Assembly (NCBI RefSeq): GCF_000283655.1
Contig: NC_016586.1
Coordinates: 139,001-203,000 of the forward strand
DNA from: Azospirillum lipoferum 4B
GTDB taxonomy: Bacteria > Pseudomonadota > Alphaproteobacteria > Azospirillales > Azospirillaceae
Length of the DNA: 64,000 nt
Direction of reading: 5' to 3'
The notes under the pieces were generated by a model. It ran no database searches. It saw nothing but the letters and a program-made list of their open reading frames with translations, and had not been told where the DNA came from. Positions 1-64,000 of the stretch are shown piece by piece. Each line of letters starts with the position of its first letter. Position 1 is the stretch's first letter. The position numbers and the translations under genes are program-made.

Positions 1-625
1 TCAGGATGTCACGCGCATGCTGGAGCTTCTCGATGTCCGCCGTCGAAAAATGCAGGTCTTTGGCATTCGATGGGGTGGCCTGCAAACTGTCCAGGGCATG
101 CGCGGCGATCTCCAGCGCCTTTCCGGACAGATAAAGTGTGCGCGACAGCCCGCGAAGGGGGCAGGCGCCAACCTGCGCGCAAAGCGCCCTCACGGCGGCC
201 GATGCACTGGTCACGGCAAGGCTGGGGCCGGATGCGCCCTTCGACGCATCGCTCAACCGTTCGAACGCCGTGGGGAGGCGATCCTTGACGGTCGACGCCG
301 ACAGGCTGATCGCGGTGAACTGCATCCGGCTTCCGGCTGGAAAGGACTGCATCCCCTCGCAGTCGCTCTCGTTCCAGATCGCGCAGATGCAGGGGCCGAC
401 AATCCTGGTTTTTTCGCAGTTGGGCAGCTTGCACAGCAATTCGCTGTTGTCGACGACGACCAGCTTCAACCCTTTGGTGAGAGGTTCCGATTCCCAAGCG
501 GTGGATTGAGCGCAGATGTGGCCGCATGTCAGAGAGACCGTGCCGTCATAGAAGGATGCGACACTGCCGCCGATGGACACCGCTGGACGGATCGTCTTGC
601 CGATTTCGGGCGCTTTCTCAACCAT
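1..625 (-). CDS. pchR: PchR-like AraC-family siderophore regulator, partial (C-terminal HTH beyond window)
   Basis: Reading the minus strand from an ATG at 625 gives an open frame of 208 residues that runs off the window start, so it has no stop here. The visible part is the N-terminal sensing half and the linker. The sequence KLPNCEKTRIVGPCICAIW lies in the middle. The linker segments CPLRGLSRTLYLSGKALEI and STADIEKLQHARDIL match the helix pair that precedes the DNA-binding domain in PchR/YbtA-type regulators. The two AraC helix-turn-helix motifs should lie outside the window. A purine-rich GGGAAAGG precedes the start. The gene is divergent from the pch operon, as pchR is in pseudomonads, and a Fur box lies 79 bases upstream. 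Expected role, by family: transcriptional activator that uses the ferric siderophore as co-inducer. Another AraC regulator of iron uptake is possible, but the genomic position supports PchR. Confidence 0.85.
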   Translation of the reverse strand, partial: MVEKAPEIGKTIRPAVSIGGSVASFYDGTVSLTCGHICAQSTAWESEPLTKGLKLVVVDNSELLCKLPNCEKTRIVGPCICAIWNESDCEGMQSFPAGSRMQFTAISLSASTVKDRLPTAFERLSDASKGASGPSLAVTSASAAVRALCAQVGACPLRGLSRTLYLSGKALEIAAHALDSLQATPSNAKDLHFSTADIEKLQHARDIL

Positions 626-703
626 AAAGCCTTTCCCCACATCCAAAGACACCCATCCAAGGGACGAGGTGCCTCAATCATGTTCATTGCGCATCATATT
701 GCG

Positions 704-722
704 ATTGATAATCATTATCAAT
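704..722. promoter_or_regulatory. Fur box upstream of pchR
   Basis: ATTGATAATCATTATCAAT is a perfect 9-1-9 palindrome centred on base 713. It overlaps the core of the classical Fur consensus (GATAATGATAATCATTATC) almost completely. It lies 79 bases upstream of the pchR start codon, where it would repress the regulator when iron is plentiful. Confidence 0.85.
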
Positions 723-1012
723 TGTAAACTCTTTTCCCAAGCTCGCGTGCCGGTTCCGATGGGAGAAATCCCGTATTTCCATCGGAAAATTCGTCAAAAC
801 ACAATTTTAAGAAAACAAACAACAGAGCACTGTGCGATTTCTTTAAAATCCAGAAAACATTCTACAATATAATCACGAGCTATATGTAAAAACGCCAATC
901 CAACTTCGATAAATCATAAAATGGCAGTCAACCAATGGTGCCATGATGATTCGGAACCATCCTACAGCAAAGGAACCCGCATTCGATCGAAAGAATGAGT
1001 GCGGCAATCTAA

Positions 1013-1031
1013 AATGATAATCATTCTCATT
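1013..1031. promoter_or_regulatory. Fur box upstream of the pch biosynthetic operon
   Basis: AATGATAATCATTCTCATT is a 9-1-9 inverted repeat centred on base 1022 with a single mismatched pair. It matches the Fur consensus core and lies in the AT-rich leader of pchD. With the box at 704-722 it gives iron repression on both divergent transcripts. Confidence 0.8.
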
Positions 1032-1189
1032 TACAAGTGATGCCGATACACAGGGGCTGAAGGCGGAATTGCCTGTATCGAGCGCATTCGCGCCGATCCC
1101 TCCCGGCCCCGCAATGGTCCCGCGCTCTCCGGGTGGGCGGCTTTGCAGATCGCAAGCGGATGCCTTCAATCCAAATCGGAGACGCTGCC

Positions 1190-2851
1190 ATGTCCGCTCC
1201 TGTCACGGCCACGATGCACCCAACTGCGCCGGATTGGCCCCCCGAATTCGTGGAACGCTATGTTTCCGCTGGCTTCTGGAGATCCGAGACCTTCGGCGGG
1301 GTCCTGAAGACCGTGGCCGGGCGGATGGGGGCACAGATCGCGCTGGTCGATGGGGACCGGCGCCTGTCGTTCGAGGAGCTCGACCGTTCCGTCGATGAAC
1401 TGGCCGCCGGATTTGCCGGGTTGGGGCTTGGCAAAGGCGATGTCGTCGTCGTCCAGCTTCCGAACCGCGCGGCGTTCGTCGAGGTCGTCTTCGCCCTGTT
1501 CAGGCTGGGCTCGGTTCCGGTTTTCGCGCTGCCCGCCCACCGATCCGTCGAGATCGGGGCATTCTGCAGCTTCACCGGGGCAAAGGCCTACATCGTGGCC
1601 GATGTCGTCGGCGGCTTCGATTATCGGGAGCTGGCCGCCGACATCCGCGCCCGCGCGCCCTCGCTTGCCCATGTCATCGTCGACGGCGAGCCCGGCCCTT
1701 TCCTGGCGCTCGACGGGTTGCGGCGGCCGCCTGTCGACTTGCCGGCCATCGACGCCGGCGATCTGGCCTGTTTCCAGCTTTCCGGCGGGACGACCGGCAT
1801 TCCCAAGCTGATCGCACGCCGTCATCGCGACTATCTCTATAATGTCAGGGCGAGTGTGGAGGCGTGCGACTTCAACGAACGCACGGTCTACCTCGCCGCT
1901 TTGCCGATGGGGCATAATTTCCCGATGGCGTGCCCCGGCTTCCTGGGCACCCTTCTTGCCGGCGGACGGGTGGTGGTGACGGACCGGCCGACCCCGGACG
2001 TCTGTTTCGACCTCATCGCCCGCGAGAACGTCACCGCCACCGCGCTGGTTCCGCCGTTGGCGATGGTCTGGCTCGATGTGGCGGAGATGACGAAGCCGCA
2101 GGTACCGAGCCTGCGCATTCTGCAGGTCGGCGGCGCCAAGCTCGGCCATGAAGCGGCCCGTCGTGTCGCTCCGGCCCTGGGGTGCAGGCTGCAACAGGTC
2201 TTCGGCATGGCCGAGGGTCTGATCTGCTTCACCGCGCCGGAGGATCCCGACGATGTGGTTCTCAACACCCAAGGCAAGCCGATGTCGACGGCCGACGAAG
2301 TGCGGATCGTCGATGGCGACGGCAACGACGTGCCCGACGGCGTCACCGGGCATTTGCTGACCAGGGGACCTTACACCATACGCGGCTACTTCGGCCTGTC
2401 CGAGCAGAACGCCGCATCCTTCACGCCCGATGGATTTTACCGCAGCGGCGATCTGGTCAGGCGCGTTGCCGGCGGCCAACTCGTCGTCGAGGGACGTGAC
2501 ACCGATCAGATCAATCGTGGTGGCGAGAAGATCGCGGCGGAGGAGGTCGAGAATTTCCTGCTCGGCCATGAGGGCGTGCTCGACGTGGCGGTCGTGGGGT
2601 TGCCGGACGGCTATCTGGGCGAACGTACCTGCGCCTTCGTGCTGCCGCGGTCGTCGCGTCCGACACCGAACGATCTGCGGATGTTCCTCAAGGCCAGCGG
2701 ACTTGCCGCCTTCAAGATTCCGGATCGCTTCGAGTTCCTCGACAGCTTTCCCACGACGGGGGTCGGCAAGATCAGCCGCAAGACGCTGCGCGAGACCCTG
2801 AAGGCGATGCATTCAGGGGCCGGGGCCGCCTCGGCCGCCGCCGCCGAATAG
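1190..2851 (+). CDS. pchD: Salicylate-AMP ligase (siderophore starter unit activation)
   Basis: A 553-residue stand-alone aryl-acid adenylation enzyme of the EntE/DhbE/PchD/YbtE family. It would adenylate salicylate and load it on the aryl carrier domain of the next gene. ATP-binding core SGGTTGIPK is near residue 205, the QVFGMAEG motif near 340, YRSGDLVR near 418, the hinge motif GRDTDQINRGGEKI near 440 and the catalytic lysine motif GKISRK near the end. The pocket motif HNFPMACPG puts Cys248 where DHB-specific enzymes have Ser (DhbE/EntE position 240). Cys at that site is the known signature of salicylate rather than 2,3-dihydroxybenzoate. The start is ATG 1190, preceded by CGGAGA; an in-frame ATG-type start at 1133 lacks a binding site. 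It is first in the operon, and its stop abuts the next ribosome binding site. Confidence 0.93.
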   Translation: MSAPVTATMHPTAPDWPPEFVERYVSAGFWRSETFGGVLKTVAGRMGAQIALVDGDRRLSFEELDRSVDELAAGFAGLGLGKGDVVVVQLPNRAAFVEVVFALFRLGSVPVFALPAHRSVEIGAFCSFTGAKAYIVADVVGGFDYRELAADIRARAPSLAHVIVDGEPGPFLALDGLRRPPVDLPAIDAGDLACFQLSGGTTGIPKLIARRHRDYLYNVRASVEACDFNERTVYLAALPMGHNFPMACPGFLGTLLAGGRVVVTDRPTPDVCFDLIARENVTATALVPPLAMVWLDVAEMTKPQVPSLRILQVGGAKLGHEAARRVAPALGCRLQQVFGMAEGLICFTAPEDPDDVVLNTQGKPMSTADEVRIVDGDGNDVPDGVTGHLLTRGPYTIRGYFGLSEQNAASFTPDGFYRSGDLVRRVAGGQLVVEGRDTDQINRGGEKIAAEEVENFLLGHEGVLDVAVVGLPDGYLGERTCAFVLPRSSRPTPNDLRMFLKASGLAAFKIPDRFEFLDSFPTTGVGKISRKTLRETLKAMHSGAGAASAAAAE

Positions 2852-2859
2852 GAGTGGAT

Positions 2860-5800
2860 ATGACCGCCAGCAACGTCTTGTCCGCCGGGGCGCTGACCGA
2901 CTATGTCGCCGCTCTGATGGACATCCCGCCGCGAGACCTGTTTCCCGATGCCTCCTTGCTGGAGGCGGGCCTGGATTCGATCTCGATCATGCGGATCGCG
3001 GCCTATTTCAAGTCATTCGGGCACAGCGTGAAATTCGACGACCTGATCGCGACGCCGACCATCGGGGCCTGGATGCGCCTGGCTGGTCGGGGCGAAGACG
3101 CCCGGCCCGCCCGCTCTGGACAGGGCGATGCGGCCGCGGCCGACGGCGTCGTCCGGGATGACGGGGAGGCGTTCGATCTGACCCCGGTGCAGCAGGCTTA
3201 CTGGTTCGGCCGGCGCGACGATCAGCCCCTCGGCGGCGTCGGTTGCCATCTGTATCTCGAACTCGACGGCGAGGGTGTCGATCCATCCAGGCTCGACCGG
3301 GCGGTGAAAAGGCTCGCCATCCGCCATCCCATGCTCCGGGCGCGTTTCCTCGACGACGGCCGGCAGCGGATCGGAGATGCCGGTCCGGGCGCCGCGTTGA
3401 CGGTGCATGATTTCAGCCGCCGGCCGGACGGGGGGGCGGGAGCGCTGGCCGAGTTGCGCGACCGGCTGTCGCATCGCCGGTTAGCGGTGGTGGACGGCGA
3501 ACCGTTCGGCGTGCAGCTCTCCCTGCTTCAAGGCGGCAGAACACGGCTCCATTTCGACATCGATCTGCTGGTCGCCGACGTTCTGAGCGTCTCCATCGTT
3601 CTCGGCGATCTGGCGGCGATCTATGGCGGCCGCGAGGATGAATTGCCACCGCTGTCGTTCGACTTCCGGCAGTATCTCGCGCGCATCCGGTCCGAACGCG
3701 CGGCGGACAGCGACATGGCGCGGCGCTACTGGTCGGAACGGCTTCCCTCGCTGCCGGGCGGCCCCCGCCTTCCGCTTCGCCGGGATCCCCGGGAACGGGT
3801 CGCACCCCGTTTCGTGCGCCGCCAGTTCCATCTCGCATCGGCCGACATCGACCGGATCCGTGCGCAGGCCCGGCGGCACGGGGTAACGCTGGCCTGCGTC
3901 CTCGCCACCGCCTATGGCGAGGTGCTGGCCCGCTGGGCCGGGGAGCAGCGCTTCCTCATCAACATCCCCCTGTTCGACCGGCAGGAGATCGATCCGGCAG
4001 TGCGCCACATGGTGGCGGATTTCACCAACCTCGTCCTGCTGGAGGTGGACTTCCAGACCAGGGCCGGCTTTGCCGATCGCGTCAGGGGGATACAGGCGCA
4101 GCTTCATCGCGACATTGCCCAGGGCGATTATTCGGGCGTGGAGGTGCTGCGCGATCTCGCCCGCCACGATCAGGGAGGCGGCCGGACCGCACCCGTCGTG
4201 TTCGCCTGCAATCTCGGCGCGCCCTTCGTTCCGCAGGAGGCTGTCGAGGCCTTCGGACAGGTGTCGTGGATGATCTCGCAGACGCCCCAGGTCTGGCTCG
4301 ACCACCAGACATATCCGACGCCGGACGGGCTGCTGCTGAACTGGGACGCCGTGGAGGATCTGTTCCCGCCCGGTCTTCTCGACGACATGTTCGCCGCCTA
4401 CGAAGGGCTGGTGCGCTCCCTGGCCGGCGGCGACTGGGACAAGCCGGCCAGTCTTCCGTTGCCTGCCGCTCAGGCTGCCGTCCGGACGGCGGTGAACGCC
4501 ACGGCCGCGCCGGTCGAAGCGCGGCAACTGCACGAGGCCTTCTTCGCGCATGCCCTGGCCGGACCCGACTGCGTCGCGCTGATCGCGGGCAATGAGATTC
4601 TCAGCCGCCGCACCCTGGCCGAGCGGGCGTTGCGCATCGCCGGATTGCTGCGCGGCCGGGGGGTGCGGGACGGCGACGTGGTCGGCATCGCCCTGCCGAA
4701 GGGGGCGGACCAGATCGCCGCCGTTCTAGGGGTGGCCGCCGCCGGCGCCACCTATCTTCCGGTGGCCTGGGACCAGCCGGCCGCGCGGACACGGCGCATC
4801 TGTCTGCGGGCCGGGGCCGGGCTGGTTCTGACCCGCGCCGAGAAACTGGATTTCGCGGGCTGGCCTGACGGGGTCACGCCGGTCGACCTGGCCGAGGCCG
4901 CCGGTGTCATGCCGCTTCCGGCACCGGTCAGCGGCGATCCCGAGCGTTCCGCCTACATCATCTTCACCTCCGGTTCGACGGGAGAACCCAAAGGCGTCGA
5001 GGTCAGCCATGCCGCCGCCTGGAACACCGTCGCCTCCATCAACGACCGTCTGGGCGTCGGAAGCGGGGACAGGATCCTGGCACTGTCGGCTCTCGAATTC
5101 GACCTGTCCGTCTACGACATCTTCGGTCCGCTGTCGGCGGGTGGCGCCATCGTCACCATCGACGAGAGCCAGCGCCGCGATCCCGATGCCTGGATCGATC
5201 TCGTCCGGCGGCATCGGGTTACGCTGTGGAACTCGGTGCCGGCTCTGCTGGAGATGACGACGGTCGCGGTGACGGAGGGCAAACAGCTGGCGACGCTGCG
5301 CGCCGCGCTGATCTCGGGCGATTGGATTCCGCTCGATCTTCCCGACCGGCTGCGGCGCGTCTCCGGTCCGGGCGTCCGTTTCGTGGCACTCGGCGGCGCC
5401 ACCGAAGCGGCGATCTGGTCCAACGCCATCGAGGTGACCGAGATTCCGGCCCACTGGCCTTCGATCCCCTACGGTCTGCCGCTGCCCAACCAGCAATTCC
5501 GCGTCGTCGATGCCCAGGGCCGGGATTGCCCGGATCTGGTGCCAGGAGAATTGTGGATCGGCGGCGACGGGCTTGCCCGCGGCTATAAGGGGGCGCCCGA
5601 GCTGACCGCCGAACGCTTCGTCGCCGCCGATGGCGGGCGCTGGTACCGGACCGGCGACCGGGGACGGTACTGGCATGACGGCACGCTGGAGTTTCTCGGC
5701 CGGCTCGACCACCAGATCAAAATCCGCGGGCATCGGATCGAACTGGGCGAGATCGAAGCTGCCCTGGAACGCCACCCCGCCGTCACGCGGGCGGCGGCGG

Positions 5801-6297
5801 CGGTGGTCGGGCACGGACCGGACCGGGCGCTCGGCGCCTGCGTCGCGCTGTCGGCACCGGCCGCCGACAGCGAAATCCTGGCCTTCGCACAGGGACAGCT
5901 TTCGGACCACATGGTGCCGCAACGGCTGGCCTTCGTGGACGCCCTGCCACTCACCGCGAACGGCAAGATCGACCGGACGGCCATCGGGGCATTGTTGGAT
6001 CTCCAGCCACCGCCCGGTGCGGATGGTGGATCGCCCCCCCAGGGGCCTATCGAAACGGCGGTGGCCGCCTTGTGGAACGAGGCCCTGGGCACGACTGCGG
6101 CCCGCCGCGACGACAGCTTCTTCCAGCTCGGCGGAAACAGCCTGCAAGCGGCGAGGCTCGCGGCCGCAATCGCCCGGACCTTCGGCGTTTCGCTTCCTCT
6201 GCGTGCGTTTCTCGGCCGCCCGACGATAGCCGGCGTTGCCGGACTGATTGAACTGGACGCTGCCCGCCTGGGTACCGTCGAAGAAGGAACGGTATGA
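2860..6297 (+). CDS. pchE: NRPS PchE-like: ArCP-Cy-A(Cys)-PCP, no epimerase
   Basis: A 1145-residue nonribosomal peptide synthetase. It has an aryl carrier domain (residues 5-75, phosphopantetheine Ser40 in LLEAGLDSIS). A cyclisation domain follows at about 105-520, with the Cy signature DLLVADVLS replacing the condensation HHxxxDG. Then come an adenylation domain (about 535-1040: IFTSGSTGEPKG, RTGDRGRY, KIRGHRIELGEIE, NGKIDR) and a peptidyl carrier (GGNSLQ, Ser near 1094). Specificity residues FDLSVYD, LWNSVP and ISGDW fit cysteine. It should condense salicyl-S-ArCP with Cys and cyclise it to hydroxyphenyl-thiazoline. P. aeruginosa PchE is about 1440 residues with a methyltransferase-like epimerase inside its A domain; here A8 to A10 is uninterrupted, so that epimerase is absent. 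Start ATG 2860 follows AGGAG by 5 bases; the GTG at 2854 is inside that site. Confidence 0.92.
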   Translation: MTASNVLSAGALTDYVAALMDIPPRDLFPDASLLEAGLDSISIMRIAAYFKSFGHSVKFDDLIATPTIGAWMRLAGRGEDARPARSGQGDAAAADGVVRDDGEAFDLTPVQQAYWFGRRDDQPLGGVGCHLYLELDGEGVDPSRLDRAVKRLAIRHPMLRARFLDDGRQRIGDAGPGAALTVHDFSRRPDGGAGALAELRDRLSHRRLAVVDGEPFGVQLSLLQGGRTRLHFDIDLLVADVLSVSIVLGDLAAIYGGREDELPPLSFDFRQYLARIRSERAADSDMARRYWSERLPSLPGGPRLPLRRDPRERVAPRFVRRQFHLASADIDRIRAQARRHGVTLACVLATAYGEVLARWAGEQRFLINIPLFDRQEIDPAVRHMVADFTNLVLLEVDFQTRAGFADRVRGIQAQLHRDIAQGDYSGVEVLRDLARHDQGGGRTAPVVFACNLGAPFVPQEAVEAFGQVSWMISQTPQVWLDHQTYPTPDGLLLNWDAVEDLFPPGLLDDMFAAYEGLVRSLAGGDWDKPASLPLPAAQAAVRTAVNATAAPVEARQLHEAFFAHALAGPDCVALIAGNEILSRRTLAERALRIAGLLRGRGVRDGDVVGIALPKGADQIAAVLGVAAAGATYLPVAWDQPAARTRRICLRAGAGLVLTRAEKLDFAGWPDGVTPVDLAEAAGVMPLPAPVSGDPERSAYIIFTSGSTGEPKGVEVSHAAAWNTVASINDRLGVGSGDRILALSALEFDLSVYDIFGPLSAGGAIVTIDESQRRDPDAWIDLVRRHRVTLWNSVPALLEMTTVAVTEGKQLATLRAALISGDWIPLDLPDRLRRVSGPGVRFVALGGATEAAIWSNAIEVTEIPAHWPSIPYGLPLPNQQFRVVDAQGRDCPDLVPGELWIGGDGLARGYKGAPELTAERFVAADGGRWYRTGDRGRYWHDGTLEFLGRLDHQIKIRGHRIELGEIEAALERHPAVTRAAAAVVGHGPDRALGACVALSAPAADSEILAFAQGQLSDHMVPQRLAFVDALPLTANGKIDRTAIGALLDLQPPPGADGGSPPQGPIETAVAALWNEALGTTAARRDDSFFQLGGNSLQAARLAAAIARTFGVSLPLRAFLGRPTIAGVAGLIELDAARLGTVEEGTV

Positions 6298-9200
6298 TGA
6301 TCCACCAGCTGGTGATGGAACTGAAGGATGCCGGCGTCGATCTCTGGGAGGAGAATGGGGCCCTGCGCTATCGTGCGCCGGCCGGTGCGATGTCGGCGGA
6401 GCGGCTGGAACGCCTGCGGCAGGGCAAGGCGGCGGTGCTGGACTATCTCGCCGCCAACGACGCCTCGTCCGTCACACCGGACCGCGAACATCTGCATGAG
6501 CCCTTTCCGCTGACCGATCTGCAATCCGCCTATCTGATGGGGCGTGGCGACGCTTTCGACCTGGGCGGCGTCGCCTGCCACGGCTATCTGGAATTCGAGT
6601 TCGCGGCTCTCGACGTGGCCCGGCTGCAAACGGCGTGGCGGAGCCTGATCGCCAGGCACGACATGCTCCGCGCCATCGTCAGCCCCGATGGCAGCCAGCG
6701 GATCCTTGCCGATGTGCCCGCCTATGTGATCGAGGTCACCGACGCGCGGGGACGGGCGGAGGCCGGAAATCCTCCGGCGGTCGAGGGGTTCCGTTCGGCG
6801 CTGTCGCACCGGAAGGCCGCCACCGACCGCTGGCCGCTGATCGAACTCAAGGCAACGCTGGAGGATCGCCGCGCCACGCTGCATGTGTCGATCGATCTGC
6901 TGGTCTGCGATTTCCAGAGCGCGCGGCTGCTTCTCGGCCAATTGAGCGCCGCCTATTTCGACGGTGCGGCCGGATCGCCGCCCGCCATCTCGTTCCGCGA
7001 TCATGTGCTGGCCGAACGCCGGCGCAAGGAGGATGCGCGTTTCCAGCGCGACCAGGGATATTGGCTGCAACGGATCGAGAGCCTGCCGCCGGCGCCGGCG
7101 CTTCCGGCCGGGACGGGCGGCGCGGCTCCCCGCTTTTCCAGAAAATCCTTCGTCCTGCACGAGACGGACTTCCAGGCCCTGGGCGCGCATGCCGGACGCC
7201 ATGACATCGGCGTCTCGCCCGCGCTGTTGACCGCCTATGCCGAGGCGATCGGCCGTTGGTCGGCCCAGAGCGCCTTCACCCTCAGCCTGACGACGGCGCG
7301 GCGGGAAACGGCCCATCCCGAGATCGACGCCGTGGTCGGCGATTTCAGTTCCGTCGAACTGCTGGGCGTGACGCTCGATCCGCAGCGATCCTTCGCCGAA
7401 CAGGCGCGCGCGCTTCAGGAGCAGCTGTGGGCCGATCTCGATCATCCGAATTTCTCGGGCATCGACGTGCTGAGGGAATTGGCCAGACGGCGCGGGCGCG
7501 ATGCGGCGCTGTTCCCGGTCGCCTTCACCAGCGCCATCGCCGGCGGCTCCGAATGCCGGGCCGCTCTTTTCCCGGGGGCGAAGCAGAGCTTCGGCATCAC
7601 CCAGACCCCGCAGGTGGCGATCGATTGCCAGATCGGCCCGGGCGAGGAGGGGCTGACCGTCAATTGGGACATCCGTGACGGCGCCGTTCCCGACGACGTC
7701 ATCCAGCCGATGTTCGAGGCGTTCGAGGCGCTGGTGCGCTCCCTCTGCCGCGACGCGACGGCTTGGACCGCGCCGGCCGCCATCGATCTGCCGTCCGACC
7801 AGCGGGTACGGCGGGCCGGGGTGAACGGCGTGACCCGGCCGCTGCCGACCGGGCTGCTGCAGGATCCGTTGTTCGAGCAGGCGGCGAAAGCTCCCGAACG
7901 CATCGCGGTCATCGACCTCCAGCACACCGACCGGGGGCCGGTGCAGCGTGAGATCACCTATGGCGAATTGGCCGGCCGGGCCGACGCCGTGGCGGCCACC
8001 CTGAGGCGGAGCGGCTGCGCCCCCGGCGATCTGGTGGCCGTCGCGATGGACAAGGGCATCGACCAGATCGTCGCCGTGCTCGGCGTGCTGCGGGCGGGAG
8101 CGGCTTATCTTCCGCTCGATCTCGGCCAGCCGCGGGCGCGCCGGGACGTCATTCTGACCGCCGCCTCCGTCACCCATATGCTGACCCACAGCGATATCGC
8201 CCTGCGGCTGGAACCGCCGATGACGGTGGACCATGTGATCGCGGTGGACCGGATCGAGACCACCGGGCATGACGGCGCCGTCACCGATCTCGCCGCCGTC
8301 ACCGATCTCGCCTATGTGATTTTCACCTCGGGTTCGACGGGCACGCCCAAGGGGGTGATGATCGACCATCGGGGGGCCAGGAACACCATCGACGACATCA
8401 ACGAACGTTTCGCCGTCGGCGCGGCGGATCGGGTGTTCGGGCTGGCGAATCTCGGGTTCGACCTCTCGGTTTTCGACATTTTCGGCGTGCTCGGCGCGGG
8501 CGGAACGCTGGTTCTGCCCGATCCGTCGAGGCGTAGCGATCCATCGCACTGGGCGGAACGGCTGACGGCCTGCGGGGTCACGCTGTGGAACTCGGTTCCG
8601 GCCCAATTGGAGATGCTGACCGACTATCTGCGCGGCGAACCCGGCCACCGGCCGCGAAGCCTGCGGCTGGCGATGCTGTCGGGTGATTGGATTCCGGTTT
8701 CCCTACCGGCGCGCATCCGCCATTTCCTGCCCGATCTGGAGCTGATCGGCCTGGGCGGTGCGACGGAAGCGTCGATCTGGTCGATCTTCCACCGGATCGG
8801 GACGGTGCCGCCGGAGTGGAAAAGCATTCCCTATGGCAAGCCGCTTGCCAACCAGACCTTCCACATCCTCGACGAGGCCCTGCGCCCCTGTCCCGATCAG
8901 GTCGCTGGAGAGCTTTACATCGGCGGCCACGGTCTGGCGCTGGGTTATCTCGGCGACCGGGAGAAGACCGACGAACGCTTCTTCCGCCACCCGCTGACCG
9001 GCGAGCGCCTGTATCGGACGGGCGACTTCGGGCGCTACCTGTCCGATGGCAGCATAGAATTCCTCGGCAGGCAGGATCTTCAGGTGAAGATCCGCGGGCA
9101 TCGGATCGAGATCGCCGAAGTCGAGGCGGCGCTGGCCGATCATCCCGATGTGGCCGGTGCCGCGGTGCTGGTGCAGGGGGAGGACAACCGCGACCGGCGC

Positions 9201-11783
9201 CTCGTTGCCTTCGCCACCGCCGTCACGGCCTCGCATCGTCTCCACGCGCTGCCGGATCTGCCCGAGGTGGTCGATGCCGCGGCGGGACAGCTCGTCGCCG
9301 GGCTGGACATGGCCAAGGTCTCCGCGCTCGCCGCCAGCATCGAACGGGTTTCTCTGCTGTCGATGGCGGCGGCGCTCGACGGTCAGGGCGTCTTCTCCGG
9401 CCCTGGACCGGGGCCGTCTGCCGATGAGGTGCTTCGCGCCTGCGCGGTCAGCCCGCGCAACCGCAGGCTGATCCGGCGCTGGCTGCGCGCCCTTGTCCGT
9501 GAAGGGTTTCTGGCCTGCGACGAGACCGGCCGCCATCGTCGGCTTCGGCCGGTCGATCGCGGCGAAATCGACGGGCTCTGGTCGCGGATCGAGGATCTGG
9601 CGCGGGACGTCGATTGGGGCGGCGAGGTTCTCCGCTATGTCCGGTCGAGCCAGGAGGTTCTCGGCGGGCTGATGTGCGACGAGGTCGATCCTCTGCATCT
9701 TCTGTTCCCGGAAGGGGAAACCATCGTCGCCGAGGCGGCCTACCGGAACAATCTGGTGAGCCGGCACATGAACGGTCTGGTCTGCGCGGTCGTCCGTCAT
9801 ATCGCCCTGAGCCGGAAGGCGGGCGGCACGGGCGGCGGCATCAGGCTTCTCGAAGCCGGGGCCGGCGTCGGCGGAACCAGCATGGAGCTTATCCCCCGCC
9901 TGGACGGCTGCGGTGTCGAGTACCATTTCACCGACGTTTCCCAGTATTTCCTGAACGCGGCGGAAAGCCGGCTGGGCGCATTCCCCTGGGTGCGGTTCGG
10001 GCTGTTCGACATCAATGCCGATCCGATCGCCCAGGGCATCGAGCCGAATACGGTGGATGTGATCCTGTGCGCCAATGTGCTGCACAATTCCCGCGATGTC
10101 GCCGACGTCCTGCGGCGGCTGCGGGAGATCCTGGCGCCCGGCGGCTGGCTGGTCTTCATCGAGGCCACGTCCGACAGCTATCAGATCATGTCGTCGATGG
10201 AGTTCAAGGAAGGGCTCACCGACTTCGAGGATTGCCGCCGCGCCCTCGACACCACCTTCCTGTCCTGCGGCCAGTGGGAGGATCAACTGCGGCTGGCCGG
10301 TGCTGCGACCGTCCTGCGTTTTCCGGGCGACGGCGGCGCGATGTCCGATGTCGGTCAGCATGTCTTCGCGGCCCAGTTCAAACCCGACCGGATGGCGATC
10401 CCGGCGGCGGAGCTTCGCCGGCATGCAAGCGAACGGCTGCCCGAACACATGGTTCCTGCGGAAATCCATATTCTCGACAGCTTGCCGGTGACGGAAAACG
10501 GAAAGATCGACCGCAAGGCGCTGGCCGGCTTGGCGCCGAAATCCCGGCGGACCGCGGCGGCTGCCGGATCGATGCCGCGGGACGATCTCGAACGGGAGAT
10601 CGCCGCCGTCTGGGCCTCGGTTCTGCGGCTGGAGTCCGTCGGCATCGACCAGAACTTCTTCGATCTCGGGGGAGATTCTCTGCTGGTGGCGCAGGTCGTC
10701 GGCCGGCTGCGTGAATGCTTGCCCAAGGCAGCCGGGCTGGAGTGGGACGTGCTGTTGCGGCGGCTGCTCAATCAGCCGACGGTGGCGGCATTGGCGGATC
10801 TGCTGCGCGGCGCCGGCGGGCCGGCGGGCGATGGCTTGTCGCTGATCGAACTGAGGCAGGGCGATGGCAAGGGGCCCACGCTGCTGTTCGTCCATGACGG
10901 CAGCGGAACCATCGTACCGTACCGGTCCCTGCTCGACCGTCCGGACGGCAACGTCCGTCGCATCCTGGGACTTGCGATCCAGGATCCGGCGCCCTTCCTG
11001 GCGATGGATCCCGCCTGCGCCATCTCCGAATTGGCGGACGGTCATGTCGGCCGCATCGTGACCGCCCTGTCACCGGGCGAACGGCTCCATATCGTCGGCT
11101 ATTGCCTGGGCGGTCTGCTGGCGACGGAGATCGCACAGCGGCTGGCGCAGCGCGGAATAGCGGTGGAGCGGCTGAGCGTCATCAGCAGCTATCGGGTGCC
11201 TTTCCTCATCGAGGACGATATTCTTGCCGAATATGTCTTCGCCCGCGTCATGCGCGCCGATCCGGCCGTTCTCGGCTATCCGGCGGACGAGGCCGGGATG
11301 CGGCGGCTGATCGGCGATGTGCTGGCCGAGACCCCCGGCCGGGTCGGTCCGGGCTCGCTGGAACGGGCGGCGGCATCCCGCGGCGGGGATGCGGCGTCGG
11401 CGCTGCTGATCCTGGCCAGCCGCGGGCAGGATGAGCGGTTGGAGGCCATCGCGCGGCATATGCGCCACGCCGGAACCGATCTCGCTTCCCACGAGCGGGT
11501 GAAATCCCAGTATGAGCTGATCAGGCACAGCCTGGCTGCCGTCGCCCGGCACGAGGGACGGCCATATTCCGGTGACATGACCTTCATCCGGCAAACCGGC
11601 GAGGTCCAGGTCCTTCCAGGCATGCACGACGACATGAGCGCCTATTGGGCGGCCCTGTGCTCCGGCCGGCTGCGCATCGCCGATGTTCCAGGCGATCATT
11701 TCAGCTGCCTGTCGCCACCGAATGTCGGTGCCGTCGCCGCCGCTCTCGGCCTCGACAAGCGGGAGCCGGGCGATGGCCGGTGA
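6294..11783 (+). CDS. pchF: NRPS PchF-like: Cy-A(Cys)-MT-PCP-TE
   Basis: An 1829-residue synthetase. A short N-terminal docking-like segment (1-60) is followed by a cyclisation domain (about 65-500, DLLVCDFQS). The adenylation domain has FDLSVFD, LWNSVP and LSGDWIP, fitting cysteine. An embedded SAM-dependent methyltransferase at about 1040-1370 (LLEAGAGVGGTS near 1184) splits A8 (near 935) from A10 (GKIDRK near 1402). A carrier domain (GGDSLL near 1460) and a C-terminal thioesterase (about 1530-1829) complete it. By analogy with PchF it adds and cyclises the second Cys, N-methylates the reduced ring and releases the siderophore. The thioesterase nucleophile elbow reads GYCLGG, so Cys1604 replaces the usual Ser. 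The start overlaps the pchE stop (ATGATGA) and is preceded by AAGGA. Confidence 0.92.
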   Translation: MMIHQLVMELKDAGVDLWEENGALRYRAPAGAMSAERLERLRQGKAAVLDYLAANDASSVTPDREHLHEPFPLTDLQSAYLMGRGDAFDLGGVACHGYLEFEFAALDVARLQTAWRSLIARHDMLRAIVSPDGSQRILADVPAYVIEVTDARGRAEAGNPPAVEGFRSALSHRKAATDRWPLIELKATLEDRRATLHVSIDLLVCDFQSARLLLGQLSAAYFDGAAGSPPAISFRDHVLAERRRKEDARFQRDQGYWLQRIESLPPAPALPAGTGGAAPRFSRKSFVLHETDFQALGAHAGRHDIGVSPALLTAYAEAIGRWSAQSAFTLSLTTARRETAHPEIDAVVGDFSSVELLGVTLDPQRSFAEQARALQEQLWADLDHPNFSGIDVLRELARRRGRDAALFPVAFTSAIAGGSECRAALFPGAKQSFGITQTPQVAIDCQIGPGEEGLTVNWDIRDGAVPDDVIQPMFEAFEALVRSLCRDATAWTAPAAIDLPSDQRVRRAGVNGVTRPLPTGLLQDPLFEQAAKAPERIAVIDLQHTDRGPVQREITYGELAGRADAVAATLRRSGCAPGDLVAVAMDKGIDQIVAVLGVLRAGAAYLPLDLGQPRARRDVILTAASVTHMLTHSDIALRLEPPMTVDHVIAVDRIETTGHDGAVTDLAAVTDLAYVIFTSGSTGTPKGVMIDHRGARNTIDDINERFAVGAADRVFGLANLGFDLSVFDIFGVLGAGGTLVLPDPSRRSDPSHWAERLTACGVTLWNSVPAQLEMLTDYLRGEPGHRPRSLRLAMLSGDWIPVSLPARIRHFLPDLELIGLGGATEASIWSIFHRIGTVPPEWKSIPYGKPLANQTFHILDEALRPCPDQVAGELYIGGHGLALGYLGDREKTDERFFRHPLTGERLYRTGDFGRYLSDGSIEFLGRQDLQVKIRGHRIEIAEVEAALADHPDVAGAAVLVQGEDNRDRRLVAFATAVTASHRLHALPDLPEVVDAAAGQLVAGLDMAKVSALAASIERVSLLSMAAALDGQGVFSGPGPGPSADEVLRACAVSPRNRRLIRRWLRALVREGFLACDETGRHRRLRPVDRGEIDGLWSRIEDLARDVDWGGEVLRYVRSSQEVLGGLMCDEVDPLHLLFPEGETIVAEAAYRNNLVSRHMNGLVCAVVRHIALSRKAGGTGGGIRLLEAGAGVGGTSMELIPRLDGCGVEYHFTDVSQYFLNAAESRLGAFPWVRFGLFDINADPIAQGIEPNTVDVILCANVLHNSRDVADVLRRLREILAPGGWLVFIEATSDSYQIMSSMEFKEGLTDFEDCRRALDTTFLSCGQWEDQLRLAGAATVLRFPGDGGAMSDVGQHVFAAQFKPDRMAIPAAELRRHASERLPEHMVPAEIHILDSLPVTENGKIDRKALAGLAPKSRRTAAAAGSMPRDDLEREIAAVWASVLRLESVGIDQNFFDLGGDSLLVAQVVGRLRECLPKAAGLEWDVLLRRLLNQPTVAALADLLRGAGGPAGDGLSLIELRQGDGKGPTLLFVHDGSGTIVPYRSLLDRPDGNVRRILGLAIQDPAPFLAMDPACAISELADGHVGRIVTALSPGERLHIVGYCLGGLLATEIAQRLAQRGIAVERLSVISSYRVPFLIEDDILAEYVFARVMRADPAVLGYPADEAGMRRLIGDVLAETPGRVGPGSLERAAASRGGDAASALLILASRGQDERLEAIARHMRHAGTDLASHERVKSQYELIRHSLAAVARHEGRPYSGDMTFIRQTGEVQVLPGMHDDMSAYWAALCSGRLRIADVPGDHFSCLSPPNVGAVAAALGLDKREPGDGR

Positions 11784-12909
11784 ACCGACGGTCGGACTCC
11801 TGGGGGGATCGGGAGCTGTCGGGCGCGGCGTTCTGCGCGCCCTTGCCGGCACCGTCCGGCTGCGGGTCGGCGGGCGCGACCGGAAGCGGGCGGAGCGGGC
11901 TCTGGCGGAGGAGGCGGATGGGCACGGCGAGATCCACGTGGTCGACCCGCAAGACGGCGACGCGCTCGCCCGCTTTTGCGACGGCTGCGATGCGGTCGTC
12001 AACTGCGCCGGGCCAAGCTGCCGCCTTCTGGATGCCGTCGCGCTGGCGGCGCTGACGGCCGGTGCCCATTATGTGGATCCGGGCGGAGACGATCCGCTGC
12101 ATCGCCGCATCGTCCACCACGATTGGCGGGGACGATCCGCGGTGGTGTCGGCGGGCATGCTTCCCGGATTGTCGGGGCTTCTGCCGCTCGATCTGGTCGG
12201 GGAGTTCGACAGCATCGATCGCGTGACCGGCTATGCGGGGGGAATCGAGCGCTTCTCCCCCGCCGGGGCCGAGGATTTCCTGGCCAGCCTGTCGAACGGC
12301 TTCGGCTGGGGCGGCATGTGCGTCCGGGCCGGCGATCTGCGGCCGTCCCCGGCACCGCATCCCGATCCGGTCAGGCTGCCCCTCTCGCGCACTCCGGCCG
12401 AAGCGCGGCCTTACGTCAGCAGCGAGTTCCTGCGGCTCTGCCGGCGGCTCGCGGTGGATGGGGACTGGTACAATGTCTTTCCCGGGCGCCACACGGTCGA
12501 TTTCCTTCGCCGTTTCCAAGCCGGGCAAGCCGGGGGCGGTCCCCCCGAGACGGTGGATGCGGGGGTGGATGCGGCGGCGGTCGCGGGACTGATCGGCGCC
12601 AGCGCTCTGGACGTGGCGGGACGGTCGCCGGAGCAGCTCCTGGTCATCGAAGCGACAGGCCTGCGCTCCGGCCGTCCTGCGGTGCGCAGCATCGCCGTCC
12701 GTGCCGGCTCCGGTGCGGCGCTGACGGGCGGAGTCGCGGCATGCGCGGTGCTGGCGGTGCTGGAGGGCGCGATCCCGGACGGGGTCCATCATGCCGCAGA
12801 CATTCTGCCGGTGCGGACGGTGCTGTCCCGGATCGGGATGTGGTGGCCTGATTGCCGGATCCTGAGATCGGATGCCGCCGCGGTCGCCGTGGACGAGGGA
12901 GCGTTATGA
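11773..12909 (+). CDS. pchK: Thiazoline reductase, PchK-like (saccharopine-dehydrogenase fold)
   Basis: A 378-residue protein with an N-terminal NAD(P)-binding Rossmann motif (VGLLGGSGAVGRGVLRAL, residues 6-23). Further motifs of saccharopine-reductase-like proteins follow: VVNCAGP near 76 and AGAHYVDPGGD near 96. No PchG/Irp3 (Gfo/Idh) pattern is evident. Position and fold suggest the NADPH-dependent reductase that converts the second thiazoline to thiazolidine before N-methylation. In Pseudomonas protegens that enantio-pyochelin step is done by PchK, encoded between pchF and pchC exactly as here. ATG 11773 overlaps the pchF stop by 11 bases, implying translational coupling. The assignment rests mainly on fold and position, so the symbol is less certain than for its neighbours. 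Confidence 0.78.
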   Translation: MAGEPTVGLLGGSGAVGRGVLRALAGTVRLRVGGRDRKRAERALAEEADGHGEIHVVDPQDGDALARFCDGCDAVVNCAGPSCRLLDAVALAALTAGAHYVDPGGDDPLHRRIVHHDWRGRSAVVSAGMLPGLSGLLPLDLVGEFDSIDRVTGYAGGIERFSPAGAEDFLASLSNGFGWGGMCVRAGDLRPSPAPHPDPVRLPLSRTPAEARPYVSSEFLRLCRRLAVDGDWYNVFPGRHTVDFLRRFQAGQAGGGPPETVDAGVDAAAVAGLIGASALDVAGRSPEQLLVIEATGLRSGRPAVRSIAVRAGSGAALTGGVAACAVLAVLEGAIPDGVHHAADILPVRTVLSRIGMWWPDCRILRSDAAAVAVDEGAL

Positions 12910-13712
12910 AACGCGGGAACGTTATGAACGGCGCAAGCTCCGGCATCGGGGGGGACTGGCTCAGAGTCCATCGGCGGAGCCCTGCCGCTCCCCTCCAACT
13001 CGCGTGCTTTCCCCATGCCGGCGGTGGCGCCAGCTTTTTCCGGCGTTGGGCCGACATCCTGCCGGCGGAGGTCGAACTGGTTGCCGTGCAGTATCCCGGC
13101 CGCGAAGACCGCATCGACGACGCGCTCATCCCGGAAATCGGCGAACTTGCACGGACGGCGGCCGATGCCCTGCGGAACGGCGTTCGCAGAAGGATCGCCC
13201 TGTTCGGGCACAGCATGGGCGCGACCCTGGCATTCGAGACGGCCCGCCTGCTGGAGCGGTCGGGCATCGCCGTTTCCCATCTCTTCCTTTCCGGTCAAAC
13301 CCCGCCGCACCGCCATCGCGCGACGCATTTCCACCTGCAATCCGACGAGGATCTGCTGGACGAGGTCCGGCGGCTTGCCGCCACACCGATGGAAATCTTC
13401 GACATCGCCGAAATCCGTCAGCTTCTGCTGCCGGTCATTCGCAGCGACTACCGGGCGATAGAAACCTATCGGGCGGACGATACGGGGCGCCTGCTCTGTC
13501 CGATCACGGTCATGCTGGCGGATGCGGATACCGAAGTGAGCCTGGACGAAGCCGGCGGCTGGGCACGCCACAGCCACGGCCGAACGACGATACGGACTTT
13601 CACCGGCAGCCATTTCTACCTCGTAGAGCGCTGGCGGGATGTGGTGGCGGCGATCCTGGCCGATCTCGGCTGTGCCCATCCACCGTCTTCCGGATGGCCG
13701 TCCACACCGTGA
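12906..13712 (+). CDS. pchC: Type II thioesterase (NRPS proof-reading)
   Basis: A 268-residue alpha/beta hydrolase of the GrsT/PchC family. CFPHAGGG near residue 37 forms the oxyanion region. GHSMGATLAFE near 99 carries the nucleophile Ser. A late Asp in MLADADTEV and a His in GSHFYL complete the triad. It should hydrolyse wrong or stalled acyl groups from the carrier domains of PchE and PchF. ATG 12906 overlaps the previous stop (TTATGA). A second in-frame ATG six codons later is an alternative start. Confidence 0.9.
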   Translation: MKRGNVMNGASSGIGGDWLRVHRRSPAAPLQLACFPHAGGGASFFRRWADILPAEVELVAVQYPGREDRIDDALIPEIGELARTAADALRNGVRRRIALFGHSMGATLAFETARLLERSGIAVSHLFLSGQTPPHRHRATHFHLQSDEDLLDEVRRLAATPMEIFDIAEIRQLLLPVIRSDYRAIETYRADDTGRLLCPITVMLADADTEVSLDEAGGWARHSHGRTTIRTFTGSHFYLVERWRDVVAAILADLGCAHPPSSGWPSTP

Positions 13713-13767
13713 CCCGAGGGCTTGGCGGCCGTTGCCCGCCAAGCGCGATCCATAAGGAGTGTTGAGC

Positions 13768-14070
13768 ATGAAGAGTCCGGAGCAATGCGCGGATCTCCAG
13801 GATGTCCGGACGGGCATCGACACCATCGACCGCCAGATCGTCACCCTGCTGGGTGAACGCCTGCGGTATGTTCATGCCGCCGCCGCCTTCAAACCGACGG
13901 TGGAAAGCATCCCGGCGCCGGAGCGGGTGGCGGCGATGATGGTCGAACGCCGGAGCTGGGCCGTGGAGGTCGGCCTCCCGCCGGACTTCGTCGCGGGTTT
14001 GTTCGCGAAGATCACCGATTGGTACATCGCGACACAGACCGCCTATTGGCGCGCCAGGCGCGACGCGTGA
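13768..14070 (+). CDS. pchB: Isochorismate pyruvate lyase
   Basis: A 100-residue protein of the chorismate mutase type II (AroQ) fold, the size of PchB. The pattern VRTGIDTIDRQIVTLLGER at residues 12-30 and ERVAAMMVERR near 49 is typical. It converts isochorismate to salicylate and pyruvate. ATG 13768 is preceded by AAGGAG at 13754-13759 with an 8-base spacer; the upstream in-frame start at 13759 overlaps that site. It is followed 13 bases later by pchA. Confidence 0.92.
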   Translation: MKSPEQCADLQDVRTGIDTIDRQIVTLLGERLRYVHAAAAFKPTVESIPAPERVAAMMVERRSWAVEVGLPPDFVAGLFAKITDWYIATQTAYWRARRDA

Positions 14071-14083
14071 CGGAGGATACGCA

Positions 14084-15535
14084 ATGCTGTCCGATTTTCT
14101 CGCGATCCGTCTGCGTGAAGCCTTGCAGGGCGCACGACGGCAGGCTGAGCGGCATGGCGAAACGGTGCTGGCCACGGCGAGCGCGCCGGTCGAACCGAGC
14201 GCGTTCGACCTGCCGTCGCTCTTCGCGTCTCGTCCGAAACGGTTGCCGGCCTTCCTTTGGCTGGGAACCGGGGATCACGGCATGGTCGGCCTGGATGTCG
14301 CCTGGGAAGCCGTCGCCCAAGGGGAGGAGCGGTTTTCCGCGATCGCGGCGGCATGGCGGCGGACCGCGAAAAACGCCGTCGTGTCCGGAGAGGAGGGGCC
14401 GGTCGCCCTCGGAGGCTTCCGGTTCGACCCGCGACGGCCGACTTCGGAGTTGTGGCGGGGCTTTCCCGATGCGGTGCTGAGCGTGCCGCGCTTCGTCCTG
14501 CGTTTGCGGCATGGCCGGGGCCAAGTGATCGTCAGCGACGCGGTCGACCATGCCACGGACATCGAAGCCCGCTTCACCGCATTGTTGGATGCATGGTCCC
14601 GCTTGCGGGAATTGAACAGGAATCCGGATTCCACCGAAAGCGCCATGCCGGAACTGCGCGAGAGACCCGGGGATCGACCGGCCTGGACGGCGCTGGTCGA
14701 TCGGGCGGTCGCGACCATCGGGCGCGGGGAACTGGAAAAGGTGGTCGTGGCGCGAACCGTCGATATGACCTTCTCCGCACCGGTTCCGACCGGATCGGTT
14801 CTGGACCGGCTTCGCGATGCGAATCCCAAGGCGAGCGTCTTCGCGTTCGAACGGCATGGCGCCTGTTTTGCCGGCGCCACGCCGGAAACGCTTCTCACCA
14901 TGGAAAACCACGCGTTCCAGACGATGGCGCTGGCGGGCAGCATCGGACGCGGCGCCGATCCGGACGAGGATGGACGGGCGGGAGAGCGGCTTCTGGGCAG
15001 CGCCAAGGACCGGCGGGAGCATCGTCTGGTCGTCGAGACCCTGCGCCGGGCGCTGGAGCCGTTCTGCACGGAGATTCACACGGATGCGGCACCGACCCTG
15101 CACAAACTGCCGCGTGTCCAGCATCTGATGACCCGTTTCGGTGGCAGGGTGCGCGGCGGTACGTCGCTGATCGAACTGGTCGGCAGGCTCCACCCGACAC
15201 CGGCGGTCGGTGGCGTGTCCCTGGAAACGGCGCTCGATTTCCTGCGCCGCCACGAGGATCTCGACCGTGGATGGTACGCCAGCCCGGTTGGATGGATCGA
15301 CACCGACGGAAATGGCGAATTCATGGTCGCCCTGCGGTCGGCACTGATCGACGGACGCCGGGCCACGCTGTTCGCCGGCTGCGGCCTGGTCGCCGGGTCC
15401 GAACCGGACAGTGAATATCGGGAGACCCTGCTGAAATTCGTGACCATGGCGGATGCGCTCGGCCTCAGGGAGCTTGCTGTTCGGGCGGTTCCCGCGCCTC
15501 GAACTCAAACAGGAACTCGGCCTCGGCCATTATGA
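14084..15535 (+). CDS. pchA: Isochorismate synthase with foreign C-terminal tail
   Basis: A 483-residue chorismate-binding enzyme of the PchA/EntC/MenF family. It makes isochorismate from chorismate for PchB. Motifs include ELEKVVVARTVDM near 221, FAGATPETLL near 263, ALAGSIGRG near 283 (substrate and Mg site), the KDRREH motif near 307 and FAGCGLVAGS near 431. It starts at ATG 14084 after GGAGGA. The family-like sequence ends near MADALGL (base 15467). The last 22 residues are Arg/Pro-rich and read out of frame through an IS701-type transposase fragment, so the native C-terminus was probably replaced. The core is complete and the enzyme may still work. Confidence 0.9.
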   Translation: MLSDFLAIRLREALQGARRQAERHGETVLATASAPVEPSAFDLPSLFASRPKRLPAFLWLGTGDHGMVGLDVAWEAVAQGEERFSAIAAAWRRTAKNAVVSGEEGPVALGGFRFDPRRPTSELWRGFPDAVLSVPRFVLRLRHGRGQVIVSDAVDHATDIEARFTALLDAWSRLRELNRNPDSTESAMPELRERPGDRPAWTALVDRAVATIGRGELEKVVVARTVDMTFSAPVPTGSVLDRLRDANPKASVFAFERHGACFAGATPETLLTMENHAFQTMALAGSIGRGADPDEDGRAGERLLGSAKDRREHRLVVETLRRALEPFCTEIHTDAAPTLHKLPRVQHLMTRFGGRVRGGTSLIELVGRLHPTPAVGGVSLETALDFLRRHEDLDRGWYASPVGWIDTDGNGEFMVALRSALIDGRRATLFAGCGLVAGSEPDSEYRETLLKFVTMADALGLRELAVRAVPAPRTQTGTRPRPL

Positions 15536-15629
15536 AGACCGGGGCTGGCGCGGATTCCACCATCACGCGACGCTGTGCATCGCCGCCTACGGATTCCTGA
15601 TCGGGGAACGGGCGGCGATTCCCCCCTCA
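15480..15629 (+). pseudogene. IS701-type transposase C-terminal fragment
   Basis: In the frame of base 15492 the sequence reads RLELKQELGLGHYEDRGWRG, then FHHHATLCIAAYGFLIGER. This is the C-terminal DDE region of IS701-family transposases. Only about 45 residues survive, with no start or inverted repeats. It overlaps the 3' end of pchA in another frame and abuts the truncated LysR gene, so it marks a rearrangement point. Confidence 0.75.
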
Positions 15630-16262
15630 GGACCACCTCGCTCCCGGCGCCTCCAAGCGCCTGACCTTCTCGAAAGCTTCCGCACCCGCGGGGCCGGATG
15701 GGCCTTTGGATGCCGCCCGTATCTCATCCAGAACGGCCAGCGCCGCGGGAGAAAGCCTTGCCCCCTCGCGCGACGTGATACCGATCTGACGAACAGTCCC
15801 GCCCAGCAGGATGGGCAGTTCCATGAGATCGCCCGAAGCGATCTCGTAATGCAGTTGGTGTGGCGAGATGGCGGTAAGCATGTCGCTGTTTTTGAGCAGG
15901 CTGCGCAGCACGGCCAGATCGCCGGTTTCAACCGATGGGGTTGGTGGGTCGCATGCGAGTTCCTGGAAGGACCGGTCGATCAGCCGGCGTCCCGGCGCGC
16001 CGCGCCTGGGCAGGATCCAGCGCTGGGACAGCAGGTCGCGCAGCGAGAGCGGGCTGTTCGCCAACGGGTGCCCGGCGCGTGCGACGATGCCCAGCCGGTC
16101 TTCGAAAAGACTTTCGGTGATCAGCCCGGCATTGCGTTCCCCGGTGCGCAGTGCGCCGACAATGAAGTCGATATCGCCATCGCGCAGGCCCAGACGCTTC
16201 CAAACAAGGGCATCACAAAAATGGAACGCATGATCAGGCAGCGGCAACGGTGTGATTGGCAC
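15627..16262 (-). pseudogene. LysR-family regulator remnant (effector-binding domain only)
   Basis: About 205 residues match the C-terminal LysR substrate-binding domain: DGDIDFIVGALRTGE, EDRLGIVARAGHPLA, QRWILPRRGAPGRRLIDR and LLKNSDMLTAISPHQLHYE. The N-terminal winged HTH is missing, because the frame degenerates at the relic of the divergent gallate genes near 16262. It was probably the regulator of the adjacent aromatic-acid cluster, divergent from galD. Without a DNA-binding domain it should be non-functional. Confidence 0.75.
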
Positions 16263-16308
16263 AACCGACTATAGTGCCCGCCATCGTTTCACGGCCTGGA
16301 GCACTTCG

Positions 16309-16482
16309 ATGAACACCAGCGCTGCGACGGTGTCCGGTCTTGCCAGGATCCCTTGCGTGTGGATACGCGGCGGCACCTCGAAGGCCGCGTTCTTCCAGGC
16401 GAGGGATCTGCCCTCCGACAGGGACGCGCGCGACCGCCTGCTTCTGGCGGCGATGGGCAGCCCCGATGGGCGTCAGATCGAC
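16309..16482 (+). pseudogene. 4-oxalomesaconate tautomerase (GalD/PrpF family) N-terminal fragment
   Basis: Starting at ATG 16309, 58 residues match the N-terminus of the PrpF/GalD family: [16 protein letters not shown], then [20 protein letters not shown]. The match stops where the family would continue with a Gly-rich stretch; the DNA switches at about 16482 to the 3' end of a different gene. The frame stays open into ligK downstream, so a 319-residue fusion is theoretically readable, although ligK has its own start. Confidence 0.75.
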
Positions 16483-16576
16483 GGGGTTCGCCCGAGGACC
16501 GCTTCAAGGTCTACGAGGGCATGCGCGTCGCGTCTATCCGCGCCTCGACCGGGCGCTCAAGGCAAAAGGACTGTAA
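16483..16576 (+). pseudogene. 4-oxalomesaconate hydratase (LigJ-type) C-terminal fragment
   Basis: The sequence reads [10 protein letters not shown] and, after a one-base frameshift, [17 protein letters not shown] before a stop at 16574-16576. This is the C-terminal signature of LigJ-type amidohydrolases that hydrate 4-oxalomesaconate. A single missing A after GAGGGC explains the shift. Joined directly to the galD start, it shows that an internal deletion removed most of both genes. Confidence 0.65.
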
Positions 16577-16578
16577 TC

Positions 16579-17268
16579 ATGAGCATGAACAAGCTGGGCA
16601 TCGTGAAACGTGGCATCGCGCGGGCCGACCGGGCCGCGTTGGAGCTGCTGTCCGCCTTCGGCGTGTCGACCGTTCACGAGGCCATGGGCCGGGTCGGCCT
16701 GATGAAGCCCACCATGCGGCCGATCTATGCCGGCGCCCGCCTCTGCGGCCCGGCGGTGACGGTGCTGCTGCAACCGGGCGACAACTGGATATTGCATGTG
16801 GCGGCCGAGCAGGTCCAGCCGGGCGACGTGGTGGTTGCGGCAGTGACGGCCGACAGCAGCGACGGCTTCTTCGGCGACCTTCTGGCCACCTCCTTCCGGG
16901 CGCGGGGGGCGGTGGGGCTGGTCATCGACGGCGGCGTGCGCGACGTCCGCGATCTGACCGAGATGAACTTCCCCGTGTTCTCCAAGGCGATCAGCGCCAA
17001 GGGGACCGTCAAGGCGACCCTGGGCAGCGTCAACATTCCGGTCGTCTGCGCCGGTGCCGCGGTCAATCCCGGCGACGTGGTGATGGCCGACGACGACGGT
17101 GTGGTTGTTGTGCCGGCCGCCATCGCCGCCGCCGTGACCGAAGCAGCAGGAAGCCGCGAGGCCAACGAGGCGGCCAAGCGCAAGCGGCTGGCCGCGGGAG
17201 AGCTGGGCCTCGACATGTATTCCATGCGCGAGGCGCTGGCCAAGGCCGGCCTCACCTATGTGGATTGA
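16579..17268 (+). CDS. ligK: 4-carboxy-4-hydroxy-2-oxoadipate aldolase (RraA-like)
   Basis: A 229-residue class II aldolase of the RraA-like fold, also called GalC or HMG/CHA aldolase. It cleaves 4-carboxy-4-hydroxy-2-oxoadipate to pyruvate and oxaloacetate, the last step of the protocatechuate 4,5-cleavage and gallate pathways. Motifs: [11 protein letters not shown] near 26, the substrate and metal-site region [24 protein letters not shown] around 95-117, and [15 protein letters not shown] near 168. ATG 16579 follows AAAGGA by 9 bases. The gene is intact although the upstream pathway genes are deleted, so it may be an orphan or supply oxaloacetate decarboxylase-like activity. Confidence 0.9.
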
Positions 17269-17272
17269 CGCC

Positions 17273-18202
17273 ATGAACCGGGCCGACGCTTCCTTCCGGG
17301 ACTGGACCATCGGCCTGATCGGCTATGGCGAGGTGGGCCGGATTCTCGCCGAGGATCTGCGCGCACGCGACGTGACGCGCCTGCTGGCCTCGGACATCAA
17401 GATGGGCGGCCCGGAGGGGCGCTTCCTGGTCGAGCATGCCGCCCGCCACGGGGTCGAACCGGTCGCCGATCCGAAGCTGCTGGCGGAACGGGCCGATCTG
17501 GTCATCTCGGCCGTCACTGCCAGCCAGGCGGTCGCGGTGGCTGCGGCTGCGGCACCCGGCCTGCGCTCCGGCGTCTGGTATCTCGACGTTAAACCCGCCT
17601 CCCCCGGTGCGAAGGCCAGGGCGGCGGAACTGGTGGCGGCGTCGGGCGGCCGTTTCGTCGAAGGGGCCGTGATGACCTCGGTGCCGCCCTACCGCATCAA
17701 GGTGCCGCTGCTGCTGGGCGGCCCCTGTGCGGCCGGGCTGGCACCGGCGCTCACCGCTCTGGGCTTCGCCGCAGCGGTCGCGGACGAGCGCCTGGGCGTG
17801 GCGTCGGCCACCAAGATGTGCCGATCGGTGATGATCAAGGGCCTCGAGGCCATGGTGATCGAAAGCTTCACCGCCGCGCGCGCCTATGGTGTTGAGGATG
17901 CCGTGCTTGCCTCGTTGGCGGAAACCTTCCCTGGCATCGATTGGGAGCAGACTGGGGCCTATATCTTCCAGCGGGTGATCCAGCATGGTGCCCGCCGGGC
18001 GGAGGAGATGCGCGAGGTGGCGCAGACGGTGCGCGAGGTCGGCCTCGATCCCTGGTCGGCGGCCGGCACCGCCGAGCGTCAGGCCTGGATCGCCGAACTG
18101 GCCGGACAGGGCGTCTTCGGATCGAGGGACGGTGACGGCTTCGCAAAGTCCGAGGATTGGCGCGCCGAAGCTGACCGAATCCTTGCTCATCGCCGATCAT
18201 GA
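17273..18202 (+). CDS. NAD(P)-binding dehydrogenase of the 6PGDH/DUF1932 family
   Basis: A 309-residue protein with an N-terminal Rossmann site (IGLIGYGEVGRILAEDL, residues 11-27). DLVISAVTASQ near 77 follows, and a C-terminal DUF1932 all-helical domain contains ATKMCRSVMIKGLEA (Lys in the 6-phosphogluconate-dehydrogenase catalytic position). Such genes commonly accompany gallate and protocatechuate 4,5-cleavage genes, but the substrate is not established. ATG 17273 lies four bases after the ligK stop. An in-frame ATG at 17258 overlapping ligK is an alternative. It ends next to a convergent LysR fragment. Confidence 0.8.
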   Translation: MNRADASFRDWTIGLIGYGEVGRILAEDLRARDVTRLLASDIKMGGPEGRFLVEHAARHGVEPVADPKLLAERADLVISAVTASQAVAVAAAAAPGLRSGVWYLDVKPASPGAKARAAELVAASGGRFVEGAVMTSVPPYRIKVPLLLGGPCAAGLAPALTALGFAAAVADERLGVASATKMCRSVMIKGLEAMVIESFTAARAYGVEDAVLASLAETFPGIDWEQTGAYIFQRVIQHGARRAEEMREVAQTVREVGLDPWSAAGTAERQAWIAELAGQGVFGSRDGDGFAKSEDWRAEADRILAHRRS

Positions 18203-18406
18203 AGGTTCGGAAGAGCGGCTGGGAACCATCGCCACAAGATCGAAGTGGCGCACGAGGTCGATCAGGATGAGAAAGCTTGGAACCACGGCGACCACCCGGC
18301 GGCTTCGTCCGACCGCCTCGAGAGCGACATCGGTCGCTCCACGGAATCTGGATCCGTCATGGGACATCGGCGCGTGGTCGAGCGCACAAATCCGGTCGAT
18401 GTCCAG
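18197..18406 (-). pseudogene. LysR-family regulator C-terminal fragment
   Basis: Reading the minus strand from about 18406, 69 residues match the end of a LysR effector domain: LDIDRICALDHAPMSHDG, then ALEAVGRSRRVVAVVPSF and DLVAMVPSR before a stop at 18197. No HTH or start is present. It is not part of the other LysR fragment at 15.6-16.3 kb, because both preserve the same C-terminal part of the fold. Confidence 0.65.
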
Positions 18407-18518
18407 CGGTGCGTCGCCGGCGGATGCGCAGGTCGTCGAACATCCGGCACCGGTCGAGGGGCAGCCGGCGCGTGTCGCCTGGCACGGCTGGGCCGTCCCG
18501 GAAGGAAGCTCGAAAACA

Positions 18519-18577
18519 CATGGCAAGACTTGCTGTTTTGGGACTGGGCGCCATGGAAAGCCGCATCGTCCATTAAG
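18519..18577 (+). pseudogene. 3-hydroxyisobutyrate dehydrogenase-like N-terminal stub
   Basis: An ATG at 18520 begins MARLAVLGLGAMESRI, the NAD-binding N-terminus (GLGAMGS motif) of 3-hydroxyisobutyrate dehydrogenase-family proteins. It is followed two codons later by a stop. Only about 18 residues survive. With the LysR fragment next to it, it looks like the ruin of a divergent LysR-dehydrogenase pair. Confidence 0.5.
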
Positions 18578-18751
18578 AACAGCCGCGGTGCGCTGGCGAC
18601 CCAAGCGGGACCGGCAGAAAATGGCGCACAGGTTCCGCCCGTTACAGACCGTAACATGAAAGCCGCTACCGGACATCGACAGGTTACAGTCAAGCCTTAG
18701 CTTTTCCGGAACAGACATGAGAGTCGCCAGTTTCAAAAGGAAGATCTGGAA
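18578..18751. promoter_or_regulatory. Putative promoter/operator region of the RND efflux operon
   Basis: This stretch holds a short inverted repeat GTTACAGACCGTAAC (18641-18655, arms GTTAC/GTAAC) and a further GTTACAGT half-site at 18683-18690. It precedes the efflux adaptor gene, whose Shine-Dalgarno AAAAGGAAG is at 18736-18744. The repeats could be a repressor operator, but no TetR-type regulator is encoded nearby. Confidence 0.35.
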
Positions 18752-20026
18752 ATGATCGGCCAGTCCTACGATTGCGCCAGGATCCGTCCCGTCGAGAGGA
18801 GCGGTCTGCTTTCCGTCCGGCCGGGACGATTGCCGGTGCTCGGCATCGGTGCAGCGCTTCTGCTTCTTACCGCCTGCCAGGAAACAGGCGGCCAGGGAGG
18901 GAGTTCCGCTCAGGGAGCCCCGTCGGCCCCGCCGCAGGGGGTGACCGCCGTGATCCTGCATCCTCATCCGGTTCCGGTGGTGACGGAGTTGCCCGGCCGG
19001 GTCACCGCCTTCCAGACCGCCGAGGTGCGGCCACAGGTCGGCGGCGTGATCCGCGACCGGCTGTTCACCGAGGGGCAGCCGGTGACGGCGGGACAGCCGC
19101 TCTACCAGATCGACCCGGCCAGCTATCAGGCGGCGCTCAACAGCGCCATCGCCGCCCAGCAGAAGGCGGAGGCCGCGACTGCGTCGGCCCAGCTGACCGT
19201 CAACCGCTATCAGCCGCTGGCGAAGGAGAAGGCGGTCAGCCAGCAGGATCTGGACACCGCGATCGCCACGCTGCGCCAGGGGCAGGCCGATGTCGCCGCG
19301 GCGAAGGCGAATGTCGAAACAGCGCGCATCAATCTGGAATACACCAAGGTGCGCTCGCCGATCTCCGGCCGCACCGGCCGCTCGTCGGTGACGCCCGGCG
19401 CGCTGGTCACCGCCGGCCAGACCACCTCGATGGTCACCGTGACCCAGCTCGACCCCATCTATGTCGACGTGACCCAGCCCAGCTCCGCTCTGCTCGGCCT
19501 GCGGCGCGATCTGGCCGCCGGCCGCATCCAGGGAGCCGCCGCCGGCCAAGCGGAGGTCCGGCTGGTGCTGGAGGATGGGCGCGAGTACGACCGGCCCGGC
19601 ACGCTGCAATTTTCCGAGGTGACCGTCGATCAGACCACCAGCTCGGTCACCCTGCGCGCGGTGTTTCCCAACCCGGACGGGCTGCTGATGCCCGGCATGT
19701 ATGTGCGGGAAAAGCTGCGGCAGGCCACCGACCCCAATGCCTTCCTGGTCCCGCAGCAGGCGGTCTCCCGGAATTCCCACGGGCAGGCCATCGTCCAGGT
19801 GATCAAGGCCGACGGCAGCGCGGAAGCGCGGCCGGTGACGACCGACCGCACACAGGGCAGCAAATGGGTGGTCACCGACGGCCTGTCCGACGGCGACCGC
19901 GTGGTGGTCGAAGGGCTGCAGAAGATTCGCCCCGGCGTGAAGCTGGCGGCGACCGACCTCACCGAGGAGCAGTTCGACCAGCGTGCGGTGGCGGCCCTGC
20001 CTTCCTCCACCCAGCCGGCCCGTTAG
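18752..20026 (+). CDS. RND efflux periplasmic adaptor lipoprotein (AcrA/MexA family)
   Basis: A 424-residue membrane fusion protein. A signal peptide ends in the lipobox LLTAC (Cys near residue 43), so it should be lipid-anchored in the inner membrane. The lipoyl and hairpin region has [14 protein letters not shown] and [16 protein letters not shown] (about 95-130). The alpha-helical arms and the second lipoyl half ([18 protein letters not shown] near 205) follow. The C-terminal beta-barrel includes [12 protein letters not shown] near 313. It links the inner-membrane pump encoded next to the outer-membrane factor encoded third. Confidence 0.92.
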
Positions 20027-20036
20027 GAGACCGTCC

Positions 20037-23000
20037 ATGGCCCGTTTCTTCATCGACCGGCCGGTCTTCGCCTGGGTGTTGGCCATCGTCATCATGCTGG
20101 CCGGCCTTCTCGCCCTGCGGACGCTGCCGGTGGCGCAATACCCGTCGGTGGCGCCGCCCGCCATCTCCGTCTCGGCCAGCTATCCCGGCGCATCCGCCGA
20201 AACCGTGCAGAACACCGTCGTCCAGCCGATCGAACAGCAGCTGAGCGGTCTCGACAACCTGCTCTACTTCTCGTCCGAATCGAACAAGGACGGCAGCATC
20301 ACCGTCACCCTGTATTTCGCCCAGGGGACCAACCCCGACACTGCGCAGGTGCAGGTGCAGAACAAAGTGACGCTGGCCGAATCCCGCCTGCCGGAAACGG
20401 TGCGCAACCAGGGCATCCGCGTTGCGAAGGCGACCAAGAATTTCCTGATGGTCGTGGGGTTCTATTCGACCGACGGCAGCATGTCGTCGAACGACCTGTC
20501 CGACTTCGTCGCCTCCTCCATCCAGGATCCGCTGAGCCGCACCGCCGGCGTCGGCGACTATCAGCTGTTCGGCGCCCAGTATGCGATGCGCATCTGGCTC
20601 GATCCCGACAAGCTCAACAAATACGCCCTGATGCCGTCCGACGTGCAGAGCGCCATCACGGCCCAGAACGTCCAGATCGCTTCGGGCGAACTCGGCGCCC
20701 TCCCGTCCCGGCCGGGGCAGCAGTTGAACGCCACCGTCATCGGTCCGTCCTATCTGCAAACGCCGGGGCAGTTCGGCAAGATCCTGCTGAAGGTGCAGTC
20801 CGACGGGTCCCAGGTCCTGTTGCGCGACGTCGCGACGATCGAGCTGGGCGGCGAAAACTATACGATGAACACCCGTTACAACGGCATGCCGGCGGCGGGC
20901 ATCGCGGTCAAGCTGGCCAGCGGCGCCAACGCGCTGAACACCGCGACCGCGGTGCGCCAGACCATCGAGAACCTGCGCCCGTCCTTCCCGGCCGGCGTCG
21001 AGGTGACCTATCCCTACGACACCACGCCCTTCGTTCAGCTGTCGATCGAAGAGGTGGTGAAGACGCTGGTCGAAGCCATCGTGCTGGTCTTCCTGGTGAT
21101 GCTGCTGTTCCTGCAGAATTTCAGGGCCACGCTGATCCCGACCATCGCGGTGCCCGTCGTGCTGCTCGGCACCTTCGCGGTGCTGGCGGCCTTCGGCTAT
21201 TCCATCAACACGCTGACCATGTTCGGCATGGTGCTGGCCATCGGCCTGCTGGTCGACGACGCCATCGTCGTCGTCGAGAATGTCGAGCGCGTGATGGAGG
21301 AGGAGCATCTGTCGCCGCTGGAGGCAACGCGCAAGTCGATGGACCAGATCACCGGCGCACTGGTCGGCGTCGCCATGGTGCTGGCCGCCGTCTTCCTGCC
21401 GATGGCCTTCTTCGGCGGCTCGACCGGCGTGATCTACCGTCAGTTCTCCATCACCATCGCCACCTCGATGCTGCTATCGGTCGGCGTCGCCATCGTCTTC
21501 ACCCCGGCGCTCTGCGCCACGCTGCTGAAACAGCCCGATCACGACAGGACCTCGCGCGGCTTCGCCGGCTGGTTCAACCGCAACTTCGACCGCGGCAACC
21601 GGGCCTATGTGCGCGGACTGGGCGGCGTCCTGAAGCGGCCCATGCGCTTCCTGCTGGTCTATGGCCTGATCGTGGCCGGACTGGCGGTGGTGTTCCTGCG
21701 CATCCCCACCTCCTTCCTGCCGGACGAGGACCAGGGCGTGATGTTCATCCAGGTCACTACCTCGCCCGGCGCCACGCTGGAGCGGACCGAACAGGCGTTG
21801 GGCCAGGTGCGCGACTATCTTCTCAAGGACGAGGGCGCGCTGGTGCGGTCGGTCTTCACGGTGTCGGGCTTCAACTTCAGCGGCCGTGGCCAGAATTCCG
21901 GCATCGCCTTCATCAGTCTGAAGGACTGGTCCGTCCGTCCGGGTGCGGCAAGCAAGGTTCAATCCCTGGCCGGCCGGGTCATGGGGCGCTTCGCTGGCTA
22001 TCAGGACGCGATGATCTTCGGCTTCGCGCCGCCCGCCATCAGCGAGCTGGGCAACGCCGCCGGCTTCGATTTCGAACTGATCGCGCGCAGCGGCGTGACG
22101 CACGAGGAACTGGTGGCCGCGCGCAACCAGCTGCTGGGAATGGCGGCGCAAAGCCCGCTGCTGATGGCCGTCCGCCCCAACGGGCTGAATGACGAGGCGC
22201 AATACCGTCTGGTCATCGACTGGCCGCATGCCAAGGCCCTGGGGCTGTCGGTGAGCGACGTGACCAGCACCATCTCGTCGGCCTGGGGCCAGAGCTACGT
22301 CAACGATTTCCTCGACCGCGGCCGCATCAAGCGCGTCTACATGCAGGGCAACGCCGACTCCCGCTCCGATCCGGGCGACCTGTCGCGCTGGTTCATCCGC
22401 AACTCCAGCGGCTCGATGATCCCGCTGTCGGCCTTCGCCCATGCCGAATGGACCTACGGCGCGCCCAAGCTGGAACGCTACAACGGCGCCGCCTCGATGG
22501 AGATCCTGGGTCAGGCCGCCCCCGGCCAGAGCAGCGGCACGGCCATGGCGGAAATGGCCCGGCTCGCCTCGCAGCTGCCGCCCGGCATCGGCTTCGACTG
22601 GACCGGCACCTCCTACGAGGAACGGCAATCGGGCGCGCAGGCCCCGGCGCTCTACGCGCTGTCGCTGCTGGTCGTGTTCCTCTGCCTGGCGGCGCTGTAC
22701 GAGAGCTGGTCGATCCCGGCGGCGGTGCTGCTGGTGGTGCCGCTCGGCGTCTTCGGCGCGGTGATGGCCACCTGGAGCCGCGGCTTGTCGAACGACGTCT
22801 ATTTCCAGGTCGGCCTGCTGACCACCATCGGCCTGTCGGCCAAGAACGCCATCCTGATCGTCGAGTTCGCCAAGGAGAGCTTCGACCGGGGCCAGACGCT
22901 GGTGGAGGCGGCCATCGGCGCCGCGGGCCAGCGCCTGCGGCCGATCCTGATGACCTCGCTGGCCTTCACGTTTGGCGTGGTGCCCCTCGCCATCGCCAGC

Positions 23001-23210
23001 GGGGCCGGCTCGGGCGGGCAGAACGCCATCGGCACGGCGGTGGTCGGCGGCACGGTGGCCGCGACGCTGCTGGCCCTGATCTTCGTTCCGATCTTCTTCG
23101 TCGTCGTGCTGAAGCTGTTCCGCGTGAAGCCGTCCCGGCTGGCGCAGTCCGGCGAAGCGGCGGCATCCCCTCCAATCGGCCCGGACGCTCTGGCCGACGG
23201 CCATCGTTGA
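20037..23210 (+). CDS. RND multidrug efflux transporter (AcrB/MexB, HAE1 family)
   Basis: A 1057-residue proton-driven pump of the hydrophobe/amphiphile efflux family, close in length to AcrB (1049). It begins [17 protein letters not shown]. The transmembrane proton-relay motif [16 protein letters not shown] (paired Asp, AcrB D407/D408 equivalents) is near residue 404. [13 protein letters not shown] lies near 472 and the second-half [16 protein letters not shown] near 941, with the relay Lys. Large periplasmic porter and docking loops sit between TM1-2 and TM7-8. ATG 20037 follows TAGGAGA; the gene starts 10 bases after the adaptor stop. Confidence 0.95.
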
Positions 23211-23227
23211 GCGGCGGTGACAAGACC

Positions 23228-24697
23228 ATGACCCACAGATTCGTTCCCTTCGCTGCCCCTCTCGCCGCCGCGCTGCTGCTGGCCGGCTGTTCCCTGGTGC
23301 CCGACTTCGTCCTGCCGGATCCGCCGGTTCCGGCCGCCTGGCCGGACGGGCCGGCCTACCGGAGCCCGCCCGCCACATCCGTATCCGCCCCGGCGCCCGC
23401 GGGCACCGATCCGGCGCGCTCCGCCGACGCCATCGGCTGGCGCGAGGTGATGCGCGATCCCAAGCTGCAGAAGCTGATCGAGACCGCGCTGGCGAACAAC
23501 CGCGACCTGCGTGTCGCCATGCTGAACGTCCAGTCGGCGGAGGCCGATTACCGCGCCCAGCGTGGCGACCTGTTCCCGACGATCTCCGGCAGCGGATCCG
23601 CCAGCTGGTCGCGCGTGCCGGCCGCGACCACGTCCGCCGGCTCGGCGCTGGGCAAGACGGCGGGGGTGGAATCGCGCTCCTACAGCGCCGGGATCGGCTT
23701 CACCTCCTATGAGCTGGATCTGTTCGGTCGCGTCCGCGCGCTGACCGAACAGGCGTTCGAGCAGTATCTCGGCTATGAAGAGACGCGGCGCAGCACCCAG
23801 ATCTCGCTGGTGGCGCAGGTGGCGACCGGCTATCTGACCCTGCTCGCCGACCGCTCGCTGCTGGATCTGACCCGGCAGACGCTGGACAGCCAGAACGCCT
23901 CCTATCAGCTGACGCGCAAGAGCTTCGAAGCCGGCAATGCCACCGAGCTGACCCTGCGGCAGGCGCAGACCTCGGTGGACAGCGCGCGGGCCAATCTTGC
24001 GCTCTACACCCGGCAGGTGGCGCAGGACGAGAATGCGCTGGCCCTGCTGCTGGGCCAGCCCCTGCCGCAGGACATCGCTTCCGGCGCATCGCTGGATGCC
24101 CAGCCGGTGCTGACCGACCTGCCGGCGGGCCTTCCCTCCAGCGTCCTGTTGCGCCGCCCGGACGTGATGGCGGCCGAACACAATCTGCGGGCGGCCAATG
24201 CCGACATCGGGGCGGCCCGCGCCGCCTTCTTCCCGTCGCTGACGCTGACCGCCAGGGCCGGCACCGCCGCCTCCGGTATCCAGTCTCTGTTCGCCCCCGG
24301 CTCCTCCAATTGGAGCTTCGCCCCGTCGCTCAACATTCCGATCTTCTCGGCCGGCGTGAACGAGGCGAACCTCGACCTCGCCAAGGTCAGGAAGGACATC
24401 CAGGTGGCGACCTACGAGAAGACGGTACAGACCGCCTTCCGCGAGGTGGCCGACGCGCTGGCCGCCCGCAGCACCTATGACGACCAGATCGCGGCGCAGC
24501 AGTCGCTCGTCGATGCCTACGCCCGCTCCTATCAGCTGTCGGAGATGCGGTTCCGCAGCGGGGCCGACAATTACCTGACGACCCTGGATGCGCAACGCTC
24601 GCTCTATTCGGCACAGCAGACTCTGATCTCGCTGAAGGCCGCGAGACTGGAGAATCTCGTCACCCTCTACAAGGTTCTGGGCGGAGGCTGGCAGTAG
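23228..24697 (+). CDS. Outer-membrane efflux lipoprotein (OprM/NodT family)
   Basis: A 489-residue TolC-like outer-membrane factor. The signal peptide ends in lipobox LLAGC (Cys near residue 20), followed by a Pro-rich linker. The duplicated OEP repeats begin at WREVMRDPKLQKLIETAL (near 72) and LPAGLPSSVLLRRPDVMAAEHNL (near 298), the standard OprM-family mid-protein motif. The C-terminal YQLSEMRFRSGADNYLTTLDAQR is also typical. It is translated 17 bases after the pump and completes the tripartite channel. Substrate range cannot be told from sequence. Confidence 0.93.
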   Translation: MTHRFVPFAAPLAAALLLAGCSLVPDFVLPDPPVPAAWPDGPAYRSPPATSVSAPAPAGTDPARSADAIGWREVMRDPKLQKLIETALANNRDLRVAMLNVQSAEADYRAQRGDLFPTISGSGSASWSRVPAATTSAGSALGKTAGVESRSYSAGIGFTSYELDLFGRVRALTEQAFEQYLGYEETRRSTQISLVAQVATGYLTLLADRSLLDLTRQTLDSQNASYQLTRKSFEAGNATELTLRQAQTSVDSARANLALYTRQVAQDENALALLLGQPLPQDIASGASLDAQPVLTDLPAGLPSSVLLRRPDVMAAEHNLRAANADIGAARAAFFPSLTLTARAGTAASGIQSLFAPGSSNWSFAPSLNIPIFSAGVNEANLDLAKVRKDIQVATYEKTVQTAFREVADALAARSTYDDQIAAQQSLVDAYARSYQLSEMRFRSGADNYLTTLDAQRSLYSAQQTLISLKAARLENLVTLYKVLGGGWQ

Positions 24698-24828
24698 CGT
24701 ACCGCCACTGGCCGGGGTCGTTTGTCAAGCGTTCCAATGGCGGATTCATCGAGGTGGCAGGCTTGCCATGGCGAGCCTGCGCATCATGCCGCCAGGGACT
24801 TTCCGATGCTGGCTTCTGCGCATCATTC

Positions 24829-25214
24829 GGCTCTGTTGCAAAGTTATCCGGCAGGCGGCGAAATGGCTGGACGTTGGAGCGAACCAAGCCGTGTCGGACG
24901 TCAAGGGGCGCCATGTGAGGGTGAGATCGTGCTCTGGGCGGTGCGCTGGTACTGCCGATATGGCGTCAGCTATCGCGACCTCGAACAGATGGTGATGCGG
25001 GCGCTCCGCAAAGGTCAAGCGTCCAGCTTCAACATCACCCGCAACATGCGGGGCGAGGCGCGCCTTGTCGAACGCGCCTTCAACGTCGGACCCTGCGTGC
25101 TCGCCGAGGCCATGCAGCTCATCAGCCTGCAGCTCGAACTCCAGGACGCATAGCGTCGGCGGTGATGCCCGTAACCATCATCTCGCGCCTACAGCAAGAG
25201 TTTGCAACAGAGCC
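24829..25214 (+). mobile_element. Miniature IS6-family element with broken transposase
   Basis: Perfect 14-base terminal inverted repeats, GGCTCTGTTGCAAA at 24829-24842 and its complement at 25201-25214, bound a 386-base element. The repeats match those of IS6/IS26-type elements. Inside, the plus strand reads DVKGRH, a one-base frameshift, CEGEIVLWAVRWYCRYG and VSYRDLEQM. It then jumps to the C-terminal KGQASSFNITRNMRGEARL and VERAFNVGPCVLAEAMQLI. The central catalytic half is deleted, so it cannot transpose itself but keeps ends that could be mobilised. No 8-base target duplication is visible. Confidence 0.85.
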
Positions 25215-25234
25215 GGTCGGGGCGCCCCTTCCCC

Positions 25235-26515
25235 TCAGCCCGCGAACCAGCGGGCCGGAACCATGACCAGCGAAGGGAACAGAACCAGGAGGACGAGCAC
25301 CGCCAGCTGCGCGATCAGGAAGGGCCAGACCCCGCGCATCAGGCTGCCCATATTGAGCTTCGCGACGCCGGCTACGACGTTCAGCACGGTGCCGACCGGT
25401 GGAGTGATCAATCCGATCGCGTTGTTGATGATGAACAGCACGCCGAAATAGACGGGGTCGATGCCGGCCTGCTTGATGATCGGCATCAGCACGGGCGTCA
25501 GGATCAGGATGGTCGGCGCCATGTCCATCGCCGTTCCCACGATGACCACCAGCACCATGATAGCCGCCATCAGCAGCTTAGGGTCGCCCATGAAGGGCGC
25601 CAGCATGTCGCCGACCTGGGCCGGCAGGTTGGCGATGGTGATCATCCATGCCGACACCATGGCCGCGGCGACCAGGAACATCACCACCGCGGTGGTCGTG
25701 GCGGCCGAGGCAAACAGGTCGAACAGTTGGGACGGCCTGAGTTCCCGGTAGACCACCACGGCGACGAACAGCGCATAGACCGCCGCCACCACCGCCGCTT
25801 CGGTCGGGGTGAAGATGCCGAATTTCAGGCCGAAGATTATAATGGCGGGCAGGATCAGCGCCCAGACGCCGTCCTTGACCGCCGTGGCGATCTCCGCCTT
25901 CGAGGCGCGCGGCGGCGGGACCAGATCCTCCTGGCGGACCACCAGCCACCAGGCGAAGACCAGCGCCAGCCCGAGCATCAGGCCCGGTACGATCCCCGCC
26001 AGGAACAGCTTGGTGATCGACACGTTGGCCACCACGCCGAACAGGATGAAGCCGATGCTTGGCGGGATGATGGGGGCGATGATGCCGCCGGCGGCGATCA
26101 GTCCGCAGGACCGCGCCTTGTTATGTCCGGCCCGCACCATCATCGGCACCAGCAGGGCCGACAGCGCGGCGGCGTCGGCCACCGCCGACCCGGACAGGCT
26201 GGCGAGGATGCAGGAAGCGAGGATGGCGACATAGCCCAGCCCGCCGCGGACATGGCCGACCAGGGCCATCGCCACGGCGACGATGCGCCGCGACAACCCA
26301 CCGGCATTCATCACCTCGCCCGCCAGCATGAAGAAGGGAACGGCGATCAGGTGATAGCTGTCGGCCCCATTGATGACGTTCTGCGCAACGATCTGGGCGT
26401 CGAACAGGTCGAGATGAACCATCAGCGCGACACCGCACAGCAGCAGCGCGAAGGCGATCGGCGTGCCGATGGCCATGGCACCCAACAGCGAGCCGAGGAA
26501 GATGGTGACGGTCAT
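25235..26515 (-). CDS. dctM: TRAP transporter large permease (DctM)
   Basis: A 426-residue polytopic inner-membrane protein of the DctM/SiaM family, with about 12-13 hydrophobic segments. Hallmarks are LLCGVALMVHL, AVPFFMLAGEVMNAGGLSRR, SLSGSAVADAAALSALLVPMM, APIIPPSIGFILFG and TPPVGTVLNVVAGVAK. It forms the sodium-driven channel of the TRAP transporter with DctQ. The start is ATG 26515 with AAGGAG immediately upstream; the in-frame GTG at 26530 contains that binding site. It is the last gene of the operon. Confidence 0.94.
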   Translation of the reverse strand: MTVTIFLGSLLGAMAIGTPIAFALLLCGVALMVHLDLFDAQIVAQNVINGADSYHLIAVPFFMLAGEVMNAGGLSRRIVAVAMALVGHVRGGLGYVAILASCILASLSGSAVADAAALSALLVPMMVRAGHNKARSCGLIAAGGIIAPIIPPSIGFILFGVVANVSITKLFLAGIVPGLMLGLALVFAWWLVVRQEDLVPPPRASKAEIATAVKDGVWALILPAIIIFGLKFGIFTPTEAAVVAAVYALFVAVVVYRELRPSQLFDLFASAATTTAVVMFLVAAAMVSAWMITIANLPAQVGDMLAPFMGDPKLLMAAIMVLVVIVGTAMDMAPTILILTPVLMPIIKQAGIDPVYFGVLFIINNAIGLITPPVGTVLNVVAGVAKLNMGSLMRGVWPFLIAQLAVLVLLVLFPSLVMVPARWFAG

Positions 26516-26557
26516 CGGATACTCCTTCACACTGGACCGGGCGCCCGGAACGGGATG

Positions 26558-27112
26558 TCAGGCCGGGCGGCCGCGCGTGGTGTGCGTGTCGCGCGTGGCG
26601 TCGGCCTCCTCCTCGGATTCCGTCACCATGATCAGTTCGTTGACGCCGACCCGACCGCTCAGCGCGCGGACGAGGTTGACCGCCAGGATCACCAGCGCCA
26701 GAACGCCGAACATGACGCCGGAGCCGTAGAAGACCCCCATCGAAATCCCGGTGGCCGGCGCGACCACCGACAGGTTGATGATGGTCTGGTCCCAGCTGCC
26801 GCGCAGCAGCAGCCAGGTCACATAGATCATCAGCAGATGGCTGGCGCAGAAGCACACCAGACGTCCCATCCTGGGCAGGACGGCGACCAGGGTATCCATA
26901 CCGAGATGGCCGTGCCGGTGCAGGGCCACGACCGCGCCCATGAAGGTCATCCAGACGAACAGGAGCCGCGAGAGCTCCTCCGAGACGGTGATTCCGCTGT
27001 TGAAGCCGTAGCGCAGCACGACATTGCCGAAGACCAGCACCAGCATGCCGGCGAGGCAGGCCACCATGGCGACCTTCAGAACGAAGACATACCCGTCGAT
27101 GAACCGGCACAT
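26558..27112 (-). CDS. dctQ: TRAP transporter small permease (DctQ)
   Basis: A 184-residue membrane protein with four hydrophobic helices. The DctQ pattern is FGNVVLRYGFNSGITVSEEL, RLLFVWMTFMGAVVALHR and GHLGMDTLV. Start ATG 27112 is preceded by GGAGGA. A longer open frame to 27199 lacks a signal and overlaps the preceding gene. The tail after residue 160 is charged and probably cytoplasmic. It stands between the aldolase and DctM genes. Confidence 0.92.
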   Translation of the reverse strand: MCRFIDGYVFVLKVAMVACLAGMLVLVFGNVVLRYGFNSGITVSEELSRLLFVWMTFMGAVVALHRHGHLGMDTLVAVLPRMGRLVCFCASHLLMIYVTWLLLRGSWDQTIINLSVVAPATGISMGVFYGSGVMFGVLALVILAVNLVRALSGRVGVNELIMVTESEEEADATRDTHTTRGRPA

Positions 27113-27195
27113 GTGCTCCTCCCTATCGTCTTTTCGGCCCGAACATCCGCCGGCCGGGACGCGATACCGGCGGTCATCTTCAATGACCGCCGGCA

Positions 27196-28134
27196 TCATT
27201 CGGCGGGCAGTGCGGCGATCTTTGCACGGAAGCGGTCGGTGCCTTCGACGATCTTGTCCAGCACCGCGTCGAGCGCCCAGAATTTTTCGCGCACGTCATA
27301 CCCGATCGCCCGACAACGGATCGACCCGAAGCTGCCGATGCGCTGGTGATACATCTTGGCGAAGGCCGGATATCCCAGGCTTTCCGACACCGCGGCCACG
27401 ACCAGGAAGGTCGCCAGCTCGTCCGCCAACTCGGGGTGCCGGTCGCCCGACAGCCGCATCCAGCGGTACAGGTCGGGATGGATGTTGGTGAAGACGCCGG
27501 TAAAGCCTGGGGATCCCGCTCGCATGGCGTCCCGCGCGATGGCCGCGTTGGCGTTGATGACCGCAAGTCCAGACCCGCGGGCGATCTCCAGCCGGCGCTT
27601 GACCGTGGCCAGATCGCAGCTGACGTCCTTCAGCAGGATGAAGCGGCCGGTGTCGATACACAGCCTCAACTCCTCGTCGGTCAGCAGCCGGCGGTAGGGG
27701 GCCGGGCATTCGTACAGACCGAGCGGGATGTCGCGCGGAAGCCTTTCCAGAAGATGCGCCAGGTGGCGGCGGAACGCCTCCGTCCCCTCATTCTTCGGGT
27801 CGAGGTGGTTGGTCACCAGAACCAGCGCGTCGGCACCGGTGGCGGCCATCGCCGTCAACTCCTCCACCTGGGCGTCGAGGTCGTCGCTGATGTGGCCGGA
27901 CACCACCACCGGGACGCGGCCGGCGACCTTGGCGATGACGGCCTTCGCCAACCGCACCCGTTCGTCCAGCGACAGGAACTGCATCTCGCTGGACTGGCAG
28001 ACGGCGAACAGGGCGTCCGCACCGTGGGCCAGATACCAGTCGATCAGCCGGTCCAGCCCCGGATAATCGATTTCGCCGGCATCGGTGAAGGGGGTCAGCA
28101 TCACCGGAATGATGCCGTCAACAGGCTGCGCCAT
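27196..28134 (-). CDS. DapA/NanA-family (class I aldolase) lyase, substrate unknown
   Basis: A 312-residue TIM-barrel protein of the dihydrodipicolinate synthase / N-acetylneuraminate lyase superfamily. It starts GIIPVMLTPFTDAGEID. SSEMQFLSLDER replaces the usual GTTGE motif near 46. The catalytic Tyr is in LGLYECPAPYRR near 137, and the Schiff-base Lys in FILLKDVSCD near 165. True DapA is unlikely, given the catabolic operon and the altered GTTGE motif. Such enzymes cleave or dehydrate 2-keto-3-deoxy sugar acids or similar pyruvate-derived substrates. ATG 28134 follows GGAAAAG. With TRAP importer and sugar kinase genes around it, a sugar-acid or keto-sugar catabolic role is inferred. Confidence 0.85.
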   Translation of the reverse strand: MAQPVDGIIPVMLTPFTDAGEIDYPGLDRLIDWYLAHGADALFAVCQSSEMQFLSLDERVRLAKAVIAKVAGRVPVVVSGHISDDLDAQVEELTAMAATGADALVLVTNHLDPKNEGTEAFRRHLAHLLERLPRDIPLGLYECPAPYRRLLTDEELRLCIDTGRFILLKDVSCDLATVKRRLEIARGSGLAVINANAAIARDAMRAGSPGFTGVFTNIHPDLYRWMRLSGDRHPELADELATFLVVAAVSESLGYPAFAKMYHQRIGSFGSIRCRAIGYDVREKFWALDAVLDKIVEGTDRFRAKIAALPAE

Positions 28135-28206
28135 GGGTGACTTTTCCAATCGGGAGGGAGTGCGAAAGCAAGGGAAGGGAGAATACCGGCAGTGGCGAAG
28201 CGGCCG

Positions 28207-29118
28207 TCAGACGACGGCCAGCCCACCGGCCACCGACCTGACAAGTGCCGCGTCGGTTTCCGCCGCGGTCGGCAGGCTGGCCTGTCCGCCGGCCCGCGTG
28301 CAGGACAGCGAGGCGGCGCCGGCGGCGCGGCGGATCGCTGCAGCCAGCGGCTGCCCACGGTCGAGCTGGGCCGCCAGGACCCCGACGAAGCAATCGCCGG
28401 CCCCGGTGGTGTCGCGCACGGCGACTGCGGGGGCCGGCCGATGCCCGCTGCCGTCGGTCGACGACCATTCGACACCGTCGCCGCCCAGCGTGCGGATGAC
28501 CGTGCCGCCCAGCACGCCATGGAGCGACGGCGCGTCGCCGCCGCATCCCAGACGGGCACCCAGCCACGCCGCCTCGTCCTCGTTCATCACCAGGATGTCG
28601 ACGGCCTTGAGTACCGGCAGCGGCAGCGGGGCCGCCGGGGCGAGGTTCAGGATGACCCGCGCGCCGAGCCGGCGGGCACGCAGGATCAGCGCCGTGGTCT
28701 CGCCGGGATCGGACTCCATCTGCACCAGCAGGGTGGTGCCGGGGGAGAGCAGCGCATCCTCAACCTGAGCGGCGCGCGCCTGCAGGTTGGCCCCACCGGC
28801 GACGACGATCTGGTTGCGGCCCGCCGCGTCGGTGCAGACGGCGGCGGTGCCGGTCGCGCGGTCGGTCACGGCCACGCGGGACAGCTCGACCCCGGCGCTG
28901 CGCAGACCGCTCAGCGCAGTTTCCTTCAGCCCGTCGCCGCCGACCGCGCCGGCCATGGTCACGGCGGCACCCTCGCGGGCGGCGGCTACCGCCTGGTTCG
29001 CACCCTTGCCGCCGGGATGTAGCTCCAGCGACCGTGCCAGAAGGGTCTGGCCGGCGCCGGGCAGATCGTCCATCGCGAAGATCATGTCGAGGTTGATCGA
29101 TCCGAAGACGACAATCAT
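28207..29118 (-). CDS. rbsK: Ribokinase-family sugar kinase
   Basis: A 303-residue PfkB-family kinase most like ribokinase. It has the N-terminal MIVVFGSINLDMIF, the sugar-binding GGKGANQAVAAAREGA near 37, NEDEAAWLG near 183 and the C-terminal anion hole and catalytic base DTTGAGDCFVG near 246. ATG 29118 follows GGAGC. It may phosphorylate a pentose or another sugar imported by the TRAP system. The family is broad, so ribose is not assured, and no Rbs ABC transporter is present. Confidence 0.85.
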   Translation of the reverse strand: MIVVFGSINLDMIFAMDDLPGAGQTLLARSLELHPGGKGANQAVAAAREGAAVTMAGAVGGDGLKETALSGLRSAGVELSRVAVTDRATGTAAVCTDAAGRNQIVVAGGANLQARAAQVEDALLSPGTTLLVQMESDPGETTALILRARRLGARVILNLAPAAPLPLPVLKAVDILVMNEDEAAWLGARLGCGGDAPSLHGVLGGTVIRTLGGDGVEWSSTDGSGHRPAPAVAVRDTTGAGDCFVGVLAAQLDRGQPLAAAIRRAAGAASLSCTRAGGQASLPTAAETDAALVRSVAGGLAVV

Positions 29119-29188
29119 GGTTCTGCTCCGCAAACCGGCCGCAGGGAGGCCGGAATCATGACTCGAGCTCCGCTGCCGGATGGGCCGG

Positions 29189-30211
29189 TCAGCGGGCGGC
29201 ACGCGCCTTGGCGATCTCCGCCTGGGCCTGAGCCATCAGGGCCGGATCGACCTTCTGCGAGAACTTCTCCACCACCGGGCGGATCTTCGCCCGGAACTTC
29301 TCGATCTCCGCGGGTGCCAGCTCGGTGACGGTCATGCCCTTGGCCTTCAGCTCATCCACCGCCTTGCCGGCCTGCTCGCGCGACACGCGGCGCTCGTAGT
29401 CGCGGGCTTCGAGCGCCGCGTTCTGGATCAGCTTGCGCTCGTCCTCGTTCAGCTTGTTCCAGAACTTGGCGCCGATCAGAACGGCCTGTGGATTGTACAT
29501 GTGGTTGCTGAGGGTCAGATATTTCTGCACCTCGTTCAGCTTGGCGGTCAGGATGCTGGGGGCCGGGTTCTCCTGTCCGTCGACCGTCTTGGTTTCCAGC
29601 GCGGTGTAGACCTCCGGGAAGGGCAGGGGCACGGCATTGGCGCCCAACGCGTTGAACAGGTCGATGTAGATCGGCGATTGCACCACGCGGATCTTCAGGC
29701 CGGCGATGTCGTCGACACTGGCGATCGGGCGGCGGCTGTTGGTCAGCTGGCGGAAGCCCAGCTCCCAATAGCCCAGCCCGACCAGCCCCTTCGGCGACAG
29801 CTTGTCCAGCAGGGCCTTGCCGACCGGGCCGTCCATGACGGCGTCTGCCTCCTTCGGCGTATCGAACTGGAAGGGCAGGTCGACCAGCACGAAACTGTCG
29901 TCCAGGCTGGAGAGCAGGCCGGCATTCAGCACCGTCATCTCGACGATGCCGCCCTGCAGCGCAGAGATCATCTGGACGTCGCCGCCCAACACGCCGTTGG
30001 TGAACAGCTGGACCTTGATCTTGCCGCCGCTCTTCTCCTTCACGATCTCGGCGAACTTCGCCATGCCCAGAGCCAGCGGCGATCCATCGGCCCCGGCGCT
30101 GGCGAGCTTCATCGTGTGGGCGCCGATCTCCGCCGCGGTGGAGGGGGCGCCGAACAGCAGCATGCCTGCCGTGATGGTGCTCGCGAGAAGTGCTGACAGA
30201 CCGTTGCGCAT
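29189..30211 (-). CDS. dctP: TRAP transporter solute receptor (DctP family)
   Basis: A 340-residue periplasmic protein with a signal peptide cleaved near GAPSTAA-EI (residue 27). DctP motifs: GMAKFAEIVKEKSGGKIKVQ, VQMISALQGGIVEMTV, LKIRVVQSPIYIDLFNALGA (conserved Arg for the substrate carboxylate), FPEVYTALETKTVDGQENP and YLTLSNHMY. The conserved Arg implies an organic-acid ligand. It is the first gene of the operon (dctP, kinase, aldolase, dctQ, dctM). Here the receptor is separated from the permeases by two enzyme genes, which is less usual. Confidence 0.94.
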   Translation of the reverse strand: MRNGLSALLASTITAGMLLFGAPSTAAEIGAHTMKLASAGADGSPLALGMAKFAEIVKEKSGGKIKVQLFTNGVLGGDVQMISALQGGIVEMTVLNAGLLSSLDDSFVLVDLPFQFDTPKEADAVMDGPVGKALLDKLSPKGLVGLGYWELGFRQLTNSRRPIASVDDIAGLKIRVVQSPIYIDLFNALGANAVPLPFPEVYTALETKTVDGQENPAPSILTAKLNEVQKYLTLSNHMYNPQAVLIGAKFWNKLNEDERKLIQNAALEARDYERRVSREQAGKAVDELKAKGMTVTELAPAEIEKFRAKIRPVVEKFSQKVDPALMAQAQAEIAKARAAR

Positions 30212-30311
30212 ACCATTCCTCCTCTGGTGGCCCGTTCAGGGGGCGGGCCTTGCGGGATGCCGTGGAAACCGGGTCGGCGGACGGGGCTGTGAATTCACGC
30301 GTCCGTCACCG

Positions 30312-30327
30312 ATGTAAGCGCTTACAT
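30312..30327. promoter_or_regulatory. LacI-family operator (site 1)
   Basis: ATGTAAGCGCTTACAT is a perfect 16-base palindrome with the central CG typical of LacI/GalR operators. It lies 101 bases upstream of dctP and 108 bases upstream of the divergent LacI gene. Confidence 0.85.
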
Positions 30328-30331
30328 AGAT

Positions 30332-30353
30332 CGTTGCACGAACTGATGCAACG
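30332..30353. promoter_or_regulatory. Inverted repeat between the two LacI operators
   Basis: CGTTGCA (30332-30338) and TGCAACG (30347-30353) form a 7-base inverted repeat with an 8-base spacer. It lies between LacI operators 1 and 2. It may bind a second regulator or overlap promoter elements; no protein can be assigned. Confidence 0.4.
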
Positions 30354-30379
30354 GCAAACTTGACGCAGCATGGTGGATA

Positions 30380-30393
30380 TGTAACCGCTTTCA
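30380..30393. promoter_or_regulatory. LacI-family operator (site 2, imperfect)
   Basis: TGTAACCGCTTTCA differs from the core of site 1 (TGTAAGCGCTTACA) at two positions. The centre-to-centre distance is about 67 bases, compatible with looping or with separate control of each divergent promoter. It is 42 bases before the LacI gene and could mediate autoregulation. Confidence 0.65.
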
Positions 30394-30434
30394 TCCAGAC
30401 GGTTTCCCCCCACCGGCCAATGGAGATGCCGCCG

Positions 30435-31514
30435 ATGTCAGAGCGTGAGCCGAAGCCGAAGCGCCCGCCGCGCGCGGTGGATGTGGCTGCGGCCGCCGAA
30501 GTGTCCATCGCCACCGTTTCCCGCGCGTTCAACAGCCCGGAGAAGGTCGCGCCGGCGATCCGCGAACGGGTGCTTGCCGCCGCCAAGGCGATGGGCTGGA
30601 TGCCGCATGCCGCCGGCAGTGCGCTGGCCCGGCGCCGCACCTCGATCGTCGGAGCGGTCATTCCGACTCTCGACAACGAGGTCTTTGCCGCCCAGGTCGG
30701 GGCGATGCAGACGGCCTTCGCCGAACGCGGTATCACGCTGCTGCTCAGCTGCTTCAATTACAACCGCGACCAGGCTTTCGACGATGTCCAGGCCATGCTG
30801 GCGCGCGGGGTGGAGGCGCTGGCCATCGTCGGCGAGGCGCACCGCCCGGATCTGTTCCCCAGCATCCAGGCACGGCACGTCCCCTATGTCGTCACCTACA
30901 GTCATCGCCCGGACAGCCCGCACCCGTGCGTCGGCTTCGACAACCGGCAGGCTTTCCGCACCATCACGCGGCACCTGCTCGATCTCGGCCATGAGGTGAT
31001 CGGTGTCATCGTCCAGCCGACGGCCGGCAACGACCGTGTTGCCGCCCGACTGGACGGGGTGCGCGACGCGCTGGCCGAACGCGGGCTGGGCATCCGCCCG
31101 CAGCATCTGTGCGAAGGAGAATGGAGCATCGATTTCGGACGTCAGAGCGTGCGCGCCATCCTGGCGACCGAGCCCAGGCCGACCGCGGTGATCTGCGGCA
31201 ACGATTATCTGGCGGTGGGCGCTCTTCTGGAGGCGCGCGCCATGGGGCTGGCGGTGCCGGGAGACCTGTCGATCACCGGCTTCGACGACATCGCCATCAG
31301 CCGCCAGATGGACCCGCCGCTGACCACCATGCACATCGACAACCGCGAGATCGGCCGGCGCGCCGCCGGCTATCTGCTCGACTGCCTGGAGGGGGGCACG
31401 CCATCGCCGCCGCCACCGCTGCCGCCGCTGGAGCCGACCCTGATCCGCCGTGGGAGCACCGCCGCACCGGCCGCGGGAGACGTCGCCTCGGGCGGGATCG
31501 CCGGCCAGGGATGA
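30435..31514 (+). CDS. LacI-family repressor of the TRAP/kinase/aldolase operon
   Basis: A 359-residue LacI/GalR regulator. The N-terminal HTH is AVDVAAAAEVSIATVSRAFN (residues 14-33), followed by the hinge (ALARRRTSIVGAVIPTLDN). The periplasmic-binding-like effector domain includes PTAVICGNDYLAVGALLEAR and PGDLSITGFDDIAISRQMDPPLTT. ATG 30435 follows GGAG by 9 bases; upstream in-frame starts at 30360-30426 are not well placed. The divergent arrangement and the palindromes at 30312-30327 and 30380-30393 indicate control of the dctP operon. The tail is Pro-rich and poorly conserved. Confidence 0.92.
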   Translation: MSEREPKPKRPPRAVDVAAAAEVSIATVSRAFNSPEKVAPAIRERVLAAAKAMGWMPHAAGSALARRRTSIVGAVIPTLDNEVFAAQVGAMQTAFAERGITLLLSCFNYNRDQAFDDVQAMLARGVEALAIVGEAHRPDLFPSIQARHVPYVVTYSHRPDSPHPCVGFDNRQAFRTITRHLLDLGHEVIGVIVQPTAGNDRVAARLDGVRDALAERGLGIRPQHLCEGEWSIDFGRQSVRAILATEPRPTAVICGNDYLAVGALLEARAMGLAVPGDLSITGFDDIAISRQMDPPLTTMHIDNREIGRRAAGYLLDCLEGGTPSPPPPLPPLEPTLIRRGSTAAPAAGDVASGGIAGQG

Positions 31515-31524
31515 GTCCGCCTGA

Positions 31525-31592
31525 CGGTTCCGTTGCAAGGTTTGGCGGCTTCCGCGGCTCTCCGCGCCTGCCGTCAAGCTTTGCAACGGAAA
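31525..31592. repeat. Imperfect inverted repeat after the LacI gene
   Basis: GGTTCCGTTGCAAGG near 31525 and TTTGCAACGGAAACC near 31578 are inverted copies differing by one inserted T, with about 40 bases between them. The region between 31515 and the IS element at 31758 holds no gene that I recognise. The hairpin could act as a terminator or be a remnant; the CGTTGCA core recurs at 30332-30353. Confidence 0.35.
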
Positions 31593-31839
31593 CCTTTTCC
31601 GTGAACGACACCGCCCGCCCCGCCTGTGCGGTTGTGCATCTTCACTCTACACAGAGCGTTCCGGACTTGAAAGGCGATGAGGACATCGCCGGGATGGCGC
31701 GGAAAGCGGTGTTGCTCGCCCAAGGCGGTGCGACGGGACCGGCGCGCCGACGACCTAGGGCCTGTTGACATTTGAGGAACGAAAGGGGATTCCGCTGGCC
31801 TCTGAAATCTGATTCAAGGCTTCCAAAAAGGAGGTATCC

Positions 31840-32208
31840 TTGGATCGGATGGTTCTGCGGGACGATCAGTGGGAGCGGATAGCGGCGCTTCTTCCGGGCA
31901 AAGTCGGCGATCCCGGCCGCTCGGGGGCGGACAATCGGCTGTTTCTGGAGGCGGTCCTGTGGATCGTCCGTGTTGGGTCACCCTGGCGGGACTTGCCCGA
32001 AGCCTTCGGTAATTGGAACTCGGTGTTCCAACGCTTTCGCCGATGGGCCAAGGCCGGTGTCTTCGATGAGGTCTTCGCCGCCTTATCGAGCGACGCGGAC
32101 TTCGAGTACGCGATCATCGATGGAACGATTGTCCGGGTGCATCAGCACGGCACCGGCGCAAGGGGGGGACTCAGGCTCAGGCCATTGGCCGCTCTCGCGG
32201 CGGACTGA
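31840..32208 (+). CDS. IS427-group transposase, OrfA part
   Basis: A 122-residue frame with the DUF4096-type N-terminal domain of IS5 transposases: LRDDQWERIAALLPGKVGD, FLEAVLWIVRVGSPWRDLPE and the first catalytic Asp in AIIDGTIVRVHQHGTGA. It begins at TTG 31840, well spaced from AAAAGGAGG. At the run of seven G in AAGGGGGGGAC (about 32159-32169) the conserved protein continues in the -1 frame. Hence this frame ends in an unrelated tail while the real product is probably made by -1 ribosomal frameshifting. Confidence 0.85.
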   Translation: MDRMVLRDDQWERIAALLPGKVGDPGRSGADNRLFLEAVLWIVRVGSPWRDLPEAFGNWNSVFQRFRRWAKAGVFDEVFAALSSDADFEYAIIDGTIVRVHQHGTGARGGLRLRPLAALAAD

Positions 32209-32591
32209 CGACCAAGATCCTGGCCGTCGTCGATGGGTTGGGAAACCTTGGGCGCTTCATCCTGCTGCCGGGCCAACGACATGACAGCGTTGGCGTCGAA
32301 CCGGTGCTGGACGGTATCGAGTTCTCCGCCTTGCTGGCTGATAGAGCCTTCGACAGCAACGCCATCCGCACCTTGATCGCCGAGCGTGGCGCGGTCGCCG
32401 TCATTCCGTCCAAGACCAGCCGCACCACTCCGATTCCCCATGACGCCGAAATGTACAAATGGCGCCATCTGGTCGAGAACTTCTTCTGCAAAATCAAGGA
32501 ATTTCGCCGTATTGCCACGCGATACGACAAAACAGACACAAGCTACGCCGCTGCCATCAACCTCGTCGCTACCGTCTTGGCAACACGGTGA
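32170..32591 (+). CDS. IS427-group transposase, OrfB part (-1 frame)
   Basis: The -1 frame after the poly-G run reads GGTQAQAIGRSRGGLTTKIL and continues through FILLPGQRHDSVGVEPVL and LLADRAFDSNAIRTLI (second Asp). It then has VIPSKTSRTTPIPHD, YKWRHLVENFFCKIKEFRRI (catalytic Glu) and YAAAINLVATVLA. Together with OrfA it supplies a full DDE transposase. The OrfB region has no good start of its own before the conserved block, which supports frameshift expression rather than independent initiation. Confidence 0.82.
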
Positions 32592-32609
32592 ATGTCAACA
32601 GACCCTAGA

Positions 32610-32720
32610 TCGGATCGCGTAAAATCGGAATCGATTTGGAGCGTGAATCCGATCGCCGAACATAAAGCTACAGCGTCGTGCGTTTCATATTGAACGCACG
32701 ACGCTGTAGCCGCCAACTTG
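32610..32720. repeat. Alphaproteobacterial intergenic palindromic repeat
   Basis: AAAATCGGAATCGATTT (32619 onward) is followed by a perfect 17-base stem, CTACAGCGTCGTGCGTT (32668-32684) and its complement (32693-32709), around an 8-base loop. Both modules resemble the abundant Rhizobiales-type intergenic palindrome that pairs an AATCGATTCCGATTTT block with a CTACAGCG stem. Its function is unknown; structured RNA or transcription termination are possible. Confidence 0.6.
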
Positions 32721-32764
32721 AGGGCGGCTTCTATCGGCTCCGTTTCGCAACACCATCTCGGAAA

Positions 32765-32983
32765 CTGGAGTCGCTTCGCCGCGGCCCATGGCGCACCCTG
32801 GAGGCCGTCGAGTTCGCCACCCTGGAATGGGTGGACTGATTCAACCACCGGCGCCTCCTTGAGCCCATCGGCAATGTTCCTCCCGCCGAGGCCGAAGCAC
32901 GCTACTATGCTCAATCCGAGGACGTTGCCATCGCGGCGCGACTCTAAACAAATGGCATCCGACAAACCCGGCGCGGTTCAGTT
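32765..32983 (+). pseudogene. IS3-family transposase C-terminal relic with in-frame stops
   Basis: The frame reads RRGPWRTLEAVEFATLEWVD, then a TGA in place of the usual Trp (32837-32839), FNHRRLLEPIGNVPPAEAEA, RYYAQSEDVAIAARL, a TAA (32945-32947) and TNGIRQTRRGSV. This is the conserved C-terminus of IS3-group OrfB integrases. Two nonsense changes and the missing upstream part show long-standing decay. Confidence 0.85.
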
Positions 32984-33006
32984 ACGGCACCGCCACCGAC
33001 CTGCGG

Positions 33007-33885
33007 TTATCGGTTGTGAGTTCCGGCCCCAATATCTCTCGCGTTCGTCATTATTCGGGATTGTGATAGCTTCACCCTGCGTTGGATGAAATACTGTGCT
33101 GGTGTACTTCCCAGAGCTTTCTTGAACATCGTGATGAAAGCATTGACCGACTCATAGCCCAGCGAATCCGCCACAGTCTGCACCGCTGCTCCACTGGCCA
33201 ATTCACGCAGTGCTACGACAAGGTGCAACTGTTGACGCCAGCGTCCGAACGTCAGGCCTGTCTCCCGGATCATCAAACGAGCCAGCGACCTCTCGCTCAT
33301 CCCGACGCGCTTTGCCCACTCCCCCAATGTGCTCCGGTCAGACGGTTCGATTGTCAGGGCGTCGGCGATCGCCCGGATCTTCGGATCATTGGAGATGGGC
33401 AGGTTGAAGTGTTCACGCGGCATACCGGCCAGTTCGTCCAGGGTTACCCGTGCAAGCCGGGCGGCATGGCTGTCCGGTGGATAGTCCGAAACCTCGCCGC
33501 TCAGCCGTTTGACCAGTTCCCGCACCAGCGGAGAGATCGACAGGGTGCAGCAGACATCGGGCAGATTTGCGGCTCCCGGCTCCACGAACAGGTAGCTGAG
33601 CCGGGCATTCGCCGTCGTCCTGACGCTGTGCGGCATGCCGCCCGGAATCCAGACTCCGCAGTCGGTCGGAACGATCCAGATCTCGTCGTCCGCGGTGCAG
33701 GTGACGGCACCATGCAGCGCCAGAATCAGCTGTCCCTTGCGATGCGCATGCACCGGCACTTCCGCCTTGTACTCCGCGAAGTCGAGCAGCCGTGCGACCG
33801 CAGGCCGATCCGCCACATCGGGGTCGAAGACGGAAACGGCCGACCGTGACGCGGACATGGGTTTCTGCATGATCAACTTTGGCAT
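33007..33885 (-). CDS. AraC-family regulator with cupin-like sensor
   Basis: A 292-residue regulator. Its N-terminal AraC/cupin domain includes VPVHAHRKGQLILALHGAVT and DCGVWIPGGMPHSVRTTANA. Its C-terminal double HTH (about 190-280) includes TLGEWAKRVGMSERSLARLM, ETGLTFGRWRQQLHLVVAL and VADSLGYESVNAFITMFKKA. It is divergent from the efflux genes with 66 bases between starts and is the likely local activator, presumably sensing an aromatic acid. ATG 33885 is chosen because the cupin needs most of the upstream residues; ATG at 33870 or 33858 are alternatives. Confidence 0.88.
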   Translation of the reverse strand: MPKLIMQKPMSASRSAVSVFDPDVADRPAVARLLDFAEYKAEVPVHAHRKGQLILALHGAVTCTADDEIWIVPTDCGVWIPGGMPHSVRTTANARLSYLFVEPGAANLPDVCCTLSISPLVRELVKRLSGEVSDYPPDSHAARLARVTLDELAGMPREHFNLPISNDPKIRAIADALTIEPSDRSTLGEWAKRVGMSERSLARLMIRETGLTFGRWRQQLHLVVALRELASGAAVQTVADSLGYESVNAFITMFKKALGSTPAQYFIQRRVKLSQSRIMTNARDIGAGTHNR

Positions 33886-33951
33886 GATTAAGGGATTTTT
33901 TGACAGGATATCTAATTTATCCGGCTGCGCAACGCGCCGATACTCTCGGTC

Positions 33952-36132
33952 ATGAGAACCGAACAACCTTCGAACCGGCTTTTTGCCATCACCGGCATCG
34001 CGGCCATCGGGCGCGCGTGGTCACTGCAATTCCGGATGCCGGAATTGCGAACGGATGCGGATGCGCTGCTCTTCTCGGCGAAGAGCTTCGCCGCGGCGAT
34101 GCTGGCCTACTACATCGCGCTGCGTGCAGGAGTGCCGAAACCCTCTTGGGCTATCGTCACCGTCTACATCGTTTCGCAGAACTCGGCCGGCGCGTCGCTC
34201 AGTCGCGGCGTCTATCGATTCGTGGGGACGATTGTCGGTGCCGTGGCGACCGTGGCTATCATCCCCTGCTTCGTGAACGATCCGATTGTCTGCAGTGTGG
34301 TTCTCGCCGGCTGGATCGGCCTGTGCCTCTACCTCTCGCTGCTGGACCGCACCGCGCGAGCCTATGCCTTCGTTCTGTCCGGCTACACCGCCAGCCTGAT
34401 CGGCTTCCCCGGCGTGTTCGATCCCGCCGCCATCTTCGATACGGCGTCGGTGCGGGTCCAGGAGATCTCCATCGGCATCCTCTGCGCGGTCCTGGTCCAT
34501 CGCTTCGTCCTGCCCAAGCGCATGACCGGCCAGTTCACCGCCAAGCTGTCGGCAACGTTGCGGGACGCCCGCCGGCTGGCGGAAGACGCGCTCCGCGGAA
34601 GCTCCGGGCAGGCGATCCGCCGCGACCGCGACTGGCTCGCGGGGGATCTTCTCGCCCTGCAAGGGCTGGCCGCCCACCTGCCATACGACCCGGTCCCGGT
34701 AAAGCCGAACCGCCAAACGCTGCAACTGATCCATGACCGGCTTGCGCAACTGCTTCCACTCGCGACGGAAGTCGAGGACCGCATCCATGCCCTTCGCACC
34801 GGAGACCACCGCCTGCCTGACGATTTGACAGGGCTGCTGGATGGAGCAGGGCATTGGGTCGCCGCCGCCGATGCGGCCGATCGGGACGCTGTTGCGATCC
34901 GGCTGATCGACCGGGCGAAGACGGTGCGGACACGCATGGCCGCGGAGGCCATGACGGTCGGCGACAGGCTTGCGGCCAACCTCGCCGGACACCTCGCCGA
35001 GATGATCGGCCTGCTTCACGAGTGCGACCGGCTTGAACGGATCATCGTACGGAGGGGCGCACGGACCGGCACACGGACCGCCATAGCCGCCGCCCGGCCG
35101 CCGGACGCCGCATTGCACCTCCGTTCCAGGCGTGCGACAGGCTATGTCTATCACCGTGACCCCTGGATGGCGGCGCGGTCCGCGCTGGGTGCGGTCGCCG
35201 GCATCGTCATCGGCTGTGCCTTCTGGATCTGGTCGGCCTGGCCGGAGGGCGGACTGGCGGTGTCGATCCTGGGCGTCTGCTGTGCCCTGTTCGGCAATGT
35301 CGACACGCCGGCGCCGAATGTCGTCAAATACATGGTCGGCTCGGTCGCCGGGGTGGCGATCAGCCTTGTCTACAGCTTCGTCATCCTACCCCGCGTGACG
35401 GATTTTGCCGGCCTCGCCGCTGTGCTCGCACCGGCCTTCCTGATTGCTGGTTCCCTGCAGGCGCGGCCGCCGACGACATACATGGCGCTCGGCATCACCC
35501 TGACGATCCCGATCCTGTCGGGGCTGGGCGCCACCTATGCCGGCGATTTCGCCGGGTGGCTCAACAGCGTCATCGCGCTGTTTGCCGCGACGGGATTCGC
35601 GGTGGTGAGCATGGGTCTGTTCCAGACCATTCCGGCCGATGCGGCAATCGGCCGGCTGCTTCGACTGAACCGGCGGGATGTGAGGCGGCGGGCCCTGGGT
35701 GGCGGTTCCGACGAAGCGCTCTGGACAAGCCTCATGATCGACCGGACGGCGCTGCTGCTGCCGAGGCTCCGGCTGTCCGGGAGATCCCACCCGGATGTTC
35801 TTGACGACACCCTGCACCATCTTCGTGTCGGTCACGCCGCCAGTCGGTTTTATCAGGCAATCCGGCATGTCGACGGCAATGACGGTGCCAACAATGACGG
35901 CAAGATCGGCTGTGACGGGTTGGAGCTTCTCACCGCGATTGCCCTGCGCTTCGGCCCCGGATATCGGGCGGGGCCTTCCGATGCCATCGCTCTGCACCGT
36001 CGCATCGAAGCGCTGATGTCACGGATCGCCGACAGCCCGATTGCAGACCGCGTTCTGTTGCTCGACCTGCTCATCGACCTCCGGTTCGCTCTCGGTCCGG
36101 GCGGCGGGGTGAGTTGGAAGAACGACCGATGA
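33952..36132 (+). CDS. FUSC-family efflux protein (AaeB-like)
   Basis: A 726-residue inner-membrane protein with two clusters of about five to six hydrophobic helices. The first (40-180) contains SAKSFAAAMLAYYIALRAGV, PKPSWAIVTVYIVSQ and GVYRFVGTIVGAVATV. The second (405-560) contains RSALGAVAGIVIGCAFWIW and MVGSVAGVAISLVYSFV. A soluble helical domain separates them. This matches the fusaric-acid resistance / p-hydroxybenzoic acid efflux family. Its last codon overlaps the small gene downstream, and together with the HlyD-type gene it forms an aaeXAB-like pump set. Confidence 0.9.
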   Translation: MRTEQPSNRLFAITGIAAIGRAWSLQFRMPELRTDADALLFSAKSFAAAMLAYYIALRAGVPKPSWAIVTVYIVSQNSAGASLSRGVYRFVGTIVGAVATVAIIPCFVNDPIVCSVVLAGWIGLCLYLSLLDRTARAYAFVLSGYTASLIGFPGVFDPAAIFDTASVRVQEISIGILCAVLVHRFVLPKRMTGQFTAKLSATLRDARRLAEDALRGSSGQAIRRDRDWLAGDLLALQGLAAHLPYDPVPVKPNRQTLQLIHDRLAQLLPLATEVEDRIHALRTGDHRLPDDLTGLLDGAGHWVAAADAADRDAVAIRLIDRAKTVRTRMAAEAMTVGDRLAANLAGHLAEMIGLLHECDRLERIIVRRGARTGTRTAIAAARPPDAALHLRSRRATGYVYHRDPWMAARSALGAVAGIVIGCAFWIWSAWPEGGLAVSILGVCCALFGNVDTPAPNVVKYMVGSVAGVAISLVYSFVILPRVTDFAGLAAVLAPAFLIAGSLQARPPTTYMALGITLTIPILSGLGATYAGDFAGWLNSVIALFAATGFAVVSMGLFQTIPADAAIGRLLRLNRRDVRRRALGGGSDEALWTSLMIDRTALLLPRLRLSGRSHPDVLDDTLHHLRVGHAASRFYQAIRHVDGNDGANNDGKIGCDGLELLTAIALRFGPGYRAGPSDAIALHRRIEALMSRIADSPIADRVLLLDLLIDLRFALGPGGGVSWKNDR

Positions 36133-36344
36133 TTCCCGATCTCGACATCGGGGGAGTCTTCCTCCCCGGCTTGCTGGTGCTCGCCCTGGCAGCCCTCGTC
36201 GGCACCGTTGCGGTGGTCCGCCTCTTCGCAGCCGCGGGACTCTTCCGGCTGACCGCCAGCCGGCCGCTCGTCGAACTCGCCACCTTCGCCCTTCTTTTCG
36301 GTCTGCTCCTGCAGGCTCTGCCATCCAGCGGAACATTCCAATGA
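36129..36344 (+). CDS. DUF1656 small membrane protein (AaeX-like)
   Basis: A 71-residue protein with two hydrophobic helices, beginning MIPDLDIGGVFLPGLLVLAL. This is the DUF1656 pattern found beside FUSC/AaeB pumps. ATG 36129 overlaps the FUSC stop (ATGA), and its own stop overlaps the next start (AATGA). Function is unproven; it is inferred to assist pump assembly. Confidence 0.88.
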   Translation: MIPDLDIGGVFLPGLLVLALAALVGTVAVVRLFAAAGLFRLTASRPLVELATFALLFGLLLQALPSSGTFQ

Positions 36345-37225
36345 AACCTGTGCTCTCCCTGCTCGGGCGCTACGCCCTGACTCTTTGCTTCGGCACGGTT
36401 GCCGCTCTCGTGGCACTGCAGGTATGGAATCGTCACGAGCAGACGCCGTGGACGCGCGATGCCCGGGTGAGCGCGGAGGTCGTCCAGATCGCACCGGAGG
36501 TCTCCGGGACCGTGGGCGCTGTCTCCGTCGCCGACAACCAGTATGTGCATCGTGGCGACATTCTCTATGTGATCGACCGCGAGCGTTTTTCGCTCGCGGT
36601 GGCGTCCGCGCAGGCCGAGGCCGAAGCCAGGCGCCAGGACATGCTTGTCCGCCAGGCGGCGGCGCGGCGGCGAAGCCAGCTCCGCGAGGTCGTTTCCCAG
36701 GAGGATCTGCAACAGACGGCCGGAGCCGCCGCCCAGTCGGCCGCAAGCTATGAAGGCGCGGTGGCGGCACTCGATCTTGCCAAGCTCAACCTCGCACGGG
36801 CGACGATCCGGGCGCCCATCGACGGGTATGTCACCAATCTGCGGCTGCGCCCCGGCGACTATGCCACGGCCGGCGTGACGAAGATCGCCATCCTCGATGC
36901 CAGCAGCTTCTGGATCACCAGCTATTTCGAGGAAACGAAGCTGCGGCGGATCCATGTCGGCAGCCCGGCGCAGATCATGCTGATGGGCTTCGATGAACCG
37001 CTTTCCGGCCATGTCGACAGCATCGGCCGGGGCATCGAGGACAGCAACGGAACGCCTGGTCATCGCGGCCTGCCGAATGTCGAGCCGACCTTCAGCTGGG
37101 TCCGCCTCGCCCAGCGCATACCGGTGCGCATCCATATCGACCGGGTGCCGCCCGGCGTCGAATTGGCGGCGGGCATGACGGCGACCGTCGCCATCGAATC
37201 CAAGACGGCTTCCGACGCGCTGTAA
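36341..37225 (+). CDS. HlyD/EmrA-type periplasmic adaptor (AaeA-like)
   Basis: A 294-residue membrane fusion protein. It has one N-terminal transmembrane helix (YALTLCFGTVAALVALQVW). A biotinyl-lipoyl half-motif (VVQIAPEVSGTVGAVSVADN, VHRGDILYVID) and a short coiled hairpin follow. The second half (ARATIRAPIDGYVTNLRLRP) and the FWITSYFEETKLRRIHVGSP barrel are typical of AaeA/EmrA. It connects the FUSC pump to an outer-membrane channel not encoded here. Confidence 0.9.
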   Translation: MKPVLSLLGRYALTLCFGTVAALVALQVWNRHEQTPWTRDARVSAEVVQIAPEVSGTVGAVSVADNQYVHRGDILYVIDRERFSLAVASAQAEAEARRQDMLVRQAAARRRSQLREVVSQEDLQQTAGAAAQSAASYEGAVAALDLAKLNLARATIRAPIDGYVTNLRLRPGDYATAGVTKIAILDASSFWITSYFEETKLRRIHVGSPAQIMLMGFDEPLSGHVDSIGRGIEDSNGTPGHRGLPNVEPTFSWVRLAQRIPVRIHIDRVPPGVELAAGMTATVAIESKTASDAL

Positions 37226-37614
37226 CCGGCTACGGTAGAGCGCAGCATCCTTCACCGTCAAACATATGCGCCGTGCCAGAATACCTTCCACGGCTGCGCT
37301 ATCTGGCAGTCTTCGGAAGAGCCCATTGAGGGGCACGCTCTAACCTCGGCCGGTATGCGGTGCGCGAAACTCGACCGCTTCATGGCCGTTGGAGAATTGC
37401 CGGGAACGAGTGCCGGGAAAAGCGACAAGAAGACCTTGCGCGCCCGCTCTGCCTCCGTCCAAACCTGTGGATCGGCCGCCACGTGAGGATGGATCGTTTA
37501 TCCATGACGCTGCTCATGCCACTCAAGCGCGCGGCGTGGGCCCGGCTGTGACCGTCCAGCATGGCGGCGGTCGCCAGAAGGCGCACCGCCACCCGCTCCG
37601 CCGGGCAGGAAAGG
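37226..37614. other. Intergenic region between two convergent operons
   Basis: A 389-base gap lies between the efflux adaptor stop and the end of the minus-strand conflict-system operon. I see no gene with convincing codon use, no clear hairpin with a T-run, and no insertion-sequence end. Its composition is less GC-rich than the flanks. Confidence 0.5.
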
Positions 37615-37932
37615 TCAGGGCTTCGCCTGAGACTGGCCGACAGTCGGCGGGGCCTTGGGCGAAGGCGGGGAGTCCAGCGGTAGGGACCTTTCCGGCGGCG
37701 TATGCGCCGGCCGATCCGTTCCGCCGGGCGGAGCGGAGACAACGCTGGCGAGGATGGCGGCGGCGAGGAGTGCCGCGGCCAAGCAGGTGAGGAGCAGATC
37801 CCAGGGGCGCCAGTCGAGCGGCGGCGGCACGCGGCGGAATGTAGCAGCCGTCTGCCGTGGCGCCGCAGAATGCGCCGGCCGCCGGTCCCGCATCCAGGCG
37901 ACGATGTCGGTGGGCGGACGCTCCCCGCTCAT
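37615..37932 (-). CDS. Small single-pass membrane protein, last gene of the trypsin-MoxR operon
   Basis: A 105-residue hypothetical protein. A basic, presumably cytoplasmic N-terminus (1-43) precedes one hydrophobic helix (WDLLLTCLAAALLAAAIL, about 44-62) and a Pro-rich tail. ATG 37932 overlaps the stop of the large upstream gene (ATGA), so it is very likely translated with it. I recognise no family. It could be an accessory or immunity-like subunit of the neighbouring membrane protein, which is inference only. Confidence 0.65.
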   Translation of the reverse strand: MSGERPPTDIVAWMRDRRPAHSAAPRQTAATFRRVPPPLDWRPWDLLLTCLAAALLAAAILASVVSAPPGGTDRPAHTPPERSLPLDSPPSPKAPPTVGQSQAKP

Positions 37933-40900
37933 GCCGGCGCCCCCGCCACCGAAGGGACCGCCTTCCTTCGCCAGCCGGCGGCCAGGGCCGCCAGCCAGAG
38001 GGCGGCCAAGCCGTTTACCGAAAGCGCGATGAGGCCCGGATAAGCGAAGCCGATGCCTGTCGCCTCCGCCAGGGATGCCGCCGATGGCCCGCTGCCGAAG
38101 AAAAGGACCAGCGGATCATCCAGTATCCCGCGCTTGTCGAGGGTGATCAGGAGGAAGGCCGTGGAGCCGAGAGCCACGCCCAATACGGTCCTCACCCCAG
38201 CGGATCCATAGCGGAGTCCGGCCAGCGCGGCCATGCCGAATCCCGGCATCAGCAGCATCGTCCTGGTACCGGCAGAGACGGCCTGGCCCGCGGCGCCCAG
38301 CGGCAGCACGAGGTTGGGGAGCAGGAACAGCGCGACCATCATCGTCGGAAATCCCCAGCTCCCGTGCAATTCCGCCGGCCCGGCGTCGAGCGCGTCGCGG
38401 ATCGCCCGCCCGCACAGCAGTCCGGCCACCGCCGCCACGCCCCAGGCCGGCGTCAGAGGAAGCCACAACAGGGACATCTGCAGCCAGGGAAGTTCCGCCG
38501 TCGGACCGACCGGCACCGCCAACGCCGCCACCGACGCCACCACCGACAGGGCCACGCCCACCCCGACGACCCGTAACGGTACGACCAGGGGCAAGGCTGA
38601 GAAACCCACCAGCCCGAAGAGAAACACCGCCAGCGGTCCGGGGCTCCAGCCCAGTGACAGGAACGGCCCCAGGCTGACCGTAACGCCCAATCCCATCGGT
38701 AGCAGCAGAAAGGCCCAAGCCCGCCATGAAAGGCTATCGGCCGTCCGGCAGGAATTCCGGAAGTCGGAATCGGCAACAAGACGCATGAGCAGGAAGGCGG
38801 TGACGAGCAGGCCGGGTTCGAACACGGAGGCAACAGGGCCAACCTGAGTATCGATCAGGAAAAATGGCACGGCCAAACCGATTGCGCGCGCCGCCTGTGA
38901 CCAGGCATGAGTGCTTGCAATCCAAATTGACAGGCCTAGAACAAAATGGCTGAAATTCAACATGGACGAATCATCGATTTTAACCACAATCCCCAATAAA
39001 ATGCTCAAGAAGCAAATCGATGGCAATTTATGATATTTGACACATGATGTAAGTGTTTTTGGATCTTGGCGCTCATGCAACTTCAACAATCTGCGCGTTG
39101 ACGCTATAGCTATTATCGGAAAAATCCATATGATAGAAACCCCGAAAGCTATTCCTAGAATGAGCATATCATCTCTAGATATTTTCAAATTTATGGCGCC
39201 TGTATTTTTGGCAATAGAAATTGCGCTTGTCACAGTGATGTCTGAATTCATCAAATACATAACTGTATAAAAATGCGCAATCACAAGAAAAAATGTAATA
39301 ATCATGCTCGTTGATATATATAAAAAAATGTGCTTTTTCGCCGTTTTATTCGGCATAAAAATGTACAAATAAAAATTGAATAACAAAACAACCGGCAACA
39401 TGAGAAAGGTATCCAAATTGGCATTATAAAATTTGCCATATACAATTAAAAATGCCAAAAATAAGAGAGAAATTACATAACATCTTGACAATCTGCTCAT
39501 AAAATCCCAAACATGTGAAGATATACTCTGTAGAGCTGTCTTTGCAGATAGAGAAAATACTATGACAAAAAAAGCAAAATAGCCAATTTGGATTAATTCT
39601 GAGCTAGCTCCGCTGTAGAGATGATTGATTGCCGAAGATGAATAAGACCACGACATCATTAAATTCAGAGAAATGGCAATCGGCAGCCCATACATGCCGC
39701 GCATTGGGAAAGGGCATCCGATCCCTATAATAAAAATATAAATCGCGGAAATTAAAATCGCTGCCAATCCAATAGCAGAAACTTCAGATATTGTACTTTT
39801 ATCGCTATATGCATAAAGAATAACCGCAAGAAACGATCCCATTATGATAATAATAGGGACAATTAGGAGATTCAGTAGGAACGGATAGCGTTCGTCGATA
39901 AACCACCTGAGGAATCCAAAAAATCTTGCCGACCGCTCCGTGTTGCCGAAAAACAGCAAGGACGAAGAGGTCACCGCCGAGACGAAGATCGGACCACTGT
40001 CGCGATCATCGGCAAACAGGCCCAAGCATGCCAGCACACAGGACGCGATGACGCTCGACCATTGCGTCCAGACGATCCACCGCGGAGCAGTCCCCAGGAC
40101 CCCCCGCAACGAGCTTGTCAGCATCGTCAGGAGGATGAGGCCAAGCACCCACGTCGTCGTCGCGGCCTCGGGCATCCGATCGACAAGTCCGGCGATTCCA
40201 TCCACCAGAGCCCCGGGGTTCCATGCCAGAGCCGCGGAAGTCAACGAAACGGCGGCCAGCAGGCCTGCCTCACTCGGCGATAGGCGCGGGCGGGCTTCCG
40301 CAGGGATGCGATCCGGCATCGCCATCCCCAACTCCTCGACCGGCAAATCATTCAGGAAACGAAGCAGGATCGCTTCCTCCAGATCGGGGGCCTTGCCGCG
40401 GCGCACCAGCTCGTTGATGACGGCGCGTATGCCGGGATCGCGGCGCGGCACCACGGGGAAACGCAGCGTATCCCGCTCGCCCTCCGGTACCGGCTCCAGC
40501 AGTGCCGTCCAGGCGTCACGCACCGCGGCGGCCCGCTCCGGTTGAGTCTGCAAGTCCCGCACCAGTGCCAGCCGGAGCCAGTCCGGAAGCCTGCCCCGGC
40601 GCAGCCAGGGCAGGCGGCAGAGCGAGGCCAGGCGATCCTCGGTCAGCAACGACCGGCCGGCGCCGTCCCGCACGGCATTGCCGACCAGCAGAGTCAGCTT
40701 GGGATGCACGGCGGGAAAGACCGCCAGCGCGGCGAGATACTGCATCCCCTCTGCCCCCAGCGCCGCCCGCAGATCGGCGACCAGAGCAGCAATGTCGGCA
40801 TCGGACGGCGCCCGATCGCTGGTCCAGTTGAACGGCGAACGGGCCAGACGGCGGTCGAGCGCCAGCGGTTCCGGCCCTGCCGGCGTGGCACGGTCGACCG

Positions 40901-42164
40901 GCAGGTCGCTGCGCACTTGCCCGGCCAGATCCCGCAACCCGGTCGGCGAAGCCTCCACCACCAGGAAGCCCTGCCGCATCAAGGCCCGCTCGCGCGGTCC
41001 CCAGGTGCCCTGCGGGGACGGGGTGACGATCGCCGTCACCTCCCATCGCCGCAGATGCTCCACCCACACGCGCTCCGTGCCGGTCGCGGGGTCCGCGAAA
41101 TTGGCGGCGTCGGTCAGCAGCAGCAGGCGGTGGTCGCGGCAGGTCTCCCGCAGCGTCTCCAGGTCGGTCATCGCCTCCGCCCGGCCATCACGTTCGATGC
41201 GCCGGAGGATGCGCGGGTCGCCGCGATAATCGTAGCGGGTGACGTGGATCTGTTCGGCGGAAAGCCTGTCCACCAGCAGTTCCGCCAGCAGCGCCAGATG
41301 GTCGTCCTGGCGGACCCGGTCCACCAGCAGCAGATAGTCGGGCGTGACTGGCCTGTGCGCCTTGACGAGCCTGACGAAGCCGGCCCCCGCCACCGTCGCC
41401 CTGAGGCTGGCGCGGCCGTCCACCTCGTCGGACGCCACCATCCGGTGCCGGCGCAGGTCCCGGAGCGCGGTCCGCACCATGGCGGGCCGGAACAGCGGCT
41501 GATCGCGCACGCTGAGGGCCAGCGCCGCGCGCGGCGCGTCGCGCGGGGCCATCCCTCGCAAAACCGCCGTCCGGCGCCGGCGCCGCATCCACAGGTACGC
41601 GACCGCTGCGGCCAGCGGCAGGATCATCGCCCCTCCCTTGGCCAGCCGGACCTCCAGGTCGGTCAACAATCCCGACCACCAGGGGGGCAGGTCCGGCGTC
41701 GGCTGGGTTATCGCCTCCACGGCCGGCGCCGCAAGCTCGGCCCCTTGGAAGGAGGCCAGGAAGTAGGTGATGCCGCCAGCCAGCAGCAGGACGGCCAGAA
41801 CGAGCCAAATCCACGGCCGCCGCCTGGTGGCGGGTGACGCCTGGCCGGCGTCGCAATCTTCCACCGGCGCCGTCAGCTCCACCGCCGGGGCGGGAGCCAA
41901 CCGGGACCGCTCCAGCCGCGACCGCTCCATCCATTGGTCGAGAAGGTCTGGCAGGCGTTCGCGCTGATCGGGATTGCGGCAGAGAACCGGGCCGAACCAG
42001 CGGGCCGCCTCCCGCCCGTCAGCGGGGAAGATCTCTTGTTCGAGCAGGCGCTGCCGCAGTTCGGCCAGCCGCAGGTCGTCGCCGACGCCGAGCCGGAACC
42101 CCTCGCCGCGCAGGAACGCCGCGAGCGCGATCCCGTCCCCCAGTCCATCGGCCGGCCATTCCAT
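37929..42164 (-). CDS. Giant polytopic membrane protein with degenerate vWA-like domain (conflict-system component)
   Basis: A 1411-residue protein. Residues 1-95 are helical, with LLEQEIFPADGREAARWFGP and LCRNPDQRERLPDLLDQWM resembling N-terminal regions of MoxR/vWA-associated proteins. Two helices near 118-140 and 160-180 follow. A Rossmann-like segment at about 245-400 has DYLLLVDRVRQDDHLALLAE, HRLLLLTDAANFADPATG and WEVTAIVTPSPQGTWG, like a vWA domain but without the DxSxS metal site. A soluble helical part (400-620) precedes roughly 20 further hydrophobic segments (about 640-1405). Bases about 38,900-39,930 are AT-rich (Ile, Lys, Asn and Ser codons), unlike both flanks, yet the frame stays open. 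ATG 42164 follows GGAGAA, 18 bases after the MoxR stop. Role inferred: membrane-acting partner of the MoxR ATPase. Confidence 0.75.
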   Translation of the reverse strand: MEWPADGLGDGIALAAFLRGEGFRLGVGDDLRLAELRQRLLEQEIFPADGREAARWFGPVLCRNPDQRERLPDLLDQWMERSRLERSRLAPAPAVELTAPVEDCDAGQASPATRRRPWIWLVLAVLLLAGGITYFLASFQGAELAAPAVEAITQPTPDLPPWWSGLLTDLEVRLAKGGAMILPLAAAVAYLWMRRRRRTAVLRGMAPRDAPRAALALSVRDQPLFRPAMVRTALRDLRRHRMVASDEVDGRASLRATVAGAGFVRLVKAHRPVTPDYLLLVDRVRQDDHLALLAELLVDRLSAEQIHVTRYDYRGDPRILRRIERDGRAEAMTDLETLRETCRDHRLLLLTDAANFADPATGTERVWVEHLRRWEVTAIVTPSPQGTWGPRERALMRQGFLVVEASPTGLRDLAGQVRSDLPVDRATPAGPEPLALDRRLARSPFNWTSDRAPSDADIAALVADLRAALGAEGMQYLAALAVFPAVHPKLTLLVGNAVRDGAGRSLLTEDRLASLCRLPWLRRGRLPDWLRLALVRDLQTQPERAAAVRDAWTALLEPVPEGERDTLRFPVVPRRDPGIRAVINELVRRGKAPDLEEAILLRFLNDLPVEELGMAMPDRIPAEARPRLSPSEAGLLAAVSLTSAALAWNPGALVDGIAGLVDRMPEAATTTWVLGLILLTMLTSSLRGVLGTAPRWIVWTQWSSVIASCVLACLGLFADDRDSGPIFVSAVTSSSLLFFGNTERSARFFGFLRWFIDERYPFLLNLLIVPIIIIMGSFLAVILYAYSDKSTISEVSAIGLAAILISAIYIFIIGIGCPFPMRGMYGLPIAISLNLMMSWSYSSSAINHLYSGASSELIQIGYFAFFVIVFSLSAKTALQSISSHVWDFMSRLSRCYVISLLFLAFLIVYGKFYNANLDTFLMLPVVLLFNFYLYIFMPNKTAKKHIFLYISTSMIITFFLVIAHFYTVMYLMNSDITVTSAISIAKNTGAINLKISRDDMLILGIAFGVSIIWIFPIIAIASTRRLLKLHERQDPKTLTSCVKYHKLPSICFLSILLGIVVKIDDSSMLNFSHFVLGLSIWIASTHAWSQAARAIGLAVPFFLIDTQVGPVASVFEPGLLVTAFLLMRLVADSDFRNSCRTADSLSWRAWAFLLLPMGLGVTVSLGPFLSLGWSPGPLAVFLFGLVGFSALPLVVPLRVVGVGVALSVVASVAALAVPVGPTAELPWLQMSLLWLPLTPAWGVAAVAGLLCGRAIRDALDAGPAELHGSWGFPTMMVALFLLPNLVLPLGAAGQAVSAGTRTMLLMPGFGMAALAGLRYGSAGVRTVLGVALGSTAFLLITLDKRGILDDPLVLFFGSGPSAASLAEATGIGFAYPGLIALSVNGLAALWLAALAAGWRRKAVPSVAGAPA

Positions 42165-42181
42165 CGACGGTTCTCCCAAGG

Positions 42182-43228
42182 TCAACGCGGCGCGGCGACG
42201 CCAAGCTCGATTTCCGCGCGCTCCAGATCCTCCTGGGTCTTGGCGAGCGCCCGCAGGCTGGCGCGCAGAATGGCGGGCTGCCCGGCCAGTCCGGCGACCG
42301 TTTCGCCGCCGGCCTCCAGGCGGCGGACCATCGTCTCCAGGACGTCGAGCCATGCCAGCAGTTCCGCCGTGCCGGGAGGCCGGCCCAGCCGGTCGCGGAC
42401 GCGCGTGAACAGGGTCATCGCCTCGTTGAACAGCTCCCCGCGCTGTGCGAAAGGAGCAAGCCGCTTGACGACGATGGCACGCCGCCGCTCCGGTCCCGGC
42501 GCCGGGATATGATGATAGACGCAGCGGCGCAGGAACGGCTCCGGCAGGCTTTTCTCGGAGTTGCTGGTGATTACCACGATCGGGCGGTTGGATGGCTCTC
42601 CCTTGACCGTCACCCGCAGTTCGGGAATGTCGAAGCGCATCGCCTCGATCTCCAGCAGCAGGTCGTTGGGCGTGTCGCGCGGCGCCTTGTCCAACTCGTC
42701 GATCAGGACGACCCGGCGGCGGGGCGGCGGATAGTCCCGGGGAAAGAGATCGCCATGACGGGCGACACCGTCGTCGGCCCAGCCGTCGTCCGGACGTATC
42801 AGCTCGCGGTCCGGACCTGCCGAGAACAGGATAGCCTTCCCCAGGGCGTTGAGGGACAGGTAACCGGCTGTCGGTCGGCGGGTCCCGGTCTGGGAGTCGC
42901 GAAACCGGGCGAGATCGTCGAAGCCGTAAAGCAGATCCCGGCCGGTGGTGGTCGACTTGACCGATTGCAGCAGGGGCTCGTCCAGGCCCAGCTGGCGGGC
43001 CAGCCAAAAGGCGAGGCTGGTCTTTCCACAGCCGGGCTCCCCGGTCAGCAGCAGGGGCTGCCCCAGAAGCAGGGCGACGTTGACCGCCGCCGTCAGATCG
43101 GGATCCGGGTCGTAGCCGGCCGGATCCTTGTAGCGTTCGTGGAACGGCGCGGGAAGACGGACCGGGGCCGCCTGATCGGCACGGGGAACGAGCGTGACAT
43201 CCTGTGCGGACGGACTTTCCAGGGTCAT
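42182..43228 (-). CDS. MoxR-type AAA+ ATPase
   Basis: A 348-residue AAA+ protein of the MoxR/RavA clade. Walker A is LLTGEPGCGKTSLAF near residue 58. Walker B is RRVVLIDELDKAPRDTPNDL near 148. Sensor 1 follows in VVITSNSEKSLPEPFLRRC near 192, with an arginine-finger-type pair. A helical lid domain runs to the end. MoxR ATPases remodel or activate vWA-domain partners, and the vWA-like protein is encoded next. ATG 43228 overlaps the trypsin-gene stop (ATGA); the longer frame to 43351 is antisense-like sequence inside the protease gene's frame. Confidence 0.92.
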   Translation of the reverse strand: MTLESPSAQDVTLVPRADQAAPVRLPAPFHERYKDPAGYDPDPDLTAAVNVALLLGQPLLLTGEPGCGKTSLAFWLARQLGLDEPLLQSVKSTTTGRDLLYGFDDLARFRDSQTGTRRPTAGYLSLNALGKAILFSAGPDRELIRPDDGWADDGVARHGDLFPRDYPPPRRRVVLIDELDKAPRDTPNDLLLEIEAMRFDIPELRVTVKGEPSNRPIVVITSNSEKSLPEPFLRRCVYHHIPAPGPERRRAIVVKRLAPFAQRGELFNEAMTLFTRVRDRLGRPPGTAELLAWLDVLETMVRRLEAGGETVAGLAGQPAILRASLRALAKTQEDLERAEIELGVAAPR

Positions 43229-44730
43229 AGCGGGGACTCCAGCACCTCGGTCAGGTGGTCGCAGAAGGCGCGCATGCTGACTGCGCTGGTCAGCCGTCGC
43301 TCGATGCGCATTCGAAGGAAGTCGATCTGCTCCCGTCGGACCTGTCTGCATCGCGGCCGTATCCGGTCAAGCCAGTCTCGGACGTGGCCATGCTCGATCG
43401 GCGACAGCGGGTCGACCCAGGGCAGGCGGTTGCCGGTAACCGCCTCCTCCAGCACTTGTTGAAGCAAAGGGTCGGGGTCGACCGGGGGAGGCGGCCGCAT
43501 GAAGGGAAGCGGCGGCTTACGCGCCGGCATCTGCTCCCCGGTGATGAGGCACAGAAGCAGCAGCACGGTGTTGCGGCCCGGTAGCGCCGCAAGTTCGCTC
43601 CACAGCCCGAGCCAGGACCGGAGCAACTCGCCGTGGCCCGGCCCCGCCCGCCCGGCGCTGATCCGTGTCCAGAACGCGCGCGGGGCGTCCGGCCGGTCCA
43701 TCGCCTGGCGCAGGGATGCCGCGGTGGCCGCCTCCGGCGGAAGGCACAGCGCGTTCGTCAGGTCGCGGCAAAGCATGTTGCGGAATGCCGCGGCAGCGTC
43801 GATGACCGGCGCCTGGGGCCAATGGATCTCGATGATGGCGTCCCCCGGATCGGTGTCGCGGCCGAGAAAGCGCTGCATCTGGTCCTCGCGCGCCAGCCGT
43901 TCGATGACGCGGGCGTGGTCGTCGTCCGGCTCGCCAGGGATCAGGAACAGCCGCGGCCGGCCATCGGCGGAGCCATGATCGGTCACCGCGGTGACGATCA
44001 TCTCGACCTGGGGGATGCGATCGACGAAGCACACGTTGTACGCGATGCTTTCGGTCAGCCCGGTGGGGAAGGACCCGTCTACCCGTTCCAGGATGGGAGG
44101 GGCCGCCCCGTGACTGCGAAGGCATTCCCGGAAGCCGGCATCGTCACAGAAGGAGGCGACTGAGGTGGCGGTCAGCACCCGACCGGCAAAGTTCGGCGGC
44201 ACGGCTTCCACCACCGCGACGAGCGCATCCTCGACGAACAGGGCGGTTCCGGAGAAGCCTTTCCACCCGATCTCCTGATCGGGAGCGGCGTTGAGCACGT
44301 CCGCATTGAACAGGCCATCCTTGCTGACCCAGGACAAGGCGGCCTGGATCAGCCGGTCCGCATTTCCGTCCTGCCGCCGCTGCGCATCGGGAAAGCCGAT
44401 GCCGTAGCAGCGGTCGGCCCGGTCGTTCAGATCGACCTTGCCGAACCGGACCGGAGCACGCGGAAGACCTGCCACCGGCTCGTCGACCGCCACCAGGGCA
44501 ACGTCGTGCGATGGCGAAACCCAGACGACCCGGGCCGCCAGCAGCTTCGGACCGGTGCCTCCGTTCGCCGGCGCCGTGCCGAGGACGGCGATCTCGCAGG
44601 CGGCGCCACTGAGCTTCGCGACGTGTCGCGCAGTCAGCACCAGCCGGTCCGTGATCAGATAGCCGCTGCCATAGCCGTAGCCGTCGTTCTCTTCCTCGAC
44701 ATAGACTTCGACAACCCTTTCACGCTCCAT
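43225..44730 (-). CDS. Trypsin-like serine protease with C-terminal helical extension
   Basis: A 501-residue protein without a signal peptide, so probably cytoplasmic. Residues 1-205 form a trypsin-like domain with the whole triad: His in GSGYLITDRLVLTARHV (near 36), Asp in VSPSHDVALVAVDE (near 75) and Ser in GWKGFSGTALFVED (near 160). The remaining 300 residues are unlike proteases. FLIPGEPDDDHARVIERLAR near 260 and a long helical C-terminus resemble the effector-associated regions of predicted NTPase conflict systems. The stop overlaps the MoxR start, and a Trypco2 gene precedes it by 29 bases. Inferred role: a protease switched on by the MoxR or membrane component, cutting a self or foreign target. 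HtrA/DegP is excluded by the missing PDZ domains and signal peptide. Confidence 0.88.
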   Translation of the reverse strand: MERERVVEVYVEEENDGYGYGSGYLITDRLVLTARHVAKLSGAACEIAVLGTAPANGGTGPKLLAARVVWVSPSHDVALVAVDEPVAGLPRAPVRFGKVDLNDRADRCYGIGFPDAQRRQDGNADRLIQAALSWVSKDGLFNADVLNAAPDQEIGWKGFSGTALFVEDALVAVVEAVPPNFAGRVLTATSVASFCDDAGFRECLRSHGAAPPILERVDGSFPTGLTESIAYNVCFVDRIPQVEMIVTAVTDHGSADGRPRLFLIPGEPDDDHARVIERLAREDQMQRFLGRDTDPGDAIIEIHWPQAPVIDAAAAFRNMLCRDLTNALCLPPEAATAASLRQAMDRPDAPRAFWTRISAGRAGPGHGELLRSWLGLWSELAALPGRNTVLLLLCLITGEQMPARKPPLPFMRPPPPVDPDPLLQQVLEEAVTGNRLPWVDPLSPIEHGHVRDWLDRIRPRCRQVRREQIDFLRMRIERRLTSAVSMRAFCDHLTEVLESPL

Positions 44731-44759
44731 GGCCGAGCTCCCGCACCGTCAGGAACGGT

Positions 44760-45098
44760 TCAGTCGCCCGCACGCGGACGCTTGATGGTCGTGCCGACCA
44801 GCAGCTTGCCCGTCTCGACCGTCCCGCCGGGGGAACGGGGGGTCAGAACCAGCTTCAGCCGCTGAACCTGCTGGTCGCTGACCTTGCCTCCCAGGTTCAC
44901 TTCGGCCCCCTGGCCGAACAACTTGAAGCCGATCTTGCCGCCCCCGGACCCCTCCCGACTGACGATCGCGTTGAACTCCAGCTCCACCGGGCCGAGTTCA
45001 AAGCGCAGGTCCTTCTCCTCGCCTTCCTTCACGGCTTCCATCAACTCGGTGCGTAATGCGCGGATTGCATCCGCCAGAGGGATGAGTGCGTCCGACAT
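44760..45098 (-). CDS. Trypco2 (trypsin-co-occurring) domain protein
   Basis: A 112-residue protein with the pattern of the Trypco2 domain. It opens LIPLADAIRALRTELMEAVK, then LRFELGPVELEFNAIV, a Gly-rich strand region, and QRLKLVLTPR near the end. Trypco2 proteins are named for co-occurrence with trypsin-like proteases in predicted bacterial conflict systems, where they may act as adaptor or sensor. ATG 45098 follows GAGAGGA by 3-4 bases. It is the first gene of the operon Trypco2, protease, MoxR, membrane protein, small membrane protein. Confidence 0.83.
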   Translation of the reverse strand: MSDALIPLADAIRALRTELMEAVKEGEEKDLRFELGPVELEFNAIVSREGSGGGKIGFKLFGQGAEVNLGGKVSDQQVQRLKLVLTPRSPGGTVETGKLLVGTTIKRPRAGD

Positions 45099-45561
45099 GC
45101 TTCCTCTCAGAACATATATGACCTATGTATTCCTACTTATAGGAGATGATCAATCGAAAGCCACAGCAAAATATACCGTTATGCCATTCTGAACACTTTT
45201 TAATTGCTGGTGGTTGCGGCGAGAGAACCGGCAGAGTCGGGAAGTGGGTCCGCCGCCGACCGAGCCCGGCGGCGAAGAGCGGGAGGGCATGTGTGGATGG
45301 CCTCTCCGGCGTAAGTGGGAATTCCGCGTTGACTGGCCGAGAAGGATGCATCCCTTTGTCCGGCCTGTTGTCGCAGCCGCTGGCTGCTGGCGTTGATGAA
45401 TTCCGCGGATCGACGCCCAAATCACCTCATCGGCGCCATCCTCTTGGAGCAGAATGACGGATGGGCCGTTTCACACTGTCCGTCGACCGCTCATATAGTT
45501 CTATATAGAACTTGTTGACCGGAGCATCCATCTGAGACAGGATGGCTGCGGGAGGACATCG
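45099..45561. promoter_or_regulatory. Divergent control region: conflict-system operon / GntR operon
   Basis: A 463-base gap. The side near the Trypco2 gene (45105-45205) is AT-rich. On the minus strand it holds TATAAG (about 45135) and TATATT (about 45170) as candidate -10 elements, but no convincing -35 at normal spacing. The other side carries the GntR operator at 45497-45512. Short ORFs across 45133-45457 look non-coding. Confidence 0.4.
45497..45512. promoter_or_regulatory. GntR/HutC-type operator
   Basis: AGTTCTATATAGAACT is a perfect 16-base palindrome, 49 bases before the GntR start codon. The GT-(N)-CTATATAG-(N)-AC pattern suits the HutC subfamily. It probably mediates autoregulation and control of the downstream genes. 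Confidence 0.8.
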
Positions 45562-46302
45562 ATGCCACAGCATGACTTCGCCTCGGCGCCATCGCCGGAC
45601 CGGCGGCTGCCGGCCTATCTGCAACTGCGCGACGCACTGGCCACCCGCGTGGCGCGCGGGGAATGGGGACCCGACACCGCGCTGCCGTCGGAGAACCAGC
45701 TGACGGCCGAAACCGGTCTTTCGGTCGGCACCGTGCGCAAGGCGATCCAGACGCTGGTCGACGAAGGGCTGCTCGAGCGGCGCCAGGGATCCGGAACCTA
45801 TCTGCGCAAGCGCGCCTTCAACGCGTCGCTGTTCCGTTTCTTCGCGGTGCAGTCGGCCGATGGCGGGGCGACGATCCCGTCGAGCCGCATCATCGCGCGC
45901 AAGGCCGCCACCGCCCCGGCCGCCGTCGCCGAAATTCTCGGCACGCCGGACTGCATCCGCCTCGACCGCCTGCGCGGCCAATCCGACGCCCTGCTGCTGT
46001 CGGAGGAAATCTGGCTGCCGCGCGCCCGTTTCGACGGCATCGCGGAACTGGAGGAGTCCCAGTTCGGGCCGTTGCTCTATCCGCTTTATCACGAACGCTT
46101 CAACGTCTTCATCGCCAGCGCCGTCGACGACGTCAGCTTCGCGCCGGCCTCCGCCGCGGTCGCGGCCCGGCTCGGCCTTGCCGAGGGCGCGCCCACTGCG
46201 GTGATCGAACGCACCGCCTACACCGCGGACGGCATCGCGGTCGAATGGCGCATCGCCCATGGCCCCGCCGAACGCTTCCGCTACCGCAGCCGCCTGAGCT
46301 GA
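45562..46302 (+). CDS. GntR-family regulator, HutC subfamily
   Basis: A 246-residue repressor. The N-terminal winged HTH is LRDALATRVARGEWGPDTAL, PSENQLTAETGLSVGTVRKA and QGSGTYL (about 20-88). The C-terminal UTRA effector domain contains LLLSEEIWLPRARFDGI near 145 and VIERTAYTADGIAVEWRI near 215. ATG 45562 follows GGGAGGA. The perfect operator upstream and the co-directional amidohydrolase and carrier genes suggest it controls that small catabolic operon, with the imported acid or a derivative as inducer. Confidence 0.93.
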   Translation: MPQHDFASAPSPDRRLPAYLQLRDALATRVARGEWGPDTALPSENQLTAETGLSVGTVRKAIQTLVDEGLLERRQGSGTYLRKRAFNASLFRFFAVQSADGGATIPSSRIIARKAATAPAAVAEILGTPDCIRLDRLRGQSDALLLSEEIWLPRARFDGIAELEESQFGPLLYPLYHERFNVFIASAVDDVSFAPASAAVAARLGLAEGAPTAVIERTAYTADGIAVEWRIAHGPAERFRYRSRLS

Positions 46303-46411
46303 CGCGCGGCGCCGGACCCGGCGTCCGGCACCGGCCCTCCTGTCCGGCCCTTCCCATCACCTCCACCTTCGGGGCGGGGGCCGCCTTTTCCTTGTCTGTA
46401 CGGATCGACGG

Positions 46412-47233
46412 ATGACTGCACATCCCCTTATCGGGGGCATCGATACCCATGCCCACATCTTCCGCCCGGACCTGCCGATGGCCGCCGGCCGGCGCTACAG
46501 CCCAGCCCATGCGGCGGAGCTTTCGGACTGGTTCGCGCTGCAGGACAAAGCGGGGTTCAGCCATGGCGTGCTGATCCAGCCCAGCTTCCTCGGCACCGAC
46601 AACAGCTTCATCGAAGCCGCGCTGTGCGCCCATCCGGAGCGGCTGCGTGCCGTCGCCGTCGTCGATCCCGGCGTGACGGAGGAGGAACTGGATAGGCTCG
46701 GTGCCCTCGGTTTCGTCGGTGCGCGCCTGAATCTCGTCGGGCGCGAGGTCGAGGATTACGCGGCCCCACCCTGGCCGGAGTTCTTCCGCCGCCTCGCAGC
46801 CCGCCGCTGGCAGGTCGAGATCCAGCGCCGGTTCGACGACCTCGCCGATCTGGTCCCCGCCATCGCCGACACCGGCGTGACCGTGGTGATCGACCATTTC
46901 GGCCTGCCGCAGGGCGGGATCGATCCGGGAAACCGTTCCCACCGCGCCTTCCTGGACCAGCTGCGCCGGATGCCGGACGTCTGGGTCAAGCTGTCCGCTC
47001 CCTACCGCGCCGGCCTGACGCCGGACCTCGCCGCACGGAGTTTCGAGCTGCTGCGCGAGGCCTGCGGCGGCTCCAACCGTTTCGTCTGGGGCAGCGACTG
47101 GCCGCACACCCAGCACGAGGCGGAGACCGGCTATGCCGCCCAGCTGGCCCGTCTGCATGACCTGATCCCCGACCCGGACGAGCGAGCGCGGATCCTGGTC
47201 CGGAATCCGGCGACGCTATTCCAATTCGCCTGA
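46412..47233 (+). CDS. Amidohydrolase, LigI (2-pyrone-4,6-dicarboxylate hydrolase)-like
   Basis: A 273-residue TIM-barrel hydrolase of the amidohydrolase_2 family. GGIDTHAHIF near residue 8 carries the HxH metal motif. LRAVAVVDPGVTEEEL near 75, VVIDHFGLPQGG near 160 and the terminal catalytic Asp in FVWGSDWPHTQHE near 228 all fit LigI-like lactonases and 2-pyrone or sulfomuconolactone hydrolases. The substrate is probably a cyclic carboxylate, given the carrier gene 23 bases downstream. LigI itself is only one of several possibilities. Confidence 0.85.
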   Translation: MTAHPLIGGIDTHAHIFRPDLPMAAGRRYSPAHAAELSDWFALQDKAGFSHGVLIQPSFLGTDNSFIEAALCAHPERLRAVAVVDPGVTEEELDRLGALGFVGARLNLVGREVEDYAAPPWPEFFRRLAARRWQVEIQRRFDDLADLVPAIADTGVTVVIDHFGLPQGGIDPGNRSHRAFLDQLRRMPDVWVKLSAPYRAGLTPDLAARSFELLREACGGSNRFVWGSDWPHTQHEAETGYAAQLARLHDLIPDPDERARILVRNPATLFQFA

Positions 47234-47256
47234 AATTCAAGAATCGGAGGAAACCC

Positions 47257-48555
47257 GTGAGCCTTGTCGTCGTCCTGGCGATCGCCCTCGCCGTCGTGTT
47301 GGGCTATGTCACCAAGATCAACATCGGCCTGTTTGCGATTGCTTTCGCCTATGTGCTCGGCTGTTTCGGGCTGGGCATGAAGCCGGGGGCGCTGATCGAT
47401 CTGTGGCCGCTGAAGATCTTCTTCGTCATCTTCTCGGTCTGCCTGTTCTACAGCTTCGCTCTGGTCAACGGCACGCTGGAGAAGCTGGCCGGGCACATGC
47501 TGTACCGGTGCCGGAACGTGCCATGGGTTCTGCCCTACGCCATCCTGCTGACCGCGACGCTGATTGCTGCGATGGGGGCCGGCTATTACACCGTTCTCGC
47601 CTTCATGGCGCCGCTGACACTGATCCTGTGCCGGCGGACCGGGCTGGACATGGTGCTGGGGGCGATGGGGGCGAATTACGGGGCATTGGCGGGCGCCAAC
47701 TTCATGTCCAGCCAGAGCGGCATCATCTTCCGCGGCCTGATGACCGCGAACGGCACCAGCGACGCCGACGCCTTCCTCTACAGCGGGGTCATCTTTGCCG
47801 CGACGCTGGTCATCCCGTTCTTCGTCATCACGGCAATGCTCTTCCTCTTCGGCAACCACCGCAACCTGAACGCCGCCGTGGCCGACACCGACCGGCCGGA
47901 GCCGCTCGACGGCCGGCAGCGGACGACGCTTGCGCTGACGCTGGCGATGATGGCGCTGGTCCTTCTCGGCCCGGTGCTCCAGCTCGCGATGCCCGGAAAC
48001 CCCACGGTCGGCTATCTGAACTCGAAGATCGACATCGGCCTGATCGCCGGCGTCTTCTCCGTCATCGCGCTGCTGCTGAAGCTCGGGGACGAGCGCAAGG
48101 CCATCGCCTCGGTTCCCTGGTCGACCCTCATCATGATCTGCGGCATGGGCATGCTGATCTCCGTCGCGATCAAGGCGGGGACCATCGCCGCGCTGGCGGC
48201 CTGGCTCGGCAGCAGCATTCCGGCCCTGCTCCTGCCGGTGGTGTTCGGCATCGTCGCCGCCGCCATGTCGCTGTTCTCCAGCACGCTGGGGGTGGTGACG
48301 CCGACGCTGTTCCCGCTGGTGCCGGAGCTGGCAAGCGGCCTGTCGATCAGCCCGGTCCTGTTGTTCACGGCCATCGTCGTCGGTTCGCAGGCCACCTCGA
48401 TCTCGCCCTTCTCGTCCGGCGGCAGCCTGATCCTCGGCTCGGCGCTGGAGGAAAAGGCCCGCAACACCCTGTTCACCCGCCTGCTGTTCCGCGCCGCGCC
48501 CATGGGCATCGTCGCAGCGGTGCTGATGAACGTCCTGCTCACCTTCACGCTCTGA
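47257..48555 (+). CDS. MatC-like dicarboxylate carrier (ion transporter superfamily)
   Basis: A 432-residue polytopic membrane protein with about 12 hydrophobic segments. It starts MSLVVVLAIALAVVLGYVTK (MatC N-terminal domain pattern). GALAGANFMSSQSGIIFRG near 146 and SQATSISPFSSGGSLILGSA near 378 are substrate/ion-binding hairpin-like motifs. It probably imports a malonate- or C4-dicarboxylate-like acid for the amidohydrolase. GGAGG precedes ATG/GTG 47257. Confidence 0.85.
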   Translation: MSLVVVLAIALAVVLGYVTKINIGLFAIAFAYVLGCFGLGMKPGALIDLWPLKIFFVIFSVCLFYSFALVNGTLEKLAGHMLYRCRNVPWVLPYAILLTATLIAAMGAGYYTVLAFMAPLTLILCRRTGLDMVLGAMGANYGALAGANFMSSQSGIIFRGLMTANGTSDADAFLYSGVIFAATLVIPFFVITAMLFLFGNHRNLNAAVADTDRPEPLDGRQRTTLALTLAMMALVLLGPVLQLAMPGNPTVGYLNSKIDIGLIAGVFSVIALLLKLGDERKAIASVPWSTLIMICGMGMLISVAIKAGTIAALAAWLGSSIPALLLPVVFGIVAAAMSLFSSTLGVVTPTLFPLVPELASGLSISPVLLFTAIVVGSQATSISPFSSGGSLILGSALEEKARNTLFTRLLFRAAPMGIVAAVLMNVLLTFTL

Positions 48556-48597
48556 GAGTCAGTTCGCAGAGATTGAACCGGCCCGTGCTTTCCCGAC

Positions 48598-48681
48598 AGG
48601 GAAGCCCCGACGCGTCGGACTGTATGTGAGGTCAGTGCTCCACACGTGGCTGGGCCGCTCGATGGCGAGGGCGAGCAGCAG
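48598..48681 (-). pseudogene. IS3-family transposase internal fragment
   Basis: On the minus strand 28 residues read LLLALAIERPSHVWSTDLTY, then SPTRRGFP. This is the start of the IS3 integrase core (VWxTDITY with the first catalytic Asp). No start, stop or inverted repeat remains. It lies in the 317-base gap (48556-48872) between the carrier gene and the phosphonate transporter; the rest of that gap shows no gene. Confidence 0.65.
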
Positions 48682-48872
48682 GTTGATCTTACCCCGGTTC
48701 GGTGGGGCAGGTTCGCATCGGCCCGGTCGGGTTTTCACCCGCCCGGAGTCACCAAAGCTTAACGGGAGTGAACGGGCGCTTGGGCGTAGAGAGGCTTTCT
48801 GTACCGGGGCGGCGAACACGGCCGCTCCGGGACGCCTCCAGACACCGCCGATCCGACCACGGGAGCTTCCTG

Positions 48873-49910
48873 ATGATCCGCCGCACCACTCTGCTTGGGA
48901 CTTGTGCGCTTGCGCTGCTGGCCGCCGTTGCGTCCGCCACCGGGGCCGGGGCAGCCACCCGCCTGACCGTCTACACCGCGCTGGAGAACGAACAGCTCAC
49001 CCCCTACAGGAAGGCGTTCGAAGCCGACAATCCCGGCATCGAAATCGACTGGGTGCGCGATTCCACCGGCGTCGTCACTGCCAAGCTGTTGGCCGAAAAG
49101 GACAATCCGAAGGCCGACGTGGTGTGGGGCCTCGCCGCCTCCAGCCTGATGATCCTGGACGCCCAGGGCATGCTGATGCCCTACCAGCCCAAGGGCGCCG
49201 AGGATCTCAAGGCCAGCTTCCGCGATGCCAAGACCCCGCCGGCCTGGGTCGGCATGGATGCCTGGATGGCCGCCATCTGCTTCAACACGGTCGAGGCGGA
49301 GAAGAAGAAGCTGCCGAAGCCGACCTCCTGGGCCGACCTGCTGAAGCCGGAATACAAGGGCCAGATCGTCATGCCGAACCCGGCCTCCTCGGGCACCGGC
49401 TTCCTCGCCGTGTCGGGCTGGCTGCAGACCATGGGGGCGGAGAAGGGCTGGTCCTATATGGACAAGCTGAACGACAACGTCGCCATCTACACCCATTCGG
49501 GCTCCAAGCCCTGCAAGATGGCGGCGGCCGGCGAATACCCCATCGGCATCTCCATCGAATACACCGGCGCCCAGCAGAAGACCAAGGGCGCGCCCATCGA
49601 CGTGATCCTGGCCTCCGAAGGCGTGGGCTGGGAGATGGAGGCGACGGCCATCGTCAAGGGCACCCAAAAGGCCGAGGCCGCGAAGGCGCTCGCCGACTGG
49701 GCGGCCAGCCGCAAGGCGAACGAGCAGTATGTGAACTTCTATCAGGTCACGGCGCATCCGGGCGTGACCAAGGAGACGCCGAACTATCCGAAGAACGCGG
49801 AAGCGGCGATGAACAAGACCAACGATTTCGTCTGGGCCGCCGCCAACCGCGACCGCATCCTGGCGGATTGGGAAAAGCGTTACGGCGCCAAGTCCGAGCC
49901 GAAGAGCTGA
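48873..49910 (+). CDS. 2-aminoethylphosphonate ABC transporter, periplasmic binding protein
   Basis: A 345-residue binding protein with a signal peptide cleaved near GAGAA-TR (residue 28). TVYTALENEQLTPYRKAFEA, DVVWGLAASSLMILDAQGML, SWADLLKPEYKGQIVMPNPA and SSGTGFLA are typical of the Fe/AEP-type (PhnS-like) receptors. The SGTG loop contacts the phosphonate in this group. ATG 48873 follows GGGAG. It heads the transporter operon whose other genes and the phnWX genes support aminoethylphosphonate as ligand. Confidence 0.9.
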   Translation: MIRRTTLLGTCALALLAAVASATGAGAATRLTVYTALENEQLTPYRKAFEADNPGIEIDWVRDSTGVVTAKLLAEKDNPKADVVWGLAASSLMILDAQGMLMPYQPKGAEDLKASFRDAKTPPAWVGMDAWMAAICFNTVEAEKKKLPKPTSWADLLKPEYKGQIVMPNPASSGTGFLAVSGWLQTMGAEKGWSYMDKLNDNVAIYTHSGSKPCKMAAAGEYPIGISIEYTGAQQKTKGAPIDVILASEGVGWEMEATAIVKGTQKAEAAKALADWAASRKANEQYVNFYQVTAHPGVTKETPNYPKNAEAAMNKTNDFVWAAANRDRILADWEKRYGAKSEPKS

Positions 49911-50006
49911 CGCCGGCAAAAAGCCGAGCCGAGCCGTATCGAGCCGGCGGGCGGGTGCCATGCGCGCCCGCCCGTCCCTGCCGTTTCCCGCCGGGACACA
50001 CTGCCA

Positions 50007-51076
<1,070 letters not shown>

Positions 51077-51080
<4 letters not shown>

Positions 51081-52801
51081 GCGCGCTGCGGGCAAATGTG
51101 CCGAAATCCTCCTTCTTTGCCGCCCGGCAGACCGGCCGGCCGGTGGAGCGGGGCGAGCGCTGGCTGTTCGGGCTGGGGATGGGCGGGATCGCGCTGTTCC
51201 TGGCTCTGTTCGTCCTGCTGCCGCTGTGCGCGCTGTTCCTGCGCAGCGTCTATGATCGCGACGGCGCCTTCGTCGGGCTCGCCAATTTCGCGGCCTTCCT
51301 GGAGACGCCGACGCTGGTGCGGTCGGTGGTCAACAGCCTGACCCTGTCGCTGCTGACCACCGCGATCACGGTGCCGCTGGCCTTCCTCTATGCCTTCTGC
51401 CTGACCCGCACCGCCATGGCGGGCAAAGGGGTGTTCCGGCTGCTGGCGCAGATCCCGCTGCTGGCGCCATCGCTGCTGCCGGCCATCGCGCTGGTCTATC
51501 TGTTCGGAAACAAGGGCATCCTGCGCGGCCTGCTGATGGGCGAGAGCATCTACGGCCCCATCGGCATCGTGATGGGCGAGGTCTTCTACGCCTTCCCGCA
51601 TGCGGTGATGATCCTGACCGTGGCGCTGTCGACCTCCGACGCCCGCCTGTACGAGGCGGCGGAGGCGCTGGGGGCCGGCACCTGGAAGCGCTTCGTTACC
51701 ATCACCCTGCCCGGCGTGCGCTATGGCCTGATCTCCGCAATCTTCGTGGTGTTCACGCTGGTGGTCACAGATTTCGGCGTGCCCAAGGTGATCGGCGGCT
51801 CCACCAACATGCTGGCGACCGACGTCTACAAGCAGGTGGTCGGCCTGCAGAATTTCGGCATGGGCGCGGTGGTCGGCATCGTCCTGCTTCTGCCGGCGGT
51901 GCTGGCCTTCGTCGCCGACTGGTTCGGCCAGCGCCGGCAGATGGCGCTGCTGTCCGCCCGCTCCGTGCCGTTCCAGCCGCGGCTGAACCCGGTCGGCGAC
52001 CGGCTGGCCTTCCTGTTCTGCGCACTGGTCGGCGGCCTGATGCTGGGGATGCTGGGCGTGGCGGGCTTCGCCTCCATCGTCACCTTCTGGCCCTACAATC
52101 TGACGCCGACGCTGGCGAACTACGATTTCGCCCAGTTCGATTCGGCGGGCTGGAGCAGCTACGCCAACAGCCTGATCCTGGCCTTCTGGACCGCGCTGGC
52201 CGGCACCGCCATCGTCTTCACCGGCGCCTGGCTGGTGGAACGGGCGCCGGGACGGGCGGCGATGAAGGGGATTGTGCGGCTGATGGCGATCCTGCCGCTG
52301 GCGGTTCCGGGCATGGTGCTCGGCCTCGCCTATATCTTCTTCTTCAACGCGCCGTGGAACCCGCTGGGCTGGCTCTATCACGGCATGGCGATCCTGGTCC
52401 TGTCGACGGTGGCGCATTTCTACACCGTCAGCCACCTGACCGCCGTCACCGCCCTGAAGCAGCTGGATGCCGAATTCGAAGCGGTGTCGGCCAGCCTGAA
52501 GGTGCCGGTCTGGTCCACCTTCCTACGGGTGACGGTGCCCCTGTGCCTGCCGGCCATCCTCGACATCGCCATCTATTTTTTCGTCAACGCCATGACCACG
52601 GTGTCGGCGGTCGTCTTCCTCTATGCGCCGGAAACCAAGCCGGCGTCGGTCGCCGTGCTGAACATGGACGATGCCGGCGAGGTGGCAGGGGCCGCCGCCA
52701 TGGCGATGATGATCGTCCTCACCTCCGCCGCGGTGCGGGTGCTGCATGCCCTGCTGTCCTGGGCGCTGCAGCGGCGGACGCAGGCATGGCGGCGGCGCTG
52801 A
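51077..52801 (+). CDS. 2-aminoethylphosphonate ABC transporter, fused double permease
   Basis: A 574-residue inner-membrane protein with about 12 helices, made of two BPD-transporter domains in tandem. Each has an EAA loop: YEAAEALGAGTWKRFVTITL near 191 and FEAVSASLKVPVWSTFLRVT near 475. One chain therefore replaces the separate PhnU/PhnV permeases. It starts at ATG 51077, overlapping the ATPase stop. Its 3' end overlaps the convergent LysR gene by 83 bases. Confidence 0.92.
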
Positions 52802-53714
52802 GGCCGGAGGAGTTGAGCGCGGACAGGGGGCCCCCGGCCTCGGCCGCCACCTCCCGCGCCAGATCGAGGAAAGCCCGCACCACCGCCAGCCGGCGGCGTT
52901 CGCGCAGGCAGACCACATATTCGTCCATCTCGATCTCGGCCCCGGCAATGGGCAGCAGCACCAGCCGCCCGTCGCCGGTGAACTCGGCGGCGGAGGTGAA
53001 GCCGATGCCCAGCCCCGCCGCCACCGCCTCCACCACCGCTTCGCGGCCTTGAATCTCGATGATCGCGGCGGGCGTGACCTCCGCCGCTGACAGCGCGCGT
53101 TCGACCAGCCGGCGGGTCATCGATCCCGGTTCCCGCAGCACCAGCCGTTCCGCCGCCAGATCGGTCAGCGACACCGCCCGGCGCCGCGCCAGCGGATGCG
53201 CCTTCGGCAGCAGCGCCCGCACCGGATCGCGCCGCAGCGGCAGCACATAGAGCCGCGAGTCCCCCGGCACGTCGGCCAGCACCGCCACGTCGATGCGCGT
53301 CTCCATCAATCCTTCCAGCATGGTCCGCGAGTTGCCGACGGCCAGCGTCACCGTCGGTCCCGGATGGGCACGGGTGAAGCGGGCGATCAGCGGCACCGCA
53401 TGGAACGGCCCGTCCGCCCCGACCGCCAGCGTGCCGCCCTTCAGATGCCGGACCCCGGCCAGCAGCTCCATCGCCTCCTGCTCGGCGGCGAACAGGCGGC
53501 GGGTCACGGCGAACAGCGCCGTGCCGACCTCCGTCAGCGCCACCTGACGGTTGGAGCGGTCGAACAGGGTGACGCCATAGGTCTCCTCCAGCGCCTTCAC
53601 CTCCTGCGAGCAGGTCGGCTGCGTCACGTTCAGCAGGCGGGCCGCCTTGGTGAATCCCCCCTCCGTCGCCACCGCGTGGAAGGCGCGCAGCTGGGCGAAG
53701 TTCATTGATTTCAT
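52719..53714 (-). CDS. LysR-family regulator of aminoethylphosphonate genes
   Basis: A 331-residue LysR regulator. The HTH is LRAFHAVATEGGFTKAARLL, NVTQPTCSQEVKALEETYGV (residues 9-48). The effector domain contains LAVGADGPFHAVPLIARF and VVEAVAAGLGIGFTSAAEF. It is divergent from phnW by 105 bases and convergent with the permease gene, so it likely controls both arms. Start is ATG 53714 or ATG 53705 (MNFAQL); the latter matches LysR relatives better. The Ala/Pro-rich C-terminal tail overlaps the permease gene and is probably not functional. Confidence 0.9.
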   Translation of the reverse strand: MKSMNFAQLRAFHAVATEGGFTKAARLLNVTQPTCSQEVKALEETYGVTLFDRSNRQVALTEVGTALFAVTRRLFAAEQEAMELLAGVRHLKGGTLAVGADGPFHAVPLIARFTRAHPGPTVTLAVGNSRTMLEGLMETRIDVAVLADVPGDSRLYVLPLRRDPVRALLPKAHPLARRRAVSLTDLAAERLVLREPGSMTRRLVERALSAAEVTPAAIIEIQGREAVVEAVAAGLGIGFTSAAEFTGDGRLVLLPIAGAEIEMDEYVVCLRERRRLAVVRAFLDLAREVAAEAGGPLSALNSSGLSAAAMPASAAAAPRTAGHAAPAPRRR

Positions 53715-53728
53715 CTATGGACCCATAG
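53715..53728. promoter_or_regulatory. Palindrome in the LysR-phnW intergenic region
   Basis: CTATGGACCCATAG is an inverted repeat (arms CTATGG/CCATAG, 2-base centre). It adjoins the LysR start codon and lies 91 bases before phnW. The position suits an autoregulatory LysR site, although the sequence is not the common T-N11-A form. Confidence 0.45.
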
Positions 53729-53819
53729 GCCGAATGGATTGGCTTTATGATAGGCGAAGCGGCGTCATGGGGCCATTCCGACCGTCGCGCTTCCCCCCTT
53801 TCCTCCGGAATGGTCCCAA

Positions 53820-54938
53820 ATGTCTGACTCCGTGCCCTATCTGCTGACCCCGGGTCCGCTGACCACCTCTGCCACCGTCAAGCAGGCGATGTTGCGCGAC
53901 TGGGGCTCGCGCGACGGACGCTTCATCGATCTCAACGCCGGCATCCGCGCCCGGCTGGTGCGTCTGGCCGGCGGCAGCGCCGACAGCCATGCCGCGGTGC
54001 CCGTCCAGGGCTCCGGCACCTTTGCGGTGGAGGCGATGATCGGCACGCTGGTGCCGCGCGCCGGCCGGCTGCTGGTGCTGGTCAACGGCGCCTACGGCAC
54101 CCGCATGGTCCGCATCGCCGAGGTCGCCGGCCGGTCCGTCGCCGCGCTGGAAACGGCGGAGGACCAACCGGTGTCGCCCGCTTCGCTCGCCGAGGCGCTC
54201 GACGCCGATCCGGCGATCACCCATGTCGCCGTCGTCCACTGCGAAACCACCTCCGGCATCCTCAATCCCATCGAAGCGGTGGCGGAGGTGGTCCGCTCGC
54301 GTGGCCGCGCCCTGCTGATCGACGCCATGAGCGCCTTCGGCGCGCTGCCGCTGGACATGGCGGCGCTGGGCGCCGTGGCGGTGGCCGCATCCTCCAACAA
54401 ATGCCTGGAGGGGGTGCCGGGCATGGGCTTCGTCATCGCCCGCCGCGACGCGCTGGAGGCCGCAAAGGGCAACGCCCATTCCCTGTCGCTCGACCTGCAC
54501 GACCAATGGCGCGGCTTCGAGGCGAACGCGCAGTGGCGCTTCACCCCGCCCACCCATGTGGTGGCCGCCTTCGCCCAGGCGCTGGACGAGCATGAGGCGG
54601 AAGGCGGCGTCGAGGGACGCGGCGCCCGCTATCGCGCCAACGCCGCCATTCTGATCGACGGCATGCGGGCGCTGGGGTTCGAGACGCTGCTGCCCGGCCA
54701 TCTGCAGGCCCCGATCATCGTCACCTTCCGCATGCCGGCCGATCCGGCCTTCGTCTTCGCCGAGTTCTACGACCGGCTGCGCGAGCGCGGCTTCGTCATC
54801 TATCCCGGCAAGCTGACGGTGGCCGACAGCTTCCGCATCGGCTGCATCGGCCGGCTGGGCGCGGAGGAGATGACCGCCGCCATCGCCGCCATCCGCGCCA
54901 CCCTGTCCGAGATGGGCGTCGCGTCCGGCGCTCCCTGA
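53820..54938 (+). CDS. phnW: 2-aminoethylphosphonate-pyruvate transaminase
   Basis: A 372-residue PLP enzyme (class V fold). It converts 2-aminoethylphosphonate plus pyruvate to phosphonoacetaldehyde plus alanine. It begins with the family hallmark YLLTPGPLTTS. VQGSGTFAVEAMIGT near 61, VHCETTSGILNP near 139 and the PLP Lys in AASSNKCLEGVPG near 193 follow. It is the usual length for PhnW. phnX follows 29 bases later. Confidence 0.96.
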   Translation: MSDSVPYLLTPGPLTTSATVKQAMLRDWGSRDGRFIDLNAGIRARLVRLAGGSADSHAAVPVQGSGTFAVEAMIGTLVPRAGRLLVLVNGAYGTRMVRIAEVAGRSVAALETAEDQPVSPASLAEALDADPAITHVAVVHCETTSGILNPIEAVAEVVRSRGRALLIDAMSAFGALPLDMAALGAVAVAASSNKCLEGVPGMGFVIARRDALEAAKGNAHSLSLDLHDQWRGFEANAQWRFTPPTHVVAAFAQALDEHEAEGGVEGRGARYRANAAILIDGMRALGFETLLPGHLQAPIIVTFRMPADPAFVFAEFYDRLRERGFVIYPGKLTVADSFRIGCIGRLGAEEMTAAIAAIRATLSEMGVASGAP

Positions 54939-54967
54939 CCTCTCCTCTTTCCCGAAAGCCCGAATCC

Positions 54968-55798
54968 ATGAGCTTCGTCTATTCGCGCCGCTATACCGGT
55001 CCGTTGGAGGCCGTCATCCTCGACTGGGCCGGGACCACGGTGGACCATGGCTGCCTCGCCCCGGCCGGCGCCTTCATGGAGGCCTTCCGCCGTTCCGGGG
55101 TCACCATCACGCTGGATCAGGCCCGCGCCCCCATGGGCATGGCCAAATGGCACCACATCCAGGCGATCACCCGCATGGCGCCGGTGGCCGAGGCCTGGAC
55201 CGCCGTCCATGGCGCCGCCCCGACCGACGCCGATGTCGACCGGCTCTATGAGACCTTCCTGCCGCTGCAGGTGGATGTGGTGGCCCGGCATTCCGACCTG
55301 ATCCCCGGTGCGGCGGAGACGGTCGCCGCGATGCGGGCGCGCGGGCTGAAGATCGGCTCGACCACCGGCTATCCCCGCCCGGTGATGGACGTGGTGCAGC
55401 GCGTGGCGTCGGCGCAGGGCTACACGCCCGACATCACCGTCTGCGCGGGCGAGACGCCGGCCGGTCGTCCCGGCCCGGCGATGGCCTTGCGCTGCGTCGT
55501 CGAGCTGTCCATCTCGCCGGTGGAAGCCTGCGTGAAGATCGGCGACACCGTGGTCGATGTCGAAGAGGGGCTGAACGCCGGCATGTGGACCATCGCGGTG
55601 GCCGACACCGGCAACGAGGTGGGCCTGCCGCTCGCCGACTGGCAGGCGCTGGCGCCCGAGCGGCGCGACGCGCTGCATGTCGCAGCATCCGACCGGCTGG
55701 CTCGGGCCGGCGCCCACTATGTCGTCCGGTCCCTGGCCGAGGCGCTGCCGCTGCTCGACGCCATCGAAGCGCGGCTGGCCCGCGGCGAGAAGCCGTGA
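54968..55798 (+). CDS. phnX: Phosphonoacetaldehyde hydrolase (phosphonatase)
   Basis: A 276-residue HAD-superfamily enzyme that cleaves the C-P bond of phosphonoacetaldehyde to acetaldehyde and phosphate. The nucleophile is in AVILDWAGTTVDHG near residue 14. The Schiff-base Lys of the cap domain is in APMGMAKWHHIQAI near 53. Motif 2/3 TTGYPRPVMDVV near 134 and the acidic GDTVVDVEEGLNAG near 186 complete the site. The stop overlaps the GTG start of the next gene. Confidence 0.96.
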   Translation: MSFVYSRRYTGPLEAVILDWAGTTVDHGCLAPAGAFMEAFRRSGVTITLDQARAPMGMAKWHHIQAITRMAPVAEAWTAVHGAAPTDADVDRLYETFLPLQVDVVARHSDLIPGAAETVAAMRARGLKIGSTTGYPRPVMDVVQRVASAQGYTPDITVCAGETPAGRPGPAMALRCVVELSISPVEACVKIGDTVVDVEEGLNAGMWTIAVADTGNEVGLPLADWQALAPERRDALHVAASDRLARAGAHYVVRSLAEALPLLDAIEARLARGEKP

Positions 55799-57171
55799 GC
55801 GCGAATCCGCAACCCGACCGGTCCGAAGGCGACATCAATCTCGGGCCGCGGCGCGCAGGCTGGATGGCCGGCGCGCTCGGCCCCCGTTCCCGCGCGCTGG
55901 TGGAGCGCGACGCCGCCGCCTTCCTGAGGCAGTCCCTGTCCACCCCCTGCCTGTCGGCGATCCGCAAGGCCGAGGGCATCTGGATCGAGGACATGGACGG
56001 CCGCCGCTTCATGGATTTCCATGGCAACAGCGTCCATCACATCGGCTATGCCCACCCCCGGCTGGTGGCGGCGCTCAAGGCGCAGATGGACGAGCTGTCC
56101 TTCGCCCCGCGCCGCTTTGCTTGCGAGCCGGCGGCCGAACTGGCGGAGCGCCTCACCGCAATCGCTCCGACCGGCCCCGGCAGTCGCGTGTTGTTCGCGC
56201 CCGGCGGGTCGGAGGGGATCGAGATCGCGCTGAAGCTGGCCCGCGTTGCCACCGGCCGCTTCAAGACGGTCTCATTCTGGGACGCCTTCCACGGTGCCGG
56301 CTTCGGTTCGTCCAGTGTCGGTGGGGAGGCGCTGTTCCGCTCCAACGGGATCGGGCCGCTGCTGGCGGGAACCGAACATGTGGCGCCCTTCGCCTGCGCC
56401 CGCTGTCCCTACGGCTTCGACCCGGCCCCCGGCGGCGGTCCCGACCTCGACACCTGCCGGATGACCTGCGCGCGGATGCTGCGCTATGTGCTGGAGAAGG
56501 AGGGCGACGTCGCCGCCGTGGTGGCGGAGCCGGTGCGCGCCGTGCCCTATGTGCCGCCGCCGGGCTTCTGGGCGGAGGTGCGGCGGGCCTGCGACGACGC
56601 CGGCGCCCTGCTGATCTTCGACGAAATCCCGACCGGCCTCGGCAAGACCGGCAGCCTGTTCAGCCATGAGCCCTTCGGCGCGCGGCCGGACATCCTGGTG
56701 CTGGGAAAGGCGCTTGGCGGCGCCATGCTGCCGCTGGCGGCGGTGATCGCCCGCGCCGGGCTGGACGTGGCAGCCGACCGCGCGCTCGGCCACTACACCC
56801 ACGAGAAGAACCCGCTGCTCGCCCGCGCCGGCCTGACGACCCTGGACATCGTCCGGGACGAAGGGCTTGCGGAGCGCGCCGCGACTCTCGGCACCCTGGC
56901 GCTGGAGCGCCTGCGCGAGCTGACTGGGCCCCTGCCGGGCATCGCCGACATCCGGGGCGCCGGGCTGCTGATCGGGATCGAACTGGCCGACCATCTCGGC
57001 CGCAGCGCCGCCGACCGGGCGGAGGCGGCCTTCTACGCGGCACTCGCCGCCGGTGTCAGCCTGAAGATATCGCAGGGAACGGTTCTGACCCTGTCGCCAC
57101 CCCTGACCATCGCCGAGGCCGAGCTGGAGCGGGCTCTGGCAATCGTCGCCGCGGCAATCGGGTCTGCCTGA
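55795..57171 (+). CDS. pbfA: PbfA-like: (R)-1-hydroxy-2-aminoethylphosphonate ammonia-lyase
   Basis: A 458-residue class III aminotransferase-fold PLP protein. FHGNSVHHIGYAHPRL near 79, FAPGGSEGIEIALKLA near 133, the LIFDEIPTGLGKTG block near 279 and the PLP Lys in ILVLGKALGGAMLPLAAV near 304 are visible. Class III enzymes in phnWX operons have been shown to be PbfA, an ammonia-lyase. PbfA turns (R)-1-hydroxy-2-aminoethylphosphonate into phosphonoacetaldehyde, feeding PhnX. The start is GTG 55795, overlapping the phnX stop; no ATG is suitably placed. A true second AEP transaminase is the alternative. Confidence 0.78.
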   Translation: MSANPQPDRSEGDINLGPRRAGWMAGALGPRSRALVERDAAAFLRQSLSTPCLSAIRKAEGIWIEDMDGRRFMDFHGNSVHHIGYAHPRLVAALKAQMDELSFAPRRFACEPAAELAERLTAIAPTGPGSRVLFAPGGSEGIEIALKLARVATGRFKTVSFWDAFHGAGFGSSSVGGEALFRSNGIGPLLAGTEHVAPFACARCPYGFDPAPGGGPDLDTCRMTCARMLRYVLEKEGDVAAVVAEPVRAVPYVPPPGFWAEVRRACDDAGALLIFDEIPTGLGKTGSLFSHEPFGARPDILVLGKALGGAMLPLAAVIARAGLDVAADRALGHYTHEKNPLLARAGLTTLDIVRDEGLAERAATLGTLALERLRELTGPLPGIADIRGAGLLIGIELADHLGRSAADRAEAAFYAALAAGVSLKISQGTVLTLSPPLTIAEAELERALAIVAAAIGSA

Positions 57172-57264
57172 CGACGCAATCGGGATTTTTCAGGGACGTA
57201 AGCAGCCGCTCCGCCGCGATGCCGGTCGTTCGGCCGATGGACCCCATCCATCGGCAGCCATGGC

Positions 57265-58830
57265 TCAGCCGTTCTGCAATGTGCCGACGAAGCGGTCCAC
57301 CTGGGATTGGAGTTCGTGGACGCTGCGCTCCAGTTCCTGGATGCCGCCATGCAGGCTGGCGGCCGCGGTGCCGTTGCGTTGCGCCGAATCGGCAACGGTG
57401 CGGACATTCAGGCGGAGGCGCTCGGTACCCTGGGCCGCCTGCTGGACGGCGCGGCTGATTTCCGTGGTCGCCGAATTCTGCTGTTCGACGGCGGCGGCAA
57501 TCGACGCGCTGATGCTGTTGAGCTGTTCCATCACCCGCGAGATGTCGCCGATCTTGCCGGCGGCGTCGCCGGTCGAAGCCTGGATCGCGCCGATCAGGGC
57601 CGAGATCTCCTCCGTGGCCTTGGCGGTCTGGCCCGCGAGGTTCTTCACCTCGGTCGCCACCACCGCGAAGCCCTTGCCGGCCTCTCCCGCCCGGGCCGCT
57701 TCGATGGTGGCATTCAGCGCCAGCAGGTTGGTTTGCCCGGCGATGGATGTGATGAGGGTCAGGACGTCGCCGATCCGCCCGGCATCGCCGACGAGCCGGT
57801 TCATGAGGTCCACGGTGGTGGCGACCTGCCGGCTGGCACCCTGCGATTCGGACTGAGAGCTCTGTGCCTGGACGGAGATCTCGCGGATCGACGCCGCCAG
57901 TTCCTCCACAGCCGCCGCAACCGTCTGCACGTTGCTGCTGACCTCCTCCGAGGTATCGGCCACGCTATGGCTGACCGTGGCGTTCTCGCCGGCGCTGGCG
58001 GCCACCTCGCCGACCGCCAGACCCATGGACGTGGCGGTTCCGTTGACATCGGCCAGAAGGCGCCCGACATCGCGGTCGAAGGTCTCGGCGACCGAGGCCA
58101 GCGCGCGTTGCCGCTGCTGCTCGGCCTCCTCGCGCAGGCGCAGCTGCTCCGCTTCCAGACGGCGCCGTTCGACGGCATTTTCCCGGAAGGTCTGGACGGC
58201 GAGAGCCATCTTGCCGACTTCGTCCTCCCGGCCGGTGGCCGGAACCTCGACTTCGGTTTCCCCGGCGGCGAGCGTGCTCATCACCCGGGTCATCTGCGCG
58301 ATGGGGCGGGTGACGGTCCGGACGATGGCACCGAGGACGCCGCAGATCACCAGCACCGACAGCAGCGCGGCCAGCGCGATGACCATGGTGGTCGAGCGGA
58401 TGTCGGCCTGGATGCGCCGGGTCGACAGCGTGACCTGGAGCGTTCCGATCTGCGTCGCCTTCGCGCCCTCGTTCCGCGTGACGGGAGCGCTGCTGACGAT
58501 CCCGTCATCCGGCCGGGTCGCCGTGGCGCCATGGGCGGCAAAGACCTTGCCGTCCTTGTCCCTGATCGAGCTGCCGACATAGTCGGGATCGGCCGAAAGG
58601 GCGGCGAGCAGGGCCGAGGCCGCGTTCGCATCCATGTTCCACAGGGCCTCGCCGGCACCGCCGGCAAGGGCCGTCGCGACCATCTGCGCGCGTTCCGTAA
58701 GGCCGTTGCGGGCAACGGTCATGTTCATGTAGGCGATCCCCGTCATCGCGGCCAGGGCCAGGACGACGAACAGGGCGGCGATCGGGAACAGGACGCGGAC
58801 CGTAAGGCTGCGGCGGTAAATTCCGAACAT
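57265..58830 (-). CDS. Methyl-accepting chemotaxis protein
   Basis: A 521-residue chemoreceptor. TM1 is at about 8-32. A short periplasmic region of about 130 residues, with [20 protein letters not shown] resembling double-helix sensor modules, precedes TM2 (about 163-187). A HAMP domain runs to about 240, and the signalling domain's tip hairpin includes [40 protein letters not shown]. The C-terminus lacks an obvious CheR/CheB tether pentapeptide. ATG 58830 follows AAGGAG. It lies 90 bases after the periplasmic binding protein gene, suggesting that it senses ligand via that protein. Confidence 0.93.
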
Positions 58831-58920
58831 CGCGACTCCTTGTTGAAGCGGCAGCCCCCAGGGAAACCGGGCTGTGGCCATCCTTGCCGGGTCGGCACCT
58901 GGGGCGCCGGCCGGGTGCCG

Positions 58921-59670
58921 TTACTTCGCGAGCGCCGACAGGTGCTGTTTCTGGAGGGTGCCGATGTCGATCTTCGTCAGCCCTTCGGCAAAGACCGCCG
59001 CCCACTTCCGCCCTTCCGGCTTGGTGTTGAAGGCGACGTGCAGCGTCTTCGATTCGAGCGTCGGGCCGAATTCGACCTTGCCCTGCAGGGGCTTCAGTTC
59101 GGCGGTGTTGCGCATCAGATAGGAGAAGACATAGCGGTCGATCTCCGCCGCCTCGATGCGGCCGGCGGCGACCTTGCGGATGTTGGTGGTATCGTCCACC
59201 ACCGCTTCCGGCTTCAGGCCGTTCGCCGCGATGGCGTCGCTCACCGGCTTGGCGTTCACATAGCCGTTGACCACGCCCAGCTTCAGGCGGGCCAGGGCGG
59301 ACGGGCTGGTGTCGGCGATCCTGGCGCCGGCGGGAACGATCAGGCCGAGGGGGCTGTCCCCGATCGGGCCGGAAAGGGCGAAGCCATCCAGATCCGAGGG
59401 ATATTCCGGGAAATACCCGACGACGCCGGCCTCTTCCTTGGCGCTGTGGACGGCGCGCTGCCAGGGCAGCACCTCGATGCTCACCGTATGCCCCATCGCC
59501 TTGAACGCTTCGCGGACCACGATGCTGGAGAAGCCGTTGTCCGGCAGCGAGCCGGAGTAGGGGGGCCATTCCAGCGTGGTCAGGCGAACCATGTCCGCGC
59601 TCGCTCCGGCGGTCGACGCCAGGATGGTGCCGGCCAGGATGAGGTTGAAACCCATCAGTCTACCAATCAT
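58921..59670 (-). CDS. Periplasmic substrate-binding protein (family 3 type)
   Basis: A 249-residue protein with a signal peptide cleaved near AGASA-DM (residue 25). MVRLTTLEWPPYSGSLPDNG, VSIEVLPWQRAVHSAKEE and VGYFPEYPSDL are typical of solute-binding family 3 proteins without dedicated permeases. It probably binds an amino-acid-like ligand. No ABC permease genes are near; the next gene in the operon is a chemoreceptor, suggesting a sensory rather than a transport role. Confidence 0.87.
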   Translation of the reverse strand: MIGRLMGFNLILAGTILASTAGASADMVRLTTLEWPPYSGSLPDNGFSSIVVREAFKAMGHTVSIEVLPWQRAVHSAKEEAGVVGYFPEYPSDLDGFALSGPIGDSPLGLIVPAGARIADTSPSALARLKLGVVNGYVNAKPVSDAIAANGLKPEAVVDDTTNIRKVAAGRIEAAEIDRYVFSYLMRNTAELKPLQGKVEFGPTLESKTLHVAFNTKPEGRKWAAVFAEGLTKIDIGTLQKQHLSALAK

Positions 59671-59965
59671 GGCGGTGCTCCCCGGAAGGTCCTGGCCCCG
59701 GCACAGGGCGAGAGGACAGCGTGTCGCGTTATGATATTTGCCGCGTCACTGTCGAATCCGCATCGTTAACTGCAGGTTACCAACCCAGATCCCACGAGTA
59801 TTTTCATGGAAAATTCATTGTTCGATTGTTGTTCGCGTGCCGATGAATCCGGATTTTGTTTTCGGTTTTATTTCGGACGTCGTCAAACTGTCATGGAATG
59901 ATCATCTCTGCGCAAATCAGGTCTGCGAAAGTCCGGGCAAGTCGATCCTGAAAAGGTGAATTCCG
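59671..59965. promoter_or_regulatory. Divergent promoter region of the two sensory operons
   Basis: A 295-base AT-richer gap separates two divergent signal-peptide genes. No palindrome or convincing -35/-10 pair stands out. The small ORF at 59738-59959 lacks a binding site. Confidence 0.4.
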
Positions 59966-60955
59966 GTGCAGTTCCTCCTGATCCTGCTGCTCGTCGTGGC
60001 GATGGCCACATCCGGCCGGGCCGAAACTCTGGCGGACCGCCAGTTCGCCATCATCTTCAACAACACCAAGACGGATGGAGGATTCAACGAACTGGCGTTG
60101 CGCGGCCTGCAACGGTTCAAGACCGAAACCGGCACCGATGCGCGGGAGAACGTCATCCGCACCGAGGAGGAGAGCATCCGGTCGATGCGGAACTTCGCGC
60201 GGTTCGGCATCCGCAACATCCTGCTGATCGGTTTCGTCAACGAAGGCGCGGTTTCCACCGTGGCGCAGGAGTTTCCGGACGTCCATTTCACTCTGATCGA
60301 CGGTCGGGTCGATCTTCCGAACGTGCGCTCCGTTCTCTTCCGCGAAGACGAGGCCGCGTATCTGGCGGGCATGGCGGCGGGATTGGCGAGCGGCACCGGC
60401 ACGGTCGGCTTCATCGGCGCGATGCCCATTCCGCCGATCAAGCGCTTCGAATGCGGGTTCATCCAGGGCGCCATGGCAAGCCGTCCGTCGGTCAGGCTGC
60501 TGCGCCGCTTTCTCGGCAACGAGGCGAACGCGTTCCGGGACAAGGATGCCGCGCACCGCGTGGCGGAGCAGATGATCGGGGAAGGGGCCGACGTCGTTTT
60601 CGCCGCCGCCGGCTATGCCGGGATCGGCGTGCTGGAGACGATGGCGACAGCCGGGCGTCTGGGGATCGGCGTGGACACCAACCAGAACGGCCTGTTTCCC
60701 GGCCATGTCCTGACATCGGCGCTGAAGCGGGTCGATGTCGCCGCCTATCTTGCCCTGAAGGATGCGCATGAGGGGAAATGGACCGGCGGGGTGCAGTATC
60801 TGGGGCTGGCGGAGCAAGGCGTGGATTGGGCGAGGGACGAGGCCAACGCGGCCCTGGTCGCCGGCCTGGCGCCCCGGCTTGGAACGGCTGCGGCGGAGAT
60901 CGCTGCCGGATCGCTGGCCGTGCGCCCGGCCGAACTGGTCGAGTCATGCCGCTGA
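59966..60955 (+). CDS. BMP-family periplasmic sensor-type binding protein
   Basis: A 329-residue protein of the Bmp/Med (PnrA-like) ABC solute-binding family. A signal peptide is cleaved near SGRAE-TL. FAIIFNNTKTDGGFNELALR, GLQRFKTETG, LIGFVNEGAVSTVAQEFPDV and AFRDKDAAHRVAEQMI (family Y/F-DxxKG-like region) follow. Related proteins bind nucleosides. The start is GTG 59966, 9 bases after AAAAGG. It overlaps the histidine kinase gene by 10 bases and has no transporter genes, so it probably feeds ligand information to that kinase. Confidence 0.85.
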   Translation: MQFLLILLLVVAMATSGRAETLADRQFAIIFNNTKTDGGFNELALRGLQRFKTETGTDARENVIRTEEESIRSMRNFARFGIRNILLIGFVNEGAVSTVAQEFPDVHFTLIDGRVDLPNVRSVLFREDEAAYLAGMAAGLASGTGTVGFIGAMPIPPIKRFECGFIQGAMASRPSVRLLRRFLGNEANAFRDKDAAHRVAEQMIGEGADVVFAAAGYAGIGVLETMATAGRLGIGVDTNQNGLFPGHVLTSALKRVDVAAYLALKDAHEGKWTGGVQYLGLAEQGVDWARDEANAALVAGLAPRLGTAAAEIAAGSLAVRPAELVESCR

Positions 60956-62589
60956 ATTGGATGCTGCGCGGCTGCCTCACCCGGTTCGGCGCCGTGTTCT
61001 CGGAAAGCCTGATGGTGCGGACCGTCGGGTTGATCTGCCTCCCCCTGCTGCTTGCGGTCGGTCTGGCGGTGGTGGTGGCGATCAGTTTTTCCAATCGGGA
61101 TGCCCGGACGGCGCTCGAGGCACGGGCCCGGCAGACGGTTGCGCTTCTCGCCGGCGGAGTCGGCGATGCGCTGTGGAACGTCGACCGGGTTGCGGCACAG
61201 TCGATCCTGCATCCTCTGTCGAAGGATCCCGACTTCGTCGGCGCGGTCGTCTTCGAGCGCGGCGGTTCGGTCTTCCTCGGACTGGGGGAGGTCGATCCGC
61301 CGCGCAGCGGACTGATCGTCGAACAGGTTTCCCTGATCCGGCTGACCGCAGGGGGACAGGCCGGGGAGCAGGGCAGGGGACAGCATATCGGTCAGCTGCG
61401 GCTTTACCTGACGACCGCGAATGCGGAACGGACCATCAACAGCCGGGCCTGGGCCATTGCGCTGAGCGGCTTGGGCCTGCTGGTCGCGGTGTGCGGGCTG
61501 CTGGCGGTCATCGTCCGTGGCGTCACCGCACCCGTGCGCCAGATGACCGACGGCATGGCCGTGCTGGCGGCCGGGAGGATCGATCTGGAGATCCCGCGGG
61601 TCGACCGCCGGGACGAGATCGGACGGATGGCGGCGGCGCTCGGCACCTTGAAGCAGCATGCGGCGGAGCGGCTGGAGTTCATCGAGCGTCAGGCCCGCCA
61701 CATGGAGGTGATCGAAGAGATCGTCGCCAAACGCACCGGGGAGCTGACCGCGGCGCTGGAAACCTTGAAGCTGGCGCAGAACGAACTGATCCGTTCCGAG
61801 AAGCTGGCGGCGCTCGGCGGCATGGTCGCCGCCATCGCGCATGAGATCAACACGCCCATCGGCAGCAGCCTGACGGTCGCGACGACGCTGTCGGACAAGA
61901 TCACGGAGTTCCAGGCCATTCTTCAGGGCAAGGAGCTGCGCCGGTCGGTCATCCGTGACTATTCCGACAGCTTCGGCACGGCGAGCCAGCTGTTGGTCGG
62001 CAATCTGCTGCGGGCCTCCGAACTGATCGGCCGTTTCAAGCGCGTGGCCGTCGACCAGACGGGCGAGCTGCGCCGCCGGTTCGAGCTCGATGTCGTCTGC
62101 GGCGAGGTCGTCGCCATGCTGCGGCCGACCTACAGGCATTCTCCGGTGTCCATCGATCTGAGGCTGCCCGGCGGCGTGGTGATGGACAGCTTTCCGGGTG
62201 CTCTCGGCCAAGTGCTGACCAATCTGATGACGAATGCCATGCTTCACGCCTTTGCCGACGCGACGGCGGCGGGGAGCATCACCGTCGGCGCGACGCTGGA
62301 GGAGGACGGCCGGCATGTGACCCTGACGGTGGCCGATGACGGGGCGGGCATCCCGGCGGCGGTTCTGCCGCGGATCTTCGATCCGTTCTTTACGACCAAG
62401 CTCGGTTCGGGCGGCAGCGGGCTTGGCCTGCACATCGTCTACGCCATCGTCATGCGGGTTCTGGGCGGGGTGGTGGCGGTGGAGAGCCAGATCGGCCAGG
62501 GAACCCGCTTTTCCATCGTCCTGCCGCTGGTGGCTCCGCAACAATCCGGGCAGGACGCCGTCGAGGAGCCGGTGATCATGCCCTCCTGA
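60946..62589 (+). CDS. Sensor histidine kinase paired with BMP-type binding protein
   Basis: A 547-residue membrane kinase. TM1 is at about 25-48. A periplasmic domain of about 110 residues (NRDARTALEARARQTVALLA) precedes TM2 (about 165-190) and a HAMP linker. The H-box MVAAIAHEINTPIGSSLTV has the phospho-His near residue 304. The HATPase domain has N-box LTNLMTNAMLHAF, G1 VADDGAGIP, F-box IFDPFFTTK and G2 GGSGLGLHIVY. No response regulator is adjacent inside the window. The small sensor region and the overlapping binding-protein gene suggest that it reads the ligand state of that protein. Confidence 0.9.
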   Translation: MPLNWMLRGCLTRFGAVFSESLMVRTVGLICLPLLLAVGLAVVVAISFSNRDARTALEARARQTVALLAGGVGDALWNVDRVAAQSILHPLSKDPDFVGAVVFERGGSVFLGLGEVDPPRSGLIVEQVSLIRLTAGGQAGEQGRGQHIGQLRLYLTTANAERTINSRAWAIALSGLGLLVAVCGLLAVIVRGVTAPVRQMTDGMAVLAAGRIDLEIPRVDRRDEIGRMAAALGTLKQHAAERLEFIERQARHMEVIEEIVAKRTGELTAALETLKLAQNELIRSEKLAALGGMVAAIAHEINTPIGSSLTVATTLSDKITEFQAILQGKELRRSVIRDYSDSFGTASQLLVGNLLRASELIGRFKRVAVDQTGELRRRFELDVVCGEVVAMLRPTYRHSPVSIDLRLPGGVVMDSFPGALGQVLTNLMTNAMLHAFADATAAGSITVGATLEEDGRHVTLTVADDGAGIPAAVLPRIFDPFFTTKLGSGGSGLGLHIVYAIVMRVLGGVVAVESQIGQGTRFSIVLPLVAPQQSGQDAVEEPVIMPS

Positions 62590-62615
62590 CCGACCTGCCG
62601 ATCCCGGTCCTGCGG

Positions 62616-64000
62616 TCAGGAAACCGCTGCCGGGAGCCGGGCCGGCATGTTGTCCAGGATCCAGCGCTCGAATTGCGGCGCCGGCATCGGCTTGGCATAG
62701 AGGTAGCCCTGCGCGGCGTCGCAGCCGAGCGACCGCAGGATTTCCTCCTGCTCGGCCGTCTCGATCCCTTCGGCGAGGACGGTCATTCCCAGCTCATGAC
62801 CGACCTTTACGATGGTTGCGGCGATGCTGCGGCTTTCCGGGACAGTGCCGAGATCGGTTACGAAGGAGCGGTCGATCTTGAGAACGGAGGCCGGGAGTTG
62901 CTGCAGCCGCGACAGCGACGAGTAGCCGGTGCCGAAATCGTCGATGGCGATGCTGAAACCCATGCCGCGAAGCGTCCGAACCGTCGCAAGGACCTGATCG
63001 TTCTCCATGGCGTGGCTTTCGGTGATCTCCAGTTCGATGTCGCGCGGGTCGGCGTTGCAGGACGAAAGGATGCGCTCGGCGCTGTGGACGAAACTGCCGT
63101 CGCGCAGCTGCCGCACCGAGACGTTGACGGCCATGCGCAGGCGCCCGACGGCACTGTCGCGCCAGTGGACCTGATGCAGGCAGGCCTGCCGCAGGACCCA
63201 TTCGCCCAGGCTGAGGATGTGGCCGGCATCTTCGGCAACCGGGATGAACTGGTCGGGTCTGACCCAGGTCCCTTCCGGCAGCTGCCAGCGCAGCAGAGCC
63301 TCGCTCCCGAAGGGGGTTCCGTCCGACAGGGCGATCTGCGGCTGGTAGACGAGAGAGAATTGACCGTTGGCTTGCGCTTCGGCAAGGCGGCTGACCAGCG
63401 AGAGCCGCCCGTGCAGTTCCTCTTCCATCGCGGGGTCGAAGCGCAGGATGCGGCCACGCCCGCTGCGCTTGGCTCCCTTCAAGGCCATCCCCGCCCGGCG
63501 GACCAGCCGATGGACGTCCGACTCCCGATCGTCGGCCAGCACGTAGCCGCCCGATATCCGGATATCGATGGGGTGTCCGTTGATGGTGAAGGGATCCGCG
63601 AAGCACAGGTCGACAGCGCGCACCAGATCCCGTTCATCGAGCGGCTGTTTCAGCCAGACCAGCACCCCGAACATGTCGCTGGCGATGCGGCTGACCGCGT
63701 GCCGGTCGCTGAACACCGAGCCCAGCCGGTTGGCCACCGCCAGCAGCAGCCTGTCGCCGGTCTCGTGTCCCAGTCCATCGTTCACCGATTGGAAATGGTC
63801 GAGGTCGAGAAGCAGGACCGTCAGCACGCCGGCCGACGGCGACTGGCGCGCGATCCGGCTGCCGATCTCCTCCAGGAACAGGGTGCGGTTGGCCAATCCC
63901 GTCAGCGTGTCGTAATAGGCGAGCGACCGGACGTCGTCGAGGAGCGAGACGTTGTCGAAGCCGAGCGCCACGTTGGAGCAGAAGACTTCCAGCAGGCGCC
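62616..64000 (-). CDS. DUF3369-GGDEF-EAL cyclic-di-GMP protein, N-terminus beyond window
   Basis: At least 461 residues, continuing past base 64000. The visible N-terminal edge RLLEVFCSNVALGFDN looks like the end of a DUF3369 domain, so a receiver domain may lie upstream. The GGDEF domain (YYDTLTGLANRTLFLEEIG, LLLDLDHFQSVNDGLGH) has a broken active-site motif, ASDMF instead of GGDEF, so diguanylate cyclase activity is unlikely. The EAL domain keeps SEALLRW, ELEITES, IAIDDFGTGYSSLSRL, LKIDRSFV and VLAEGIETAEQ, all key metal and catalytic residues. Predicted role: c-di-GMP phosphodiesterase with a GTP-sensing or inert GGDEF. Confidence 0.9.
   Translation of the reverse strand, partial: RLLEVFCSNVALGFDNVSLLDDVRSLAYYDTLTGLANRTLFLEEIGSRIARQSPSAGVLTVLLLDLDHFQSVNDGLGHETGDRLLLAVANRLGSVFSDRHAVSRIASDMFGVLVWLKQPLDERDLVRAVDLCFADPFTINGHPIDIRISGGYVLADDRESDVHRLVRRAGMALKGAKRSGRGRILRFDPAMEEELHGRLSLVSRLAEAQANGQFSLVYQPQIALSDGTPFGSEALLRWQLPEGTWVRPDQFIPVAEDAGHILSLGEWVLRQACLHQVHWRDSAVGRLRMAVNVSVRQLRDGSFVHSAERILSSCNADPRDIELEITESHAMENDQVLATVRTLRGMGFSIAIDDFGTGYSSLSRLQQLPASVLKIDRSFVTDLGTVPESRSIAATIVKVGHELGMTVLAEGIETAEQEEILRSLGCDAAQGYLYAKPMPAPQFERWILDNMPARLPAAVS

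Follow-up and report, generated by a model that had tools for sequence, protein, structure and literature searches.

Ternary conflict systems of the iSTAND-type MoxR–vWA kind are computationally predicted (Kaur et al. 2020, PMC7159879), and no experiments on this class were found in the literature that we searched. As set out by Kaur et al., a MoxR ATPase is accompanied by a vWA component with a four-helix N-terminus, N-terminal membrane helices and a variable C-terminus, and by an inactive STAND (iSTAND) domain placed behind an N-terminal peptidase, with a Trypco gene beside the trypsin; the CoxE-type four-helix N-terminal domain is described there as typical of these vWA components, though not universal. 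An operon of Azospirillum lipoferum 4B shares these features, with four helices at the N-terminus of its vWA component in a structural model, and differs in the vWA C-terminus, which is a very large polytopic module. The main text of PMC7159879 contains no mention of polytopic, multi-TM or multiple TM, CHASE, LysM, or cyanovirin/CVNH modules.

Other described systems are similar in part. The EACC2-caspase/TRADD-N proteins likewise combine a constant peptidase part with a variable C-terminus, including CHASE2 or multi-TM modules; the peptidase is a caspase rather than a trypsin–iSTAND protein, and no MoxR–vWA motor is described in the available text of that paper (PMC8195603). At the Thiohalocapsa PB-PSB1 DGR 9 locus (PMC10907252), a trypsin, a MoxR protein and a multi-transmembrane target protein likewise lie side by side; that target is DGR-diversified with CLec domains, and is likened to the large Azospirillum protein (gene 4) by description. 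NorQD and CoxDE have a vWA domain of the same type as gene 4 and an alike logic of motor and co-chaperone but, unlike the Azospirillum operon, have no protease, iSTAND or Trypco.

The operon and its genomic setting

Five open reading frames follow one another on the minus strand (to which all coordinates below refer) in the order Trypco2, trypsin, MoxR, 1411-residue membrane protein and small membrane protein. From gene 1 to gene 5 they are separated by 29 bases, a 4-base overlap, 17 bases and a 4-base overlap, bearing out the original prediction of a single operon with ATGA overlaps or short gaps. Gene 1 (44760..45098; 112 residues) encodes a Trypco2 protein (PF19631, E=9.3e-25) and adjoins the trypsin gene, of which it is a frequent companion in iSTAND systems. 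Gene 2 (43225..44730; 501 residues) encodes the ‘third component’, a trypsin–iSTAND protein matching PF13365 and PF19995. Its N-terminal trypsin-like domain (residues 21–177; 44200..44670) is matched by Trypsin_2 (PF13365) at residues 21–165 with E=1.8e-9, and the previously reported His-Asp-Ser motifs are present at TARHV (from residue 33), HDVAL (from 75) and WKGFSGTA (from 156). The iSTAND domain behind it had been overlooked (PF19995, residues 236–396; 43543..44025; E=1.1e-7, 32.8 bits against a cut-off of 24); a motif search of these residues found no GxxxxGK[ST].

Gene 3 (42182..43228; 348 residues) encodes a MoxR AAA+ ATPase (AAA_5, PF07728, E=9.7e-9), with the Walker A sequence GEPGCGKT and the Walker B sequence VVLIDELDK identified by eye in the translation. 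Its start was taken as the ATG overlapping the preceding stop codon (ATGA), the mechanical ORF starting at 43351. The gene adjoins that of the vWA component, with 17 bases between them. The matches to PF19631, PF13365 and PF07728 uphold the Trypco2, trypsin and MoxR identities given originally, and those to iSTAND, Trypsin_2 and Trypco2 support the proposed membership of the NTP-dependent conflict systems predicted by the Aravind group, specifically of the iSTAND class. A VMAP ternary system was considered and rejected, the VMAP-C domain having no match in genes 1–5 (Pfam, E≤1). It is thus well supported by gene order and domain content that genes 1–4 make up a complete iSTAND-type MoxR–vWA ternary system, probably anchored in the inner membrane.

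Gene 5 (37615..37932; 105 residues) overlaps gene 4 by an ATGA and, by hydropathy, encodes one hydrophobic helix and a proline-rich tail. A search for relatives detected none, and NCBIfam matched the CU044_5270 family only weakly (E=0.0022), at a score far under that model's cut-off, so that the expected place of gene 5 as a constant member of the operon was not borne out.

The operon fills a junction between segments that lie on different contigs in relatives, and its distribution is sporadic (1/385, 6/398 and 0/82 genomes, a stand-alone CoxE match being set aside). Neighbouring genes encode FUSC, HlyD and GntR proteins (Pfam) and an amidohydrolase and an SLC13 permease (homology to B510). 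Ten large ORFs of the window (the whole 64,000-nucleotide stretch analysed) gave a single PADLOC match at E≤1e-5, to the methyltransferase part of an NRPS; the scan gave no sign of the defence island that had been envisaged.

The vWA component and its AT-rich block

Gene 4 (37929..42164; 1411 residues, the mechanical ORF running to 43007) encodes the vWA component. The protein consists of a four-helix N-terminus, two membrane helices, a CoxE/NorD-type vWA domain with a degenerate MIDAS and a polytopic C-terminus; as a whole it matched nothing in Pfam, NCBIfam or PADLOC at E≤1. The four-helix domain (residues 11–89; 41898..42134) was taken from an AlphaFold2 model (block pLDDT about 79–95), the alignment with a CoxE protein spanning the vWA domain only. 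The membrane helices (residues about 119–137 and within 161–204; 41553..41810) are separated by a short loop; the first was placed by hydropathy and the second by the AlphaFold2 model only, and an RRRRR sequence follows the latter.

The vWA domain (residues 235–417; 40914..41462) aligned with a VWA_CoxE (PF05762) protein at E=1.8e-9 (hhalign), a relation seen by profile comparison only, as the PF05762 model itself had no direct match in gene 4. In Foldseek searches the top match was NorQD chain G (probability 0.97, E=0.013), and no match reached E 0.001. The aspartates that characterise the vWA domain of iSTAND-type systems where strands 1 and 4 end are present as D282 and D352, and aspartate occupies 17/28 and 25/28 aligned rows there, respectively; the DxSxS motif is absent and its serines are missing. 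The description of the large protein as ‘vWA-like’ was therefore right, and can be made more exact as CoxE-type with a degenerate metal site.

The polytopic module (residues about 673–1396; 37977..40148) had no Pfam match even at E≤5, in keeping with the original view of an uncharacterised architecture, and its fold was not predictable (pLDDT 34). A Kyte–Doolittle scan of gene 4 gave 20 hydrophobic peaks at a cut-off of 1.5, one of which (477–495) is probably within a soluble part; for residues 601–1411 the count fell from 17 at 1.6 to 12 at 1.8 and 8 at 2.0. The previously stated figure of about 20 membrane helices is thus a hydropathy-based estimate.

Within this module lies an AT-rich in-frame block of 355 codons (736–1090; 38895..39959) with a GC content of 0.364, which the original prediction did not mention. 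GC at fourfold sites is 0.44 in the block, compared to 0.91 for codons 1–600, 0.78 for 601–735 and 0.81 for 1091–1411. The block is missing from the nearest relative, in Limobrevibacterium gyesilva, and a search for relatives of it found none; it is apparently a foreign segment inserted in frame.

Interchangeable C-termini among the relatives

The Limobrevibacterium locus has the same four genes in the same order, Trypco2–trypsin–MoxR–vWA. Its vWA protein is 46% identical to gene 4 over residues 15–668, with 26% identity in the C-terminus (a pairwise alignment with many gaps), which is also polytopic and weakly related to that of gene 4 (phmmer E about 1e-9). The locus differs in that the vWA protein is 254 residues shorter and no comparable gene 5 is present. 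The same gene order is seen on pMSC49a of Methylosinus sp. C49, where the annotation of the vWA component is SAV_2336 N-terminal domain-related; this protein has no gene 4 match at E 1e-3 and continues into propeller- and glycosyltransferase-like sequence (by eye, from the translation).

The original prediction turned on whether relatives of the large protein are consistently found without MoxR or trypsin genes. In a sample of 38 fetched vWA-component genes, MoxR was on the same stretch in 32, adjacent in 22 and at a distance of 229–5267 bases in 10; of the six misses, five begin ≤1.2 kb from a contig end and one (L037) is real. The prediction thus withstood this check as far as MoxR is concerned. 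Trypsin proved not to be a constant partner. iSTAND was detected at E≤0.01 in 23/29 third-component ORFs, and at the same threshold Trypsin_2 was found in 2 of them; caspase occurred in 3 and CHAT in 2.

The C-termini of the 38 proteins comprised FGS (10), WD40 (5, one also with PASTA), GUN4, TPR, CVNH, LysM, DUF11/VWA, CHASE2 and a sugar transferase (1 each), with 10 polytopic modules plus one borderline case (L001) and 5 unassigned. The 10 polytopic modules fall into four mutually unrelated groups; a second draw of 5 relatives contained none. Judged from these sequences, the C-termini of the vWA components are interchangeable, and the slot, mostly holding ligand-binding or sensory modules, looks sensory rather than weapon-like. 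LysM, which binds peptidoglycan, is flanked by the N-terminal pair of membrane helices in one relative (L018) and is located beyond the third helix in another (L040). This placement fits a cytoplasmic vWA domain with envelope-facing loops.

Direction of signalling

Since the C-terminal slot of the relatives looks sensory, we prefer a signal running from a membrane or envelope sensor through vWA–MoxR to the protease, with arrest or death as the outcome, and give this direction a probability of about 0.5. The polytopic C-terminus of gene 4 would sense a membrane or envelope event; entry of a phage, one of its membrane proteins, altered lipids or a ligand are examples. It would relay the change to the vWA domain of CoxE type in the cytoplasm, and hexameric MoxR, hydrolysing ATP, would remodel the complex in the way that NorQ remodels NorD, setting a threshold. 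The iSTAND protein would until then hold the trypsin domain, which would now be released or activated, Trypco2 possibly serving as its regulator or docking partner, and the protease would cut one or more cell proteins, leading to growth stop or cell death. A sensor C-terminus with a peptidase effector has been proposed for related systems (PNAS 2024, PMC10907252), sensing followed by peptidase activation has been proposed for EACC2-caspase proteins, whose variable C-termini include CHASE2 (PMC8195603), and NorQD provides a precedent for the MoxR–vWA motor (PMC13036017). Against this direction, ‘ligand-binding’ modules would also suit an effector targeting cell wall or nucleic acid, and caspase-like (L042) and sugar transferase (L009) C-termini occur among the 38. 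The degenerate vWA domain, the low pLDDT of the polytopic part, the Foldseek E values, the second draw of relatives with no polytopic module and the scan that gave no sign of a defence island also count against the preferred reading.

The opposite direction, advanced by Kaur et al. and by the original prediction, has the iSTAND protein and protease sense and release while the C-terminus acts as effector. In the domain grammar of PMC7159879, effectors follow the vWA domain on its C-terminal side, with TIR and caspase-like modules among those listed, and the multi-TM variable modules of the EACC2 sister system might form membrane pores (PMC8195603). The stronger conservation of the gene 4 N-terminal part with Limobrevibacterium would fit an effector, and is expected of sensors too. 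This direction is weakened by the CHASE2, LysM, PASTA, CVNH and FGS modules in the slot, dominated by non-catalytic binding or sensory types, and 12–17 predicted helices would be large for a pore former compared to the 2-TM SLATT effector of PMC7159879; we regard it as possible, though not probable.

CoxDE acts on a metalloenzyme. NorQD does so too (PMC13036017), and the operon might by analogy be a maturation or repair chaperone in which MoxR–vWA remodels a membrane protein fused to it and the protease provides quality control. The vWA domain is indeed closest in sequence and fold to CoxE and NorD, but no Cox/Nor-type enzyme (CO dehydrogenase, NO reductase) was found among the neighbouring genes examined in the window, Trypco2 and iSTAND are conflict-system domains and the distribution is sporadic, making this improbable. 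It is more improbable still that the AT-rich block stems from a recent insertion, or from chimeric assembly, and has left gene 4 non-functional. The abrupt change of composition within a single gene and the lack of detected relatives of the block would fit such an origin, but the reading frame is kept across both block ends over 355 codons, none of 2000 shuffles stayed open, the other five frames hold 12–31 stops and the block is hydrophobic, as is the flanking gene 4 sequence.

Returning to the sensor direction, we tentatively suggest that gene 4 and its polytopic relatives could be modular bacterial membrane immune receptors, in which a cytoplasmic vWA chassis carries one of at least four unrelated, swappable multi-helix sensors and is wired through MoxR to an inactive-STAND protease, the sensor here having perhaps been recently re-specified by the in-frame AT-rich helix block. 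The iSTAND systems are computational predictions, and PMC7159879 and PMC10907252 disagree on which end is the sensor and which the effector. Being compact, with few parts and a membrane-bound variable end, the Azospirillum operon makes this dispute testable, and its mosaic block suggests a route by which such proteins may alter their specificity.

The operon and the MoxR linkage of gene 4

The five minus-strand genes (37615..45098), with overlaps or short gaps, are present as originally predicted. When each protein was searched with HMMs, Pfam recognized Trypco2 in gene 1, Trypsin_2 and iSTAND in gene 2 and AAA_5 in gene 3 (MoxR); gene 4, the vWA component, matched nothing in Pfam, NCBIfam or PADLOC. 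In PADLOC, gene 2 weakly resembles two proteases, Avs1b (E = 1.4e-7) and RT-Protease_XI, which can be read as the common trypsin fold. For gene 5, no relative turned up in plasmids or, among the matches listed, in ORFs of the relatives' loci, and no comparable small gene lies 3′ of the gene 4 counterpart of Limobrevibacterium gyesilva (L008). It is treated as an optional, unproven part of the operon.

Profile comparison aligned gene 4 residues 235–417 with a CoxE protein (PF05762; E = 1.8e-9). An AlphaFold2 model built on 28 sequences (mean pLDDT 70.6, pTM 0.37) begins with a four-helix domain, continues with a pair of long helices and goes on to an alpha/beta domain. Its top two Foldseek matches were to NorQD chain G (E = 0.013 and 0.016, probability 0.97–0.98), which alone are not significant. 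In the 28-row alignment, Asp is conserved at position 282 in 17 rows, at 352 in 25 and at 288 in all 28. The MIDAS is degenerate, being without the DxSxS serines.

Using tblastn with gene 4, we found three plasmid relatives (Nostoc, Cylindrospermopsis and Haliscomenobacter) matching residues 57–676 at most, each with a MoxR gene upstream of the match. In the Nostoc edaphicum plasmid pNe_1 (L001:5019-7316), the vWA-component gene lies between MoxR and ParA, where the PLSDB table has no gene. Alignment of the plasmid relatives retrieved 35 further loci, giving 38 vWA-component genes. By title, the 35 are cyanobacterial (15), Beggiatoa- or Thiomargarita-like (14) or others (6). Many bacteria of these named groups are filamentous or colonial. 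This habit agrees with the published link to multicellularity (PMC7159879).

The proposed partnership with MoxR held up in the neighbourhood survey, where 32/38 relatives had a MoxR gene on the stretch that carries them. It overlapped the vWA gene or lay within 21 bases of it in 22 of these 32, and was 229–5267 bases away in the other 10. Five of the six vWA genes without MoxR start at position 1–1112 of stretches that begin at a contig end; at L037, 9.4 kb upstream of the vWA gene contained no MoxR. In a second draw, of 398 genomes from the phylum, six had a relative, one being the genome of L008. None of the other five is polytopic, and MoxR adjoins four of them, the fifth being cut at a contig end.

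The third component and the C-terminal slot

For each locus with MoxR and vWA, the third component was defined as the longest plus-strand ORF of at least 150 aa ending no more than 700 bases upstream of MoxR. This rule gave 26 proteins, with none from L008, L015, L018, L020, L027 or L033; those of the window, L008 and Methylosinus sp. C49 pMSC49a (L004) were added by hand, making 29. At Pfam E ≤ 0.01, iSTAND was present in 23/29, against caspase in three, CHAT and Trypsin_2 in two each, and VMAP-C, EAD2 and EAD8 in one each. The set also contained other families, such as Uma2 (two), which are possibly unrelated neighbours. The L008 trypsin fell short of the cut-off (E = 0.12), yet has all three catalytic motifs. 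Judged from these sequences, the core that stays constant is MoxR, vWA and iSTAND, and trypsin with Trypco2 is one peptidase option among several. When translations were read by eye, repeated QGN/QGD-type stretches were seen both in the third component of Cylindrospermopsis and in the protein encoded upstream of it (L002:2745-4332), which look like a motif common to both proteins, adaptor or amyloid-like.

The part after the vWA domain, here called the C-terminal slot, was classified for the 38 vWA components from Pfam, hydropathy, similarity and annotation. Ten have FGS (L012, L026, L029, L037, L038 and L042; L017, L024 and L028 via similarity to L012; L003 via annotation) and five have WD40 (L013, L015, L021, L027 and L033, the last also with PASTA). 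GUN4 was assigned to L002 by annotation. Single loci carry TPR (L016), CVNH (L011), sugar transferase (L009), DUF11 with VWA (L010), LysM (L040) and CHASE2 (L025). In L025:2277-5849 the C-terminus combines the CHASE2 sensory domain with several membrane helices, and in L018:1511-4561 a LysM domain sits inside the loop separating two N-terminal membrane helices. No class was assigned to L020 and L022, nor to L034, L039 and L041, the last three being fragmentary or truncated.

Ten slots were polytopic by a crude measure, at least five Kyte-Doolittle peaks at 1.6 beyond the vWA region: L008, L018, L019, L030, L031 and L032, whose polytopic parts matched nothing above the Pfam curated cut-off, and L014, L023, L035 and L036, called via similarity to Pfam-scanned members. 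L001 was borderline (three peaks). Compared by phmmer with their first 45 residues left off, the polytopic parts fell into four groups (L019/L023/L032/L036; L018/L030/L035; L014/L031; L008 with gene 4 at E = 9e-10), with no cross-match between groups at E < 0.1. L001, L022 and L025 matched none of the four.

Composition and genome setting

Fourfold-site GC in gene 4 is 0.91 over codons 1–600, 0.78 over 601–735, 0.44 over 736–1090 and 0.81 over 1091–1411. The low value of the third block goes beyond hydrophobicity alone, because FUSC and SLC13, which adjoin the operon and also encode membrane proteins, reach 0.83 and 0.94. The block is open over its 355 codons, whereas none of 2000 shuffled versions was. 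We read it as a putative imported module, in frame. The L008 counterpart has no comparable dip (GC3 0.75–0.92 along the whole gene). At the 3′ ends of the L018 and L030 vWA genes, GC3 rises from about 0.2–0.4 to 0.56–0.79 in the last two 100-codon windows, an apparent mosaic opposite in direction to that of gene 4.

Judged by DNA identity, the window is Azospirillum-like (Azospirillum sp. B510, 91% over 5.3 kb, and another B510 plasmid, 86% over 3.1 kb; A. oryzae, 89% over 4.3 kb). To the left of the operon, relatives match at 89–90% up to about 37347, with short pieces to about 37515; to the right, they match at about 85–88% from 45477–45491 onwards. The unshared stretch therefore barely exceeds the operon. 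The 131 bases at 37357–37487 are matched in A. oryzae (L006) about 1.7 kb further, where the ligase gene next to HlyD in that species ends. The window thus seems to have lost a stretch; 37357–37487 is likely the remnant of a deletion adjoining the operon. In B510, an MFS transporter precedes the GntR gene.

Among 82 genomes of one family (that of G052), on DNA similarity presumably Azospirillum kin, the left flank was matched in 21 and the right in six. The flanks lie on different contigs, not necessarily different replicons, in G699, G713 and G720, where both flanks are matched over their full length, and likewise in G692, where right matches are partial. On these alignments the operon occupies a junction seen in no relative examined. 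Setting a CoxE match aside, none of the 82 genomes has a relative of gene 4; in the class of G001, the only one of 385 genomes with a relative is G001 itself.

The defence-island setting considered for the candidate defence operon was not seen among the ten large window ORFs scanned with PADLOC. These comprise four ORFs of a siderophore-like NRPS cluster, an outer-membrane efflux protein, a DctP solute-binding protein, a chemoreceptor, a histidine kinase and two unassigned ORFs that are possibly not genes. At E ≤ 1e-5 the sole PADLOC match, mad2 (E = 1.6e-10), falls on the methyltransferase part of the NRPS. The cluster (1133-15535) encodes an AMP-binding ligase and a chorismate-binding enzyme along with two NRPS proteins, one of which includes methyltransferase and thioesterase parts. 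We take this arrangement to be reminiscent of pyochelin/yersiniabactin.

Direction of the signal

The original prediction ran from a protease signal through MoxR to a membrane-disrupting or channel-like effector. In the similar prediction of Kaur et al. (PMC7159879), the complex is restructured by MoxR-vWA and the C-terminal domains act as effectors; the TIR and caspase-like C-termini described there, like a caspase-like stretch in L042, are at odds with sensing. The reverse is proposed in PMC10907252 (PNAS 2024), with the C-terminus of the vWA protein as sensor and the peptidase as effector. The slots found here (CHASE2, LysM, PASTA, CVNH, FGS and GUN4) would fit sensing better, which weakens the case for the originally predicted direction.

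Among the open-licence PMC papers listed, none put an iSTAND ternary system to an experimental test. A text-term search of PMC7159879 and PMC8195603, figures and source data aside, found no polytopic C-terminus in MoxR-vWA systems; Figure 5A of PMC7159879 may contain such architectures. According to PMC13036017, the MoxR motor of NorQD strains the linker of its vWA partner. By analogy, such linker strain would be a plausible route for ATP gating of a membrane event.
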